Shown here: positions 1-64,000 of the stretch, one piece after another | Layout of the letters: the number at the start of each line of letters is the position of its first letter | Numbering within the stretch: the first letter of the stretch is position 1 | NCBI GenBank assembly: GCA_037447655.1 | Contig: JBBHKE010001474.1 | Location: 62,001-126,000, forward strand | Source: Zygnema cylindricum | Taxonomy: Eukaryota > Streptophyta > Zygnematophyceae > Zygnematales > Zygnemataceae | Length of the DNA stretch: 64,000 bases | Direction of reading: 5' to 3' | Program-made: the position numbers and the translations under genes | The notes under the pieces: model-generated | The model's input: only the letters and a program-made list of their open reading frames with translations | Database searches by the model: none | What the model was told of the DNA's origin: nothing

Positions 1-179
1 CTGGGATGCCCGAACTAACCAGATAGGCCACCCTTTGCTGGATTATACGTTCCATGCTGTATTCCCGTAACTGAGGGTGCCATGCAAGGAGCTTTGGAAT
101 ATCCACATTTCGAACATCAAATGAACGAAGATAATTTACTCGAGCTACACCATTTGTCTTGTCATTTGACTTGATTCGT
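1..179 (-). CDS. mTERF-family protein, internal exon (partial gene, runs off the left edge)
   Basis: Seen: the minus strand has a clear 3' splice site (seven T then GCAG) at 180-187, followed by an open frame to the window edge. The translation contains DIPKLLAWHPQLREYSMER and then a VAYLVSSGIP block. This is the helical repeat pattern of mTERF proteins: a hydrophobic helix, a 'HPQL..YS' turn, then 'FL...GIP'. Family knowledge: mTERF proteins bind nucleic acid in mitochondria or plastids and act in organelle transcription, splicing or translation. One base completes the codon from the exon upstream, so an earlier exon lies to the right. The rest of the gene lies left of the window. Which mTERF member this is cannot be told from one repeat. 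Confidence 0.65.
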
Positions 180-1186
180 CTGCAAAAAAACATACAATTT
201 TCTGTTAATTTTTATCTCTCACTTGCTACACCGCCCATTATTATAAGCGATAGTCTATTACTAACGTTAACACTTCATTAAAATAAACTATACTAAATCA
301 AGTTTCACCATCTGGCTCATCATGGTCCACTTCACTAAATAGTGTCATTAAGAGGAAGAGGAGAACCCGCAGGATATCCCATTTCTGCTTCCATATCGAC
401 CACAGAGGAGAGAGGAGAGAGGAGAGAGGGGAGAGGGGAGAGGGAGGAGAATAAATCAACAAACTTAATGTCAACGGTTTTATGAAAAGAAAAATACAAA
501 AATTACATTTCAAAATTTCGATGCTTATAGAAGATGGTTGAACCTGAAGACTGTTTAGAAAACAAAGACTTCTCGAAATTTCAAAAGTATAACTAGAACT
601 ACTGTAAAAATATGCATACATCTGTAACATAAACAACTACCTTCACACTGACAGTGGAAAACCAAGAAATACTGTGTGATTAAACAGAGGCTACACAAAT
701 CTGCTAAGAACACCTAAAATTCGCAAATATCTCTCCAGTTTTCCTCTCTTTTTGCAATACGGAATAAACGTATTGGTGAGTTCCTAGTAGATCATTACTA
801 TTACATTACCATAACGCTTTATTCCTAAAGGCTGCAGAATAGCTCTGAAAATAATTCATCTAAGTACAGCACTAAAAGACAAGAATACAATGATAAAAGA
901 CAAACATTTTCAAACAGGATATCAACCAACAACACTACAAGCCAAAGATTTTCCAAAATGATATAAATACAGGAAACTAAGGCCTGGGCCCCAGCAGGCC
1001 ATTTTTTGAGCCACTGCATGACAGTTACAATGATTGAGCGATTTCTGACCGCCCAGATCATAATCCTGCGGCCATAAATCGCCCAATCAATAAAAACGAG
1101 TCATGCAATGACTTGAACTTAGCTTGATGGGCCCCAAGCACTAAATGCAAAAGTCTTTCAAAAAAATATGTGAATTCTGGACTGAC
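180..1186. other. Non-coding stretch, probably intron of the mTERF gene
   Basis: AT-rich sequence with no convincing coding exon on either strand. It includes a GA-rich microsatellite at 404-450. An open stretch at about 825-1,061 (minus) has hydrophobic, biased content and splice signals that do not give a consistent phase, so it is not called. Confidence 0.4.
404..450. repeat. GAGAGG microsatellite
   Basis: Short tandem run of GAGAGGA/GAGAGGGGA units on the plus strand inside the putative intron. Confidence 0.8.
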
Positions 1187-1275
1187 CTGATTTCGGAGGA
1201 CCATTTGCCTTTGAAAGTTTCCTGTTAATGGAAGCTACTGCAGAAGCTGCTGCAGCACCTGCTACACTCATAAAT
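1187..1275 (-). CDS. Candidate exon, Ala/Ser-rich (low confidence)
   Basis: On the minus strand an open segment encoding MSVAGAAAASAVASINRKL and then SKANGPPKS ends at a good donor (CAG then GTCAGT, around 1,181-1,188). It may begin at an acceptor ending TTCAG near 1,276. The Ala/Ser/Lys composition would suit a targeting or linker region of the mTERF gene to its left. The splice phase does not join directly to the exon at 1-179, so at least one more exon would be needed. Offered as a lead only. Confidence 0.25.
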
Positions 1276-2084
1276 GCTGAACTTGTTATGTTATGTGAAG
1301 CGGATGCAGCGGTAATTACGTGAAGTATATAAATTATGTAATGTGCAGGCGATGATGCATACATGTCAGCTTTGGTTCATGTTTATTTCTTCATGAAAAC
1401 AAAAATAAATGAGATAATTCTATCTACACCGCAAAATAATGTACGTAACAATACAGAAACATAATTAAAATATCAATTATAATACAACATGCTCTGTCTA
1501 CACATTGCGTAAAGAAAAACGTTGCATAATCGGCTTTGATTTTTGACAAAAAACTAAACGATGTAGCTTAAAAGACCTGCAATCCAATTGAAAACTCAAC
1601 AATTGTGCAGTAAAAACTTTTTTTTTGGGAGCGGTTTCGTTATTCTCAAGACTAACAAATCAATAGGTGTTCACAAGGTGTCCAGACGGCATTACTGAAG
1701 ACGAGGATAGCAAGACCAAAATTGTTAGCGATTCAAAACAGCCAAGAAGGTAAATGGATGCTTAAACTTGTCATGCGTTTTAAAAAAAATGACAATATTG
1801 GCTTAACGCGGCCACCGTACTAAAGGGAGATCAAAAAGGAGATGAAGAAGGTTAAAGGAAAAGTACGGAGTGCTCAAGCAAGCATGATCGTGACAGCGGC
1901 AGTCTGGTTTTTTACCACGCATTCTTTACAAGAGAACAACCGTGGAATCAAAAAACGTCACTGCAGACCACCACTAATGAAGTAATAGTTTTATAAGAAT
2001 TAACAACACTAAATATTGAAAGTCCAAGTGGCTCATTACGGGTCACAAAATGAGCGAAGAAATACCCGCCTGCAACTGCTGCAG
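1276..2084. other. Intergenic, nothing recognised
   Basis: AT-rich single-copy-looking sequence between the putative gene end and the satellite array. No coding signal, RNA gene or repeat structure was recognised. Confidence 0.4.
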
Positions 2085-3868
2085 CAGATAGAACCTCCGA
2101 CTGCGGATTGAAACCTAAGCATGTGAACCTACAGATCTGAACTCCGTCTTCCTCTTACTCACTAGGCGACGGCACCTATTCCTCCTCACTATAAACCCAC
2201 AAATCTGAACTCTGTCGTCCTCTTCCTCACTCGGCAACAGCACTTACTCCTCATCACAATGAACCTACGGATCTTAACTCCGTCCTCTTCCTCGTCCTCT
2301 TCCTCACGAGGCGACAAAACTTACTCCTCGTCACTATGAACCTACGAATCTAAAATGCGTCGTCCTTTTCCTCTCTAGGCGACAACACCTACTTCTCGTC
2401 ACTATGAACCTACGGATCTGAATTTCGCCGTCCTCTTACTCACTCATTAGGCGACAGCACCTACTCCTCATCATAATGAATTTACGGATCTGAACTCTGT
2501 CATCCTCTTCCTCACGAGGCGATAAAACCTACTCCTCGTCACTATAAACCAACGGATTTGAACTCCGTCGTCCTCTTCCTCACTAGGCGACAACACCTAC
2601 TTCTCGTCACTATGAACCTACGGATTTGAACTCCGTCGTCATTTTCCTCACAAGACGACAGCACCTACTCCTCATCACTATGACCCTACGGATCTAAACT
2701 CCGTCTTCCTCTTCCTCACTAGGAAAATACACCTACTTCTTCTCACTATGAACCTACAAATATGAACTCAATTATCATCTTCATCACTAGGCGACAACAC
2801 CTATTCTTCGTCCCAATGAACCTACAGATCTAAATTCCGTCGTCCTCTTCCTCACTTGGCGACAACACCTACTCCTCGTCACTATGAACCTATGGATATT
2901 AACTCACTCGTCCTGTTCCTCACTAGGCGACAGCACCTACTCCTCTTCACTATAAATCTACGGATCTAAACTTCGGTTTCCTCTTCCTCACTAGGCGACG
3001 ACACCTATTTCTTCTCACTATGAACCTACAGATTTGAACTCAATTATCCTCTTCCTCACTAGGCGACAACACCTACTCCCCGTCACAATGAACGTACAGA
3101 TTTGAATTTCGTCGTCCTCTTCCTCACTTGGCGACAACATCTACTCCTCGTCACTATGAACCTATGGATCTGAACCCCGTTGTCCTCTTCCTCACTAGGT
3201 GACAACACCTACTCCTCTTCACTATAAACCAACAGATATGTACTCCGTCGTTTTTTCGTCACTAGGCAAAGGCACCTACTCCTCGTTACTATGAACTTAC
3301 AGATCTAACCTCCATTTTCCTCGTACTCAGTTGGCGACGACACCTACTCCTCCTCTCTATGAACCTACAGATTACAGATCTTAACTCAATCCTCCTCTTC
3401 CTCACTGGGCAACAGTAACTACTTCTCACTAAGAACCAATAGATCTGAACCCCGTCGTCCACTTCCTCACTAGGCGACAACCCCTACTCCTCGTCACTAT
3501 AAACCTACACATCTAAATTGAGTCGTCTTATTCATTAGTGGACAACTACACCTACTCGTCGTCACTATAAACCTACGAATCTAAACTCTGTCTTCCTCTT
3601 CCTCACTAGGCGACGACACCTACTCCTCACTATGAACCTACGAAATTGAACTATGTTGTCCTTTTCCTCACTAGGCGAGAGCACCTACTCCTCGTCACTA
3701 TGAACGTACGGATCTGAAATCCTACTTGTTCTTCACTAGGCGACGACACCTCGTTGAACTCTATCATCCTCTTCCTCACTAGGCGAAACACTTACTCTTC
3801 GTCACTATGTACCCACGGATCTAAACTCTTTTGTCCTCTTCATAACTATGCGACAAAAACTACTCATC
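2085..3868. repeat. Satellite array 1, about 68-bp unit
   Basis: The same degenerate unit is repeated head to tail. Landmarks in each copy are 'CTCTTCCTCACTAGGCGACA', 'CACCTACTCCTCGTCACTAT' and 'GAACCTACGGATCTGAACTC'. The distance between landmarks is about 68 bp, which implies about 26 copies over this length. Copies differ by substitutions and small indels, and one run near 3,361-3,380 is irregular. No open frame is kept across copies, so it is a non-coding tandem satellite. Confidence 0.92.
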
Positions 3869-3884
3869 GTGGTGCCGTACTTGA

Positions 3885-4193
3885 GTAGAAGGGGATTCAG
3901 AGAGGAGATTAGGACTTAGACAATTATTACGTAGACGCCTCTCTATCAGAACGCATCTATACAAAAGGTCAACTTTGACCATCAATAAGTTACTGCTCAG
4001 AGGAGCAAATTAAGTGATTTTTTTTGCAGCAGACTCAAAGGAGTCTTGTCTTCACATGGATGAAATCAATTTAGTATGGTGTTTTTCAAGATGTCAATCA
4101 CTCTTAGTCAAACTCAAAGGGGTAAGGACTATCCTAGGGGCTTATAATGAGTTGCCTACTTTGAGGACCAATGGAGGTATCAGAATTGCAAAA
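3885..4193 (+). repeat. LTR 3'-end fragment of a copia element related to A/B (fragment H)
   Basis: Aligns by eye with the last ~300 bp of the LTR of element B (about 32,035-32,344). Shared blocks include AGGACTTAGA, GGTCAACTTTGACC, TTACTGCTCAG and GAGCAAATT, and the matching order extends to an end near TATCAGAATTGCA. Only the 3' portion of the LTR is present, and it begins where the satellite array stops. No coding region of the same element follows. It is an old, truncated copy. Confidence 0.75.
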
Positions 4194-4914
4194 ACACTCT
4201 AACTGCTCAAATGTGTGAATGGAGAGGGATTGAGGGGTGGGAGCAGGTGGATGGAGAGCTCATAGAATCTCGATACTGGCTGTAGACCGTGGAGCAAGAA
4301 AAAATAGTTCGAGAGCCCGAACTGCCCGAGAGAGCTCACCGACTAGACCCAAATGAACCACACAACAATAGAACGATAGAACATTTGAATTCTTAGATCT
4401 ACCATGTGGTGTAGAAGAAGCATTCACAATTCGATCCTTGTGTTCGGCGTGAAGGGAGCTCTTATCACCTCGAAGGAATAGTCGGCATCAACCAAAGTTT
4501 TTCAAGCCTTGCTACCACCTCCATGGCCTAATAAGACTAAAACCCAAAGAGAAAACATAAAAAAAAAGATGCGAATGTCTAACATCCGTGGGATTGGAAA
4601 AAATACGAGACAAATATGAGTGGAAGCCGTCTAGTACTATAATTGGCAGTGCAATGAGGATCCGCGTGTATAATCGTGGATAAGGGGATCCTAAATTATA
4701 AGCTCCAAGCACGTCTAATTTGAGTAGAAATGCCCAATTTTCGCTTGAAGGTCTGGACGAGAGTGTGGTGGAAGGAAGGGAGCTAGAAGATAGGCCGCCA
4801 TGGGCCAAGAGTCGTCGACAACTTCTTGCATGTCGGGCGTAATCGGCTCGACCACGAAGTGGTTATCACATCCCGTGCATTTTATCCGTGTTAAGGCTTA
4901 TGTGGGTGGTTTAG
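4194..4914. other. Unassigned sequence between LTR fragment and purine tract
   Basis: Mixed-composition sequence with no long frame of protein-like content and no repeat structure visible. The open stretch 4,512-4,808 (minus) has no recognisable family features. It may be the degraded interior of the element whose LTR ends at about 4,193. Confidence 0.3.
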
Positions 4915-5370
4915 GTAGATGAAGGGGGGGGGAGGAGAAGAGGAGAGGATGCTTGGCCGGACCTGGTGAATGAATGAGGGAAGGAGAATGGAGGAAGGAG
5001 GAAGAAACGGTGGATGGCAGTGGAGGGAACGGTAGGCTGGGAGAAAGGACGAGAGACATATGGAAGAAAGACCAAAGAGGGCGTGGAAAGGGAAGAAGAT
5101 CAAATGGTGAATGAAGGAAGTGAAATGGCCAATTGGATGAAAGGAGGAAAGGGATGCCGACCAAAAATTGGGGAGGGTGTGAAATGGATGGAATGGAACA
5201 AAGAAATGAAAGAGGAAGGAGAGGGATGAAAGGATGGAAAAAAAAAGTGGAGGGGGTTGGATGGGAGGAAGAGAATGAAGAGGAGGGTGGATGGTCGAAG
5301 AGGAAGGGAGTGAAAGTGGAGCAGGATAATGGCAATGAAGGCGGGAAGAGGGGGAGAAGGAAAAACAACT
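4915..5370. repeat. Purine-rich (G/A) tract, about 450 bp
   Basis: The plus strand is overwhelmingly G and A, with GGAAGGAG, GAGGAAGA and GGGAGAAGG motifs and a G run at 4,925-4,932. It opens several frames on both strands coding for Glu/Gly/Lys-rich or Ser/Pro/Phe-rich strings. These are composition artefacts, not genes. Confidence 0.85.
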
Positions 5371-5520
5371 TTTTTTTTGTTATGTGTAGGTATGTGTGTG
5401 TTTGTTTGTGCGTGTGTTTTTGTTAGTAGGTTTTGATGTGTGTATAATTCTAGTGTGAGGGATGCGATTTTTGGCGATAAAAAAAAAGAAGGGAAGAGTT
5501 TCAAGATAACTGAAATGGGC

Positions 5521-5606
5521 CGCAGCTATGATTTCACACATGGGCGTGTAGTTGGAAGCGACCGCGCCTATGATTTCGCATGTGGGCGTGCGGTTGGCAG
5601 TGGGTG
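5521..5606. repeat. Two-copy 42-bp tandem repeat
   Basis: The block beginning ATGATTTC and including GGGCGTG and GTTGG occurs at 5,528 and again at 5,570, a 42-bp period, with several mismatches between copies. Confidence 0.7.
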
Positions 5607-5639
5607 CAGACCTAATCCGTTGGTTCAAAGTGACCAAGA

Positions 5640-6320
5640 GTAGGTGATGTCGCCTAGTGAGAAAGAGAACGACAAAATTAGATTTGTAGGTTCATAGTGA
5701 GGAGGAGTAACTACAATCGCCTAAAAAGGAAGAGGAAGACAGAGTTCAGATTCGTAGGTTCATAGTGACGAATAGTAGGTGTTGTCACCTAGTGACAAAG
5801 GCGTAAGTGCAGTCGCCTATTAAAGAAGAGGAAGACAAAGTGTAGATCCGTAGGTTCATAGTGACGAAGAGTAGGTGTTGTCATTTAGTGAGAAAGAGGA
5901 CGACAGACTTCACATCCGTAAGTTCATAGTGATGAGGAGTAGGTGTTGTCGCCTAGTGAGGAAAAAGACGACGAAATTCAAATCTGTAGGTTCATAGCGA
6001 CAAGGAGTAGATGCAAACACTTTGTTAAGAAGAGGAAGACGGACGAAGTTCAAATCCGTAGGTTTATAATGACGAGGAGTAGATGCTATCACTTTGTGAA
6101 GAAGAGGAAGACGAAGTTCAAATTCGTATGTTCATAGTGACCAATAATAGGTGTTGTTGCCTAATAAAGAAGAGGATGAGAGAGTACATATCAGTTTGTT
6201 TATTGTGACGAGGAGTAGGTGTTGTTGCCTAGTGAGGAAAAGGAAGAGGGAGTTTAAATCCATAGATTAATACTGAGGATGAGTAGGTAATGTCGCCTTG
6301 TGAGGAAAATGATGACGAGG
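5640..6320. repeat. Satellite array 2, same ~68-bp unit in reverse orientation
   Basis: Contains the reverse complement of the array-1 unit: 'GTAGGTTCATAGTGACGAGG', 'AGTAGGTGTTGTCGCCTAGT' and 'GAGGAAGACG' recur. About ten copies are estimated from length. Together with array 1 it makes a large inverted arrangement around 3,885-5,640. Copies are more diverged than in array 1. Confidence 0.9.
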
Positions 6321-6445
6321 TGTCGGAGTACTTTTCTGTATGACCACTGTACGACATGGCCAGAAAATGGACGCCCATAATATCTGGACTCGTTTGGGTG
6401 CGCTGCAAAAATACCACAAGCCAATACGGTAGGGCCACGTGTCAA
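6321..6445 (-). repeat. Relic LTR F, left part
   Basis: Shares with the LTR of element A the order GTACGACATGGCC, a Cys-box-like GC stretch and CCACGTGTCA. It is interrupted exactly after GTCAA by element A and resumes at 12,902. The left end is truncated against the satellite. Confidence 0.7.
6441..6445. repeat. Target site duplication GTCAA (left) of element A
   Basis: Identical 5-mers GTCAA at 6,441-6,445 and 12,897-12,901 directly abut the two LTR ends of element A. Confidence 0.85.
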
Positions 6446-7489
6446 TAAAACTCTAAGACCTCCATAAGTCCTCAGAGTGGACAGCTTCCAAGAAGCCTAT
6501 AGGATAACCCTGACCCCTTTGTGTTTCAGCAAAAATAACTGCCACCCTGGCAGAAAATAACCTGACCAACTTCACCCTTGTGAAGGCAAGACTCCCTTGA
6601 GTCGATAGCAAAAAGAATCTCTGAATTTGCTCTCCTGAGCAGTTAGTTATGGAGGGTCAAAGTTGACCTTTTGTATAGTAGCTCTCTGGGAGAGAGGGTC
6701 ATATCTCCTAATTTTTCTAAGTCTTATCTCTCTCACAGACTCTATCTACAGATGTACGGATCCAATCAAATTACAGTTCCATACACAAAAGTACAATTGC
6801 CAATGTACTTTCTGTACGGAAACTGTACGACATGGCCTGAATGTCGACACGTGGTATGTTCGCATTCGCTCCTGTAATCCTCGGAGATGCCGCGATCCAA
6901 TGTAACTCCACCATGTGTTATCCGATTTGGCGATGACCACAAACCGCCGAAATCCTCTTCCGCGATCTCGGCGTTAATTCCGACCGTCCGATTAAATTCA
7001 CATTTAATCGTAGCCGTAATACATACATGCGCGATATTCGTTTCATTAAAGAAATAAATGCGCGGTATTGGTTTCTTATCCGTACCGTAATCCGTACTTT
7101 TACATTACTGGATCTATGTATCTTGTAAACAGTTACAGTTAAATGAATTATCCAAACTTATAATGTTTAATTAATTATCGAACTATATACTACGTAACAG
7201 TACTTCTAGACTTAACGGCTAAGGCTACTGGCTACCGCCAGTCTGTCAACTGGCAGGTACCAGGATCAAATCCTGTGGCCGACACATACCTTTTAGTTAA
7301 AAACACCTAACTAATATATATTTCTCGTAAACCTCTGGATAACCTAGGTAGCCATGGCTCTAGCTCCCTCTCCAATTTCTCAGTGACTGCGACAAGTTTG
7401 AGAGTGGGAGAGAGAAGTTAGAGGCAGACTGCCTCAGCTTCTTTCTATTTAGACCTAGAAAATAATTAATATTGGACCATTAATTTCTA
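6446..7489 (-). repeat. 3' LTR of element A
   Basis: On the minus strand it begins TGTAGAAATTAATGG directly after an AAGGGGAG polypurine tract and ends at the target duplication. It matches 11,843-12,896 along its length. It carries a tRNA-like T-arm/B box at 7,261-7,275, in the orientation opposite to the element. Confidence 0.92.
7212..7285 (+). other. tRNA-like T-arm/B box in the 3' LTR of element A
   Basis: CAGGATCAAATCCTG forms a 5-bp stem with a TCAAA loop (7,261-7,275) and fits the B-box consensus GWTCRANNC. It is preceded by GGCTAAGGCTACTGGCTACC. Antisense to the element. Confidence 0.5.
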
Positions 7490-7504
7490 CACTCCCCTTA
7501 TTTT

Positions 7505-9262
7505 CTAGTCAATCTTTAATTTCAGACCACACTTCTCCATGCAGAAAATTAGCTTAGGGGAAGGCACAGGTTTGGTCATCATATCTGCTACCATCTCCCT
7601 ATCTGGTCGGTACTCTAAACTGATTATTTTGTTTTCTACTTTCTCTCTAACAAAGCTGAGTTTAATGTCCATGTGTTTAGCTTTAAAATGATGTTTAGGA
7701 TTGGCAGAAATATCGATTGCTGCCTGATTATCACAAATTTTTTTTTGCACACCACTCTTAAGGTGACCAAGCTCACCAAGCAAAGACTTGATCCACATCA
7801 ATTCTTTTGCAGATGAGCTAGAGGCCATATACTCAGCCTCCATGGTGGACTGAGCAATAACCTTTTGTTGTTTTATACTCCAACAGCAAGCCGCATCACC
7901 CACATAAAATATATATCCAGAAGTACATCTCCTCATCGGAGCATCACTATAACTGGCATCACTCTAAGTAGTAATGTCAGTATTCTCCCCACCCGAATGC
8001 AACTATAGATCCCTAGTTCCTATCAAATATCTAAGGACTCTCTTAGCTACCTCCCAATCCTTCTTAGTGGGAGCATTTAGACTTCTACTCAGCACTCATA
8101 CAGCCGCAACTAAATCTGGCCGCGTACAATTCATAAAATAGATTAGGCTACCCACTACTTGCTTGTAAGGAATAGTCTGCATGAACTATTGTTCTTCAAG
8201 ACTTAATTCCTCGTCTAAGACTATGACTTCTTCTTCCTCACTTCCCTCACTTCCCTTCTTTAACTCCATTGGAGTTGTACAACTATTAGTTTTATCTATC
8301 TGAAATTTTTCCAGCATGGTCCCCATTGCTTCATTTTGAGTCAATCTCATAATCTTACTTTCTCGGTCTCTTTCTACTTGAATTCCCAAAATATATTTTG
8401 CTTCCCCCATATCCCTCATTTCAAATCTCCCCTTAAAATCGATTTTCAATTTATTAATTTTTTTCATTGATTTACTTAAAACAAACAAATCATCAACATA
8501 AATTGCAATGAATATAACACCTTCCTCATCTTCAAAAACATAGATTGAGTGATGTGAGCTGATCCGGATATATCCTAGACCGGTAAGAAACTCATCAAGC
8601 TTGTTATTCCACTGTCGAGGCGCATGTTTCAAACCGTAAAGAGATTTAATCAGCCGGCATACCTTACTCTCCTCTCGTTCCTCCACAAATCCTTTAGGTT
8701 GTCGCATGAAGATCTTCTCTTCCAATTCTCCATGCAAAAAGGCTGTCTTGATGTCCATATAGTGCACCTCCATGTCTTTCGCTGCTGCTAAACTGAGAAG
8801 TATGCGGACGGAGGGAAATTTGACGATCGGGGCAAAGGTTTACTCGTAGTCAATTCCTTCTTTCGATGTAAATCATTTTGCCACTAATCCGTCTTTGTAA
8901 CGCTCAATAGTGTTATCCGGGTTCAGTTTTAATTTTAAAACCCACTTACAACCGATTGGTTTTCGGTTAGGTGGACAGTCCACCAGCTCTTAAGTATCGG
9001 CTGCAATAATTGAGGCCATCTCCTCATTGATGGGTGTCTTCCACCAGTTCTTTTCTGGACAAGTCATCGCCTCTCCATAAGTTTGAGGTTCATCTTGATG
9101 AGATAGTTTTGTTACCTTGTTATTAACCTGTTTTTCTTGCAATCTTTTGCTACTTCTCCTTCCCCCCTCAAAATCTGTGGCCGGAATAGATGGTTCTCGT
9201 GGGTTCTTTCGAACAATCTCGGCTTCTCCCCTGTCCCTTGATTCTGAATCAGTTTCCACCAC
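7505..9262 (-). pseudogene. copia A: reverse transcriptase and RNase H
   Basis: Starts in the integrase-RT linker, then RT with MDIKTAFLHGELEEKIFMRQ, SLYGLKHAPRQW and the catalytic box IYVDDLFVLS. RNase H follows with DAACCWSIKQQKVIAQ, STMEAEYMA and CDNQAAIDISANPKHHFK, ending at the copia C terminus (MVADMMTKPVP) and a stop at 7,505. Several in-frame stops and breaks occur (about 8,990, 8,186 and 7,937). Family role: copies the RNA into DNA in the particle. Confidence 0.88.
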
Positions 9263-9424
9263 GTCTTCCGCTTCGGGTAGAGTTGTTACTGGAGTTTTCC
9301 TAGCCGAGTTTTTTTCGGTCTGATTTGTACTTGTAAGAATGTCATCTTCTCTAAAACCTGGATAATTAGGAAGTTCAATGGCATCGGAATTTTCTGACTC
9401 AAACCTGATTTTTACTGACTTTGT

Positions 9425-10570
9425 TTACGTGAAGGGATCCACGAACTTTCCTTCATTCATAACTACTAGATGCTTTACTAAGATTACATCTTCCCTTTTT
9501 AGATCATTGACTCTATATCCTTTCACATCCTCATCATATCCTAATAAGTATCCCGGTTTTCCTTTAGGATCTAGCTTCCAATTAGACCGATCTGTATCTA
9601 GATTGAAAACTTGACTGCCGAAAACCTTTAAGTGAGATATGTCTGGTTTCCGACCTGTCCATCTCTCATAAGGTGTTTGATCTTTTATAGCTGAAGTAAA
9701 AACTCTATTTTTGAGGTAATTAGCACAGTTCATTGCTTCGGCCCAAAACCTTTTTCCTATCTTCTTGTCCGACAACAAACTTCTATCACTATCACTTAGT
9801 GTCCTATTTAATCTTTCAGCTACCCCATTCTGTTCTGGGTTTTTCTGGAACTGTTTTTTGGTGTTGGACTCCATCTTCCCTCAGAAAATCCTCAAACTGG
9901 TTAGAAGTATACTCTCCACCATTGTCACTCCTTACTCTCTTGATTGGAGTTTCATGGAGTTTTTCGCTTCATTCTTTATATTGTCTAAAAAAATCCTGAG
10001 CTTCAGACTTGTTTTTCAAAAAATACACTTGGGAATACCGAGACCAATCATCAGTGATAGTCATCATAAATCTCTTCCCCCCGGTGAGGGCACTTTAGCC
10101 GGTCCCCAAATATCCGTGTGTACTAGATCTAGAATTTTTTCTCCCTTATAGGTGGCTTTTTTAGGAAAGGGTAATCTGTGTGTTTTACCTTGAGCACATC
10201 CACTACAATCATTTATATTATCATTCTCACTGAACTTAATCCCTTCCACCACTCCCATCTTTTTCATCTCTCTTAACTTGTCTAGATTCACATGCCCAAG
10301 CCTCTTATGCCATATCATAATATCATGAACACTAGCATAATAATGTTTCTTCTTTTCATTACTTAAAACCAGCCTAAACATCCCATGGCTACCTTTCTTA
10401 ACAATGAAATAGACATCCTCCTCAAAACTAGCAGTAAAGAGTCCTTCCCTAGTGCTAGTAAAAAAACCCTTATCATCTAATACGGATGTAGAGATGAGGT
10501 TTTTGTTCAGCTCCGGAATAAACAATACATCGGAGAATGTTACTTTGGATGTCTTTCCATCTACTATCAC
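9425..10570 (-). pseudogene. copia A: integrase
   Basis: From about 10,570 the frame shows IPELNKNLISTSVLDDKG (the end of the protease-linker region typical of copia). It continues with the zinc-binding module (WHKRLGHVN, then CSGCAQGK) and the first catalytic Asp in HTDIWGP. The frame breaks near 10,064 and again in the core. It resumes at about 9,874 with NGVAERLNRT, which holds the third catalytic acid, followed by the copia C-terminal region (GRKPDISHLKVFG, YLLGYDEDVKGYRV). Confidence 0.82.
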
Positions 10571-11066
10571 TTTTAAAATCTACCGATCCTACAAGAGTAG
10601 TGGTGACTATCCTCCCATCCCCGTACTCTATATCTACGGTGGGAATCTTTCTTATCTTAGTGAACAAGTGCCTATCCTTACAGATGTGCATGGAGGCCCC
10701 TGAATCTACAATCGAGCCTGCTTCACCTTTCAATCCACAGTAAGCACATTTCTGCCTTCGTGGAATTTCGACCTCGTTTTTCGCCTTCAACTCCTCATCT
10801 AAAAGGAGCTCATCGTCCTCGTCCTCGGATTACACCTCATGTACCTGTGTCACAAGGGTCTTTTTTTTTCCCCTCGGGGTACCACCGGTCTGCCCCTCCT
10901 TTAACCGAAACTCGGTTAGCTTAGTGCACTCTGCCATATAATGCCTAGGTTTCTTACAAAAATGACATAAACCTTTGGGAGCCCTTAGTTCGAACTCGTT
11001 AGTCTGATTTTTTTGCTCCCTCCCCCCTAGTTTTTGACCGGTTTCCGGGAATCCTTGTTCCTCCAA
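10473..11066 (-). pseudogene. copia A: zinc knuckle and aspartic protease
   Basis: A CCHC zinc knuckle (CHFCKKPRHYMAEC) is followed by an acidic linker interrupted by a stop near 10,828. Then comes the protease with the active-site motif IVDSGASMHICKD and a flap-like region GRIVTTTLVGSVDF. The frame then ends, and the next domain continues in another frame because of an extra A in a short A run. The same stop and frame change occur in element B, in a stretch nearly identical between the two copies. Confidence 0.85.
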
Positions 11067-11839
11067 TCGGTCGCAGTTGCCAAGACTTGGCCACTCTTTC
11101 CTCCCCTTCGGATCTCAATCGTATTCTCCCGAACGAGAATCATCCATACCACAGAGTTCCATATCCACTTTGAGTCCGGCAAGTTCTGCACACGGTTGAC
11201 TATGTTCTCGAACTCATTAGGTAACTTCATCAGTAAACAGTTAACCTGTTCTTTTTCACTAAAATATTTTCCCACACTCTTTAGCTCCATGATGAGTTTA
11301 GCTAGTTCATTGCAAAAATCCAACATTTTCCCCCCTTTATATACATACTCATTAACTTTCTGATCAGCCAACTCTTGTTGCTGAATCGTACCATTTCGGT
11401 ACATCTCTATGAGAGCCATCCAAAGATCGGATGCCCTTTTTACCTGCAATTGAGGACATGCAAGTCCTTGAGTGAGATGGCGTAGGATGAAATGCTTTGC
11501 CGCCATATTGTTCAAGTCCCAGGTTTCAGTATCATTCTCCTCGTTCCTCGAAATAGGTGATATGAATGCCAAACCAGTTGCTATTGGTGTGGTCGCCTCC
11601 TTCTCCTTTCCTTTGTCCACCACTTCTTCTTCCTTTGTTTCCTCCATTGAAGGTGGATCCTCTTTCCTGGTGAATCTGCTTCCTCCAAACCCTGGAGGGA
11701 TTCGAAGACTTGATGGACGCCCCAACCGTCCACTTACTATCCCCCAAAACCTTTTTTCGCATAGAGCTCCTATCATCATACTTTCCCAGTATATGAAGCC
11801 AATTACATTAAAGATTGGTACCTTAGAGGGTGGGCCCAT
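11027..11839 (-). pseudogene. copia A: gag, N-terminal and middle part
   Basis: The frame starts at the ATG in the primer site (MGPPSKVPIF) and runs about 270 codons. It contains the copia gag pattern: a short 'PIFN....YWESMMIGALCEKR' module, an acidic/Pro linker, then a UBN2-type helical region (MAAKHFILRHLTQ, LADQKVNEY). An upstream ATG in the LTR would add eight residues. The frame is lost shortly before the zinc knuckle, which continues one frame over at 11,066. The protein would build the virus-like particle. Confidence 0.85.
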
Positions 11840-11842
11840 AAC
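11828..11842 (-). other. Primer-binding site of element A: tRNA-iMet anticodon arm type
   Basis: The minus strand reads GTTATGGGCCCACCC next to the LTR (the first G of the canonical GGTTATGGGCCCACC is replaced at the LTR border). As recalled, this is complementary to the anticodon stem-loop of plant initiator tRNA-Met, so a half-tRNA primer is implied, as in Drosophila copia. The ATG inside it is also the start of the gag frame. Confidence 0.75.
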
Positions 11843-12896
11843 TTGAAACTGTGAGACCTGCATAAGTCCTCATGGTGGACAGCTTCCAAGAAGCCTCTAG
11901 GATAACCCTGACCCCTTTGTGTTTCAGAAAAATTAACTGCCACCCTGGCAGACAAAAACTCTGACCAACTTCACCCTTGTGAAGGCAAGAATCCCCTGAG
12001 TTGATAGCAAAAAGAATCTCTGAATTTGCTCTCCTGAGCAGTAAGTTATGGAGGGTCAAAGTTGACCTTTTGGTAACGAAGCTCTCTGGGAGAGAGGGTC
12101 CTATCTCCTATTTTTTCTAAGTCTTATCTCTCTCACAGACTCTATCTACTGATGTACGGAACCAATCAGATTAGAGTTTCGTACACAAAAGTACAGTTGC
12201 TCGTGTACTTTGTGTACGGAAACTGTACGACATGGCCTAAATGTCGACACGTGGTATGTCCGAATTCGCTTCGTAATCCTCGGAGATGCCGCGATCCAAT
12301 GTATTTCCGCCACGTGTCATCCGATGTGGCGATGATCACAAACCGCCAAAATCCTCTTCCACGATCTCGACGTAAATTCCGGCCGTCCGATTAAATTCAC
12401 ATTTAATCGTAGCCGTAATAAATACATGCGGGACATTCGTTTCATTAAAGAAATAAATGCGCGATATTGGGTTCTTATCCGTACCGTAATCCGTACTTTT
12501 TCATTACTGGATCTATGTATCAAGTAAACAGTTACTGCTAAATGAATTATCCAAATTGATAATGTTTAATTAATTATCAAACTATATACTACGTAACACT
12601 AGTTCTAGAGTTAACGGCTAAGGCTACCGGCTACCAGCTACTGGCAGTCTGCCAGCCGGCAGGTACCAGGATCAAATCCTGTGGCCGGCACATACCTTTT
12701 AGTTAAAAACCCCTAACTAATATATATTTCTCGTAAACCTCTGAATAGCCTAGGTAGCCATGGCTCTAGCTCCCTCTCCAATTTCTCAGTGACTGCGACA
12801 AGTTTGAGAGTTGGAGAGAGAAGTTAGAGGTAGACTGCCTCGGCTTCTTTATATTTAGACCTAGAAAATACTTAATATGGACCATTAATTTCTATA
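11843..12896 (-). repeat. 5' LTR of element A
   Basis: Matches the 3' LTR throughout. The terminal dinucleotides have decayed (start reads TATAG instead of TGTAG on the minus strand). It contains G-box-like ACACGTGG and CCACGTGTCA words and the tRNA-like B box at 12,669-12,679. Confidence 0.92.
12613..12691 (+). other. tRNA-like T-arm/B box in the 5' LTR of element A
   Basis: The same CAGGATCAAATCCTG at 12,667-12,681, again antisense to the element. Confidence 0.5.
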
Positions 12897-12901
12897 GTCA
12901 A
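12897..12901. repeat. Target site duplication GTCAA (right) of element A
   Basis: Matches 6,441-6,445. It confirms the element borders at 6,446 and 12,896. Confidence 0.85.
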
Positions 12902-13470
12902 TTGGCGAGGCGTAAAGGGAAAGCCGCCAAAACGGCCATTCAACGATGTCGGCTCGCACCATGGCCTTCTGATCTAATTGGCTTTTAATATAAGCTGTTC
13001 AAACAAATATTCGTATCATTTCTTTCATGCGATATTTATCATACAACGAAATACATGCTACAAGAAGTCAATTCTACCAGTTAAATGAATTTCGCTATGT
13101 GTAAATGTTTAAATAGTTATCGCACCTTATACATCTCAGGACCAGTCTTAGACTATAGGACAAAGCTAACGGCTACCGCGGCTATCGGCTACTCTGACAG
13201 ACAGTAAGTACCACGATCAAATCTTGGTTTCGGCGTTACCAATTTCAAATCCTGGTTTTGGCATCCCTTTTGGTAAGTCTGACCTGGTCTGCTCCTTGTC
13301 TCTTTGGGAAACCTAGGCATCCATAGCTCTAACTCCCTCTCCGGTCTTTAGTGACTGCAAAAAGTGTGGGGACTTAAGAGTGGAGCAAGAAGCAAACTGC
13401 CTTTGCTTCTTTATTGTTTTATTTTACACTAATTTGACCTAGAAAATACCGAACAAAAACCATTAATTTC
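12902..13470 (-). repeat. Relic LTR F, right part
   Basis: Continues the LTR interrupted by element A. It has the same block order as the LTR of A: TTAAATGAATT, a tRNA-like B box at 13,215-13,223, CCTAGGCATCCATAGCTC, a CAGTGACTGC-like block, then GACCTAGAAAATA and CCATTAATTTC. It is interrupted at its end by element C, whose duplication ATTTC falls here. F is therefore older than both A and C. Confidence 0.72.
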
Positions 13471-14580
13471 TGTTGAAATTTGAAATCTTTAGTTCACGAA
13501 ATAGAGTAGACCAAAAAGACTTAGAGTATTTTCTAAGTAGTAATACTTACCTTTATTAGTGTTACTGTAGAAAAAGCACATAAGAGTGTTTTGTACCTCT
13601 CATGTTTTACGGAGAGGCGTCGACACGCGTCACGCAGCACACATTTGGAATCGCCAGATCAGACGGACGGAATCTGATCCGGATACCTCAGAAAATATAT
13701 GGTACAAAGATTTTTGGAGTTATACGAATATCTTGGAATTATATGGTACGGAATATTTCTATGATCGTTAAATGGAAACGTCCAGATATTTTGGAAATGA
13801 TTTGTACGATACGATGTATGATCATTGATTTCGACAGACGTCAACGGACGCGATTCACCTGGGACCACAAACATGATTCACGTGGGACCGCAAGTGACAA
13901 GGTATGATTTACGTGGGACCACAAGTGACGAGGCGTGATTCACGCGGGACCACAAGTGACGAAGCACTCAGGTGCTTCGTACTACACTACGACAGTCGGC
14001 TGGATTTTAGCGACTATGGTGACTAAGCACCTGGAACATTTTTTGTACGGTTCGACATCTGAAAATATTTGAATAACAATATTTTGTAGTTTAGTGTATT
14101 ATAAAATAGTGTTTCATTAATTTGGTTATTATAAAATAATAATTAGGTTTTTGGAGGTACTCTAGGTACAGTAAAGTACAGGCTGGATACTTTGTCGTTA
14201 GTCAGGATAGTTTCCGTAGTACGGTCACCCGAATTAGTATGACCAGTAGATCCTCACTGTGAGTATAAAGTTTAGGACTTAGTCAATTTTATATCATCCT
14301 GTTTTGGGAATATGATTTTCTAAGGGCAAATTTTGGGAAACTTCCAGACATCATATCTTATGGTTTACTGGGTCATTTGGGCTACAATTTTGGGAATTTT
14401 CAGTTTACTCTATTGTGTATCAATGCGGCAAATTTGAAGCATATTGGCTTTTTAAGTAATATTTTGTGTCAGATCAAAGTTGGCTGTTGAGTAGGTAATT
14501 TGATAGTTTCTGCTGATTTTCATGTCTACATCCACTACTACTGTTGGTTCTCCGCCTACAATGGTGGTTGTAGAACAACA
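13471..14580 (+). repeat. 5' LTR of element C
   Basis: Starts TGTTGAAATTTG and ends GTAGAACAACA, giving TGTTG...CAACA terminal inverted repeats. It is almost identical in sequence order to 37,840-38,950. It contains short direct repeats of ATTCACGTGGGACC-type words (about 13,855-13,970). The gag ATG at 14,522 lies inside this LTR, 59 bp before its end. Confidence 0.92.
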
Positions 14581-15141
14581 AGTTATAATCCTTTCATCAA
14601 TAATTCCCATCTTCAATGGCCAAAAGTATGCGTACAGGGCGGTGATGGTTGAGTCGTCGTTTGAAACTGGTGACTTATTGGGGGTCTTGGATGGCTTCTT
14701 TGATGAAACAGATCCAACTTGGGCGAAAAAGAATTCAATGGCAAGGAACAATCTAATTCTTTGTATTTCAGAAAACAAAGTCATGTCTCGACTGAAAATG
14801 AAGAAGGCGAGGGAGATTTGGACATCCCTGAAATCCGCTTTTGAGAAAGTGAATGTTCAAGAGGAGCTCTTGGTGGCTGGAAAAATTTGGGGATACAAAT
14901 ACACGGGGGGAACTAATGTTGAGTATTGTGACAATTTTCGTGCGCTCATTGATGCTCACTCTTTTGCTGGGGGGTCATTTCCTGAGTTTCAACAGACAGC
15001 TTAGCTTATTACAGGTCTCCGTAGTAGCGTGAAGGGTGTGACTGTTCAATTAAAGAGTCATGATAAAGCTAGCTGGTCATTTCAGTTAGCGTATAACCTT
15101 ATATTGGAGGAAGAAACAAATACTAAACTCCTTGAAGGAGA
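14522..15141 (+). pseudogene. copia C: gag (N-terminal part, cut by element E)
   Basis: The frame opens at the ATG within the LTR (MSTSTTTVGSPPTMVVVEQQ). It shows the 'IPIFNGQKYAY' start module and a UBN2-type gag core: SMARNNLILCISENKVM, KAREIWTSLKSAFEK, then LLVAGKIWGYKYT. One in-frame TAG at 15,002-15,004 interrupts it. The same frame then continues (GLRSSVKGVTVQLK, LILEEETNTKLLEGD) up to the border of element E at 15,141. The rest of gag is on the far side of E, at 27,829. Confidence 0.85.
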
Positions 15142-15352
15142 TGTCGAGCCCATGGTTATGATGCTTCATGCCAGAAGAATAATATATAAAATGGGCAACA
15201 AATAACACTCCGCGTGGAGAATTTCATATGTCGAAATAAAATGATCATCCTAACAACATTAGTGTGGACACATAGATGATAAAAACAATAAAAAGACAGA
15301 AAAGTTACCAACCCCGTCCCAAATGTGGGGACCGTCGGGTTCACTCCTGAAT
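15142..15352 (-). repeat. Element E, repeat block B2 (outer 3' end)
   Basis: Copy of B1 at the outer left edge of E. Together with A2 it forms a unit of ~1.44 kb with TGTC...GACA ends on the minus strand, i.e. a normal-looking LTR. Confidence 0.9.
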
Positions 15353-16576
15353 ATATCATCAAGCTCGGTGGGCCATGCTAACAACTTTAAACAAAAGAAA
15401 GTCAACCATAACCCTAATACTGGGAATTAACAAATCAAATCAAAATGGAAATAATTTAGACTGCCATAACATTTATGCCAGTGATCTCTGCAAACTCAAC
15501 AATATCGCCTCCTACCCTACTCAAACATAAGCCATTCACCAGAATACATAAACATATTCCAAATAATTAAGCACAATAAGTAACATTCAAGCGTCCCCAA
15601 ATGCTAACTTAATAAGGGTTTTGACCCACCCAGAGGAGCAAACTGAGGCCACGGAAAAACTCCCGTGATCAGACTCCAAAGTTCTCGAAACCCCACGGAT
15701 CCCTCCCAATCATGGATCCGTCCAACTCCCTCCTTTAGAATCCCAATGACTATTGCAATCAGAAAGCCCCAAGTATCCTTGTTGCCAAACAAGACACAAA
15801 TTGACTAACTGGAAGGCAACTCCAACATGATCCAAAGATGGAAAAAGGGAGGCTGGCAAAATAGCTCTTTTCTGGTGTGTTCAGGTTTTGGAAGGCGACA
15901 GAACTGAGAGACAATTCCGAGCCTTCATTTTCCAAGACAATATTGAATTCCAACAACCTAAAGTACTTAGAACTAATACTTAGCATCAAAATCTGACACT
16001 ACGGGACTCATTCTATGTTTATTTCCCAAAAACGTCAGAAATTTGACTTATGAAAAGTCGGTTGGACAGCTTGTACTAATTTCCAACCGGCAAAAGCAAT
16101 CATTGCTTCAAAAAGTCAATAATTAACCTAGATTATGCAGTTTACAGAAATTGCCATATCTCTAATAATTTCTATCTGATCAATCAAAAAAAAAAAATCA
16201 TTAGAAAGTTATTAAAAAGTTCTATCTATCAATATAAAATACAGCATGTTTAACCCAGCCGTTGAAAAGATATTGAACGTCAAAGTTTCTACAATATGCA
16301 CCAAAACACTACTTTGACCTCACATATCTTGTAGCATAATTATCCAAATTAAGTGAAATAAAGTTCTATTAGCTATGCTACATAGAATTTAATATTGCGT
16401 TCGATTACAGAACAAAACAATAATATGTGTGATCATATTCGTCTCTCAAAAATGGCTTTTGGTGCCCTGCCGGCTCAATATTGACCAACTCCAAAATTTG
16501 GTCCGAAACCACCTCCAACGAAGTAGTAATAGGGTCGAAAATCATTCATAGGCAATAAACATAATCGTGCATGACA
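15353..16576 (-). repeat. Element E, repeat block A2 (3' side)
   Basis: Copy of A1. It lies between B1 and B2. The 2-nt spacer GC at 16,577-16,578 separates it from B1. Confidence 0.9.
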
Positions 16577-16578
16577 GC

Positions 16579-16789
16579 TGTCGAGCCCATGGTTGTGATG
16601 CTTCATGCTAGAAGAATAATATATAAAATGGGCGACAAATAACACTCCGCGTGGAGAATTTCATATGTCGAAATCAAATGATCATCGTAACAACATTAGT
16701 GTGGACACATAGATGATAAAAAAAATAAAAAGACAGAAAAGTTACCAACCCCGTCCCAAATGTTGGGACCGTCGAGTTCACTCCTGAAT
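16579..16789 (-). repeat. Element E, repeat block B1
   Basis: About 211 bp. On the plus strand it starts TGTCGAGCCCATGG and ends CACTCCTGAAT. It matches 15,142-15,352. It directly follows (minus strand) a polypurine stretch AAGAAGGGGGGG at 16,792-16,806, as a 3' LTR would. Confidence 0.9.
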
Positions 16790-16791
16790 CA

Positions 16792-16806
16792 TTCCCCCCC
16801 CTTCTT
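16792..16806 (-). other. Putative polypurine tract of element E
   Basis: The minus strand reads TAAGAAGGGGGGG followed by AA, then block B1. Position and composition fit the plus-strand primer of an LTR element. Confidence 0.65.
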
Positions 16807-16841
16807 AGGTCCTTGTCCTAAGAAGCCATCAAAACCGAAGT

Positions 16842-18235
16842 TCAAACCCCCATTTCACACTCCCCACAAAACCAAGGTCGGCCAAGCTGGTCCCAACCTG
16901 CCCAATCCTTAGGTAAACAGGAAGAATGCCAAGCTCGAGTGCATGCCTCACATAATAATATGTCTGTAGTTTCGTAACCTGGGGCACACAAGGGAGAATT
17001 AGAACAAATGGGAGGAGAGGGAAAATAAGTGAAATGTAATGTTGGCTCGTCCTCGAGCCCTCGAAGGTGGCAAGGAGCCACATTAATTTGATTATCTTTG
17101 ACTCTCTTGCCGTCAGCCCCTTCCAAGGTTAACATTCCTTTAGGGGAAACCTCAACCACCTTCAAAATAATCCAGCTCGCAAAAATATCCAAAGTATCAT
17201 TTTTCTGCCGCATCCGATAAACAAAATCTCCGGGCTGAAAACGTCGTTGTCGAGGAACATAAGAGCCACTCCTACGGTGGGAATACTAAAGTTGATCTCT
17301 GCGTTGGGCCGCTTGCAAATTGCCCATAGCTATCGGAATCTCCCGATGAAAAACCTGCGCTCGAGCGGTAATTAGTCTTTCCACTGTCCCTTTACTATCC
17401 ATCTCTAGTAAGACAGTGGCTTGGGCCGAGGCAAATCCTGGGAGAATAGGATGTCTACCAAACAACATAAAATAAAGGCTGTGATTGTGGAGAGATGCCT
17501 GTCTACTAAACCTATAGCCCATAGCAATCCAAGGCACCTTACGATCCCAATCCCCCACATCCTCCTCGAGTGCATATTTTCTGAGTGCTCTCTTGGCTTT
17601 TTGGACACAAAGTTCGGCTAACCCATCAACTTGAGGATGATCTCTACTAGTAAGTCGGTGATCAATCAAACATTGCTCCATCAAAGTTGAAAAATCCCCA
17701 ACAAATTCGGAACCCTGATCGGTAAAAACTTCCGCAGGGGCCCCAAACTGAGCAAGCACTCTCTGTAAAAAGGCATCGGCCACAATCTTAGACTTTTTCC
17801 GAGGTTAAACCACGAGCTCAATCCACTTAGAAAAATGCTCTATCATCACAAGCATGAAGCGGTTTCCTCTTCGACTAGTCGGAAGAGGCCCTAACAAGTC
17901 TAATGACCAACAATAAAACATTCCCCGAATGGGAAGAGAATGTAATTCGGTACCACTTTTCTTGTCAAATGCTGCTTTCACTCGATCGCATGTTAAGCAT
18001 GCTTGAACCACTCGATTCACTTGTGCTCGAATTCCATGCCACCAATAAGATGCTGCAACCAAAGAAGCGGTACGCTTCTAACCGAAATGACCACATTGCT
18101 CATGGAGGTTAGTGACTAAGGTTTCTCGATCACCAAGTTGTGGAACTACCTTCCTGACGCCATCTGGCCAAACCCTTAATATAACCCCTCTATCCCAAGT
18201 GTAAGCTGACATCCTCTGAAAAACTCAAGCTTTCT
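16842..18235 (-). pseudogene. Element E: DDE integrase with C-terminal PHD finger
   Basis: A continuous frame broken by three stops (about 18,080, 17,805 and 17,286). Zinc-binding module: LHEQCGHFG..., QACLTCDRVKAAF. Core: WSLDLLGPLPTSRRGNRFML (first Asp), FTDQGSEFVGDF (second Asp), VDGLAELCVQKAKRAL (Glu). A C-terminal small-barrel region follows (FQPGDFVYR, DTLDIFASWIILKVVEVSP). Last comes a C4HC3 PHD finger: CSNSPLC, LLCEAC, WHSSC, WFCGEC, with all eight zinc ligands present. Family knowledge: PHD fingers often read histone H3 tails. Here it takes the place where chromoviruses carry a chromodomain, suggesting chromatin-guided integration (inference). Confidence 0.85.
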
Positions 18236-18355
18236 GGATCCCCTATAAATAAGGTAAAATTGACCCTTGCTGAATGGATTTCAAGGTGTCTAAATCATCA
18301 AAAATGTCAACCCTACATGCTGACAATGGGGCCTGCCCTTCCACCTCTGCCCCTA

Positions 18356-18455
18356 ATGCAAAAAGTTCCCCCTTTTTTTCTAGGAAGCAAAGAGATCTGC
18401 CCTTAATGCAAAAAGTTCCCCTTTTTTTCTAGGAAGCAAAGAGAATGCTGTGGCT
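18356..18455. repeat. 50-bp tandem duplication at the end of the RNase H frame
   Basis: ATGCAAAAAGTTCCC and the following CTAGGAAGCAAAGAGA occur at 18,356 and again at 18,406. The duplication changes frame and adds a stop between RNase H and integrase. Confidence 0.85.
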
Positions 18456-21013
18456 GCCATAACCATTCCAACCCCCAAAATAGGATCCTCATCGTACCTT
18501 GCTCCTGTTGCATCAACAGAAGATGGATCGGGGTTTCTACTAAGACCATCTGCATTACCATGGGTCTCACCAGCTCGGTGAATTATCTCAAAATCATACT
18601 CTTGCAATATCAAAGCCCATCGAGCAAGTTTCCCTGTAAGCTTACTATTCTCCATTATCCATTTCAAAGGTTGGTGATCGCTGATGAGGGTGAAACGAAC
18701 GCCATAGAGATAGGATCGGAAGTGTTGGATGGCCCAAACAGCTGGTAGAAGCTCCCCATGATAACTACTATAAGAGGCCTCCGCCTTATTGTTGCTCCGG
18801 CTTGCATAGGCCACTATGTATTCGGCTCCTGAATCATCAAGCTGAGCTAATACGGCCCCTAATCCGAATCTACTCCAATCAGTGTAAAGAATAAATGGTC
18901 GAGAATGGTCTGGCATACGAAGAATCATACTTTCTTTAAGAGCATTCTTCAAAAATTGGAATGCCTCTTCTTGTTCTTCCTTCCATTGCCACTCTTGATC
19001 CTTCCTTAAGAGTAAATTGAGGGCCTGAGCTCGGCTGCAAAACTCTGGAACAAATCGTCTATAATAGTTAGCTAACCCCAAAATTGTGCGGAGTGAAGAA
19101 TCATCTGTAGGAGCTGGCAACGCATCCAAGGCGACGACTTTGACCATATGTGGACCTACAGTCCCAGGGGTAACCTCATGTCCCAAATTCAAAATTTTGT
19201 CTACCCCGAATATACCTTTACCTGGATGACACTTTAAGCTTGCCGCCCTTAGAGCATCAAACACTGTTTGTAAATGAAGGAGGTGATCCTCCAAATTGTT
19301 AGAAAAAATGATCACGTCATCAATGTAACACCGAGCACATTCAATCCCCCGTAAAGCTTCATCCATTACTCGTTGGAACTTTGCGGTTGCATTTTTCAAT
19401 CCAAAAGGCATATAAAGCCACTCGTATAATCTGTTACCTACCCAGAATGCTGTCTTCTCTCGATGCTTAGATTCCATATGCACTTGGTGAAATCCCTGCT
19501 TCAAATCTAAGGTAGAATATATAGTTGCTCCAACCAAATCATCAAATATTTCTTCAGGAGTGGGCATAAGATACTTGTCCGATATAGTGGCTGCATTTAA
19601 CTTTCGATAGTCTCCACACATTCGGAAGTCTACAGTCTTCCCTGTAGAATCTTTCTTCGGAGGCAGTACAGTTGGGGAGGCAAACCCATGAAGACCAGTG
19701 CTTTCCTGTACTAATCCTGAATCAACCAAACTTTGGACTTTCTCTTTCACAAATTCTTTCTCCGAGTGGCTCAAAGGATATTGCTTTTGCCACACTGTCG
19801 TTGATTCGTCGACTAAGTCAATTCTAAATGGTGTGCCCTTGTAAATCCCAACATCTGTATCAACCCACGAAAACACATCCCTATTCCTTCCCAATAGATC
19901 CACAATTCTAGACTTTTGGCTCTCCTCTAACCGTTCTCCAATAATCCAATCCATTTTTCCCGGTTCTACAGCTGCAAAACTCTCCGGTGGCCTCGTCCAC
20001 TGGGACGGATCAAACTCGTCCCCCCCCAACCCCTTTGCTCTATCTCCTTCTTGTAACACCCTACTAGACACCCACAAATCATCCTCTACCTTATACACTT
20101 GCTTCTCTTGTTCTTTTGGTCTACTCTCCTTGGTTTTTTGTTGTTGGATTTTTTGATGAATTTTTTTATCTCTCCCCCCCCCAAGCGCTAGTGTGACCTG
20201 CATAGTCAGGTGAGCTGGAGCTTGTAAAAATGAAGTGCGATGCTGGTGAGAATAGAAAAAACCATGAGATAGTGTAAAACCAACTAACCACTGTAGAGCG
20301 TGTAAATCCATAGTTTGACCAATCGAACGGCAACGGGTGTCAACGGAGAGATTAAAAGCGGTAGTAGTATTGGTGCGAAAACCCATGACTCGTTCTCGTT
20401 CATTGATATTGGGCACATCCCATTTTTTTGTATTAGTGTCAAAGATCATGCCAAGAGAACCTAAATGATAAGCATGGCTCCGAGGAAATGAAACCAAAGT
20501 GGGGAGTGCGTTTCTTGGTTGATCAGATTTGTTGCAGTCAAAAAATAGTTGTCGAGATGTATATGTGACAAAAGTAGTTTTATAACCTTTGTCAAAAATC
20601 TGATCGACGGTGTGGTTTGGCGGACGCTTTTGTAATCCCACGGCGGTGTTTAATAGTGGAAAAAGAGCAAGATTAGTCCAATATGAGCGAAGACGGAAAG
20701 CACGAGACCCCATCTGAGCTGCATCAAATACTAAAGGTTCCCCCAAATAGTGAATTGTCTTTTCCCAAGCAGTAACTACCTTACTACGTTGACCCGCACC
20801 AAGGAAGACATTTTCCAACAAATATCCCAACGGCTTATGCTGATGTAATTGCAAAAGGTTGAGGATAAAAACCATCTGATAGAATAAACGACTCCGAGTG
20901 TCACTATTTCCCTTTCCTTTCCCTGCCTGAGAATATCCTTGACAAGGCCAACCAGCTATCACCAAATCTACCCCCCAAATCTCGGATATCTTCGGAAGTA
21001 ATTTAGTTAACAT
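18380..21013 (-). CDS. Element E: cytosine-5 DNA methyltransferase fused to reverse transcriptase and RNase H
   Basis: One 877-residue open frame. Residues 1-~265: C5 methyltransferase with motif IV GWPCQGYSQAGKGKG (catalytic Cys 24), motif VI LLENV (Glu 67), motif VIII GSRAFRLRSYW (103-112), the motif IX region NALPTLVSF, a NERERVMGF segment and motif X GQTMDLHALQWLVG (232-245). A Lys/Gln-rich linker follows. The gypsy RT then has STLDLKQGFHQVHM, YMPFGLKNATAKFQRVMD and the catalytic box CYIDDVIIFS (about 563-570). RNase H has LYTDWSRFGLGAVLAQ, GELLPAVWAIQ, LISDHQPLKW and NADGLSRNP. The domain sits between protease and RT without a stop, so it would be made as part of the polyprotein. The frame ends in a ~50-bp tandem duplication at 18,356-18,455. 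Motif I lies in another frame upstream, so this copy is probably inactive for methylation. Confidence 0.9.
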   Translation of the reverse strand: MLTKLLPKISEIWGVDLVIAGWPCQGYSQAGKGKGNSDTRSRLFYQMVFILNLLQLHQHKPLGYLLENVFLGAGQRSKVVTAWEKTIHYLGEPLVFDAAQMGSRAFRLRSYWTNLALFPLLNTAVGLQKRPPNHTVDQIFDKGYKTTFVTYTSRQLFFDCNKSDQPRNALPTLVSFPRSHAYHLGSLGMIFDTNTKKWDVPNINERERVMGFRTNTTTAFNLSVDTRCRSIGQTMDLHALQWLVGFTLSHGFFYSHQHRTSFLQAPAHLTMQVTLALGGGRDKKIHQKIQQQKTKESRPKEQEKQVYKVEDDLWVSSRVLQEGDRAKGLGGDEFDPSQWTRPPESFAAVEPGKMDWIIGERLEESQKSRIVDLLGRNRDVFSWVDTDVGIYKGTPFRIDLVDESTTVWQKQYPLSHSEKEFVKEKVQSLVDSGLVQESTGLHGFASPTVLPPKKDSTGKTVDFRMCGDYRKLNAATISDKYLMPTPEEIFDDLVGATIYSTLDLKQGFHQVHMESKHREKTAFWVGNRLYEWLYMPFGLKNATAKFQRVMDEALRGIECARCYIDDVIIFSNNLEDHLLHLQTVFDALRAASLKCHPGKGIFGVDKILNLGHEVTPGTVGPHMVKVVALDALPAPTDDSSLRTILGLANYYRRFVPEFCSRAQALNLLLRKDQEWQWKEEQEEAFQFLKNALKESMILRMPDHSRPFILYTDWSRFGLGAVLAQLDDSGAEYIVAYASRSNNKAEASYSSYHGELLPAVWAIQHFRSYLYGVRFTLISDHQPLKWIMENSKLTGKLARWALILQEYDFEIIHRAGETHGNADGLSRNPDPSSVDATGARYDEDPILGVGMVMAATAFSLLPRKKGELFALRADLFAS

Positions 21014-21335
21014 TTTGCGAGAGTCGATGATGAGATTGTGAAATAGTAGATACAGGTAATCGAAGAGGGTACAATCGATGAAGCTCTAATGGTTGAAATT
21101 CACTCACTTCCCGAGCTGAAGATGAAATTTCCACGGCCCAATAACTGCCAATTTGGTGGTTGTTCATCAATATAGCTCCTAAATCCGTACTAATGCTAGA
21201 AAAAAAAAAGAGACTACCGTTAACCCTGCCGGCCCTAGTGTCAAATGAACCACCTCTCAAAGAAGAGGCGTCAAAATATGCCCTTGAACAAAATGTCGAA
21301 ATTTGATTCTTCTTTTGGATACATTTGTCGAACAA
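21003..21335 (-). pseudogene. Element E: DNA methyltransferase, N-terminal motifs (I-II)
   Basis: One frame carries LFFFSSISTDLGAILMNN and then YWAVEISSSAREVSEFQ. This fits cofactor-binding motif I (family form F-x-G-x-G; here the glycines are replaced, FSSIS) and motif II (the acidic residue in VEI that contacts the ribose of S-adenosylmethionine in the family). The frame runs out at 21,003 and overlaps the next frame, which carries motif IV onward. A single indel near 21,045-21,075 has therefore split the domain. The linker before it (21,606-21,257) is open in a third frame. Confidence 0.72.
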
Positions 21336-21658
21336 GGTAATGTCTTCTCATCTATCAAAAAATTGAACACTTTTTCGTGACCTCGTCTCAAAGAAGCCGC
21401 GACCTCTAATCTCTGTTTGTGGGATTCCTCCCACTCAGCGGAGATGGGCAATTGCTATATAAGGGGGGCAATGTCGGTGGATTCATCCTCCGATTCAATG
21501 GAAAATTTAGAAGAATGAATTGAGGAAGCATTGCTAGTGTAGACCGGGTAGCAGCTTGCCGCTGATTCTTGGGAATGATGACGTCCCCACAAAATGAGAG
21601 GGACAAAAACGCGGCGAGCGAGTGAAGTTGACAAATCCCGAATGCAGATTTGCTCGCT

Positions 21659-22183
21659 CTAAAAATCTACCATGGCTCTCAATCGTGACCATGTATGGGT
21701 TCCCAATAAAATTTCAAACTGATTTCCCTCCACCACAAGAAACGGGAGACGAATAGAAATCTTTTGACCTGCATCATCTCCAAATTCGATATCCATACCC
21801 TTCACCATACCAAACACTGGTTGATTACCACTACTAACCGTGCTTAGGCACACCTTACTGGAAAATACTTTAGGCCTACAATTGGGTGGCAATTTCTCCA
21901 AAGCACTAGTAGAGATAAGGTTAGGAAGGGCCCCAGTATCCACCACGGTTTGGAGGAAACCACCGAAACCATTAATCTTAAAGTGTCAGGAAGAGTTACC
22001 AATATATGCAACAGCCAAAGAAGAGTAATCCCTATCCGCAATTTGAACCTTCGCCGAGCTACCAAAACTGGAATCGAAAGATGAAATGGGTGCTCCAAAA
22101 GCATCTGTGGATGTCACCATGCCGGTGATCTTAGATCCTAATGCCGAAATGAGTTCTTCATCCGAAATTTGATGGGAGTTAGC
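21659..22183 (-). pseudogene. Element E: retropepsin-type aspartic protease
   Basis: The active site is VVDTGALPNLIS (DTG). A beta-strand region with FDDAGQKIS-like loops and the C-terminal ILLGTHTWSR motif follow, as in gypsy proteases. Upstream in the same frame is the substrate-proximal part (AKVQIADRDYSSLAVAYIG), cut by a TGA just before FKINGFGGFLQ. It would process the polyprotein; this copy is interrupted. Confidence 0.82.
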
Positions 22184-22923
22184 TTAAGTGCGAACTAACT
22201 CTATAGAGTGTGGGATGAGAAGATCCACTAACATGGCGGAAGGCCGAGAAGGTGGGATGGGCGGATCTGATGTCGAAGTAGGATGAGAATCCACCCGAGT
22301 GGTGAGAGGAGTGAAATAATCATCCGGTTTGTCTTCAATGGTTTCTGGTGAGGAGGAATCAGTGGTTTGATCATTAGAAGTGGTTACCTTTGGTGGAGGT
22401 GGTGGTGGAGAATCAGCTTTAACCCCTAAACCAACTTTCGTCTTCAAAAGGACTTGTCGAGGGGTAAAAGAGAGAATGTCGATTGCCCTTTCCTCTCATG
22501 ATCACTTGTCCTTGCTTGTAACTTATCTTTCCTTTGATCTTCAGTGGTTTTTCGTAATTGCCTCCTACTCTCTCCTATGCCAACATTAAACAAAATCGGA
22601 TCACCTGCAAATAATCCACTCATCCGGGAGTGGTCTGAACTCTCCCATCTTTCCGGATCATCATCTGAATCTGAATCTTCAGTCTGTAATGCTGCCATTT
22701 GTTGAGTAAGGTAAGCCAACCGTGCCTCTTTCTCTAATTTCTTGACCGACTTTGAAGAAAAAACACCTTTACTTGTTTTCTCTCTCATCAATAAATCAAG
22801 TTTGTGTTTGACTTCCAACAACTCATTTCTGTAATTTCGTCTCAAAAGGAGTTGGATTTCCAAATTGTGCCCCCCAAACTGGATCGGGCTCGTTCCTTTC
22901 CCCCTCGGGTTAAAATGTCCCAC
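22184..22923 (-). pseudogene. Element E: gag-protease linker, acidic and Pro-rich
   Basis: Two overlapping frames (22,923-22,444, then 22,447-22,184). The first has a Lys/Glu-rich helix (SVKKLEKEARLAYLTQQM), an acidic TEDSDSDDDPERWESSDH patch and RRQLRKTTEDQRKDKLQ. The second has SPPPPPPK and PDDYFTPLTTRVDSHP. No domain was recognised. It looks like a disordered linker between the zinc knuckles and the protease, with a frame change at about 22,445. Confidence 0.55.
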
Positions 22924-23536
22924 GAGGGAGATAAATTTGACAAAAAGTGGGAATGCTCATAAATGCTTTCCCAGTAGCAGGATTTGTCTTCACATATTTA
23001 AGCAATTTTTTCGGAATCCCTTGTTTTCCAAAACATTGGGCCGACGTATGGCTCTGATATCCACACGCCTCGCATGTCCTATTAGGAGTGGAGAACTTTG
23101 CCCTCAAATCATCAGGAATGTTTTGATGGTCCAACTGAGAAAGCCTAATTCGACAAATTCTCTGAAATTCCACCAGCTTTGCATCTGAGGTGTCACCTTA
23201 TTTCCTGTTGTCACCACCTCCACCATCATTCCCCTTTCTGTGATCACCAACTCCACGTGCCACATTCCGAGCATCTCGTTCGGCGTCAATCTTCGCCCTC
23301 TTTGCTGCGAACTCAACTGATAAAGGTCTCGGACATTTTTGCCAACCATGTCCAACCTCTCCACAATTCTTGCATGAGAATAGGATTTGTCTATCCGCTC
23401 CATGAGCTTGCGGATTCGGGTCTGCTACTCCTTTCCCTTTCATTGCTCGTGATATAGCAGCATTCAATTCAGCATTGGTGACAAAAGGAGTGTTGGATGC
23501 AGAAAATGCTTCCTCTTTACGAACTTTCCCCGTCAT
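22910..23536 (-). pseudogene. Element E: two CCHC zinc knuckles
   Basis: Frame starting at the ATGA overlap. The first knuckle CKNCGEVGHGWQKC lies at about 23,333-23,374. A TAA at 23,198-23,200 follows. The same frame then continues with a second knuckle CEACGYQSHTSAQC. Zinc knuckles bind the element RNA. The stop between the knuckles suggests decay. Confidence 0.8.
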
Positions 23537-24738
23537 GGTCCTCTCCGAGCTTCCCGATCTGTAAAGTGGTCATGGTATTTCTGAGCAACGGTAGCAAGAT
23601 CAAAAGCAGTGATAGAAAGATTGTTAAGAGCTTTCTGAGCTGTCCAATTTTCTAAATTTCGGGTCATCTTCAGATCAAGGGATTTCGACAACGCGTGTTC
23701 AAACTTAGCAATTATCAACGGATTTTTAATATCTTGCTGAGTTCGAACACAAAGGTTAGCAAGACGGTTGTACATAGTGAGAGGAGTTTCATCAGGCTTC
23801 CGTTTAAATTCATGAAACTCTCTCATGGAGGCCTCATTTCGCTCCGTATACTGAGTCTCCCATATACCCAGTAATGTGGTACAAGGTTGGGAATTCGCCT
23901 CCATCCTCGTAGCAGCAATAGCGGCATACTCTGATCTCTTCATCTGGGAGTAAGCCAATGTCTCATCACGTAACTTATCATCAAACGTGTACGTGGCTGA
24001 AATAGGGTGACGGATGGTTGCCTCGAGATCAGTCATCGCTGTAACATGGGCTTGGTCCAAAGTCGGGTCCGAAATCTTGATAGTTGGGGCAGTCAAACCG
24101 GTCTTCCTCTCCATATATTTTGACAAAGCCCCTCTTGCCAATCGATCTACCATCATCGAAAATAACATCCGCTCTAAGCCGGCCGGAACAACACCTCCTC
24201 GGTAATTGTTAACTTTAGCGGCATAAAATGTCTCCCATTGGAGTTTAAACAAGGAAAAAGAAATGCCCAATGCATCCCTTGTAAATAACCTCGAGTTATC
24301 CCCCATGCGGAAATTGTCTTCAAACGGCAATCGAAATCCTCTGTTTTCCAAAGAAGTGGTATCAAAAATAGGAGAAATAGGGTTCCCCAAAGACGGCACA
24401 CTCCCAATCGGTGAAGGAGGATCGGGTGGCTTCGAAGGACTGTAAGAATCAGGGACCAATGACGAGGATTCTGGAGAAGGAAGTGATGAAGGGGTGGATG
24501 GTGAAGAAGGAGTGGAATGGGATGAAATTGATTTATCTATAATGTTACCTCCATCACTTTGCCGGTGTAAATGTTCCTCTTCATCACTAGGTGGAGGATG
24601 GAAATGAAAAGAGTTAAAGGTAGGGTTGAGGGGTAAACCTCCTGAAGGAGGAAGAGGGGAAATGGGTGAAGATGGTGGAGAAGATGAGGTGGAGGATCTA
24701 GAGGGAGAAGAAAGAGAAGGAGAAGGGTTTGCTCTTGT
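23533..24738 (-). CDS. Element E: gag core
   Basis: Same frame as the upstream extension, beyond the TAG. It opens with a Ser/Pro-rich stretch (about 93 codons), then a helical gag-like region: FKLQWETFYAAKVNNYRGG, YTERNEASMREFHEFKRKP, DETPLTMYNRLANLCVRT, and KFEHALSKSLDLKMTRNL, resembling retrotransposon gag domains. It ends at a TGA whose last bases overlap the next ATG (ATGA), a possible reinitiation or -1 shift site. Expected role: particle formation around element RNA. Confidence 0.75.
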   Translation of the reverse strand, partial: TRANPSPSLSSPSRSSTSSSPPSSPISPLPPSGGLPLNPTFNSFHFHPPPSDEEEHLHRQSDGGNIIDKSISSHSTPSSPSTPSSLPSPESSSLVPDSYSPSKPPDPPSPIGSVPSLGNPISPIFDTTSLENRGFRLPFEDNFRMGDNSRLFTRDALGISFSLFKLQWETFYAAKVNNYRGGVVPAGLERMLFSMMVDRLARGALSKYMERKTGLTAPTIKISDPTLDQAHVTAMTDLEATIRHPISATYTFDDKLRDETLAYSQMKRSEYAAIAATRMEANSQPCTTLLGIWETQYTERNEASMREFHEFKRKPDETPLTMYNRLANLCVRTQQDIKNPLIIAKFEHALSKSLDLKMTRNLENWTAQKALNNLSITAFDLATVAQKYHDHFTDREARRGP

Positions 24739-26502
24739 CTAGGGAGTGATAAGGGGTATAGCTATAGGTATGGGTGAGAGTTGCTGCAACCTGATTTCCA
24801 ACTTTTCTCGTACTTTCTGAAAATTCTCCTTAAGAATCACCCTTGGATCTAGTCGAAGTCTAACTCTCCGATTGTCTGTTTCATTTGGTGATGAAATGGG
24901 TGTTGCTTTTGTCCCCGTCCTTTCCTGTACCAATGCATCAGATCCAGAAAGAGTATCATCAGTCTCTATAACCCCTTGTGGTCTGTTTTTAGGAAATCTC
25001 CCAACCCCCCATGGATCAACTGCTGGCCTTGATGATTCCCCTACTTTCCTTCTAATTTTCCTGATCTCTGGAATCCCATCATTTTCCTTCCCACTCTTTC
25101 CTAACTCCGTTGGAACATCCCTCTCTACCCCAATGGTCAACTTAGCCTGGATGGCAGACATTAACCCGGTTAAGTCAAATTGATGGTGTCCCACCGAACG
25201 CATAATGGGAGGGAAAACTGGATCAATAGGAGGAGGAGTTAGAAGAAGATGCTCGAAACGAGAAGGAATAAGTGTTGGAATCTTATCGATATCAGGAATC
25301 TCTTCCAAAGGTGCTTCCCCTGGATCAGGGGCTCTAGCAGACCTGCATCGAAAAAGAATTGAGTCTAGTTCTGGATTGTTGGTCGGAGTAAGTACCAATG
25401 ATGGAATTGGAACTAACTCATCTCTCGGCCCTCTTCCACCTACACCTAGCTCCTCCTCCACCATAGCTCCAATCCTTGCCGATTTGTTGGAGAAAAGACT
25501 CCAATCTCGTTGTGCAACCACGGGTGCAGCCCCTCGATCCCCTTCCTCTCCTTCCCTAAAAAGTGGTTCTCCTGGTGTTTCTATTTTTCCCTCATCCTCA
25601 AGTAACTCTGAAATCTGGACCGGTAATTTAAGTTGTATATCATCTACAACTAATTCCGAAACTACCCCTCCTTCCTCTTGATTTTCCCCCTCCCTCGTGG
25701 GTGAGAGATTATCAGCAATTATCCCCTCTTTCGACGAAACCCTGCGAAAATTGGGAGAAGGTGATGAAGATGTGGGAAAATTCAATGTTGAGGGATCCCC
25801 TAGGTCCAATATAGGCCTCCTAGCTGTTAGATCTCTCAGGTTTCGTCTTCCATAACCGCTCCCCAAAGTAACGGATTCAGCAGACAGAAAATCAAAATGT
25901 GGTAGCGGATACATCTTTGGTTTTTCCCTCCCCTGGCTCCTCCATGATTCTGACACATCTGCTCTCAACCTAGCTCCTCTGTTACTATCTTTAGGACCCC
26001 TCTTAACCCGTGATTGTTCCCCATACAAATCCTTAAGCTCGTTCCTCCCAACGGTGTCATGTAAATCTGGTGGTGGAACCGGGAACTTAAGGTGAGGTTG
26101 CCTAGAGCGGGTAGCTGGTCCAATTAAGGGAGAGTGAGTAGAAGCAGCCGAATAAGAAGAAGGAGAATGTGAAGCCCTTCTTGTTGGTGGAAATGGCCGA
26201 GATGCTCGTTTTCGCTCGACAGATTCGGCTAGAGTGGGGAAATCTTCAGTGGACATCCTAATTGGAGGAGTGGACGGAAGTGGAGAAATTGGGGGAGGAA
26301 TTGGGAAATTTGGAATGTCTTGTCCTCCACCTGTAGGGGAAACCGATGGCACCGATGGCATCCCCGAATCTGCAAAAAATTGGCCAGCCCTCTGGGAGGA
26401 AGAGCTAGTTTCACCCATTTCCGGGGTTCCAAACATGTGTCTACGAGGTGCCCCCCCACCTCCCCTTCTATTCCAACATCCATCAATATTTTTTTTTGAC
26501 AT
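24739..26502 (-). CDS. Element E: Pro/Ser-rich N-terminal gag extension
   Basis: A long frame (587 residues from MSKKNIDGCWNRRGG; an upstream in-frame ATG would add 20). It is low in conserved structure and rich in Pro, Ser, Arg and Glu. Features include SSSSQR, PIPPPISPLPSTPP, an RFPKNRPQG patch and a C-terminal ILKENFQKVREKLEIRLQQL helix that could be a coiled coil. No enzymatic domain was recognised. It ends at a single TAG (24,739-24,741), after which the same frame stays open for about 400 codons into the gag core. It is either one long gag with a stop mutation or a readthrough design. Confidence 0.7.
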   Translation of the reverse strand: MSKKNIDGCWNRRGGGGAPRRHMFGTPEMGETSSSSQRAGQFFADSGMPSVPSVSPTGGGQDIPNFPIPPPISPLPSTPPIRMSTEDFPTLAESVERKRASRPFPPTRRASHSPSSYSAASTHSPLIGPATRSRQPHLKFPVPPPDLHDTVGRNELKDLYGEQSRVKRGPKDSNRGARLRADVSESWRSQGREKPKMYPLPHFDFLSAESVTLGSGYGRRNLRDLTARRPILDLGDPSTLNFPTSSSPSPNFRRVSSKEGIIADNLSPTREGENQEEGGVVSELVVDDIQLKLPVQISELLEDEGKIETPGEPLFREGEEGDRGAAPVVAQRDWSLFSNKSARIGAMVEEELGVGGRGPRDELVPIPSLVLTPTNNPELDSILFRCRSARAPDPGEAPLEEIPDIDKIPTLIPSRFEHLLLTPPPIDPVFPPIMRSVGHHQFDLTGLMSAIQAKLTIGVERDVPTELGKSGKENDGIPEIRKIRRKVGESSRPAVDPWGVGRFPKNRPQGVIETDDTLSGSDALVQERTGTKATPISSPNETDNRRVRLRLDPRVILKENFQKVREKLEIRLQQLSPIPIAIPLITP

Positions 26503-26599
26503 TTTTAAATAAAAAAATAAACTGAAATCAAAGACACAAGTGCACCTCATAAAACACAACAATGCACGGTCTCTCAGTTCTGTCTAACCGCAAGCTTTA
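26503..26599 (-). other. Leader of element E between A1 and gag
   Basis: About 97 bp. No primer-binding site was recognised next to A1: the sequence reads TTAAAGCTTGCGGTTAGAC, which does not match a tRNA 3' end or the anticodon-arm type used by the copia elements here. Confidence 0.5.
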
Positions 26600-27826
26600 A
26601 TATCATCAAGCTTGGTGGGCTATGTTAACAACTTTAAACAAAAGAAAGTCAACCATAACCCTAATCCTGGGAATTAACAAATCAAATGAAAATGGAACTA
26701 ATTTAGACTGCCATAACATTTATGACAGTGATCTCTGCAGACTTAACAATATTGCCTCATATCCTCCTCAAACACAAGCCATTCACCAAAATACATAAAC
26801 ATATTCCAAATAATTAAGCACAAAATAAGTAACATTCAAGCGTCCCCAAATGCTAACTTAATAAGGATTTTGACCCACCCAGAGGAGCAAACTGAGGCCA
26901 CGGGAAAACTCCCGTGATCAGACTCCAAAGGTCCCGAAACTCCACGGATCCCTCCCAATCAGGGATCCGTCCAACTCCCTCCTTTAGAATCCCAAGGACT
27001 ATTGCAATCAGAAAGCCCCAAGTATCCTTGTTGCCAAACAAGACACAAATTGACTAACTGGAAGGCAACTCCAACATGATCCAAAGATGGCAAAAGGGAG
27101 GCTGGCAAAATAGCTCTTTTCTGGTGAGTTCAGGTTTTTGGAAGGCGACAGAACTGAGAGACAGTTCTGAGCCTTCATTTTCCAAGACAATATTGAATTC
27201 CAACAACCTAAAGTACTTAGAACTAATACTTAGCATCAAAATCTGACACTACGGGACTCATTCTATGTTTATTTCCCGAAAACGTCAGAAATTCTGACTT
27301 ATGAAAAGTCGGTTGGACAGCCTGTACTAATTTCCAACCGGCAAAAGCAATCATTACTTCAAAAAGTCAATAATTAACCTAGATTATGCAGTTTACAGAA
27401 ACTGCCATATCTCTAATAATTTCTATCTGATCAATCATAACAAAATTCATTAGAAAGGTATTAAAAAGTTCTATCTATCAATATAAAATACAGCATGTTT
27501 AACCCAGCCGTTGAAAAGATATTGAACGTCAAAGTTTCTACAATCTGCACCAAAACACTACTTTGACCTCACATATCTTGTAGCATAATTATCCAAATTA
27601 AGTGAAATAAAGGTTCTATTAGCTATGCTACATAGAATTTAATATTACGTTCGATTATAGAACAAAAAAATAATCTGTGTGATCATATTCGTCTCTCAAA
27701 AATGGCTTTTGGTGCCCTGCTGGCTCAATATTGACCAACTCCAAAATTTGGTCCGAAACCACCTCCAACGAAGTAGTAATAGGGTCAAAAATCATTCATA
27801 GGCAATAAATATAATCGTGCATGACA
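26600..27826 (-). repeat. Element E, repeat block A1 (5' side)
   Basis: Matches 15,353-16,576 along its whole length with a few percent differences. On the minus strand it begins TGTCATGCACG and ends near GATGATAT. Unlike the left side, it is not followed by the ~211-bp B block. Confidence 0.9.
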
Positions 27827-27828
27827 AA

Positions 27829-28501
27829 GAAGGAAAGGTTGAAGCATTTGCAAGAGACTTTGACAAAAGAAATCAGTTTAATCAGAATAGGAATCAGTTT
27901 AACCAGAATCAGAATCAGTTTAATCAGAGGCAGAATTGGCCATCTACTACTACTTGTTTCTATTGTTCTGACAAGGGCCATCGATACAGGTACTGTCATA
28001 AATTGAAGAAGGCTAATGAGACAAGTTTATACAGGCCAGGTTGGCAACAGAGCCAGTATCACAAAGGTTTTTCTGGAAATCCTTCCCGTGGAAATGCTTT
28101 TTTTTTAGCTTCTGCAACTGATGCAGATGAGTCTCTCAGCTTTAATGAGCAAGAGGAGGCGGATTTATTTGCTATGGCGGCTGCCATGGATGGTCTAAAG
28201 GATGCAGGATGGATCATGGACACGGGAGCGTCTGCCCACATGTGTTGTTCAAGGCGGCTTTTACGAATCTGCAACAAATTTCTCCAAAGAGTATCTACTA
28301 TGCTTGCGGCATGAGTGTTCAAACCTCAGCTCAAGGTGATGTATCATTGATGGTAGATGTGGGGGGAAAGTTGGTAGAGAGAACCCTTCATAATGTTTTG
28401 TATGTTCCAGATTTTAAGAAAAATCTTTTTTTTACATCATTAGTGGAGAGCAAAGGCTTTAAAGTTGTTCTGAAAGGAGGGAGACATGTTGTTAGCAAGT
28501 A
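27829..28501 (+). pseudogene. copia C: gag C terminus, zinc knuckle and aspartic protease
   Basis: Continues C after insertion E with EGKVEAFARDFDKRNQ, an Asn/Gln-rich run (FNQNRNQFNQN), then the zinc knuckle CFYCSDKGHRYRYC. The protease follows with WIMDTGASAHMC (catalytic DTG). A frame change occurs near 28,230-28,320. Beyond it the frame reads TSAQGDVSLMVDVGGK and LHNVLYVPDFKKNL, the usual copia protease C-terminal half. Confidence 0.85.
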
Positions 28502-28544
28502 AGGGAAAGTTGGAGTAACATGAACTAGAGATGCTAGCAAAATG

Positions 28545-29560
28545 TACCGGATAGACTTGGCTGAATATAAAGAAAATGATGTTCTCTACTCTAGTGTCGA
28601 ATCTGATAATGAGTTCTGGCATAAGAGATTAGGACACATGAATTATGATAGTCTAAAAAAAATGGTGAGTTCGAAAAAATTGATGGAGTTTCTCTCACAT
28701 CTCATCCTATAAAATCATGTGATGGTTGTTCACTAGGCAAGATCTACAGATTGCCATTTCCACAGGAAACAGGCCACAGATCGGACAAAGTTTTACAGCT
28801 AGTACACTTTGATGTTCTTGGTCCTTCACAAGTGGCGTCGGCAGGAGGCGTCCACTATATGGTCACATTCACAGATGACTACTCGAGGTACACCAAAGTT
28901 AACTTCATGCAATATAAGGATGAAGTGTTTACTCACTTCAAACACTACAAAGCGTGGGCGGAAAAGCTTCATGGTGTTCCAATATTGGCATTGAGATCGG
29001 ACAACTGGGGAGAATACATATCAAAGGAATTCGAAGAATTTCTCCTTCAAGAAGGTATCAGTCACAATCTTATAGTTCCATATACACTTAAACAAAATGG
29101 TGTTTTTGAGAGATTAAATAGGACGGTGACAAAGAGTGCTCGGTCCATGCTTGCAGATTAAGGGCTAGATTTGAAATACTGGGCTGAAGCACTTAATTGT
29201 GTTGTTTATATTAAAAATATAATTGCTTCTAGATCTGTTAGCACTACACCTTATGAAATTTGGATAGGAGAAAAACCTGATGTTAGTCACTTTAGAATCT
29301 TTGGCAACAAGTGTTTTATTTTAGATACTTCACATGACAGATGTAAAATGGAGGCTAAAGGCTTACCTGGGATTTTCATGGGGTATGATGATAATGCGAA
29401 AGGATATAGAGTTTTTGTATTTGAGAAACAGAAAGTGAATGTTTCTAAAAATATTCTGATTAAAGATGAACGGGATTCGGTTGATCTTTTTAAAGTGCCA
29501 GATCAACCGGCGAAGGAAAAGCAAGAATACGTCATTTTTCACTATACGCAGCGAGTCTAC
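28545..29560 (+). pseudogene. copia C: integrase
   Basis: Zinc-binding residues appear in EFWHKRLGHMNYD and SCDGCSLGK. The catalytic core has LVHFDVLGP, then LRSDNWGEYISKEF, then QNGVFERLNRT. The second acidic motif reads SDNWGEY where copia normally has SDNGGEY, and VFER replaces VAER. A stop at 29,159-29,161 splits the core from DLKYWAEALNCVVYIKN and the C-terminal GEKPDVSHFRIFGNKC, FMGYDDNAKGYRVF region. There is also a frame change near 28,650. Confidence 0.83.
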
Positions 29561-29783
29561 TTTCCACCGGCAAGTGGGACACCTTTTCCTTTAGTTCCTC
29601 TGGTGCCTTTACACGATGCTTCACCACAAGCTACGCCTCAGGTGGAAGGAACTACTACACATTATGTACCAGATCAAGTAACGGTTCAAACTAAACAGAG
29701 AAATCAAAGGTTGCCGACAATTTCAGCCTCAGAATTTTCGGGGGGAAAGAGATCTAGCAGCCTTCTACAAGCAAGCTCTCACT

Positions 29784-31289
29784 TTGTTTTTTTCTGCAGC
29801 TACAGAGGAGACTTTAACGATCGAAGAGGCCTTCTCATCACCTGAGAGAAATCAGTGGATCGAGGCGGCAAACGATGAAATGAAGTCCATTATGGAGGCA
29901 CAGGCATGGGAGCTGGTGGATCTTCCTCCGGGCAAAAAAGCCATTGGCAGCAAATGGGTATTCAAGGTGAAGCTGAACCCGAAAAACACCATCGAAAGGT
30001 ATAAGGCCAGACTAGTGGCCAAGGGATATAATCAAAGAGAAGGTATTGACTTTGAGGAAACGTTCTCCCCAGTTGTCAGATTTCCCAGTATCAAAATTTT
30101 GCTAAGTCTAGCGGCTATAGAAAATATTGAAATACAACAAATAGATGTTAAAACTGCTTTCTTGCATGGAGAGTTAGAAAAAACCATTTATATGAGACAA
30201 CCTCAAATGTACGTTGAAAAGGGAAAGGAAGAATTAGTGTGTAAATTGATAAAATCTTTGAATGGGCTAAAACAAGCCCCGCGTGAGTGGAATCTGAAGT
30301 TAGATGAGTTTTTGACCGGGGTAGGTTTTAAGAGAATTAGCTCAGATCATTTTGTATATGTTCTACAAGGAGAGGATGGAGTAATTTACATTGCTGTATA
30401 TGTGGATGATCTATTATTAATAAGTAAGTCAATGGATGAAATAAACCGCATTAAACTGCTTTAAGGTCTAGGTTCGAGATGAAAGACCTCAGTGAGGCCA
30501 AATACATCTTAGGAATACAGGTAGAAAGAGAAAGAAACAAGAGGTTGATTATAATGACTCATAAAGAAGAAATAGGTAACATGCTGGAAAGATTTGAAAT
30601 GAGAGATGTAAAAGGATCCGTAACTCTTATGGAATTCAGGCAAAAATTAGAAGGAATTGATACAGATTCAGGCATAATGGTTGGTGGGAGTCTAGAGACA
30701 GGGGAGGAAGAGTTTATGGCTTCAAAGCCATATAGAAATGTAGTCGGAAGTCTTATATATTTTATGAATTGTACGAGACCCGACATTGTAGCAGCAGTGG
30801 GAGTCTTGAGTAGAAGTTTGCAGAATCCTAAAAAGGCAGATTGGGAAGCAACGAAAAGGGTGTTGAGATATCTTGCAGGAACTCGAAATCTCAAGCTTGT
30901 ACTCGGAGGAGGAGAGGTGAAAATACAGACGTGGAGCGATGCCAACTATGGGGACATGCCAAGCTGGAAATATACACCTGGTTTTGTACTTAAGATTGGA
31001 GATGGAACTTGCTGCAAGAGTAGCAAATTACAAAAGGTTACAGCTCAATCCACAATGGAGTCTGAATATATGGCAGCAACTTCAACCCTCAAGGAGCTCC
31101 TATGGGTCAATTCAATTCTACAAGAACTTGGGTACATGCAAACATGTCCTCAATCTATCTAGTGTGACAACCAGGTAGCCATTGCCATTGCCTCTAACCC
31201 TAGCCATCATTTTAAAAGCAAACACATGGATGTTAAACTTCACTTTGTCAAAGAAAAAGTACTTACGAAAGTCATTAAGCTATCTTATT
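29784..31289 (+). pseudogene. copia C: reverse transcriptase and RNase H (cut by element B)
   Basis: RT begins with EAFSSPERNQWIEAANDEM and WVFKVKLNPKNTIERYKARL. It contains QIDVKTAFLHGELEKTIYM, LNGLKQAPREWNLKL and the catalytic box AVYVDDLLLISKS. A frame change at about 30,465 leads into KYILGIQVERERN and RNase H (IQTWSDANYGDMP, STMESEYMA). A stop at 31,160 precedes CDNQVAIAIASNPSHHF. Element B enters at 31,290. The remaining C terminus is at 37,722. Confidence 0.86.
31285..31289. repeat. Target site duplication TTATT (left) of element B
   Basis: TTATT abuts the 5' LTR of B and recurs at 37,717-37,721 after the 3' LTR. Confidence 0.9.
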
Positions 31290-32344
31290 TGTAGAAATTA
31301 ATGGTCCATTTTAAGTTTTTTCTAGGTCTAAATAGAAATATAAAAAGAAGCCGAGGCAGTCTACCTCTAACTTCTTTCTCCAACTCTCAAACTTGCCGCA
31401 GTCACTGAGAAATTCGAAAGGGAGCTAGAGCCATAGCTACCTAGGCTATCCAAAGGTTTACGGGAAATTTATATTAGTTAGGGGTTTATTTACTAAAAGG
31501 TATGTGCCGACAACAGGATTTGATCCTGGTACCTACCGGCCAGCAGACAGCCGGTAGTCGTTAGCCTTAGCCGTTAAGTCTAGAAGTAGTGTTACATACT
31601 ATATGGTTTGATATTTATTTAAACATGAATACGAATGTTAAATCATTTAACTGTAATTGTTTACGAGATACAGAGATCCGGTAATGTATAAGTACGGATT
31701 AGGGTACGGAAAAGAAATCAATACCGCGCATTTATTTCTTTAGTGAAACGAATACCGCGCATGTATTTATTACGGTTACGATTAAAATCGAATTTATTCG
31801 GACGGCAGGAATTTGCGCCGAGATCGCGGAAGAAGATTTCGGCGGTTTGTGGCCATCGCCACATCGGATGACACGTGGCGAAATTACATTGGATCGTGGT
31901 ATCTCCGGAGATTATGGCACTGAATCTGGATATGACACATGTCGACATTTAGCCAATTTCGTACAATGTTCGTACATAAAGTACATCGGCAGCAGTACTT
32001 TTGCGTACGGAACTGTAATCTGATTGGTTCCGTACATCAGTAGATAGAGTCTGTGAGGGAGATAGGACTTAGAAAAATTAGGAGATAGGATCCTCTCTCC
32101 CAGAGAGCTTCTGTACAAAAGGCCAACTTTGACCCTCCATAACTTACTGCTCAGGGGAGCAAATTCAGAGATTCTTTTTGCTATCAACTCAAGGGAGTCT
32201 TCCCTTCACAGGGTTGTAGGTGATCAGAGTTTTTGTTTGCCAGGGTGGCAGTTGTTTTTACTGAAACACAAAGGGTTCAGAGTTATCATAGAGGCTTCTT
32301 AGAAGCTATCCACTCTGAGGACTTATGGAGGTCTCAGAGTTACA
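31290..32344 (+). repeat. 5' LTR of element B
   Basis: Starts TGTAGAAATTAATGG and ends GTCTCAGAGTTACA. It contains an ACACGTGGC word at 31,871-31,879 and, in reverse orientation, the tRNA-like B box at 31,516-31,526. Confidence 0.93.
31505..31575 (-). other. tRNA-like T-arm/B box in the 5' LTR of element B
   Basis: The reverse strand reads CAGGATCAAATCCTG at 31,514-31,528. B is on the plus strand, so the module is again antisense. Confidence 0.5.
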
Positions 32345-32359
32345 GGTTATGGGCCCACC
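32345..32359 (+). other. Primer-binding site of element B: tRNA-iMet anticodon arm type, containing the gag ATG
   Basis: Reads GGTTATGGGCCCACC immediately after the LTR. As recalled, the anticodon arm of plant initiator tRNA-Met is GGTGGGCCCATAACC, its exact complement. The ATG at 32,349 starts the gag frame (MGPPSRVPIF), so the start codon pairs with the CAU anticodon. Confidence 0.82.
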
Positions 32360-33157
32360 CTCTAGGGTACCAATCTTTAATGGAACTGGCTTCATATACT
32401 GGGAAAGTATGATGATAGGAGCTCTATGCGAAAAAAGGTTTTGGGGGATAGTGAGTGGACGGTTGGGGCGTCCATCAAGTCTTGGAATTCCTCCAGGGTT
32501 TGGAGGAACCAGATTCACCAGGAAAGAGGACCCACCTTCAACGGTGGAAACAAAGGAAGGAGAGGTGGTGGACAAAGGAAAGGAGAAGGAGACGACCACA
32601 CCAATAGCAACTGGTTCGACATTCATGTCACCTATTCCGAGGAACGAGGAGAATGATACTGAAACCTGGGACTTCAACAATATGGCGGCAAAGCACTTCA
32701 TCCTACGCCATCTCACTCAAGGACTTGCATGTCCTCATTTGCAGGTAGAAAGGGCATCCGATCTTTAGATGGCTCTCATAGAGATGTACCGAAGTGGTAC
32801 GATTCAGCAACAACACTTGGCTGATCAGAAAGTTAAGGAGTATGTATACAAATGGGGGGGGTGTTGGATTTTTGCAATGAGCTTGCTACCCTCTTCATGG
32901 AGCTAGAGAGTGCGGGAAAATATTTTTGTGAAAAAGAAAAGGTTAACTGTTTACTAATGAAGTTACCCAATGAGTTGGAAAACATAGTCAACCGTGTGTA
33001 GGACTTGCCGGACTCAAGGTGGATATGGAACTCTGTGGTATGGATGATTCTCGTTCGGGAGAATACGATTGAGATCCGAAGGGGAGGAAAGAGTGGCCAA
33101 GTCTTGGCAACTGCGACCGATTGGAGGAACAAGGATTCCCAGAAACCGGTCAAAAAC
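32349..33157 (+). pseudogene. copia B: gag
   Basis: From the ATG in the primer site the frame gives MGPPSRVPIFNGTGFIYW and the same acidic/Pro linker as element A, then NMAAKHFILRHLTQGLACPH. A TAG at 32,766-32,768 and a frame loss near 32,855 (G run) break the UBN2-type region, which is still recognisable downstream (MKLPNELENIVN, NTIEIRRGGKSGQ). It would form the particle. Confidence 0.85.
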
Positions 33158-33714
33158 TAGGGGGGAGGGAGCAAAAAAATCAGACTAACGAGTTCGAACT
33201 AAGGGCTCCCAAAGGTTTATGTCATTTTTGTAAGAAACCTAGGCATTATATGGCAGAGTGCACTAAGCTAACCGAGTTTCGGTTAAAGGAGGGGCAGACC
33301 GGTGGTACCCCGAGGGGAAAAAAAAAGACCCTTGTGACACAGGTACATGAGGTGTAATCCGAGGACGAGGACGATGAGCTCCTTTTAGATGAGGAGTTGA
33401 AGGCGAAAAACGAGGTCGAAATTCCACGAAGGCAGAAATGTGCTTACTGTGGATTGAAAGGTGAAGCAGGCTCGATTGTAGATTCAGGGGCCTCCATGCA
33501 CATCTGTAAGGATAGGCACTTGTTCACTAAGATAAGAAAGATTCCCACCGTAGATATAGAGTACGGGGATGGGAGGATAGTCACCACTACTCTTGTAGGA
33601 TCGGTAGATTTTAAAAGTGATAGTAGATGGAAAGACATCCAAAGTAACATTCTCCGATGTATTGTTTATTCCGGAGCTGAACAAAAACCTCATCTCTACA
33701 TCCGTATTAGATGA
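33121..33714 (+). pseudogene. copia B: zinc knuckle and aspartic protease
   Basis: CHFCKKPRHYMAEC, a stop at 33,355-33,357 (VHEV then TAA), then the protease IVDSGASMHICKD. From about 33,140 to 33,740 the DNA is identical to element A, including the stop and the extra A that shifts frame near 33,612-33,618. Confidence 0.86.
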
Positions 33715-34655
33715 TAAGGGTTTTTTTACTAGCACTAGGGAAGGAGTCTTTACTGCTAGTTTTGAGGAGGATGTCTATTTCATTGCTGAGAAAGGTAGCC
33801 ATGGGATGTTTAGGATGGTTTCAAGTAATGAAAAGAAGAAACTTTATTATGCTGGTGTTCATGATATTATGATGTGGCATAAGAGGCTTGGGCATGTGAA
33901 TCTAGACAAGTTAAAAGAGATGAAAAAGATGGGAGTGGTGGAAGGGGTTAAGTTCAGTGAGAATGATAATATAAGTGATTGTAGTGGATGTGCTCTAGGT
34001 AAAACACACAGATTACCCTTTCCTAAAACAACCACCTATAAGGGAGAAAAAAATTTGGATCTAGTACACACAGATATTTGGGGACCGTCTAAAGTGCCCT
34101 CACCAAGGGGGAAGAGATTTATGATGACTATCACTGATGATTGGTCTCGGTATTCCCGAGTTTTTTTCTTGAAAAACAAGTCCGAAACTCAGGATTTTTT
34201 TAGACAATATAAAGCATGGAGCGAAAAACTCCATGAAACTCCAATCAAGAGAATACGGAGTGACAATGGTGGAGAGTATATTTCTAATTAGTTTGAGGAT
34301 TTTCTGAGGGAAGATGGGGTCCAACACCAAAAGACAGTTCCAGAAAACCCGGAACAGAAGATAGTGCTAGAAGTATGTTGTCAGATAAGAAGATAGGAAA
34401 AAGGTTTTGGGCAGAAGCAATGAACTGTGCTAATTACCTCAAAAATAGAGTTATTACTTCAACTATAAAAGACAAACACCTTATGAGAGATGGACAGGTC
34501 GGAAACCAGACATATCTCACTTAAAGGTTTTCGGCAGTCAAGTATTCAGTCTATATACTGATCGGTCCAATTGGAAGCTATATCCTAAAGGAAAACCAAG
34601 ATACTTATTAGGATATGATGAGGATGTTAAAGGATATAGAGTTTACGATCTAAAA
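33617..34655 (+). pseudogene. copia B: integrase
   Basis: MMWHKRLGHVNLDKL and DCSGCALGKTH form the zinc module. HTDIWGP and RIRSDNGGEYIS hold the first two catalytic acids. A stop follows at 34,289-34,291, and the core end (FEDFLREDGVQHQK) carries deletions around 34,350, where the NGVAER motif seen in A is missing. The C-terminal region (GRKPDISHLKVFGSQ) is present in a shifted frame. Confidence 0.83.
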
Positions 34656-36651
34656 ATGGAAGATATAATCTTAGTAAAGAATCTAGTAGTTATGGATGAA
34701 GGAAAGTCTGTGGATCCCTTCAAGTATACAAAGTCAGTGAAAATCAGATTTGAGTCAGAAAATTCCGATGACTTTGAGCTTTCTAACTATCCAAGTTTTA
34801 GAGAAGATGACATTCTTGCAAGTACAAATCAGACCAAAAAATCAGACCAAAAAAGACTCAGCTGTGGAAACTCCAGTGACAACTCTACCCGAAGCGGAAG
34901 ACGTGGTGGAAATTGATTTGGAATCAATGGATAGGGGAGAAGACGAGTTTGTTCGAAATAATCCACGAGAACCATCTATTCCGACCTCAGATTTTGAGGG
35001 GGGGAGGAGAAGTAGCAAAAGATTGCAAGAAAAACAGGTTAATAACAAGGTAACTAAACTACCTCATCAAGATGAACCTCAAACTTACGGAGAGGCGATG
35101 ACTTGTCCAGAAAGAAATCGGTGGAAGACAGCCATCAATGAGGAGATGGCCTCAATTATGGCAGGCGATACTTGGGAGTTGGTGGATTGTCCACCTAACC
35201 GAAAACTAATCGGTTGTAAGTGGGTTTTCAAATTAAAACTGAACCCAGATAACACAATCGAGCGTTACAAGGCCCGACTAGTGGCAAAGGGATTTACACA
35301 ATAAGAGGGAATTGACTACGAGGAAACCTTTGCCACGGTGGTCACATTTCCCTCCGTCCGCATACTTCTCAGCCTGGCAGCAGCGGAAGACATGGAAGTG
35401 CACCAGATGGACATCAAGACAGCCTTTTTGCATGGAGAATTGGAAGAGGAGATCTTCATGCGACAACCCGAAGGGTTTGTGGAAGAAGGAGAGGAGAGTA
35501 AGGTATGCCGGCTGATTAAATCTCTTTATGGTTTGAAACAGGCGCCTCGACAGTGAAATAAGAAGCTTGATGAGTTTCTTACCGGTCTAGGATATATTCA
35601 GATCAGCTTAGATCACTCAATCTATGTTTTCGAAGATGAGGAAGGTTTTATATTTATTGCAATTTATGTTGATGATTTGCTTGTTTTAAGTAAATCAATG
35701 GAAAAAATTAATAAACTGAAAACCGATCTTAAGGGGAGATTTGAAATGAAGGATATGGGGGAAGCAAAATATATTTTGGGAATTCAAGTAGAGAGAGACC
35801 AAAAAAGAAAAATTATAAGATTGACTCAAAATGAAGCAATATGGAACATGCTTGAAAATTTTCAAATGGATAAAGCTAATAGTTGTACAACTCCAATGGA
35901 GTTAAGGAAGGGAAGTGAGGGGAGTGAGGAAGAAAGAGTCATAGTCTTAGACGAGGAATTATCTCCTGAAGAACAGAAGTTCATGCAGAATATTCCTTAC
36001 AGGCAAGTAGTGGGAAGTCTAATCTATTTTATGAATTGTACCCGGCCGGATTTAGCTGCAGCTGTAGGAGTGCTGAGTAGAAGTCTAAATGCTCCCACTA
36101 AGAGGGATTGGGAGGCAGCTAAGAGAGTCCTTAGATACTTGATAGGAACTAGGGATCTATGGTTGCATTTGTGTGGGGAGAATACTACTTGGAGTGATGC
36201 TAGTCATGGTGATGCTCCGATGAGGAGATGCACTTCTGGATATGTATTATATGTGGGTGATGGGGCTTGCTGTTGGAGTAGCAAACAACAAAATGTTATT
36301 GCTCATTCCACCATGGAGGCTGAGTATATGGCCTCTTGCTCTGCTGTAAAAGAATTGATGTGGGTTAAGTCTTTGCTTGGTGAGCTTGGTCACCTTAAGA
36401 GTGGTGTGCAGAATTTTTTTTGTGATAATCAGGCAGCAATCGCTATTTCTGCCAATCCTAAACATCATTTTAAAGCGAAACACATGGACATCAGACTCAG
36501 CTTTGTTAGAGAGAAAGTAGAAAACAAAATAATCAGTTTAGAGTACCGACCAGATAGGGAGATGGTAGCAGATATGATGACCAAACCTGTGCCTTCCCCT
36601 AAGCTAATTTTCTGCATGGAGAAGTGTGGTCTGAAATTAAAGATTGACTAG
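34656..36651 (+). pseudogene. copia B: reverse transcriptase and RNase H
   Basis: Linker, then RT: WVFKLKLNPDNTIERYKARL, a stop at 35,302-35,304, MDIKTAFLHGELEEEIFMRQ, SLYGLKQAPRQ followed by a TGA, and AIYVDDLLVLSKS. RNase H: TTWSDASHGDAPMRRCTSGY, STMEAEYMASCSAVKELMW, CDNQAAIAISANPKHHFKAK, ending MVADMMTKPVPSPKL and a stop at 36,651 next to the polypurine tract. The last 324 codons are intact. Confidence 0.9.
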
Positions 36652-36664
36652 AAAATAAGGGGAG

Positions 36665-37716
36665 TGTAGAAATTAATGGTCCAATATTAATTATTTTCTA
36701 GGTCTAAATAGAAATATAAAAAGAAGTTAAGGCAATCTACCTCTAACTTCTTTCTCCAACTCTCAAACTTGCCGAAGTCACTGAGAAATTGGAAAGGGAG
36801 CTAGAGCCATGGCTACCTAGGTTATCCAGAGGTTTACGGGAAATTTATATTAGTAAGGGGTTTGTGCCGACAACAGGATTTGATCCTGGTACCTACCGGC
36901 CGGCAGGCAGTCGGTAGCCATTAGCTTTAGCTGTTAAGTCTAGAAGTAGTGTTACGTAGTATATAGTTTGATATTTATTTAAACATGAATACGTAGGTTA
37001 AATTATTTAACTGTAATTGTTTACGGGATAGATAAATCCGGTAATGTATAAGTAAGGATTACGGTAAGGAAAAAAAATCAATACCGCGCATTTATTTCTT
37101 TAGTGAAACGAATACCGCGCATGTATTTTTTACGGCTACGATTAAAATCGAATTTAATCGGACGGCCGGAATTAGCGCCGAGATCGCGGAAGAAGATTTC
37201 GGCGGTTTGTGGCCATCACCACATCGGATGACACGTGGCGAAATTACATTGGATCGTGGTATCTCCGGAGATTATGGCACCGAATCCGGATATGACATGT
37301 GTCGACATTTAGGCCATGTCATACAATGTTCATACATAAAGTACACCGGCAGCTATACTTTTTTGTACGGAACAATAATCTGATTGGTTCCGTACATCAG
37401 TAGATAGAGTCTGTGAGAGAGATAGGACTTAGAAAAAATAGGAGATAGAACCCTCTCTCCCAGAGAGCTTCGTTACCAAAAGGCCAACTTTGACCCTCCA
37501 TAACTTACTGCTCAGGGGAGCAAATTCAGAGATTCCTTTTGCTATCGACTCAGGGGAGTCTTACCTTCATAGGGGTGCAGGTGGTCAGAGTTTTTGTCTG
37601 CCAAGGTGGCAGTTGTTTTTGTTGAAACACATAGGGGTCAGAGTTATCCTAGAGGCTTCTTGGAAGCTGTCCACTCTGAGGACTTATGGAGGACTTATGG
37701 AGGTCTCAGAGTTACA
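36665..37716 (+). repeat. 3' LTR of element B
   Basis: Matches the 5' LTR, with a short deletion near 36,860 and a tandem duplication of GGACTTATGGA near 37,680-37,700. The reverse-oriented B box is at 36,876-36,886. Confidence 0.93.
36865..36945 (-). other. tRNA-like T-arm/B box in the 3' LTR of element B
   Basis: The reverse strand reads CAGGATCAAATCCTG at 36,874-36,888, antisense to the element. Confidence 0.5.
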
Positions 37717-37721
37717 TTATT
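37717..37721. repeat. Target site duplication TTATT (right) of element B
   Basis: Matches 31,285-31,289. The coding frame of C continues in register after it. Confidence 0.9.
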
Positions 37722-37818
37722 TACCGGATGAAAGGATGGTGGCAAACATGTTCACAAAAGCCCTTCCTGCTCCTAAGTTGCAGTTTTGCAGAGAAGTTGT
37801 TGGACTAAGTGAGTAACT
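37722..37818 (+). pseudogene. copia C: C-terminal tail of RNase H after element B
   Basis: Directly after the second TTATT copy the frame of element C resumes with PDERMVANMFTKALPAPKLQ, the standard copia C terminus, and stops before the polypurine tract. It is in register with the frame cut at 31,289, showing that B entered an element still readable at this point. Confidence 0.9.
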
Positions 37819-37839
37819 GAGTCTAAAGATTTAGGGGAG

Positions 37840-38950
37840 TGTTGAAATTTGAAATCTTTAGTTCACGAAATAGAGTAGACCAAAAAGACTTAGAATATTT
37901 TCTATGTAGTAATACTTACCTTTATTAATGTTACTGTAGAAAAAGTACATAAGAGTGTTTTATACCTCTGCATGTATTACGGAGAGGCGTTGACACGCGT
38001 CACGCAGCAGGAATTTGGAATCGCCGGATCAGACGACGGAATCTGATCCGGATACCTCAGAAAATATATGGTATGGAGATTTTTGGAGTCATACGAATAT
38101 CTTGGAATTATATGGTACGGAACATTTCTATGATCGTTAAATGGAAATGTCCGGATATTTCAGAATTGATATGTACGATACGATGTATGATCATTGATTT
38201 CGACAGACGTCAACGGACGCGATTCACCTAGGACCACAAACATGATTCACGTGGGACCGCAAGTGACAAGGCATGATTTACGTGGGACCACAAGTGACGA
38301 GGCGTGATTCACGCGGGACCACAAGTGACGAAGCACTCAGGTGCTTCATACTACACTACGACAGTCGGTTGGATTTTAGCGACTATGGTGACAAAGCACC
38401 TGGAACATTTTTTGTACGGTTCGACATTTGAAAATATTTGAATAACACTATTTTGTAGTTTAGTGTATTATAAAATAGTGTTTCATTAATTTGGTTATTG
38501 GAAAATAATAATTAGGTTTTTGGAGGTACTCTAGGTACAGTAAAGTACATGCTGGATACTTTGTCGTTAGTCAAGATAGTTTCCGTAGTACGGTCACCCG
38601 AATCAGTATGACCAGTAGATACTCATTATGAGTATAAATTTTAGGACTTAGTCAATTTTATATCATCCAGTTTTTGGGAATATGATTTTCTAAGGGCAAA
38701 TTTTGGGAAACTTCCGGACATCATATCTTATGGTTTACTGGGTCATTTGGGCTACAATTTTGGGAATTGTCAGTTTACTCTATTGTGTATCACTTCGAAA
38801 GATTTGAAGCATATTGGCTTTCTTAGTAATATTTTGTGTTAGATCAAAGTTGGCTGTTGAGTAGGTAATTTGATAGTGTCTGCTTATTTTTATGTCTACA
38901 TCCACTACTACAGCTGGTTCTCCACTTGCAATGGTGGTTGTAGACCAACA
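37840..38950 (+). repeat. 3' LTR of element C
   Basis: Begins TGTTGAAATTTG right after the polypurine tract and ends GTAGACCAACA, followed by ATTTC. It repeats the gag start region of the 5' LTR at 38,892-38,950, so a start codon sits near the element's right end. Confidence 0.92.
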
Positions 38951-38955
38951 ATTTC

Positions 38956-39202
38956 TATATTTTTCTCCTAGATTTAGACGCTTTCATTAAAGCCATTACC
39001 AATTCTCCACATCTTTCATAAGGGGGTCCATTGAGCACTATTTATGAGTTATTTCGTGACATTTTGCCTCCGCAATTAGGTGCCTGGAGTTTTGATATGT
39101 TCTTTCGAATTTGTTCTCTTATTGCCGGTGGCATTGTCCTCTCCCGTATTTTTGATCTCAACACGGCCTTTTGCCTTGTAAAACAGACCAAACCCAATGG
39201 GG
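38956..39202 (+). pseudogene. Non-LTR retrotransposon G, RT N-terminal part (left of element D)
   Basis: One frame with a single TAA reads LDLDAFIKAITNSPHLS, then STIYELFRDILPPQLGAW, IAGGIVLSRIFDLNTAFCLV and KQTKPNG. This is the region of non-LTR RTs upstream of the 'GG.RPIA.GEVL.R' motif, which lies on the other side of element D. Element C's duplication borders it at 38,955. Confidence 0.72.
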
Positions 39203-40207
39203 TGCAATTCTGTGTCCTCCATTGGACTACAAAATTCAGGAAGCCTCTAGATAGTTATTAACTAACCCAATTCCAATGGAAATCACTGCTACCCAAGCAT
39301 ACAATCAAATAATCTGAAAGCACCCCTATGCAGCTTGGACTCCCTTGAGTCTGTAGGAAAAAGAATCTCTAAAAACGCCCAACCATGAGATATGTTATGA
39401 GACGGCAAAAATGCCAATTTTATACAAAGCTCTCTTAGAGAGAGGTGACTGCCTACCAAATTTCCTAAGTCCTAAACCCCTCTCACAGTCTTTATCTACT
39501 GAAGTACGAACTAATCATATGACTGTAAAGTACAAAAAGGTACTACGACGAATGTCCTTTCTGTACGGCATGTGTACGACAATGCCACTGAGAGGACGCG
39601 TGGTCTTTTCAACTCGTCCGTAAATTCCTTGGAATTCCCGCGACCGAATGTCATACTTCCACGCAGCGCCAAGTCATGCCACGTCCATAAAAGCCAAATT
39701 GACCATTCCGCGATCTCGACGATGATATGTGCCGTCAGATTAAATTGGAAATTAAATGTAGACCATCGAAACAAATGTCCGATTCATTTGTTTCGAACGA
39801 AATGACGTCCGCACTAAATTTTAACAAGTTCTATGTTCTTTCGTTCATATTCCAGTTAATTGATTTCTGTACCATACAATAGCTTACATAAATATCGAAC
39901 CCTATATCTCTTAACAGACTTCTAGGAGAGACTGGTTAGAGCTAACGGCTACGCCGCGCTATGCCGGACAGAGGTTCGAGTCCTACCGGACTCAAACTTT
40001 TGTTGAGAGTGACTTAAGTCACTCTTTAGACCTGCATGTTGAGCTAGGAAAGCCATGGCTCAACCACCCTCTCTATCCCTCAGTGACTACAACAAGTATG
40101 GTGGGTAAAGAGAGGAGGTGGAGGTAGGTTGTCCGCCTTTTTCTTTTCCTTTTTGTACTGAACTATTTAGACCTAGAAAATACCACATAAATCTAATAAG
40201 TTCAACA
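39203..40207 (-). repeat. 3' LTR of element D
   Basis: On the minus strand it starts TGTTGAACTTATTAG next to the polypurine tract and ends ...GAATTGCA. It carries the tRNA-Ile-like module at 39,931-39,995 on the plus strand. Confidence 0.92.
39931..39995 (+). other. tRNA-like module in the 3' LTR of element D
   Basis: Contains the D-arm-like ACTGGTTAGAGC and, ~35 bp on, a perfect Pol III B-box word GGTTCGAGTCC. It is antisense to the element. It is more degraded than the copy at 45,274. Not a functional tRNA: acceptor and T stems are incomplete. Confidence 0.6.
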
Positions 40208-40220
40208 CTCCCTTTATTTT

Positions 40221-41891
40221 CTAGTCTAACTTTAACTTCAGTTTTAATCCACACATTTTTCTGCAATATTTTAACTTGGGAGGAGGTAACGGTTTTGTCA
40301 TCATATCCGCCACCATTTCCCAATCAGATTTATATACAAGATTCACAATCTTATTCTCAACTTTTTCTCTTACAAAACTCAATCTTATGTCCATAAATTT
40401 AGCTTTAAAATGATGTTTTGGATTAGCTGCAATTGAAATGTCAGCTTGATTATCACAAAACACTTCATGCACTTCCTCCTTCATATACCCCAATTCTTGC
40501 AACAGAGACTTGACCCACATCAACTCTTTCACAGCAGAACAAGAGGCCATGTACTCAACCTCCATAGTGGACTGAGCCATCACCTTTTGTTGCTTACTGC
40601 TCCAACAGCAAGCACCTTCCCCAACATACAACACAAACCTAGGAGAGCATCTGCTCATAGGTGCGTCCCTATAACTGGCATCCCTCCAAGTAGTGATGTC
40701 AGTGTGCTCCCCTCCCAAATGCAACCATAACTCTCTAGTTCCCACCAGATATCTCATGACTCTTTTGGCTGTTTCCCAGTCTCTCTTCCTAGGATCATTA
40801 AAACTCCTACTGAGTACTCCAACTGTTGTTGCTATGTCTTGCCTGGTACGGCTTATAAAATAGATTATACTTCCTACGACATGTCTATAAGGAATAGACT
40901 TCATAAACTCTCTCTCCTCTGGACTCATCTGATCATCTAAGATCATCACTCCTCCTTCTACACTCACATCACTTATTTTTTTCAAGTCCATGGGAGTGGT
41001 ACAACTGTTAGCATTTTCCATCTGGAATTTCTGAATCACATTACCTATTGCTTCTTTCTGAGTAAGTCTTATAATCTTCTTCCCTCTATCTCTCTCCATT
41101 TGAATCCCCAAAATATATCTTGCCTCCCCTAAATCCTTCATATCAAATCTACTTTTAAGATCATTTTTAAACTTATTGATCTTTTCCAAAGATTTACTCA
41201 ACATAAGCAGATCATCCACATAAATTGCAATAAAAATAACACCATTCTCATCTTCAAACATATAGATAGAATGGTCAGAGCCGATCCGGATATATCCTAG
41301 ACCGGTGAGAAACTCATCAAGTTTCTTATTCCTATGTCGGGAAGCCTGCTTTAGTCCATACAAGGACTTTATGATCCTCGAGACTTTGCTCTCATCTCTT
41401 TTCTCCACGAACCCCTCGGGTTACCTCATGAAAATTTCTTCCTCTAACTCACCATTAAGAAAAGCGGTCTTAATGTCCATCTAGTGTATTTCCATGTCTT
41501 CCGCTGCTGCCAGACTGAAGAGATTCCTTACTGGTGGGAACCGATCAACTGGAGCAAAGGTCTCCTCATAGTCAATTCCCTCTTTTTGGGTGAACCCCTT
41601 CGCTACCAATCGAGCCTTATATCTCTCAATGGTATTATCTGGGTTCAGTTTTAGTTTAAATACCCTTTTACACCCAATAGGTTTTCTGTCTAGAGGACAA
41701 TCCGCTAGTTCCCAAGTATTTTTTTCCATGATGGAGGCCATCTCATCATTTATGGCTCTAATCCACCTTTCTTTCTCCAGACTATTCACTGCCTCTGAGT
41801 AAGACTGAGGCTCATTTAGGTGAAATAGCTTAGTTACCTTATGAGTGGTCTGCTTTTCTTGTATCTTTTTTGCTCCTTCTCCCTTCCTCAA
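40221..41891 (-). pseudogene. copia D: reverse transcriptase and RNase H
   Basis: RT: WELADCPLDRKPIGCKRVFK, KARLVAKGFTQKEGIDYEE, a stop just after MEIH (41,481), another near 41,420, then SLYGLKQASRHRNKKLDEFL and AIYVDDLLMLSKS. RNase H: ITTWRDASYRDAPM (a Ser to Arg change next to the catalytic Asp), STMEVEYMASCSAVKELMW, CDNQADISIAANPKHHFKAK, MVADMMTKPLPPPKL. The last 395 codons are uninterrupted. Confidence 0.9.
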
Positions 41892-41946
41892 ACTCTGAAG
41901 GTGGAATGGATAGAAGTCTTGGATTTCTCCTCACTGTCTCAATGGC

Positions 41947-43230
41947 TTATCTGTCTGTGGAAGCTGGTTCTGGTCTCACTTCTATTATCTCCTCGAAGTC
42001 CATAGGAGTATGTGAGGTTTCCGATGAATCTGCTGTATCTCGGATCTCCCCTGAATCTACAATCACGGTTTCACTCATGTCCCTTTCGGGAACAACCGAG
42101 TTCTCCTCACTTTCAGACTCAAATCTGATTCTAATCTTCTTTGTATATTTGAAGGGGTCAAATGACTTCCATTCATCCATGACAACTAGGTGTTTGACCA
42201 TAATGATATCTTTCTTTGCTAAGTCATAGACTCTATATCCCTTAACATCCTCATCATATCCCACAAAGTATCCAGGTTTTCCCTTAGCATCTAGTTTCCA
42301 GTTTTTCCTATCCGTGTTAAGACTATAAACTTGGCTACCGAATATTTTAAGGTGTGAGATATCTGGTTTCCTTCCAACCCATCTCTCATAAGGTGTCACT
42401 CCCTTTACAGCTAAGGTAAGGACTCTATTCTTAATGTTGTTGACACAGTTCATTGCCTCTGCCCAAAATCTCTTTCATATTTTCTTGTCTGCCAACATAT
42501 TGCATGCACTATCTCCTAGTGTTCGATTCAACCTCTCAGCTACCCCATTTTGTTCCGGGTTATATGGTACAATTTTCTAGTGTTGCACTCCCTCCACTCT
42601 CAGATAGTCCTCAAACTGGTTAGAGGTATATTCCCCCCCATTATCACTCCTTATCCTCTTAATGGGGGTTTCATGCAACTTCTCACTCCAAGCTTTATAT
42701 TCTTTGAAGTAAGTTGATGTTTCAGACTTTGTTTTTAGGAAATACACTCTAGAGTATCTAGACCAGTCATCTATTATTTTCAACATAAACCTCTTTCCTC
42801 CAACCGAAGGTGCTTTTGGAGGTTCCCAAATATCTGTGTGGACCAAATCTAGTATTTTCTCAACTCTATATGTGGCGGCTTTGGGAAAGGGAAGTCTGTG
42901 AGCCTTACCTTGAGCACAACCACTACAATCATCTAGCATTTCATTATCCCCAAACCGAATGCCTTCTACTACCCCAAGTATTTTCATTTCCCTCGACCTA
43001 TCAAAATGCACATGCCCCAACCGCTTATGCCAAATCATCAACTTAGGAACACTAATATAGTAAGCATTCTTCTTTTCATTACTCAAGTTAAGCCTAAACA
43101 TTCCTTGCCTACCCTTATTTTCCATGAAGTATAATTCATCCCCATACTTAGCTGTAAAGACTCCCTTTCTGGTGAAGGTATCAAACTCCTTGTCATCTAA
43201 CACAGACGTTGAGACAAGATTTTTACTCAC
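41947..43230 (-). pseudogene. copia D: integrase
   Basis: MSKNLVSTSVLDDKEF, zinc module IWHKRLGHVHFDRS and DCSGCAQGKAHR, core VHTDIWEP and RIRSDNGGEYTSNQFEDY. A stop at 42,577 interrupts before NGVAERLNRT. A second frame piece from 42,453 has MNCVNNIKNRVLT, VGRKPDISHLKIFGSQ and YFVGYDEDVKGYRVYDL. A nearly complete integrase is recognisable. Confidence 0.85.
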
Positions 43231-43770
43231 CTGAGGAATGTAGAGTACATCTCAGAATGTGAGTATAGAAATCTTACCCTCCACTAAGACTTTCAGATCT
43301 AGTGACCCCACTAGATCTGTAGTAACCACTCTCCCATTCCCATACTCTATCTCTACAGTAGGGATCTTTCTTAGCTTAGTGAAGAGTTACTTATCACGGC
43401 ACATATGCATGGATGCACCTAAGTCAATAACCCACCCTTCCTGTGGCGCTTGCGGAATTGCTCCAAGGGCACACTTTTGTCTCCGATGTATCTCCTTCGT
43501 CTCCAGACTCTCGTCAAGAAGAAGCTTCCCATCCTCCTCCGAGGACTCGTCCTCGGTTTCTCCTGTCACTTTTGTGACCATAAGTGGCTTTTTCTTCCCT
43601 CCGGAAGAACTCCCTCCACAGTTCTCTTGGAGCCTTAGCTCCGACAGCTTGACACAATCTGCTATGAAGTGTCCCGGCTTTTGCAGAAATGACAAAGACC
43701 CTTTGGGGGCCTCGGTCCTCCAAAGTGATTTCTTTCCCCTTTGTAGAGTTTCTTCGGGTCCTTCCCCCAT
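43231..43770 (-). pseudogene. copia D: zinc knuckle remnant and aspartic protease
   Basis: The knuckle region reads FLQKPGHFIADCVKL with the first Cys pair displaced into the neighbouring frame. An acidic linker (ETEDESSEEDGKLLLDESLE) follows, then the protease WVIDLGASMHMCRDK. The catalytic motif is DLG where DSG/DTG is expected. The frame then has a stop in the HLFTKLRKIPTVEIEYG equivalent before the next segment at 43,230. Confidence 0.78.
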
Positions 43771-44545
43771 CGGTCCCCTCCTGTTGCTAGAGCTTGAATG
43801 CTCTTTCCTCCTTTCCTAATCTCCATTGTGTTTTCCTGCACAAGTATCATCCGGACCACTTTGTTCCATTTCCATGAACTATCATGCATTTCCTGTACTC
43901 GGTACACTATGTTCTTGTACTCATCTGCTAGCTTCATGATAACAGTGTTGACTTTCATTTTCATTGTACTTGTCCACCCGGCACTTTCCATCTCCATATA
44001 CAAACAAGAAAGATCATTGTAGTAATCTAACATCTTTCCTCGTTTGTAAGTGTAACTCACTAGCTTTTGCTCAGCCAACTGAAGCTCCTAAATAGTACGA
44101 GCTTTAAAGATCTCTACCAAACTCACCCACAACTCCTCAGCCTTGTAAATGTGAAGATGAAGGGTGGCCAAAGCTTGAGTGAGGTGCCTGAGAATGAAGT
44201 TCTTGGCAGCCATGTTTACATCCTCCCACATTTGTGTATCGTTCTCCGCGGTCTTCACGGTCGCCGCTCTCGGTACTGTGGCAATAGGAGTGAGGGGTGT
44301 CTCCTTCCCTTTCCCTTTTTCGGACACACACTGCTGTCCCCATCATCTCCCTCCTCCGCTGAGGCTGCCGTTGTAGTAGGAAACCTTACTCCTCCAAATC
44401 CTGGTGGAGTTCCCGAAGGTGGACGTTTCACTTGTCCACTAACGATACCCAAGTATCGTTTTTCGCACAAAGCTCCCATCATCATAGCTTCCCAATAGAT
44501 GAACCAAGATCCATTGAACGTGGGCACCTTAGAGGGTGGGCCCAT
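43662..44545 (-). pseudogene. copia D: gag
   Basis: Starts at the primer-site ATG (MGPPSKVPTFNGSWFIYW). It has the same CEKRYLGIVSG block as A and B, a Pro/Ala/acidic linker with a frame change near 44,330, then NMAAKNFILRHLTQALATLH. A stop near 44,086 precedes LAEQKLVSYTYKRGKM and the UBN2-type helices (MILVQENTMEIRKGGKS). The end runs into a degraded zinc knuckle (GLCHFCKSRD), with the frame lost there. Confidence 0.84.
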
Positions 44546-44549
44546 AACC
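44535..44549 (-). other. Primer-binding site of element D: tRNA-iMet anticodon arm type, containing the gag ATG
   Basis: The minus strand reads GGTTATGGGCCCACC directly after the LTR, identical to element B. The ATG begins the frame MGPPSKVPTF. Confidence 0.82.
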
Positions 44550-45553
44550 TGTAATTATGTGTCCTCCATTGGACTACAAAATTCAGGAAGCTTCTAGATA
44601 GTTATTAACTAACCCAATTCCAATGGCAGCCACTGCTACCCAAGCAGACAAGCAAACAATCTGACAGCACCCCTGTGCAGCCTGGACTCCCTTGATTTGG
44701 TAGGAAAAAGAATCTCTGAAAACGCCCAACCAGGCGATACGTTATGAGCCGGCAAAAATGCCAATTTTATACAAAGCTTTCTTAGAGAGAGGTGACTGCC
44801 TACCAAATTTCCTAAGTCCTAAACCCCTCTCACAACCCCTATCTACTGAAGTACGAACCAATCATATGACTATAAAGTACAGATAGGTACTACGGCCGAT
44901 GTCCTTTCTGTACGGCATGTGTACGACAAGGCCACTGAGAGGACGCGTGTCACTTTTCAATTCGTCTGTACATTCCTTGGAATTCCCGCGACCGAATGTC
45001 ATCCTTCCACGGGCCATAAGTTATGTCATGTCCATAAAGCCAATGTAACCATTCTGCGATCTCGTCGATGATATGTGTCGTCGGATTAAATCCGACATTA
45101 AATGTCGACCATCGAAACAAATGTCCGATTCATTTGTTTCGTGCGAAATGACTTCCGCACTAAATTTTAACAAGTTCTATGTTCCTTTGTTCATCTTCCT
45201 GTTAATTGATTTCGGTACCATACAAAAGTTTAAATAAATATCGAACCTTATATCTCTTAACGGACTTCTACGACAGACTGGTTAGAGCTAACGGCTACGC
45301 CGAGCTCTGTTGGTCGGAGGTTCGAGTCCTGCATGACTCAACCTTTTGTTGAGAGTGACTTAAGTCACTTTTTAGTCATGTTTGCTGAGCTAGGACAGCC
45401 ATGGCTCAACCACCCTCTCTATCCCTCAGTGACTACATCAAGTATGGTGGGTAGAGAGAGGAGGTGGAAGTAGGTTGTCCGCCTTTTTATTTTCTATTTT
45501 GTACTGAACTATTTAGACCTAGAAAATACCACATAAATCTAATAATTTTAACA
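44550..45553 (-). repeat. 5' LTR of element D
   Basis: Matches 39,203-40,207. On the minus strand it starts TGTTAAAATTATTAG and ends ATAATTACA against the primer site. It carries the better-kept tRNA-like module at 45,274-45,340. Confidence 0.92.
45274..45340 (+). other. tRNA-Ile-like module in the 5' LTR of element D
   Basis: Resembles a plant tRNA-Ile from the D arm onward as I recall it: GGTTAGAGC, then GGTCGGAGGTTCGAGTCCTG and CATG. The B box GGTTCGAGTCC is exact. It lies antisense to the element, at the LTR position where A and B carry their own B-box module. Confidence 0.62.
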
Positions 45554-47641
45554 AGGGGGAATCCTTTTTTTTGCAATGGGCGAGGTATTGTACCGATTGT
45601 TGGCTCGTGCCATCTTCATCTAACTCCAGCCCTTCTTCCACGATTATTTCTCTCCTCGTCAATTCGGGGTGGGAACCAATGGGGGTTGCGAAACTGTGGT
45701 CTACGGGATTCCAACTTTGTTGGATGTCTATACGGATTAGTAAGTCCTCAAGGTGGATGTTTCTAATGCTTTCAATAAAGTGGATCAGAATGCCATTTTA
45801 TTCGATTATATTGCTGCACCTTCTCCGATTTTCTAGATAATTCCTTTTGTGAGCGCATTTTATTTTTTTAGCAGTAGCCTCTCTTTTTCCACTGATGGTT
45901 ATTTGGTCCCACTTTCTTCCACAACGAGCACTCGTTAGGGCGATCCTCTTGGTGGTCATTTGTTAACCATTGCTCATTACCGGGCCCTCTAAGCTTCCGC
46001 GATCGATTTCCCTTTTGCCTCTTCCCTTCAGTTGTGGTCGTTACACACATTATTAGTCCTTTGGACAAATTTATACCGTCCTTTAACTTTTTCAAAGAAC
46101 GTTTGGCCAAACTAAATTTTTCTGTCCAACCCTTTTAGTGTGTCGTTTGGTCCCTTCGTGCTATTCCTCGTTCTTTCACTCCCCCTCTTGGTTTTCAGAC
46201 TCCTTCATCTGAATGCATTCTTGTGTTGAGTTGCCCTCTCCGTTCAGATCCATAAGTCACGCAATTTCTTGATTCTACTCTTCAAACAGATTTGTCCCAT
46301 GTGGACGACCTTCCTAACCTTTCTAATCCCTAAGTGACTTTTTCTCTTTTGACACATTGTTTCCCCCGTCGCCCCTTTAACTATACTCGCACTTCCTCTC
46401 CCACCCCTTCTTTTGTGTCCTCCCTTTATGCATTTCATTATCGCCTAATGGATGTCCTTCACACTTTGTTAGGTTGTGGGGCTTTTGATTGTTGTTCTAG
46501 GCCTAAAGCCCGTATCAAGGCCTCTCTTCTTATCTCTTCACGCGGTTGACGACCCGTATTGCTCCCGCTGCCTATTTGCGAAGTTGGTGCCTTGTTGCCT
46601 CCATTATTGTATCTTTTTTTCTAGCAGGGGACAGTGCTATTGCTGCTACAGTTGTTCCTCGAGTTTAGAACGGTGTGCTCGCCATCCAACGGTCCCTTCT
46701 AGATGCATCTCGTTCGCTTCCTCCAATTGCGATCGCGGACATGCCGGTTCTTTCCACTCTTGTTACAATATCAGTTGTGCGTGTTCAGTAATCCGTTTGT
46801 GGTCATATTGTTGCTGCTATTAAGACCAAGCTTCTTGAGGCATTTCCTTCCGATTCTTCGCGTGCACGCTTTCTATTTTGTGGCGGACCTGGTTCTGGAG
46901 CTTTGTTGTTGGCTAACCTTATCTTATCTACCCTCGGATTCATCCCGGATCAGTTTACCAACGCCCTTAGGTTTTGGCTTGGCCTCCCTTACCCACCTTT
47001 GCTTGGCTCTCTTGTTTGCTCATATGACCACGTTCTCGAGTCCAACAGCGTCCATTTGCTTCGTTGCTCTCACTGGGGCGTTTTGATACAGGCGCACGAC
47101 ACGATTTGAGACACCATTGGTACTATCTTTTCAGAGGGGGGTATACTCTTCGTCGTCGGGAGGTTTCCCACATTATTCCTTCGCGTCGGATTGACATTGT
47201 ATTTTTCGTTGGTGCGCGTTGTACATTTGGTGACGTTGTTTTGGCACACTCTACCTCGGATACCGTCGTCGGCCAAGCAGCTCGACATGTGGGTGTGATC
47301 GCCATTGACGCGTCTAGGAGGAAGGAGCGTGATTATGCCCATCGTGATTTTATGGATGCCTTCATTTCGATGGCGGTCGAGATATTTGGTTGTTTAGGTG
47401 TGGCTTTGGATGAGTTCCTTCGTGCTTGTGGTCGGCGCTCGTTTGTGCGACCGGGACTTGGGAGCCCTTCTGTTTTAGTACTTACTTCTTTTTATCATCA
47501 ACGTGTATCTGTGGCCCTAAAACGAGCGCATGCTTCTATCCTCCTTGGATCGTCTGTTGCAGCCATGGATCGTCGACGTGTTCAAGAACTCCCTCATTGT
47601 GCTCCTCCAAGATTCAAGGATTTACGTGGTTGTTTTTCATA
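45554..47641 (+). pseudogene. Non-LTR retrotransposon G, RT and C-terminal nuclease-like region
   Basis: After element D the frame resumes with GGILFFAMGEVLYRLLARAIF (family form GG-RPIA-GEVLYRL). RT signatures follow: KVDVSNAFNKVDQNAI (first catalytic Asp near 45,756) and GDPLGGH (45,931-45,955), with a TAG where Gln is expected. The middle part is frameshifted. The end is better kept: ALRFWLGLPYPP, then a Cys/His region (CSYDHVLESNSVHLLRCSHWG) and a 192-codon open frame (47,064-47,641) with RRIDIVFFVGARC, GDVVLAHST, RRKERDYAHRDF and MAVEIFGCLGVALDEFL. The spacing of Asp, Asp and Lys/Glu resembles a PD-(D/E)XK nuclease fold (inference). No 3' poly(A) was recognised. Confidence 0.72.
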
Positions 47642-48261
47642 GATTTTTACTTATGTTAGGGCTTTGTTGATAGCTGTTGGATCTTTCCCTTGATGTTTCG
47701 TTTGTTGGTTTTTTGCTTCTTTGGGTGTTTTCGGTTTACCTGCCATCATTTCGTCTTTTCGTTGCTTTTGTCTTGCTTATCCTTTTTGTTTCTTCCCCCC
47801 ACATGTAGGTTTTCAGTTTTTGCAATGCTACTTTCTTTTGTTCTCATGGACTCAGATGGTTTACCATTATGCTTTTTAATAAAGTCAGCCCATCGTTATT
47901 TGTATGTGAATGCTACCATCTTTTTTAAGTCAACTGTGGATAGTATTGGTGCAGATTTCTCCATAGAAAATATGAAAGGCAGACTGGCCATCATTTTTAC
48001 ATGTGGATGCCATGATCTTTTTTCATCGTCACCATTAGAGTGTGGATAATATCATCATTTGGTCCGTGCCATAAAATTTTGCAATCCACAATCCATGATG
48101 TTTGTGAGTCGGATGGATCTGAAGTCTTTGGTTGAATTATTTGAATCATCACCTTTCTTTGTACTTACCATTTGTATCGTGAAGGATATCATATTTTTCT
48201 TTCCTTTTCCAGTTTGTTGTAGTCAATGCTACCAACTTTTTTTTTATCTGTATATAGTGTG
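47642..48261. other. Non-coding repeat-rich stretch downstream of element G
   Basis: T-rich sequence with copies of the intron word 'TAGTGTGGAT' and one copy of a dispersed repeat (47,808-47,884). No gene was recognised. It is probably the left part of the inverted epoxide hydrolase copy. Confidence 0.45.
47808..47884 (+). repeat. Dispersed repeat R1, first copy
   Basis: Shares TTTTCAGTTTTTGC, CTCAGATGGTTTACCAT and GCTTTTTAAT with the other copies. Confidence 0.6.
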
Positions 48262-48560
48262 GATGCAAGTGGGATGTCATGCGGATGCCGTCATCCTTCT
48301 TTTTGTTTTCCATTTTTAGTGTGGATGATAACATCGTTTTCTCTTTTCGGGCAGGTGGAGGCCTAGGTGATGGTGTTATGGTGATGAAGAGACAGTTTTT
48401 TGTGCGTTTACCCTTCTGGTGTTTTACCAAATTGTGTAGTTTATCGCTTTCCTCAGGTATTCTATAGGTTTAGAAGTAATGGGGTTTTCTAATAAGTACA
48501 ATATACTGTTGTGATAAAACCTCCAAATTTATCGCCTATCTCCCTCTGTATCTCTTGCTC
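48262..48560 (+). pseudogene. Decayed inverted copy of epoxide hydrolase exons 4 and 8 with flanking intron
   Basis: The plus strand at 48,262-48,300 (GATGCAAGTGGGATGTCATG) resembles the acceptor and start of exon 4 (GATGCAGGTGGGCCATGATT). At 48,350-48,466 it resembles exon 8, including GGCAGGTGGA, GTGATGGTGTTATGG, TTTTTTGTGC, GTTTATCGCTTTCCTCAGGT. The following intron sequence (GGGGTTTTCTAATAAGTACA) matches the intron after the true exon 8 (50,160-50,270, minus strand). Frames are destroyed. It is an inverted partial duplication of the neighbouring gene. Confidence 0.75.
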
Positions 48561-49499
48561 TCTTCCATCTCTTGTGACGAATATGTATATTTTATGTCAG
48601 AGAGTTCCATAGGCTCATTGTATTTCCACATTTACAAATAATATTCCTAAGAAACTCTAAACCATTTCAATACCTGCGCTTTTTAATCAGATTTCCAGAT
48701 ATATAGCTCTCCATTGCTTTTCTTTTTGGGTTTAAGTGCCTTTATTTTCTATACCAAATTTATGTGTTCAAGTTGCTTTTCTTTGTTTTTTTGCCCTGCT
48801 TTTAGTTTTTCAGTTTTGGCCATGCCACCCCTTTTGTACCTTTTGACTCAAGATAATTTACCATCACGCTTTTTAATACAATTTGCGGGGTTTAGTTCCG
48901 ATATTGTGTCGTGAACACAACCATGTACGTAATCATTATGCTTACCACAGCAATCAGTCTGGAAAGCAATTTTCAGATGTGCGTTTATTTTAGGATTCTT
49001 TTTTAGGGTTTTTTATGGTGGTTAAAAGGCAAATCAAGAAACTTTCTCAATACATCAATATCATGGTAATTACTTATTCAATAATTTGGCCTTAGACATA
49101 AAATTGTCTAGATTTCCACTGATGAATGACTAGTCAATGAAATCCACACAAATTACGGTGGGCAAGTGGTGTGCAGTTACATCTCTCACACCTTAACATT
49201 CAAAAACAATTCATCAAAGCTTTATTATCTGTAAACAATGTTTATCCCAGAATTCTCTCGAAACATGTACGTTCCTTTATCCACAAACTTTCCTATGCAT
49301 ACAACCCTTGTGTAATTACATTTGAAAAAAAAGCTTCACAAATCTTACGGCACATGTTTAAGACACATATTTACGTCAACTATACTAACCACTGAAAAAG
49401 ACTTTTCCTGTCACATTAAACTGCAAAAGACATTTATCGCCGATATTTCAAAATAAAAATACTCGACCACTATTTGCTGCAACAATATTTTCTTATATA
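48561..49499. other. Non-coding stretch 3' of the epoxide hydrolase gene
   Basis: AT-rich. Contains repeat R1 and no recognised gene. The 3' end and poly(A) signal of the epoxide hydrolase mRNA should fall just below 49,500, but no single signal stands out. Confidence 0.4.
48806..48892 (+). repeat. Dispersed repeat R1, second copy
   Basis: TTTTCAGTTTTGGCCATGCC, then CCTTTTGTACC, then TTTACCATCACGCTTTTTAA. Similar stretches occur at 47,808-47,884 (plus) and 58,713-58,800 (minus). Confidence 0.65.
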
Positions 49500-49580
49500 C
49501 TACATCTGAAGTGGTTTAAGAAAATCGAGCAAATGGGTGTTCACTTTCTCGTCCTCATCCCACATCAGCCAATGAGAAGC
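49500..49580 (-). CDS. Epoxide hydrolase exon 9 (last)
   Basis: Acceptor TTTGCAG. Encodes ASHWLMWDEDEKVNTHLL, then FLKPLQM and TAG at 49,500-49,502. The His of ASHW is the catalytic base. Confidence 0.92.
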   Translation of the reverse strand, partial: ASHWLMWDEDEKVNTHLLDFLKPLQM

Positions 49581-52500
49581 CTGCAAATTTAAAAGTAAAG
49601 ATGGTCAGACATAAAAATGGTCAGATTAACAAAGAAAGGACAAAAGGTCAATGCAGTTTACTTCTAAAATGGAAAAAGGTAATATGGAAAATCAAGCAAA
49701 AGGAAGTTGGAGGGATGATTTAAATTTTCGACATCATATTCCTTTTCAAATTGAACAGTTACCTTGTAAAACCAGGTGACCTTAGTCCACCGCTAACAGC
49801 TATTAGTGTGGATCACACCATGAAAACTTACAATTTATTGATTAGTGTTGAGCATGAGAGATTGTGGAAGAAAACCAATTAAAACAGACCCTAAAACGTA
49901 TGGGAAATTCTTCTAATCTTATATCATTAGCATGGAGTTTTTGAGTTAACGTGAACTCCACCTGATACGTCTAAAGAATATGGACTGGCATTGTAATTAC
50001 AATACAAAAAACTTGTCAACAAAGTATCCACTCTAATAACAACCAAAGGTGTAGTGTGGAGTATTGAACCCATGGACAACTCTAAATGCAGTAACATTGT
50101 GTAGATGCTTATCGATAAAAACAACAGCCATAACGTAAGACTAAGTAAAAGGGCATTAGAAGAAAAAGAGAGAGAGAGAGACAGGGAGAGGTAGGCGATA
50201 AATTTTCTAGGATTTATCTCGACGTTATATTGTACTAATCAGAAAACCCCATCACTTCTCAACTTATATAATACCTGAGGAAAACGATAAACTGTACAAT
50301 TGGGTACAACATCAGAAGGCGGATCTGCAAGCTCCGGGCACAAAAAAGTGTCTCCTTCTCCCCATAACACCATCACCTGGGCTTCCACCTGCCCAAAACA
50401 AAACATAAGAAAAAAAGGACAAAAAGAAACAGGGAAAGCAATATTTCGTGCACAAAGAAGTGGAAGTGGAGTAAAAGAAGTTTTTTAGGCAGCAAAAGAA
50501 GTTTCGATTAAAGATACAAGACTAAAGATATTAGAATTAAAGATACAAATATATATGTCATATATATAAATATTTAGTATAAGATACAATAGCCATATTC
50601 ACATGATTTAACAAAGGACCAAATCCACACTAATTTAGGAAGATACTCATCGACACTCCATTACATGAGTTCTAGCAAGGGAACCATGGAGCATTTACTC
50701 CCATTGTTGTTTGTGACCAAAGAAACTTTTCAAAAAAATGAAACAATCCCTTCCATAGTCCTAAAAGTGCAGAAAATGAGGACATATCATAAGCTTTTAA
50801 TTTATATCTTTCATAAATTACATAACAACCGGCAGATTGGTCAAATTTAAATTTTGAAAATCAATTACGTGCAAAGGTGGTTTTTTTCTGAGAGGACGAA
50901 CATGAGGCTTTTCTACAATTACCAACAACGGGAGTAAATTCCCATACATATGCAACTCTCATACAAAAACACTAATTATGGTCATGGCTATCCACAAAGC
51001 AGTGAAAAATGAGCTAGTTTTCCACACTAATTACGGTGAATCGGAGATCATTTTTTCTCTGTACATCATCTGTCTCTCAGGGACAGAAGTACCGGCTACC
51101 CACAGCTATAAGAATATGAGTTAGATCCAACTAAATATGGTGAAAGATGCTTATTATTTTTTCTGTACCTTATCCGTCTCTCGGGGAGGAACGCTGACTA
51201 TCCACGTGTTAAGAATGAACTAGAACCACACTAATTATTTTGTGTGCCTTTATCTGTCTCTCGGGGAGGATACCGGCTATCTACAGCTACAAAACCACAT
51301 TAATTATGGTCAATGAGGCCCGACATTTTTTTTCTATTCCGTACATTAACCTGTCCCAGCTTATACGCAGCTGTATTGAATAAATTCACACTAATCACGG
51401 TGAACAAGGCCAATTACTTTTCATTTTTGTCCCCTTAATCATTATCTGTGCCTCCTGCCAATACGCGGCTATAAATCCACACTAATTGCGGTGAACAAGG
51501 CCAATAATATTTATTTATTGATTGATTTATTTCACTGTACCTTATCGGTCTCTCCAGGAGAACTCCAGAGGCCGTTCCATCCAGCTCGATAGTAGTTGAG
51601 GGAGCCGACCCAGGCTTGGGGGGAGTGGAAAGAAGAGGCGATGCTGGGAAGGGGAGAGGGAGAGGAAGAGGGAGATGGAGAGGATGGGCGAAAGGATACA
51701 GGAGATTGAAGGGAAAAATTGGAAAGTGGGAAAGTAAGGGGGAAGAGGGAGTGGGGTTAAAGAGAGGGAGAGGAAGAAGAAGAGGAGGAAGGGATGTAAA
51801 CTAGAAAGGAAATTTTTTTCAAAGAGCAACTTTACGCCTGTTTTTTATCTCTCAATCTCTCAATCTCTCTCTCTCTCTCTCCCTCTCTCTCTCTATCTTC
51901 CTCCCTCTCTCCCTCTCACTCTCTCTTTCTCCCTCTCTCGAACTCTCACTCTCTCCCTCCCTCACTCTCTTTCTCCCTCTCTCTCAATCTCTCCCTCTCT
52001 CCCTCCCTCGATCGCTCCCTCTCTCCCTCCCTCCCCCCTCTCCCTCCCCCCCCTCCCTCCCTCCCTCCCCTGCTCCCTCCCTCCCTCCCTCCCTCCCTCC
52101 CTCACTCCCTCCCTCCCCCCCCCTCCCCCCCTCCCTCTCTCCCCCCCCCCCTCCCCCCCTCCCTCCCTCCCCCCCCCCCTCCCCCCCCTCCCTCCCTCCC
52201 CCCCCCCCCCCCCCCCCCTCCCTCCCTCCCCCCCCCTCCCCCCCTCCCTCCCTCCCTCCCTCCCTCCCTCTTTGCCTGTACCATTTTGTACTCTCACCTT
52301 TTATAAACATCCTCGGCAGGAGGACGAATGGGATCTTTGTTAAGGACTAGATTCAAAAACTTTTGGCTGCGTAAAACGGTTATACCCAATCCATCCAAAA
52401 ACAGTTAAAAAAAGGAAAATGTTTAAACCGCTGAGAATTTAAAAGACAACATAAATTTTTATTTGAAAATGAATTGAGTAGAAGCCCAAAAGTCTATTTT

Positions 52501-55500
52501 TTTCCACAACATAATATACGTCTTTCAGAAATAAAGAACGTCACTAATTTTTTTTAAGTAAACAAAATAACAGAATAAGGAGAAGCAAAAATTCCTTCCT
52601 AATTATATTTCATCTCGTTTCAAAGCTTTGCATTGATAAACAAAATATTTTTTTTACAAAAATTGTAAATGTAACTAAATATAAATTTAAAAAGTTATAT
52701 ATTCACTTTGCAAAAAAACATCAGTCACATTATTTCTGGATATTCCTATATTCCAGAGGATAGAAAACTACATTGGAGTGAAGGAAAGGGAGAGGAGAAG
52801 AAGTAGATAGAAAGAGGAGAATAACGGGAGGGGGGGAAGGAGGGAGTGAGAGAGAGGAGGTGGAACTTTGAGTTTAAAATATGACTTACCTGTATCTACT
52901 CAGAAGAAATTCCGGAAGTTTTGGTATTTGAAAAAGATCTGCCCGAAATATAAAAATAACGATAGAAAAGTAGAAACAAACTTTCTTAATCTGATTTACA
53001 ATCGCTCTATGCCACTTCAAAAAAATTGCTAAAAGTTGAGTGGAAAGGAAAGAGAGGGGGGAGAGGAGAGATAGAGAGTGCGAGAGGAGAGGGAGAGGGA
53101 GAGGGGGAGAGAGGGAGAGGGCGAGAGGGAGAGAGGGAGAGAGGGAGAGAGGAGAAGACAAATGTGAACATAAAAGGGAACAGTGGGAGAAAAGAGAGAC
53201 GCAAAAGATAAGACTATAGAAGTTTCAGTTTTACAACTTTGGAATACTTTCTTCCTCACTTTTATGTTCATTCGTTAAGATTTTCCTTTCATATACGAGA
53301 ATAGATTGCGAGAAAGTACAATAAAACTAGAAACTAAATAAGTTTGTTTAAAACGATGATTTTTTTGGCATTGGCAAACGCAGAGAGAGACAGGGAGGGG
53401 AAACGACAGGGAGAAATAAAAAAACAGTTTTGAGTCGTTGTTGCCTACGATAAAACCGGTACGTACATATATAATAACTCATAAAAAATTGCCGAATGTT
53501 ATTTCGAATGGCTTTCAGAAGCAAGGGCGGATATGGGGAGTTCAGTATTGCGACACGTGTCACATGCTCCTTACAGTCGGCCGCCACACACCAGGCCACG
53601 GCGGCGCCCCAATCATGGCCCACCTGCATCCACACTATATAAGCTAAATATGTAAAATATATCGAGGTTACATGTAGAAGACGGTAATCCACACTAGAAA
53701 TGGTTAACATGAAAAAACCTGCATCCACACTATCTAAGGCAAACATAAAAGGAGACAGTAATCCACACTACAAACGGTTAACATGAAAAAAGATGGTTCA
53801 CCACAAACTGGAAACCGAAAAAGGCATGACATCCTCCAGACTATATACGTTAAACGTAAAACCAGAAATGGCGACCCACCTGCATCCACACTATACACAG
53901 ATAAAATAAAAGAAGTTGGTAGCATTGACTACAACATACTCGAAACGGAAAAAAAAGGTGATATCATCCACAATATAAATGGTAAACATTAAGAAAGACA
54001 ATATTGGTATCCACGTTAAGATGATTCAACAAAGGACTTCAGAACCATCCGATTGACAAACATTGTGGATTGTGGGTTGCAAAAGTTCATGGCACAGAAG
54101 AAAAGAGGATGATATCCACACTATAATGGTAAACATTGAAAAAGATGACTGCAACCACACTTAAAAAAGTTGGCCCATCTGCGTCCACACTGTACACGGT
54201 TGACTTAAAAGAAGATGGCAGCATTCAAATTATATTTGGTCAACACAGAAAAAATGGTCGCATCCACATCAAAAACGGCAAATGTAAAAAAGAAGCAACA
54301 CCCACACTATAAAAGGTGGAAGGGAAAAAAAAAAGAGATGTAGCATCCACACTATACGGTCGATAGAACAAAAAGATGGTATCATTCACCAGTGTCATGG
54401 TACAGAAAAAAGGTGGTAACGTCCACACTATAAATGGTCAATGGAAAAAAATGACGTTATAGACAGTCTATGGGGAAAAAAAGGTGTTAGCATTTACCAT
54501 CATAAACAGATGGTAGCATCCACACCATAAATAGTAAATGGGACAACGGACGGTGACATCCACCGACATAAACGGCAAAGCGAAAAAAAATTATGGTAGC
54601 AGTCACAAAGTAAACAATAGACGGAAAGATACGGGAGCATCACAATACAAATGGTCAACGTAATGAGAGATGGCAGCAAATTATTGATGGCAAATGTCAA
54701 AAAAAATGTAGCATCCACACTATAAATTGATCAACATAAAAAAAAGGCGCAAACGTCCCATTCTAACATTCCACGTAAAAATATATGATCCCACCTTATA
54801 AATGGTACTGTAAAAAAAGATGGTCAAGGACATAGTCTTAAAGTACGGAGACATTGGTAGTTTCACCAGCAAAATGGTTAAATACGTATATATTGAAAGC
54901 TAAGCATTTTCTACCTGCCATGTTGTCCGTATTTTATAACTGTTGTAGAGAACGGCAAACGAGGACATGGTAAGAGGTTAAGAAACAGTGACTGGATGTC
55001 CTCCTGTATCGGTGCCATTGTGAAATTGAAGTGATTATGGATAGAAGTAAGAATGAGCCAGAGAGGGAGAGAGAGATAGAGAAAGCTCTTACTAATCCAA
55101 CAGGTTCTCCATTTCCACATTTCTCGATAAGAGTCAGAATATCCCCCACAACTGCTTTTCTGCTATAAGATTCTATGTCAAAAGGCTTTCCAGATAAGCC
55201 ATAACCACGGAGGTCCGGAACTACCACATGGAAACCAGCTTCTGCGAGAGGCTCCATCTGGTGATACCACATTTGCCACGTGCAAGGAAAGCCGTGAAGT
55301 AGAAGAATCTACGGATGGAAGGGAGAGAGAGAGAGTGAAAAAAAAATGACAGGGTAACAGCTTAGCATGGAGTTCGATACTGCCGGAGTTGAGAATGCCA
55401 GTAAAAATTCAAATGGAAGATCTGGATGAGGAATCATTCAATTGTTTTCCCTTGAAGCGAATGATGTGAGTGCAAACGCTTTTGCGGTTAAATATAACAT

Positions 55501-56976
55501 GGAGGCGTAAAAAAGGCTTGTAAAAAGGACAAAGGGAAGGAAAATGGAAAAGGGAGCAACAGAATTTCACTTAAAGTCAAGGCATACCGTGTGATGAAAT
55601 AAACTGGTGTTCCATAGTTATGTCATAACGTCTTCTATCACATGGTCTTCATATTTCAAGCTACTCTTAAAATTAGATTTTTTTTCTACATCCCTTTCCT
55701 AGAAGCTTGTGCCAAATTGGTGAAATTGAGGGATTCTTTTATGTTTACTTCTGGTAATCAAACTGATTTCAAGTGTTTAAAACTTATGCATTTCTACTAA
55801 CCAGAGGGCCTGTAGAATCTCCACATTCCACATAGTGTATATTCAGTCCACCACTTTCAACCTCATGATGTTGTAACTGGAATTCTTTCATTTTTTCTTC
55901 CGTCGAAATTTGAGCTCCAGAAAAAGATTGGCAGTGTATTGTTCGTGTATAATTAAATAACCCTGCAAAGTCAGAGTTCAAGCTTTAGATTACACATTGA
56001 AGATTTCGGCTTGTTGGAGCATTCAACTTAGGATGTGCAATTTTTTCTTTGAAAGATGTCAGTTTAACAAAGTTGTCTGTTGTTGATGGGCATCAAATGA
56101 GATCAATGAGAAAAATAGATCATACCCTTTGATCATGATATCACGATTGGAAATTGGAAAACTATGTGATGAGAAAAAGTTCTTTGACTGCCCGAAAAAA
56201 GTTAAACTCTAACAACTATGGGCGGTGTTGCAATGTTGAAGAGTTCAAACTGAATTCCTTTTTATCCTTTGCATTGCATGCTACTGTAGTAATATTGACA
56301 TCGTTCACAAACAAAAAAAAAAATCTTTTGGAGTATACTAACTTCAGGCATTGTAATACACTGATACAAAAAATTGTCGTCCACGACTTCCAATTCCATA
56401 ATGCTTGAAATCTTATAGCAAACTCAGTTTTTTTATGTTTAAATAAGAAAAAAAAGGCAGCACCTTTTTCAGCTGTAGACCAAAACAAAACGCTTCTATA
56501 AAAAATACTCTTCTCAATTATACAAAAAATGACAAGCAATCAAACAAGTAGCAAAACGCCAAATAATGAGGGAGAGAAAGGGAATGAGATAGGTGGAGGG
56601 AAGAGAGGGAGAGAATATGAGAGCGTAAAAGAGGGAACAAAAGAAGGAGAGGGAACGAGAGGGAACGAGTGGGAGAGTAAGGGGGAAGAAAAGAGAGATT
56701 TTTTAAACAAATGTTTTCGGAAATTGAAGTAAAAAGGGCAAAAAACTAACCTTTTGTTATCTTCTCCGTACAATCATAAGCTCCGGCTATTTTCCACCCA
56801 TGTACGTTAACTCCAGTAGAAACTTTGCTACTTAAAGCATTGACTTTTAAACTCTTGCTACCTTTCCACTCTCTCACAATATTACCTCTTGCCCTGCTTT
56901 TTATTACTGGGGAAATAAAAATTCCAATCTCTTTCCGAAAATGGAGAAAACATCTACCGGGATTCATAGCATTCAT
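49500..56976 (-). CDS. Epoxide hydrolase, alpha/beta-hydrolase family; nine exons, 391 aa, possible organelle-targeting leader
   Basis: Spliced gene model on the minus strand. Exons: 56,976-56,751; 55,962-55,802; 55,308-55,093; 53,623-53,467; 52,938-52,890; 52,366-52,298; 51,643-51,541; 50,388-50,275; 49,580-49,500. All introns are GT-AG and all phases agree, giving 1,176 bp. Residues 1-99 are basic and Ser-rich, like a plastid or mitochondrial leader. The enzyme proper starts near M100. Oxyanion-hole HGFP (134-137), DLRGYGLSGKP, nucleophile in VGHDWG (Asp 205), cap Tyr in LNYYRA (310/311), acid in WGEGD (Asp 340), base in ASHW (His 368). The catalytic set is complete. Family role: adds water to epoxides such as fatty acid epoxides, giving diols. 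A shorter start at M100 without the leader is possible. Confidence 0.88.
50275..50388 (-). CDS. Epoxide hydrolase exon 8
   Basis: 114 bp. Acceptor GGGCAG, donor CAG then GTATTA. Encodes VMVLWGEGDTFLCPELAD and NCTVYRFPQ. Phase 0 to 0. A decayed inverted copy lies at 48,350-48,466. Confidence 0.9.
51000..51500. repeat. Degenerate repeats in intron 7
   Basis: CCACACTAATTACGGTGAA-type words and 'TCTGTCTCTCGGGGAGGA'-type words recur about every 60-120 bp. Confidence 0.65.
51541..51643 (-). CDS. Epoxide hydrolase exon 7
   Basis: 103 bp. Strong polypyrimidine tract and CCCAG acceptor, donor AAG then GTACAG. Encodes QAWVGSLNYYRAGWNG with the cap tyrosine. Phase 2 to 0. Confidence 0.9.
51846..52270. 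repeat. Giant C/T microsatellite in intron 6 (G-rich on the sense strand)
   Basis: CTCTCTCC grading into CCCTCCCTCC and C runs of up to ~19 bases (near 52,199-52,218). The gene is on the minus strand, so its pre-mRNA carries dense GGGAGGG runs. All open frames here (Gly/Glu/Arg-rich) are artefacts. Confidence 0.92.
52298..52366 (-). CDS. Epoxide hydrolase exon 6
   Basis: 69 bp. Acceptor ACGCAG, donor GTGAGA. Encodes SQKFLNLVLNKDPIRPPAED of the cap. Phase 2 to 2. It directly borders the giant pyrimidine tract in intron 6. Confidence 0.82.
52890..52938 (-). CDS. Epoxide hydrolase exon 5
   Basis: 49 bp. Acceptor CGGGCAG, donor GTAAGT. Completes YLFQIPKLPEFLLSRY in the cap. Phase 1 to 2. Confidence 0.88.
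53040..53160. repeat. GA-rich microsatellite in intron 4
   Basis: GAGAGGGAGA units on the plus strand (CT-rich on the sense strand). It opens spurious frames. Confidence 0.85.
53467..53623 (-). CDS. Epoxide hydrolase exon 4
   Basis: Acceptor GATGCAG, donor GTACGT. Begins VGHDWGAAVAW with the nucleophile elbow; includes AILNSPYPP. Phase 0 to 1. Confidence 0.92.
53630..54850. repeat. Degenerate repeat cluster in intron 3
   Basis: The word CATCCACACTATA followed by a short A/T-rich spacer and GGTAAACAT or GGTCAACGTA recurs more than fifteen times at irregular spacing of roughly 50-60 bp. The reverse complement word (TAGTGTGGATG) is found in the inverted copy at 47,880-48,320. Confidence 0.75.
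55093..55308 (-). CDS. Epoxide hydrolase exon 3
   Basis: Acceptor CCGTAG after a CT-rich tract, donor TTA then GTAAGA. 72 codons with ILLLHGFPCTW and VVVPDLRGYGLSGKP. Phase 0 to 0. Confidence 0.92.
55802..55962 (-). CDS. Epoxide hydrolase exon 2
   Basis: Acceptor TTTGCAG, donor CTG then GTTAGT. Encodes the leader end and the N-terminal strand HHEVESGGLNIHYVECGD. Phase 1 in, phase 0 out. Confidence 0.87.
56565..56700. repeat. GA-rich tract in intron 1
   Basis: GAGAGGGAACGAG-type units on the plus strand. Not coding. Confidence 0.75.
56751..56976 (-). CDS. Epoxide hydrolase exon 1 (leader)
   Basis: ATG at 56,976; a second in-frame ATG three codons on. Encodes a Lys/Arg/Ser-rich, acid-poor segment (PVIKSRARGNIVREWKGSKS). 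Donor G then GTTAGT at 56,750; ends in phase 1. A frame stop lies ~40 bp upstream of the ATG. Confidence 0.7.
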
Positions 56977-56999
56977 ATTGACAACAGAACTAGAAAATA

Positions 57000-57862
57000 T
57001 CTTCTTTGCCTGGATTTACTATTATCTCTTGTTTTCACATAAATTCAAGCCTATTTCTTGTTTATTCCCACATAAGAGCAGTCATGCAGCAATAGAAATG
57101 CGCCAGCTGCAAGAGTGCCGAAGCTGATGGTAGACTCGTTGGTCGGGAGGAGCTGCATGGCGTCAACACGAGTGCCATGGCAGAGTTTCGTGGCAACCAT
57201 GAGTGCTGTAGAGTGTACGGAACAGTACACCGTCAATCGCATGTACTGTAGCGCTGACAGCTGCTGCATTCACACCGGAAATGGATGATGAATGAGATGA
57301 TAAAATGAATGATCCCGTACCATTCATTTCGCAAAAAAACAAAAACAGAGGCGCCAAACTGACCGACTGCTCGGCTGTCAACCTTTTTGGAGCGTAGCGA
57401 CGGACAAAATATACGATTTGGAGCGTAGCGACGGACAAAAACGTACGGTCAAGTGCGTCAAAACTTGACAACTGTGGTAAGTCATCTTCTTTTCCGGGAA
57501 CCCTTTTCGGAATGCAGAAATCCGACTTTGAAAAAACATGAAGTCGCATCTCGAATGATTCATCCGTATTGTACGATATTTTTTTAAATGGTAACCCATA
57601 AACGAATAACCAATCAAAATCAACTAGAATCGAACGTAAAAAAATGTAAAGTTATTTTTTTTTTGTAATTTTGACGAAACAATCATCTAAAATATAACGT
57701 AAAAAATGTCAAAAACGATGGCTTGGTACGGACGGATTTGAGTCATTCGACGCTTAATCGTACGGTAGCATGAACCACATCGAGACGTTTTGGTTGACGT
57801 GAGATGACGTCAAAGGCGATTCACGTGCAAACAAAACAAAAGGACATTCGTTTCCTCATCTC
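57000..57862. other. Upstream region of the epoxide hydrolase gene, possible promoter side
   Basis: Contains a two-copy repeat TTGGAGCGTAGCGACGGACA at 57,391-57,412 and 57,419-57,441. No further exon was recognised with confidence; open frames at 57,051-57,549 (minus) have no family features. Confidence 0.4.
57391..57441. repeat. Two-copy repeat upstream of the epoxide hydrolase gene
   Basis: GGAGCGTAGCGACGGACAAAA occurs twice, ~29 bp apart. It may be a regulatory duplication, or chance. Confidence 0.75.
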
Positions 57863-57872
57863 NNNNNNNNNN
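57863..57872. other. Assembly gap (10 N)
   Basis: Ten undetermined bases. Sequence continuity across them is not assured. Confidence 0.99.
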
Positions 57873-58712
57873 GCATACTGTGTAAACTCAAACTGTCAAG
57901 ATTGTCACGCACTGCACTGAATCTCTACCACTACGGCCTAACGTCTTTAATAACCACATATGTGTTTTAATCTAACATATTGTAATTAAGGGTGTCCTCT
58001 CTGTAACGTCTAACATCAGGTGAGAACATTTGTTTACAATAAATGTGATAAAATCATAAAGGTCGGTCTTTTTCCGTTATAAACTTCGAGTGACTGTAAT
58101 ATATTTACTTTCCATGGTGTAAACTTTTTTCTTGTAGTTTTGTAAAAGTCTTTGTGTTATGTTGTTTTTGCACATTTCCCTTGGAAAATATGAAATGAAA
58201 CGAAATAAAATGTTTTGATGTTCTTTTTTCAAATGTGGTACCTTTCATTTATATAATGTCAGTGAGCTTCAAATATTGCCTTTTTCTGGCTGGAAATACT
58301 AAAATAGTGTAAATAACATTTGTTTACAAGAGTGGACTACAATCTGCAATGTCTCTCCTGTGGGAATTAATGTTATACAATCTAATTTTGTGTATACACC
58401 AATAATTTCTGCAATCCGGCATCACCATCTCTAAGTCACGTCACGCACTGTTAGAACTGTCAAACTCAAATGTGTCATACGAAACCTCAGGGGGACAGAA
58501 AATGAGAGGAGGATTTCAAACACTCGAGAAAAAAACAAGTGAGAAGATCACACATGCTAGGGGGAGTAGTTCCATTTGCAATAAAATAAACATACTGGAA
58601 AAAATATATCAAATCCTTGGGCACCAGATATAAGGAACAAATCATCATGAAATAAACTCTTAAGTTGTGCCAGATGTACCTCGTGCAAAGAAGGGGAAAA
58701 AAAAAAGACCTC
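57873..58712. other. Non-coding, nothing recognised
   Basis: AT-rich sequence right of the gap without coding or RNA gene signals. Confidence 0.4.
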
Positions 58713-58800
58713 ACAGGATAAATTAAAAGCACGATGGTAAACCATCCGAGTCTGGGGGTACAAAAGGGGTGGCATAACCAAAACTGAAAAACAAGCAGGG
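58713..58800 (-). repeat. Dispersed repeat R1, third copy (reverse)
   Basis: The minus strand reads TTTTCAGTTTTGGTTATGCC, CCTTTTGTACC and GATGGTTTACCATCGTGC. Its open frames are not genes. Confidence 0.65.
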
Positions 58801-58830
58801 CAATAAAAAACAAAGAACCAAAAAGGAAGG

Positions 58831-58995
58831 CCAGAGGAGAGAGTGAGGAGATAGAGAGAGGGGAAACGACTAAGAGAGGGTGAGGAGAGCGTGAGAGGAG
58901 AGAGAAAGAAAGAAGGGGGGAGAGTTGGGCGGGAGGAGAGGGCGAGGAGAGGAGGAAAGCAAAAGAGGAGGAGAAAAAAAGAGAAGAGAGAAAAG
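58831..58995. repeat. GA-rich microsatellite
   Basis: GAGGAGAGAG units on the plus strand. Confidence 0.85.
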
Positions 58996-59597
58996 TGTAC
59001 TCTATGTACGGCTTGTGGTGTAAATGAAATTGTACGGAATGTGTAGTAATCCCATATGGTTTAAAGGTTTTCGACCAATCAATTTAAACGATCCGTATCT
59101 TTTAGTAACCAAAATTAAAAGTTACGTGCACCTCGTACGAATCAAAAGGACGAATGTTTTTGTCGTTTCTCACAACAAGCGGGCGCGGTTGAATGTGCAC
59201 CAAAAGTAGAAATTCTTGAAATAACAAACTTGTTGGTACGCTCGGTTGACAAATCGTAAAGATAAAATGATTTTTTTATTTTTTAGGCTTACGTTAAACC
59301 ACGAAAGACTTTTTTAGTTGCTTCAATTCTTTAACCTATGCGAAAATGTGAAATTTTGATGTTCTATGCCTTCTCGCTTATGTCAATGGTGACGACGTGG
59401 AATACACGAAAATAGCGAGGTGACGATGAGGCCGTAGACCTGCGCGATTGGATTCAACGCAAAAGTTAGCTTTCAAGATTTTGAACTATTGCTGTGACGA
59501 GTGGGCGACATCCTTCTATTGCATAAAGTCTTTCCGATTAAAAAAATAAGCGCTCGTTAAACTTGTACTTATCGTGTGGCATCACGTTTTAAAGACG
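58996..59597. other. Non-coding, nothing recognised
   Basis: An open frame at 59,024-59,209 (plus) has no family features and no codon structure that I trust. Confidence 0.35.
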
Positions 59598-60260
59598 GCC
59601 CCCCATTGGTTGTACGTTTTACCATCCTATGACACGACCTCATTAAATTTCTAAAGTTAATTGCTAACAAATTGTACATAATATCTTATGTCATTACATT
59701 TAGGGCGCGCAGGCTCCCATTGGTTGCACGTTGGGGACTCCCATCGGTTGCACGTTGTGTATCCCCCTATCACACTACTGTACCGTAATACTTCAAATTA
59801 CAACCTTCAAATTATAACCCGTATCGATGGTTACCTTTGTCCCTACCACTTTCTGGCATTAAATTTTGATTGCGGGCACCCATTGGTGCATGTATTATCA
59901 TCCAATAAAAATAAGTCCTTTAAATTGAAGGCTTCATTTCTACCTATATCCTCTGACATTATTTCAAACTGGTCGACGTCCACGGGTTGCGCGCTACATC
60001 ATCCACTCTGTCCCTCCCTACATCTAAAACTCCCTCCCTACATTTAAAACTTCTATCGGACGTCATAAATTTTCTAGGGCAGGAGCCTAATGGTTCCACG
60101 TTGGGCAAGAGCCTAGTGGTTTCACGTTGTAACATCACGTGACAATAACTTTTTAAAATTAAAAGCTTCATTATTGACGGCGGGCGCCTATTGATTCTAT
60201 ACTCTTTCATCAATTTTGAGGGCGGGCACCTAGTGGTCCCACGTTGTACCATATTATCAC
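59598..60260. repeat. Degenerate repeat cluster with ATTGGTTGCACGTT core
   Basis: The core 'CCATTGGTTGCACGTTGTAC', often preceded by GGGCGCC or GGGCACC and followed by ATC-AC, a CAATAA and AAAGCTTCATT-like tail, recurs at about 59,600, 59,715, 59,740, 59,875, 60,085, 60,105, 60,185 and 60,230. Period is roughly 100 bp but irregular. Confidence 0.75.
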
Positions 60261-60289
60261 AATAAAGTTTGAAGTTATATCGAGAGGCT

Positions 60290-63200
60290 TACGTAAATAT
60301 GTGGTCAACATTTTTTTTTATTGTTAATTATAATTTTTGTTGTTGTTTTTTTTTTTTTTTTTGTTAGGTTGAAAAAATTAAAAAATATAAACATAAGTTT
60401 ACAAAAAGAACAAGATATTTTGAAAACAAAAAAAAAAAATATTTTTTATTGTTTTATATATTTATTATTATAACCTTAATTAACTTTTTTTTTTGCCAAA
60501 AAAAAAAAATAATGATAAATATATTTAATTATTAAATGAAAAAAATAAAAGAGAAATAAAACAAATGTTTCAAACAAAAAGACAAAAAAAATAAAAAATA
60601 AACACGATTTAAATTCTATTTTTTTTTTTTTTGTTTTTTTGTTAAATGTGTTTATTTAAATGGTTTTTTTTTTATTTGATATATAGACTAAAACTTAACA
60701 AAAATCAAAACAATGAAGTTTTTTTGCCAAAAATATTTTTTTAAAAAAATAATAAAATTAAATTTAATATTGTTGCTTCAATAAAAAAAGAAAACTTTAT
60801 AAATAAAAAGTAAGTATTTTTTTTATTATTATTTTTTTTTTACAATTGTTTTGTGGTTGACTTTGTTTTTTTTTATTATTATTATTTGAGTTTATTACTT
60901 TAGTTATGATTTTGCTTCTTTAGTTATATAACGCTAGATTTTTTTTATTTTTTTTATTATCACATTGATCTAAAAATTATAATAATTTTATTGAAAAAAA
61001 AAAAATGTTTCAAACAAAAGGACAAAAAAAAAAAAAAAATACAAAAAAACTATTTAAAAAACTTATTTAACAAAAAAATAATAAAAAATAAGTTACAATG
61101 TGAATCGCATGTTTCTTTTTTATTTTTTTGTCTTTTTGTTTGAAAAAATTGTTTTTTTTTTCTTTTTATGTTTTCCATTTTATAATTAAATATAATTTGA
61201 AAAAAAAGTATTTTTTTTTAAGAAAAAAAATAAACTAAACTAAAAATATAAAATAAAAAATAAAAAATAATTTTAATAAATAATAAATATATAAAACAAT
61301 ATATTGCGAAAAAATCGAAAGAAGGTTCAAATGGCGTCAGTTGTAACATTTAACACCATAGCAAGTAACATGGGAAACAGTAAAATATTACGAGCACAAT
61401 TAATGAAAAAATAATGACTACTTCAATTTAAGATTATGATAAAAAACTGAAAAAAAATAAAGACATTTTTAGTCATAAATAACACAAGAAGAAAAAAAAA
61501 CAAAAAATTAAAATTTATAACACTCATAACAAATTAACGAATTAGGCACAAATTGGAAAAAAAACTGAAAGTCAAAAAATAAAATTAACTAATTTAATTT
61601 AATATTTACATAATAAATAAAGATTATAAAAGAAAAAAAAACATTTTTGTAAAAAGTTTTTTTTTATAATATAAAAAAAAATTACAACTAAATGTAAAAA
61701 AAGAAAAAAAAAATAGAAAAAAAATGTTTTTTATTACCTCAATAACCTTCTTTATTTTAGCATATCAAAGAAAATTTTCTTGTACAAAATATAAAAAAAA
61801 ATTTACTTTTGCTAAATCATTTTCTTTCTATTTTCTCGTTTTCTCTTTTTTTCATTTTCACTCTAATTTTTAGTACTCTTTTTATTTTGTCCATCTTCAT
61901 TCTCTCAATCAATTATTTTTGATTTATTTCTTTCACGCTTTTGCAAACTCAATGAAATAATAAAAACAGGGAGAGACAAAAACAGAGAAAGACAGAATAG
62001 AAAGAAAGAAAAAAAAAAATAAAAAAAAAAACAAAGAAAAGAAAAAGAAAAAAATAAAAAAATAGAAAAAAAAAGAAAGAGCCAGAGCAAAAGAGAAAAA
62101 AGATAAGGGAAACAACAAAAATCAAACAATAAAAATACACCTTTCTGTCTTAAATATGAAAAAAGAGATAAAGGTCACTAAAAAAAAAGAGGAATGCATC
62201 AAAAAATGTAAAACATAATTAAAAAAAAAGGGTTAAGAGGGAAAAAAATGATGAAAACTGCGTGAAAAGTTGAAGGAGAAAAAAATGATAAAGAAAATAG
62301 AAATGAAAAGAAAAGCGTTAAAAGAGAAGGTCATGATAAAGACAATTAAATCACTTAATCTTCTGACAAAAGAAAACATAAGTTTAAATAATTAACAAAT
62401 ACATAAAAAAAAAAACAAAATAGTACTTTATTTTCTCTTTGTCGTTCATTTTCTCCCGTTAAATTTCTATTTGAAAACATGCCATGAGAAGCTCAAGTGG
62501 CCTTTTCTTTTTTTTGTTTTTTCTTTTTTATTATTTTTTTTTTCTCTTCGTTGATAAGGTTAAGGTTAAGGCGAAAATAAAAAAAAAAATCAAAAAAAAA
62601 AAAAAAAAACAAAAGAAAACAAATATGTACAACTTTTCATCAACCAATTTAAAAAAAAACAAAATAATAAAAGATTTTAAAAATTAAAGAAAAAATACAA
62701 ATAACAAAAAAAAATAATATATTATATATATATATTAAGTTACGTAGGACCTTTTTATTGCACCATTATCAAAATATGAATGGTAAAAATATCTACATTA
62801 TAAGTGAAAAAAAAGTTTATTTTTGTAATTTAACTTCGTATCGTAAAAGAAGACAACGATTTAATATCGTAGAAATTTTTGAATTTTAGGTTTTAAAAAT
62901 CAATTTTGTATTGAGAATACTTCAACTGTGAGATTTGTAGAGAAAAGAAAATTTGTAAAGAAAAGACTCTAGAGATTTTTTTTTTATTCATTTTATTTTT
63001 TTTAAGGTTTAAAATTGCGTTAATTGTAATTCATTCCCTTCAAATTCTTTTTTAAAGTTGTAAGGAAAAAAATGGCAGCAATGTCTTAAAAAACCATGAG
63101 AAAAAAATTAGAAAAAAATGTGAATGACAACCATATTAATGGCACTATCACAAAAAATAGGTTTTTGGTTCCTTTCGTTATAGTCCAAGATTAAATATTT

Positions 63201-63770
63201 GTTGATTTTTTTATTGTTAAAGCGTCATCTTTATTGGAGGATAACTTCCCAATAGAATATTAGTTAAAATTTTGGTTATTAACATTTAAAAGAAAAAAAA
63301 ATTGCTTTTGCATAAAAAATTTAAATAAAAAAATATTTGTAAAGTGCATTTAAATAACCTACGATTCAAAAATTGCAAAAAAATCTGTGATTTATTTGAT
63401 GAAAAAAATGAAATAAAAAAATATTTGTAAAGTGCATTTAAACAACTTACGATTCAAAAATTGCAAAAAAAATGTGATTTATCTAATGAAAAAAATGAAA
63501 AGGTTTTAAAAATTGGAAAAATGAAGGAAAATAAAAAACTTGAAAAGGTAAAAAAGAAATTAATGTATGTAAATGTATTAATAACTCCATATTGTTACAA
63601 ATTTTAAGACACCAAAACCATTAAGGATGAAAAAAAAAATTAATTTCGAAAGTGGAAAAATGATTTACAATAAAAAAATTGTAAAAAAAATAAATTAAGG
63701 TAATAATAATAAATATAGAATAAAAAATAATTTTAATAGTAATAAATGTATAAAACAGTATGTATACATA
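60290..63770. other. A/T homopolymer-rich low-complexity region, probable intron
   Basis: About 3.5 kb dominated by A and T runs (9-17 bases) on both strands. No exon was recognised. It lies just 3' of a donor site of the first exon at 63,772-63,992, so an intron is the simplest reading. Phe/Lys-rich open frames here are artefacts. Confidence 0.6.
63333..63508. repeat. Two-copy 88-bp tandem duplication
   Basis: ATATTTGTAAAGTGCATTTA begins at 63,333 and at 63,421. The following ACGATTCAAAAATTGC and GATGAAAAAAATGAA-like words are shared too. Confidence 0.88.
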
Positions 63771-63771
63771 C

Positions 63772-63992
63772 TGTTGCAGGTCATGGGCATTTAGACTCGG
63801 CTGTGATCCACTCCCACTAGGAGTCACACTTGCACTATTCGTCCCCGGAGGCACGAACTGGAATATTCGTACCCGGAGGAGCAGGTGGAGCACTAGGGTT
63901 AATAGGACTGGAATATTCGTACCCGGAGGAGCAGGTGGAGCACTAGGGTTAATAGGAGCACTTGCTGCAAGAGCTGAGCCAATATCAGACAT
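63772..63992 (-). CDS. Candidate first exon of an unknown gene (Pro/Ala/Ser-rich N terminus)
   Basis: ATG at 63,992, MSDIGSALAASAPINPSAPP, later PSGSGSQPSLNAHDLQ, then a donor-like GTATGT at 63,771. Low-complexity, probably disordered. A 49-bp tandem duplication (63,859-63,957) shifts the frame between its two copies but leaves the frame open. It could equally be the start of a retroelement gag. No function is proposed. Confidence 0.4.
63859..63957. repeat. 49-bp tandem duplication
   Basis: CTGGAATATTCGTACCCGGA and the following GCACTAGGGTTAATAGGA occur in two adjacent, apparently identical copies (63,859 and 63,908). 49 is not a multiple of three, so the encoded sequence differs between copies. 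Confidence 0.92.
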
Positions 63993-64000
63993 GTTAGCGG

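Follow-up and report, generated by a model that had tools for sequence, protein, structure and literature searches.

The window, the whole 64,000-nucleotide stretch of Zygnema cylindricum DNA analysed here, carries on its minus strand a Ty3/gypsy LTR retrotransposon that, judged by its sequence, almost certainly encodes a DNMT3-type cytosine-5 DNA methyltransferase (DNMT) domain. The explanation that best fits the evidence overall, and which we consider fairly probable, is a decayed copy of a DNMT3-carrying gypsy family whose members would methylate their own cDNA. Direct LTR arms, 96.0% identical over 1229 columns, flank gag and pol, and the element is made up as follows:

26600..27826, minus strand: 5' LTR arm, a direct repeat with 15353-16576; its inner end may be truncated
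23012..24321, minus strand: gag region in two frames (tblastn with a 716-aa ORF, 24321-23524 and 23545-23012, E 6e-83)
21659..21985, minus strand: remains of a retropepsin-like aspartic protease (PR) with VDTGA (Asp_protease_2, E 1.8e-4, 22.6 bits, just below the cut-off of 24.3)
21009..21206, minus strand: DNMT motifs I-II, in a different frame from the remaining motifs (ORF 21003-21347; family profile positions 7-72, 30.6 bits)
20270..20983, minus strand: DNMT motifs IV-X, with PCQ, ENV, RxR, ERERVMGF and motif X (Pfam PF00145, E 9.1e-12 over 20681-20983; family profile positions 82-319, 282 bits)
19175..19660, minus strand: reverse transcriptase (RT) with YIDD, in frame with DNMT motifs IV-X (RVT_1, E 1e-26, residues 476-637 of a 901-aa ORF)
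18596..18910, minus strand: RNase H (RH; RT_RNaseH, E 3.9e-34, residues 726-830 of the 901-aa ORF)
17286..18374, minus strand: integrase (INT) region, frame shifted relative to RNase H (rve, E 8.1e-4, 20 bits, cut-off 32.6, ORF 17286-17804)
16857..16988, minus strand: C-terminal PHD finger (PF00628, E 1.2e-4, 22.5 bits, cut-off 24)
15353..16576, minus strand: 3' LTR arm, a direct repeat with 26600-27826

The element exceeds the coordinates first proposed for it, with the LTR arms, integrase and PHD finger all lying outside them. A 214-nt piece just outside the 3' LTR arm (15139-15352) recurs just inside it (16576-16789). The window contains no Rfam match at the gathering score and no tRNA. The query for the gag region was the 716-aa ORF of relative L034, which lies upstream of the L034 PR; Pfam assigns it no family, and the region is labelled 'gag' by where it lies and by a zinc-knuckle match, itself weak (E 0.11). 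The L034 PR ORF aligns to window positions 22255-21521 (E 3e-70), its integrase part aligns over 18374-16848, and the integrase part of another relative, P0015, aligns as well. PHD finger scores in relatives are 38.1 bits (L032), 17.5 bits (L034) and 17.7 bits (L033). The pol order in the window, L032 and L034 is PR-RT-RH-INT, with the DNMT domain between PR and RT; in the window this placement follows from the aspartic protease remains upstream at 21659-21985.

The 901-aa ORF (18380-21085, minus strand) contains, in order, PCQ, ENV, RLRSYWTN, NERERVMGF and a GQ..D motif X, followed by RVT_1 and RNase H; the names are those of the C5 methyltransferase motifs as we apply them to this ORF, and RLRSYWTN is taken to be motif VIII. 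The profile search proposed as a check in the original prediction matched Pfam DNA_methylase at residues 35-135 (E 9.1e-12, 45.5 bits, cut-off 22). The central claim of that prediction, a C5 methyltransferase between the protease and RT of a gypsy element, is thus borne out by the Pfam match, the PR remains upstream and RVT_1 in the same frame, as are its motifs in canonical order within one frame running into RT, and motifs I-II upstream in a shifted frame, at about 21009-21206.

Profile and fold comparisons place the predicted domain closest to DNMT3, with unpermuted motifs. Profile E-values are 9.5e-20 for DNMT3A, 9.9e-9 for HaeIII, about 1e-6 for DRM and 0.18 for DNMT1, and a second profile comparison agrees. 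An AlphaFold model of relative P0001 has pLDDT values, by ten-residue block, of 71-94 (41-230), 40-75 (231-300) and 80-91 (301-360), and the best 50 Foldseek matches listed for it were all of the DNMT3 family (top match 8tdr_A, E 3.8e-17, TM 0.80 by target). The DNMT3A/DNMT3B catalytic domain is the best match in both profile and fold, with the same unpermuted motif order from I to X, but identity in the fold alignments is only 19-23%, and motif IV reads PCN there versus PCQ or ECQ here. Pfam reported neither an ADD nor a PWWP domain in the proteins scanned, as compared with DNMT3A/3B. The DRM catalytic domain is circularly permuted. It belongs to the same superfamily, but the domain described here runs I-II-IV-VI-VIII-X, without the permutation typical of DRM, and its DRM profile match is about 1e-6, against 1e-19 for DNMT3A; DRM domains are likewise described as rearranged in PMC5890265. 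Outside eukaryotes, scans of viral contigs gave one weak match each (36% over 55 residues; 29% over 138), and a five-copy profile scan of prokaryote species genomes gave 27 pattern stretches and no relatives.

The window copy itself carries a frameshift between motifs II and IV and a second pol shift before the integrase, and its motif I reads FSSIS, where the closest intact relatives have FSGIS. The original prediction had noted this glycine loss and offered two readings, a dead copy or a family with a variant motif I. Because of the frameshifts and the lost glycine, which relatives keep, the copy is, on its sequence, dead, a decayed member of a conserved family; the variant family falls, since all 33 full-length domains examined keep the glycine. 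These 33 domains, 18 of them from this genome, also all retain the catalytic Cys and the motif VI Glu. In the relatives, the motifs of a C5 methyltransferase (I, IV with its Cys, VI with its Glu, VIII and X) stand in order, while the window copy departs from them in the motif I Gly and in frame continuity. Across 76 domains, the catalytic Cys and motif VI Glu are invariant (76/76 each) and the motif VI Asn nearly so (75/76). To our knowledge, the Pro preceding the catalytic Cys is nearly invariant in C5 cytosine DNA methyltransferases. Here 28 of the 76 domains keep it and 48 have another residue, mostly Glu (E in 45, S in 2, D in 1): Pro stands in the window copy and in subfamilies A and B, as read from their intact copies, and Glu in subfamily C. 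Methyltransferase activity may therefore differ between subfamilies.

The other genomic copies that the original prediction had proposed to collect are numerous. In this 353-Mb genome, 133 scored domain matches were found among 1632 candidates, all with E <= 1.8e-64, and another scan scored 123. A listed DNMT match lies upstream of RT at 53 of 104 RT places; among the remaining 51, the 14 inspected all contain DNMT remains. One candidate for a DNMT-free copy, C961, reported as a 5743-aa frame with no listed DNMT, was rejected: DNMT remains are present, and the stretch examined is mostly N. Relative L032 encodes gag-PR-DNMT-RT-RH-INT-PHD in one 2395-aa frame between LTR arms identical over the 519 bases compared. 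These Ty3/gypsy elements form a large family that, by such identical arms, was recently active. It comprises at least three subfamilies in this genome, one with ECQ in motif IV. Median dN/dS, a further check proposed at the outset, is 0.23 for DNMT and 0.18 for RT over 17 non-independent pairs, with DNMT the higher in 12 of 17; the DNMT domain is under purifying selection not far from the RT level.

Proteins with the domain were also found in Closterium, Marchantia and Haematococcus, and metagenomic, Closterium and Marchantia polyproteins share the same domain order. Two orders were seen, PR-DNMT-RT, as in the window, and RH-DNMT-INT (type 2); a C-terminal PHD finger is frequent, and polyproteins of both orders unite such a finger with the DNMT. 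The kind of element is already known, and the precedent in a charophyte that the original prediction had mentioned is real: de Mendoza et al. 2018 (PMC5890265) describe KnitGypsy-Dnmt3 of Klebsormidium nitens as an intronless Ty3/gypsy LTR element whose Pol ORF includes an unrearranged DNMT3-related domain, with purifying selection acting on that domain, features that the present family shares. It differs in host, and here a 353-Mb genome holds the subfamilies described above, including the ECQ one; sections 6, 9, 10 and 11 of PMC5890265 make no mention of a PHD finger for KnitGypsy-Dnmt3. The RT clade of the element also includes two gypsy proteins of K. nitens, P0100 and P0135, both short models lacking the DNMT, so this likeness is one of RT. 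Of the 116 entries in that clade, 48 are relatives whose models lack a DNMT. The SymbioDIRS-Dnmt3 elements of dinoflagellates, as described in PMC5890265, also combine a DNMT3 domain and RT in one ORF, with two coexisting structures of different Pol domain order, but their backbone is an unrelated DIRS type with a tyrosine recombinase. New here are the Closterium, Marchantia and Haematococcus relatives, the two domain orders, the frequent C-terminal PHD finger and the frequent Glu in place of the motif IV Pro. Chromoviruses are gypsy elements with a chromodomain after the integrase. They resemble the present elements in that their integrase ends in a chromatin-reader module, which here is a PHD finger instead, with a methyltransferase in Pol in addition.

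These features suggest a DNMT3-type 'writer', a de novo cytosine-5 methyltransferase, accompanied by a PHD finger after the integrase as a likely chromatin 'reader'. That the element methylates its own cDNA is a tentative proposal, somewhat short of even, drawn by analogy with the SymbioDIRS DNMTs, which showed de novo CG methylation in yeast (PMC5890265). The protease would free the domain, or the domain would be retained, in the virus-like particle, where it would methylate the cDNA in double-stranded form, with CG the likeliest target, ahead of integration or in its course. A fresh copy would then enter the nucleus bearing the mark that the host itself uses; this mark may shield it or direct it to chromatin in which it is tolerated. 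Several observations count against this explanation. In yeast, the gypsy DNMT of Klebsormidium produced no methylation, in an assay called inconclusive (PMC5890265). C/T differences in the window LTR pair (CG 6/44, CHG 7/63, CHH 11/314) show no DNMT-specific CG footprint, since neighbouring copia LTR pairs show like differences, and the element is no poorer in CpG (o/e 0.61) than four copia stretches (0.30-0.57). The higher DNMT dN/dS in 12 of 17 pairs and the variable motif IV also weigh against it. By context, the LTR differences suggest CHG besides CG methylation in the host.

Other readings differ in what the domain acts on, or deny it a role. The methyltransferase might modify chromatin of the host where the element integrates or close by, with the PHD finger and integrase as guides. 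Rapid silencing of the element or its surroundings would make it less costly to the host, a form of self-restraint. The union of PHD and DNMT in one polyprotein in both domain orders and the adjacency of DNMT to integrase in type 2 are consistent with this, and a rate-slowing role of benefit to the host is raised in the discussion of PMC5890265. In the window's type, however, the DNMT adjoins protease and RT rather than integrase, and 133 scored copies suggest that any restraint is weak; we regard this reading as rather unlikely. More doubtful still is that the domain works on RNA, or binds nucleic acid within the RT complex without catalysis, with DNA methylation secondary. This would accommodate the variable residue before the catalytic Cys, the negative, if inconclusive, yeast result and the RNA methylation suggested for SymbioLINE (PMC5890265), but the catalytic Cys and motif VI Glu are unchanged in all 76 domains, and profile and fold are nearest DNMT3, not DNMT2.

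That a fragment of a host methyltransferase inserted just once, into the window copy, or that the match is a chance one, with no role in the element, is so improbable as to be negligible. The frameshifted domain with its degraded motif I would fit an insertion, but the domain recurs at the same place through the family (123 and 133 scored matches), is under purifying selection and keeps its order in the metagenomic, Closterium and Marchantia polyproteins, which refutes it; chance is ruled out by the Pfam (9.1e-12) and DNMT3A (9.5e-20) matches.

For the origin of the family, we tentatively put forward a scenario that we would not call probable: a single capture of a DNMT3 domain by one Ty3/gypsy lineage, no later than the chlorophyte-streptophyte split, may have left many descendants with writer and reader in one polyprotein. 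The domain would later have moved between the PR-RT and RH-INT junctions, in either direction, and the motif IV Pro would repeatedly have become Glu without loss of selection. If true, green algae and, beyond them, a land plant would share an ancient epigenetic module that is mobile.

Hosts use cytosine methylation as a weapon against retrotransposons. The conserved domain suggests that these elements use a mark by which hosts normally silence them: a retrotransposon family keeps its own predicted de novo methyltransferase in more than 100 scored matches of one genome, and relatives occur in chlorophytes, streptophyte algae and a liverwort. The PCQ and ECQ sister subfamilies and the two Pol positions of the domain offer natural contrasts, making it testable what benefit a parasite may draw from applying the very mark by which it is silenced.

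The gypsy copy belongs to an already known kind of element, the DNMT3-bearing Ty3/gypsy retrotransposon, and is filed there because such elements have been described. In the portions of the literature available, a Klebsormidium study describes a DNMT3 within the Pol of a Ty3/gypsy element (PMC5890265), a 2019 opinion piece names gypsy and DIRS elements that carry a methylase in several lineages, including green algae and charophytes (PMC6338049), and a 2025 survey places DNMT3 members in retrotransposons of streptophytes and dinoflagellates (PMC12344493). The precedent in dinoflagellates and charophytes named in the original prediction is documented (PMC5890265, PMC12344493). The predicted methyltransferase (DNMT) motifs IV to X stand in canonical order in one frame with gypsy reverse transcriptase (RT), and motifs I and II occupy a shifted frame, as proposed. 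The element comprises:

18380-21085, minus strand: 901-aa open frame, PCQ, ENV, RLRSYWTN, NERERVMGF, motif X, RT (YIDD), RNase H (Pfam DNA_methylase 9.1e-12, RVT_1 1e-26, RT_RNaseH 3.9e-34)
21003-21347, minus strand: DNMT motifs I and II, in a frame overlapping the 901-aa frame
21659-21985, minus strand: aspartic protease (PR), upstream of the DNMT (Pfam 1.8e-4, below cut-off)
17286-17804, minus strand: integrase core (Pfam 8.1e-4, below cut-off)
C-terminus, minus strand: PHD finger (Pfam 1.2e-4, below cut-off)
15353-16576 and 26600-27826: two direct LTR arms of ~1.2 kb each, 96.0% identity

The LTR arms differ at 42 of 1222 aligned bases, and no clean target-site duplication was found for this copy. 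A 214-nt repeat flanks the 3' arm (15139-15352 and 16576-16789, 96%), its outer copy beginning TGTCGAG where copia-like sequence joins; a 3' LTR longer than the 5' arm, or a rearrangement, may account for it. The copy appears to sit within a Ty1/copia element: a plus-strand copia-like gag frame stops at 15004 and copia-like frames, read by eye, restart from 27802. Around it lies an inverted pair of copia-like elements of ~6.4 kb, 90% identical (6454-12894 and 31292-37697), and copia-like LTR pairs of the window, such as 39203-40207 with 44550-45553, show C/T differences more often at CHG (10/41) and CG (9/65) than at CHH sites (19/237), a pattern resembling the trace of plant-like CHG methylation. 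Diverged tandem repeats spaced by roughly 70 bases occur at 2124-3870 and 5615-6321, with an inverted recurrence ~2 kb off. GC content falls to 20-25% within 60001-64000, an interval where neither a tRNA nor an Rfam match reaching gathering score was found.

The window copy is dead. Compared with its relative L034, a locus of the same genome whose pol forms a single 1520-aa frame, its pol has two breaks, one separating motif II from motif IV and the other separating RNase H from integrase; its gag is spread over two frames. The loss of a motif I glycine had been read as either a dead copy or a variant family; the former holds and the latter does not, as intact subfamily A copies keep FSGISTDLEA where the window copy has FSSISTDLGA. 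A second copy, on contig C2362, shares the frame split and an identical 295-aa DNMT segment, with 96.5% identity (85 mismatches over 2479 bases) around that segment; the two could be either duplicates or allelic contigs.

The domain recurs throughout the genome (352.8 Mb, 2689 contigs). Among scored candidates alone, which may include allelic contigs, Pfam DNA_methylase matched 123 (of 782 candidates), every one above cut-off, and the window domain matched 133 (of 1632), none with an E-value above 1.8e-64. Scored RT places were compared with a list of these 133 matches plus 15 selected from the Pfam scan: 53 of the 104 have a DNMT from that list lying 450-1094 bases upstream. Fourteen of the other 51 were examined, and all 14 hold DNMT remains; among 12 of these, 7 remains span 301 or more of the 319 positions, and the least complete spans 43. 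This recurrence upstream of family RTs rules out a one-off insertion into the window copy. Three subfamilies are distinguished, A (that of the window), B and C. Locus L032 encodes gag, PR, DNMT, RT, RNase H, integrase and PHD finger within a single 2395-aa frame, and its LTR arms show no differences across the 519 bases compared.

A profile of five own-genome domains matches DNMT3A (9.5e-20) and DNMT3B (about 1e-17) best, followed by HaeIII (9.9e-9), HhaI (about 3e-7), DRM (about 1e-6), DNMT2 (1.2e-6) and DNMT1 (0.18); a second profile from 15 metagenomic rows gives the same ranking. Unlike in DRM, the motif order is unpermuted. An AlphaFold model of the metagenomic relative P0001 (15 aligned rows; chain mean pLDDT 56) reaches block pLDDT of 71-94 over 41-230 and 80-91 over 301-360, with 40-75 over 231-300. 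Foldseek gives 217 rows at E ≤ 0.001 for this model; the best 50 belong to the DNMT3 family, and the top match has a TM of 0.80 when normalised to the target length and 0.34 when normalised to the query length. In an alignment of 76 domains, each covering 240 or more profile positions (8 copies from this genome and 15 proteins were excluded, mostly near-duplicates), the catalytic Cys and the motif VI Glu are invariant, and the motif VI Asn is present in 75. At the position preceding the Cys, generally a nearly invariant Pro among C5 methyltransferases, 45 domains have Glu, 28 Pro, 2 Ser and 1 Asp, and the DNMT tree requires a minimum of 10 changes. ECQ replaces PCQ, with the Cys and motif VI Glu kept, at own-genome loci L032 (4849-5799), L017, L026 and L030, and in the relatives P0016, P0019 and Closterium P0060 and P0103.

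The proposed dN/dS analysis reveals purifying selection. It covers the 18 places among loci L002-L064 where the whole domain reads without a stop, a set biased to intact copies in which two pairs have the same domain sequence. Within-subfamily pairs at dS 0.05-0.4 give dN/dS of 0.09-0.45, and two pairs at dS <0.01 give 1.26 and 0.32; in deeper pairs dS is saturated, with dN of 0.14-0.19 inside B and inside C. RT pieces from the 18 places include 14 that are stop-free, 13 of them of at least 300 bases. In 17 non-independent pairs, all of subfamily B with dS 0.03-1 in both domains, median dN/dS is 0.23 for the DNMT and 0.18 for RT, the DNMT being higher in 12; the DNMT is therefore under constraint, perhaps slightly weaker than that on RT.

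Three protein searches returned at least 170 different proteins. Among the 116 new in the third (best 120 of 2613), 38 match the DNMT, in some cases weakly or over part of its length. Matches occur in Closterium sp. NIES-53 and NIES-54 (P0060, P0103, P0136; partial in P0113, P0117, P0133, P0158) and Haematococcus lacustris (P0026; short P0137 and P0138; P0053, without recognised RT). The Klebsormidium nitens proteins P0100 and P0135, short RT-to-integrase models, and two Tetstr1-labelled models (read as Tetraselmis) are without one. Gypsy proteins P0104 and P0139 of the land plant Marchantia polymorpha show PR-DNMT-RT-RNase H with motif IV PCQ. Titles and abstract openings, a partial coverage of the literature, yielded no report of Marchantia or Closterium members; the 2019 opinion, in the part available, describes land plants such as tracheophytes as without methylase-bearing elements (PMC6338049).

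Two domain orders are found: type 1, that of the window's genome, is PR-DNMT-RT-RNase H-integrase, with a PHD finger in part; type 2 is RT-RNase H-DNMT-integrase, with a PHD finger in most. In several metagenomic elements the DNMT closes a gag-PR ORF. For both P0008 (gag-PR-DNMT) and P0068 (RT to PHD) the longest contig has 8955 bases, a hint that they are two ORFs of a single element.

A single branch parts the types in both first trees, from which near-duplicates were omitted (DNMT, 59 rows, SH-aLRT 99; RT, 43 rows, bootstrap/SH-aLRT 100/100). In an RT-RNase H tree of 131 rows (after removal of 6 near-duplicates and of 15 rows closely related to one another from a single arachnid), rooted approximately, as seven animal outgroup rows do not fall together on one side of any branch, all 68 DNMT-match rows lie inside one 116-row clade (SH-aLRT 99) that includes the K. 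nitens and Tetstr1 rows; none of the 15 rows beyond it has a DNMT. For 48 of the 116, the row's own model is without a DNMT, many being ~1000 aa from RT to PHD; their DNMT may lie on ORF1, or may have undergone repeated loss or gain. Type 2 makes up a single 38-row clade, including one DNMT-less row; P0132 beside it owes its type 1 label to a 20-bit match. In a 76-row DNMT tree, type 2 falls within a 99-supported group of 38 that also holds P0028 and P0053, scripted as type 1 since their models lack RT. The simplest reading of these trees would be one DNMT capture and one relocation within Pol; two captures in sister lineages may be the alternative, because the trees are without a host DNMT3 outgroup.

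Gypsy Pol is cleaved by its own protease in particles, where cDNA is made, and integrase inserts the cDNA. The DNMT would travel alongside RT and could methylate the double-stranded cDNA, so that a new copy would gain a host-like mark; the PHD finger may direct integration. In the part available, PMC5890265 puts forward a cDNA-methylation model for DIRS, and reports de novo CG methylation in yeast by SymbioDIRS DNMTs and none by the Klebsormidium gypsy DNMT, a test its authors termed inconclusive. Weighing against self-methylation, the LTR C/T pattern and CpG depletion resemble those of copia: differences affect 6/44 CG, 7/63 CHG and 11/314 CHH sites in the window LTR pair, and 30/222, 34/188 and 42/670 in three LTR-placed copia pairs together, with no DNMT-specific footprint by context and no stronger CpG depletion of the gypsy element. 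Across 201 non-independent gypsy locus pairs, mostly coding, C/T rates are 0.126 (CG), 0.109 (CHG) and 0.073 (CHH). This excess at CG and CHG suggests that the host methylates CHG sites as plants do.
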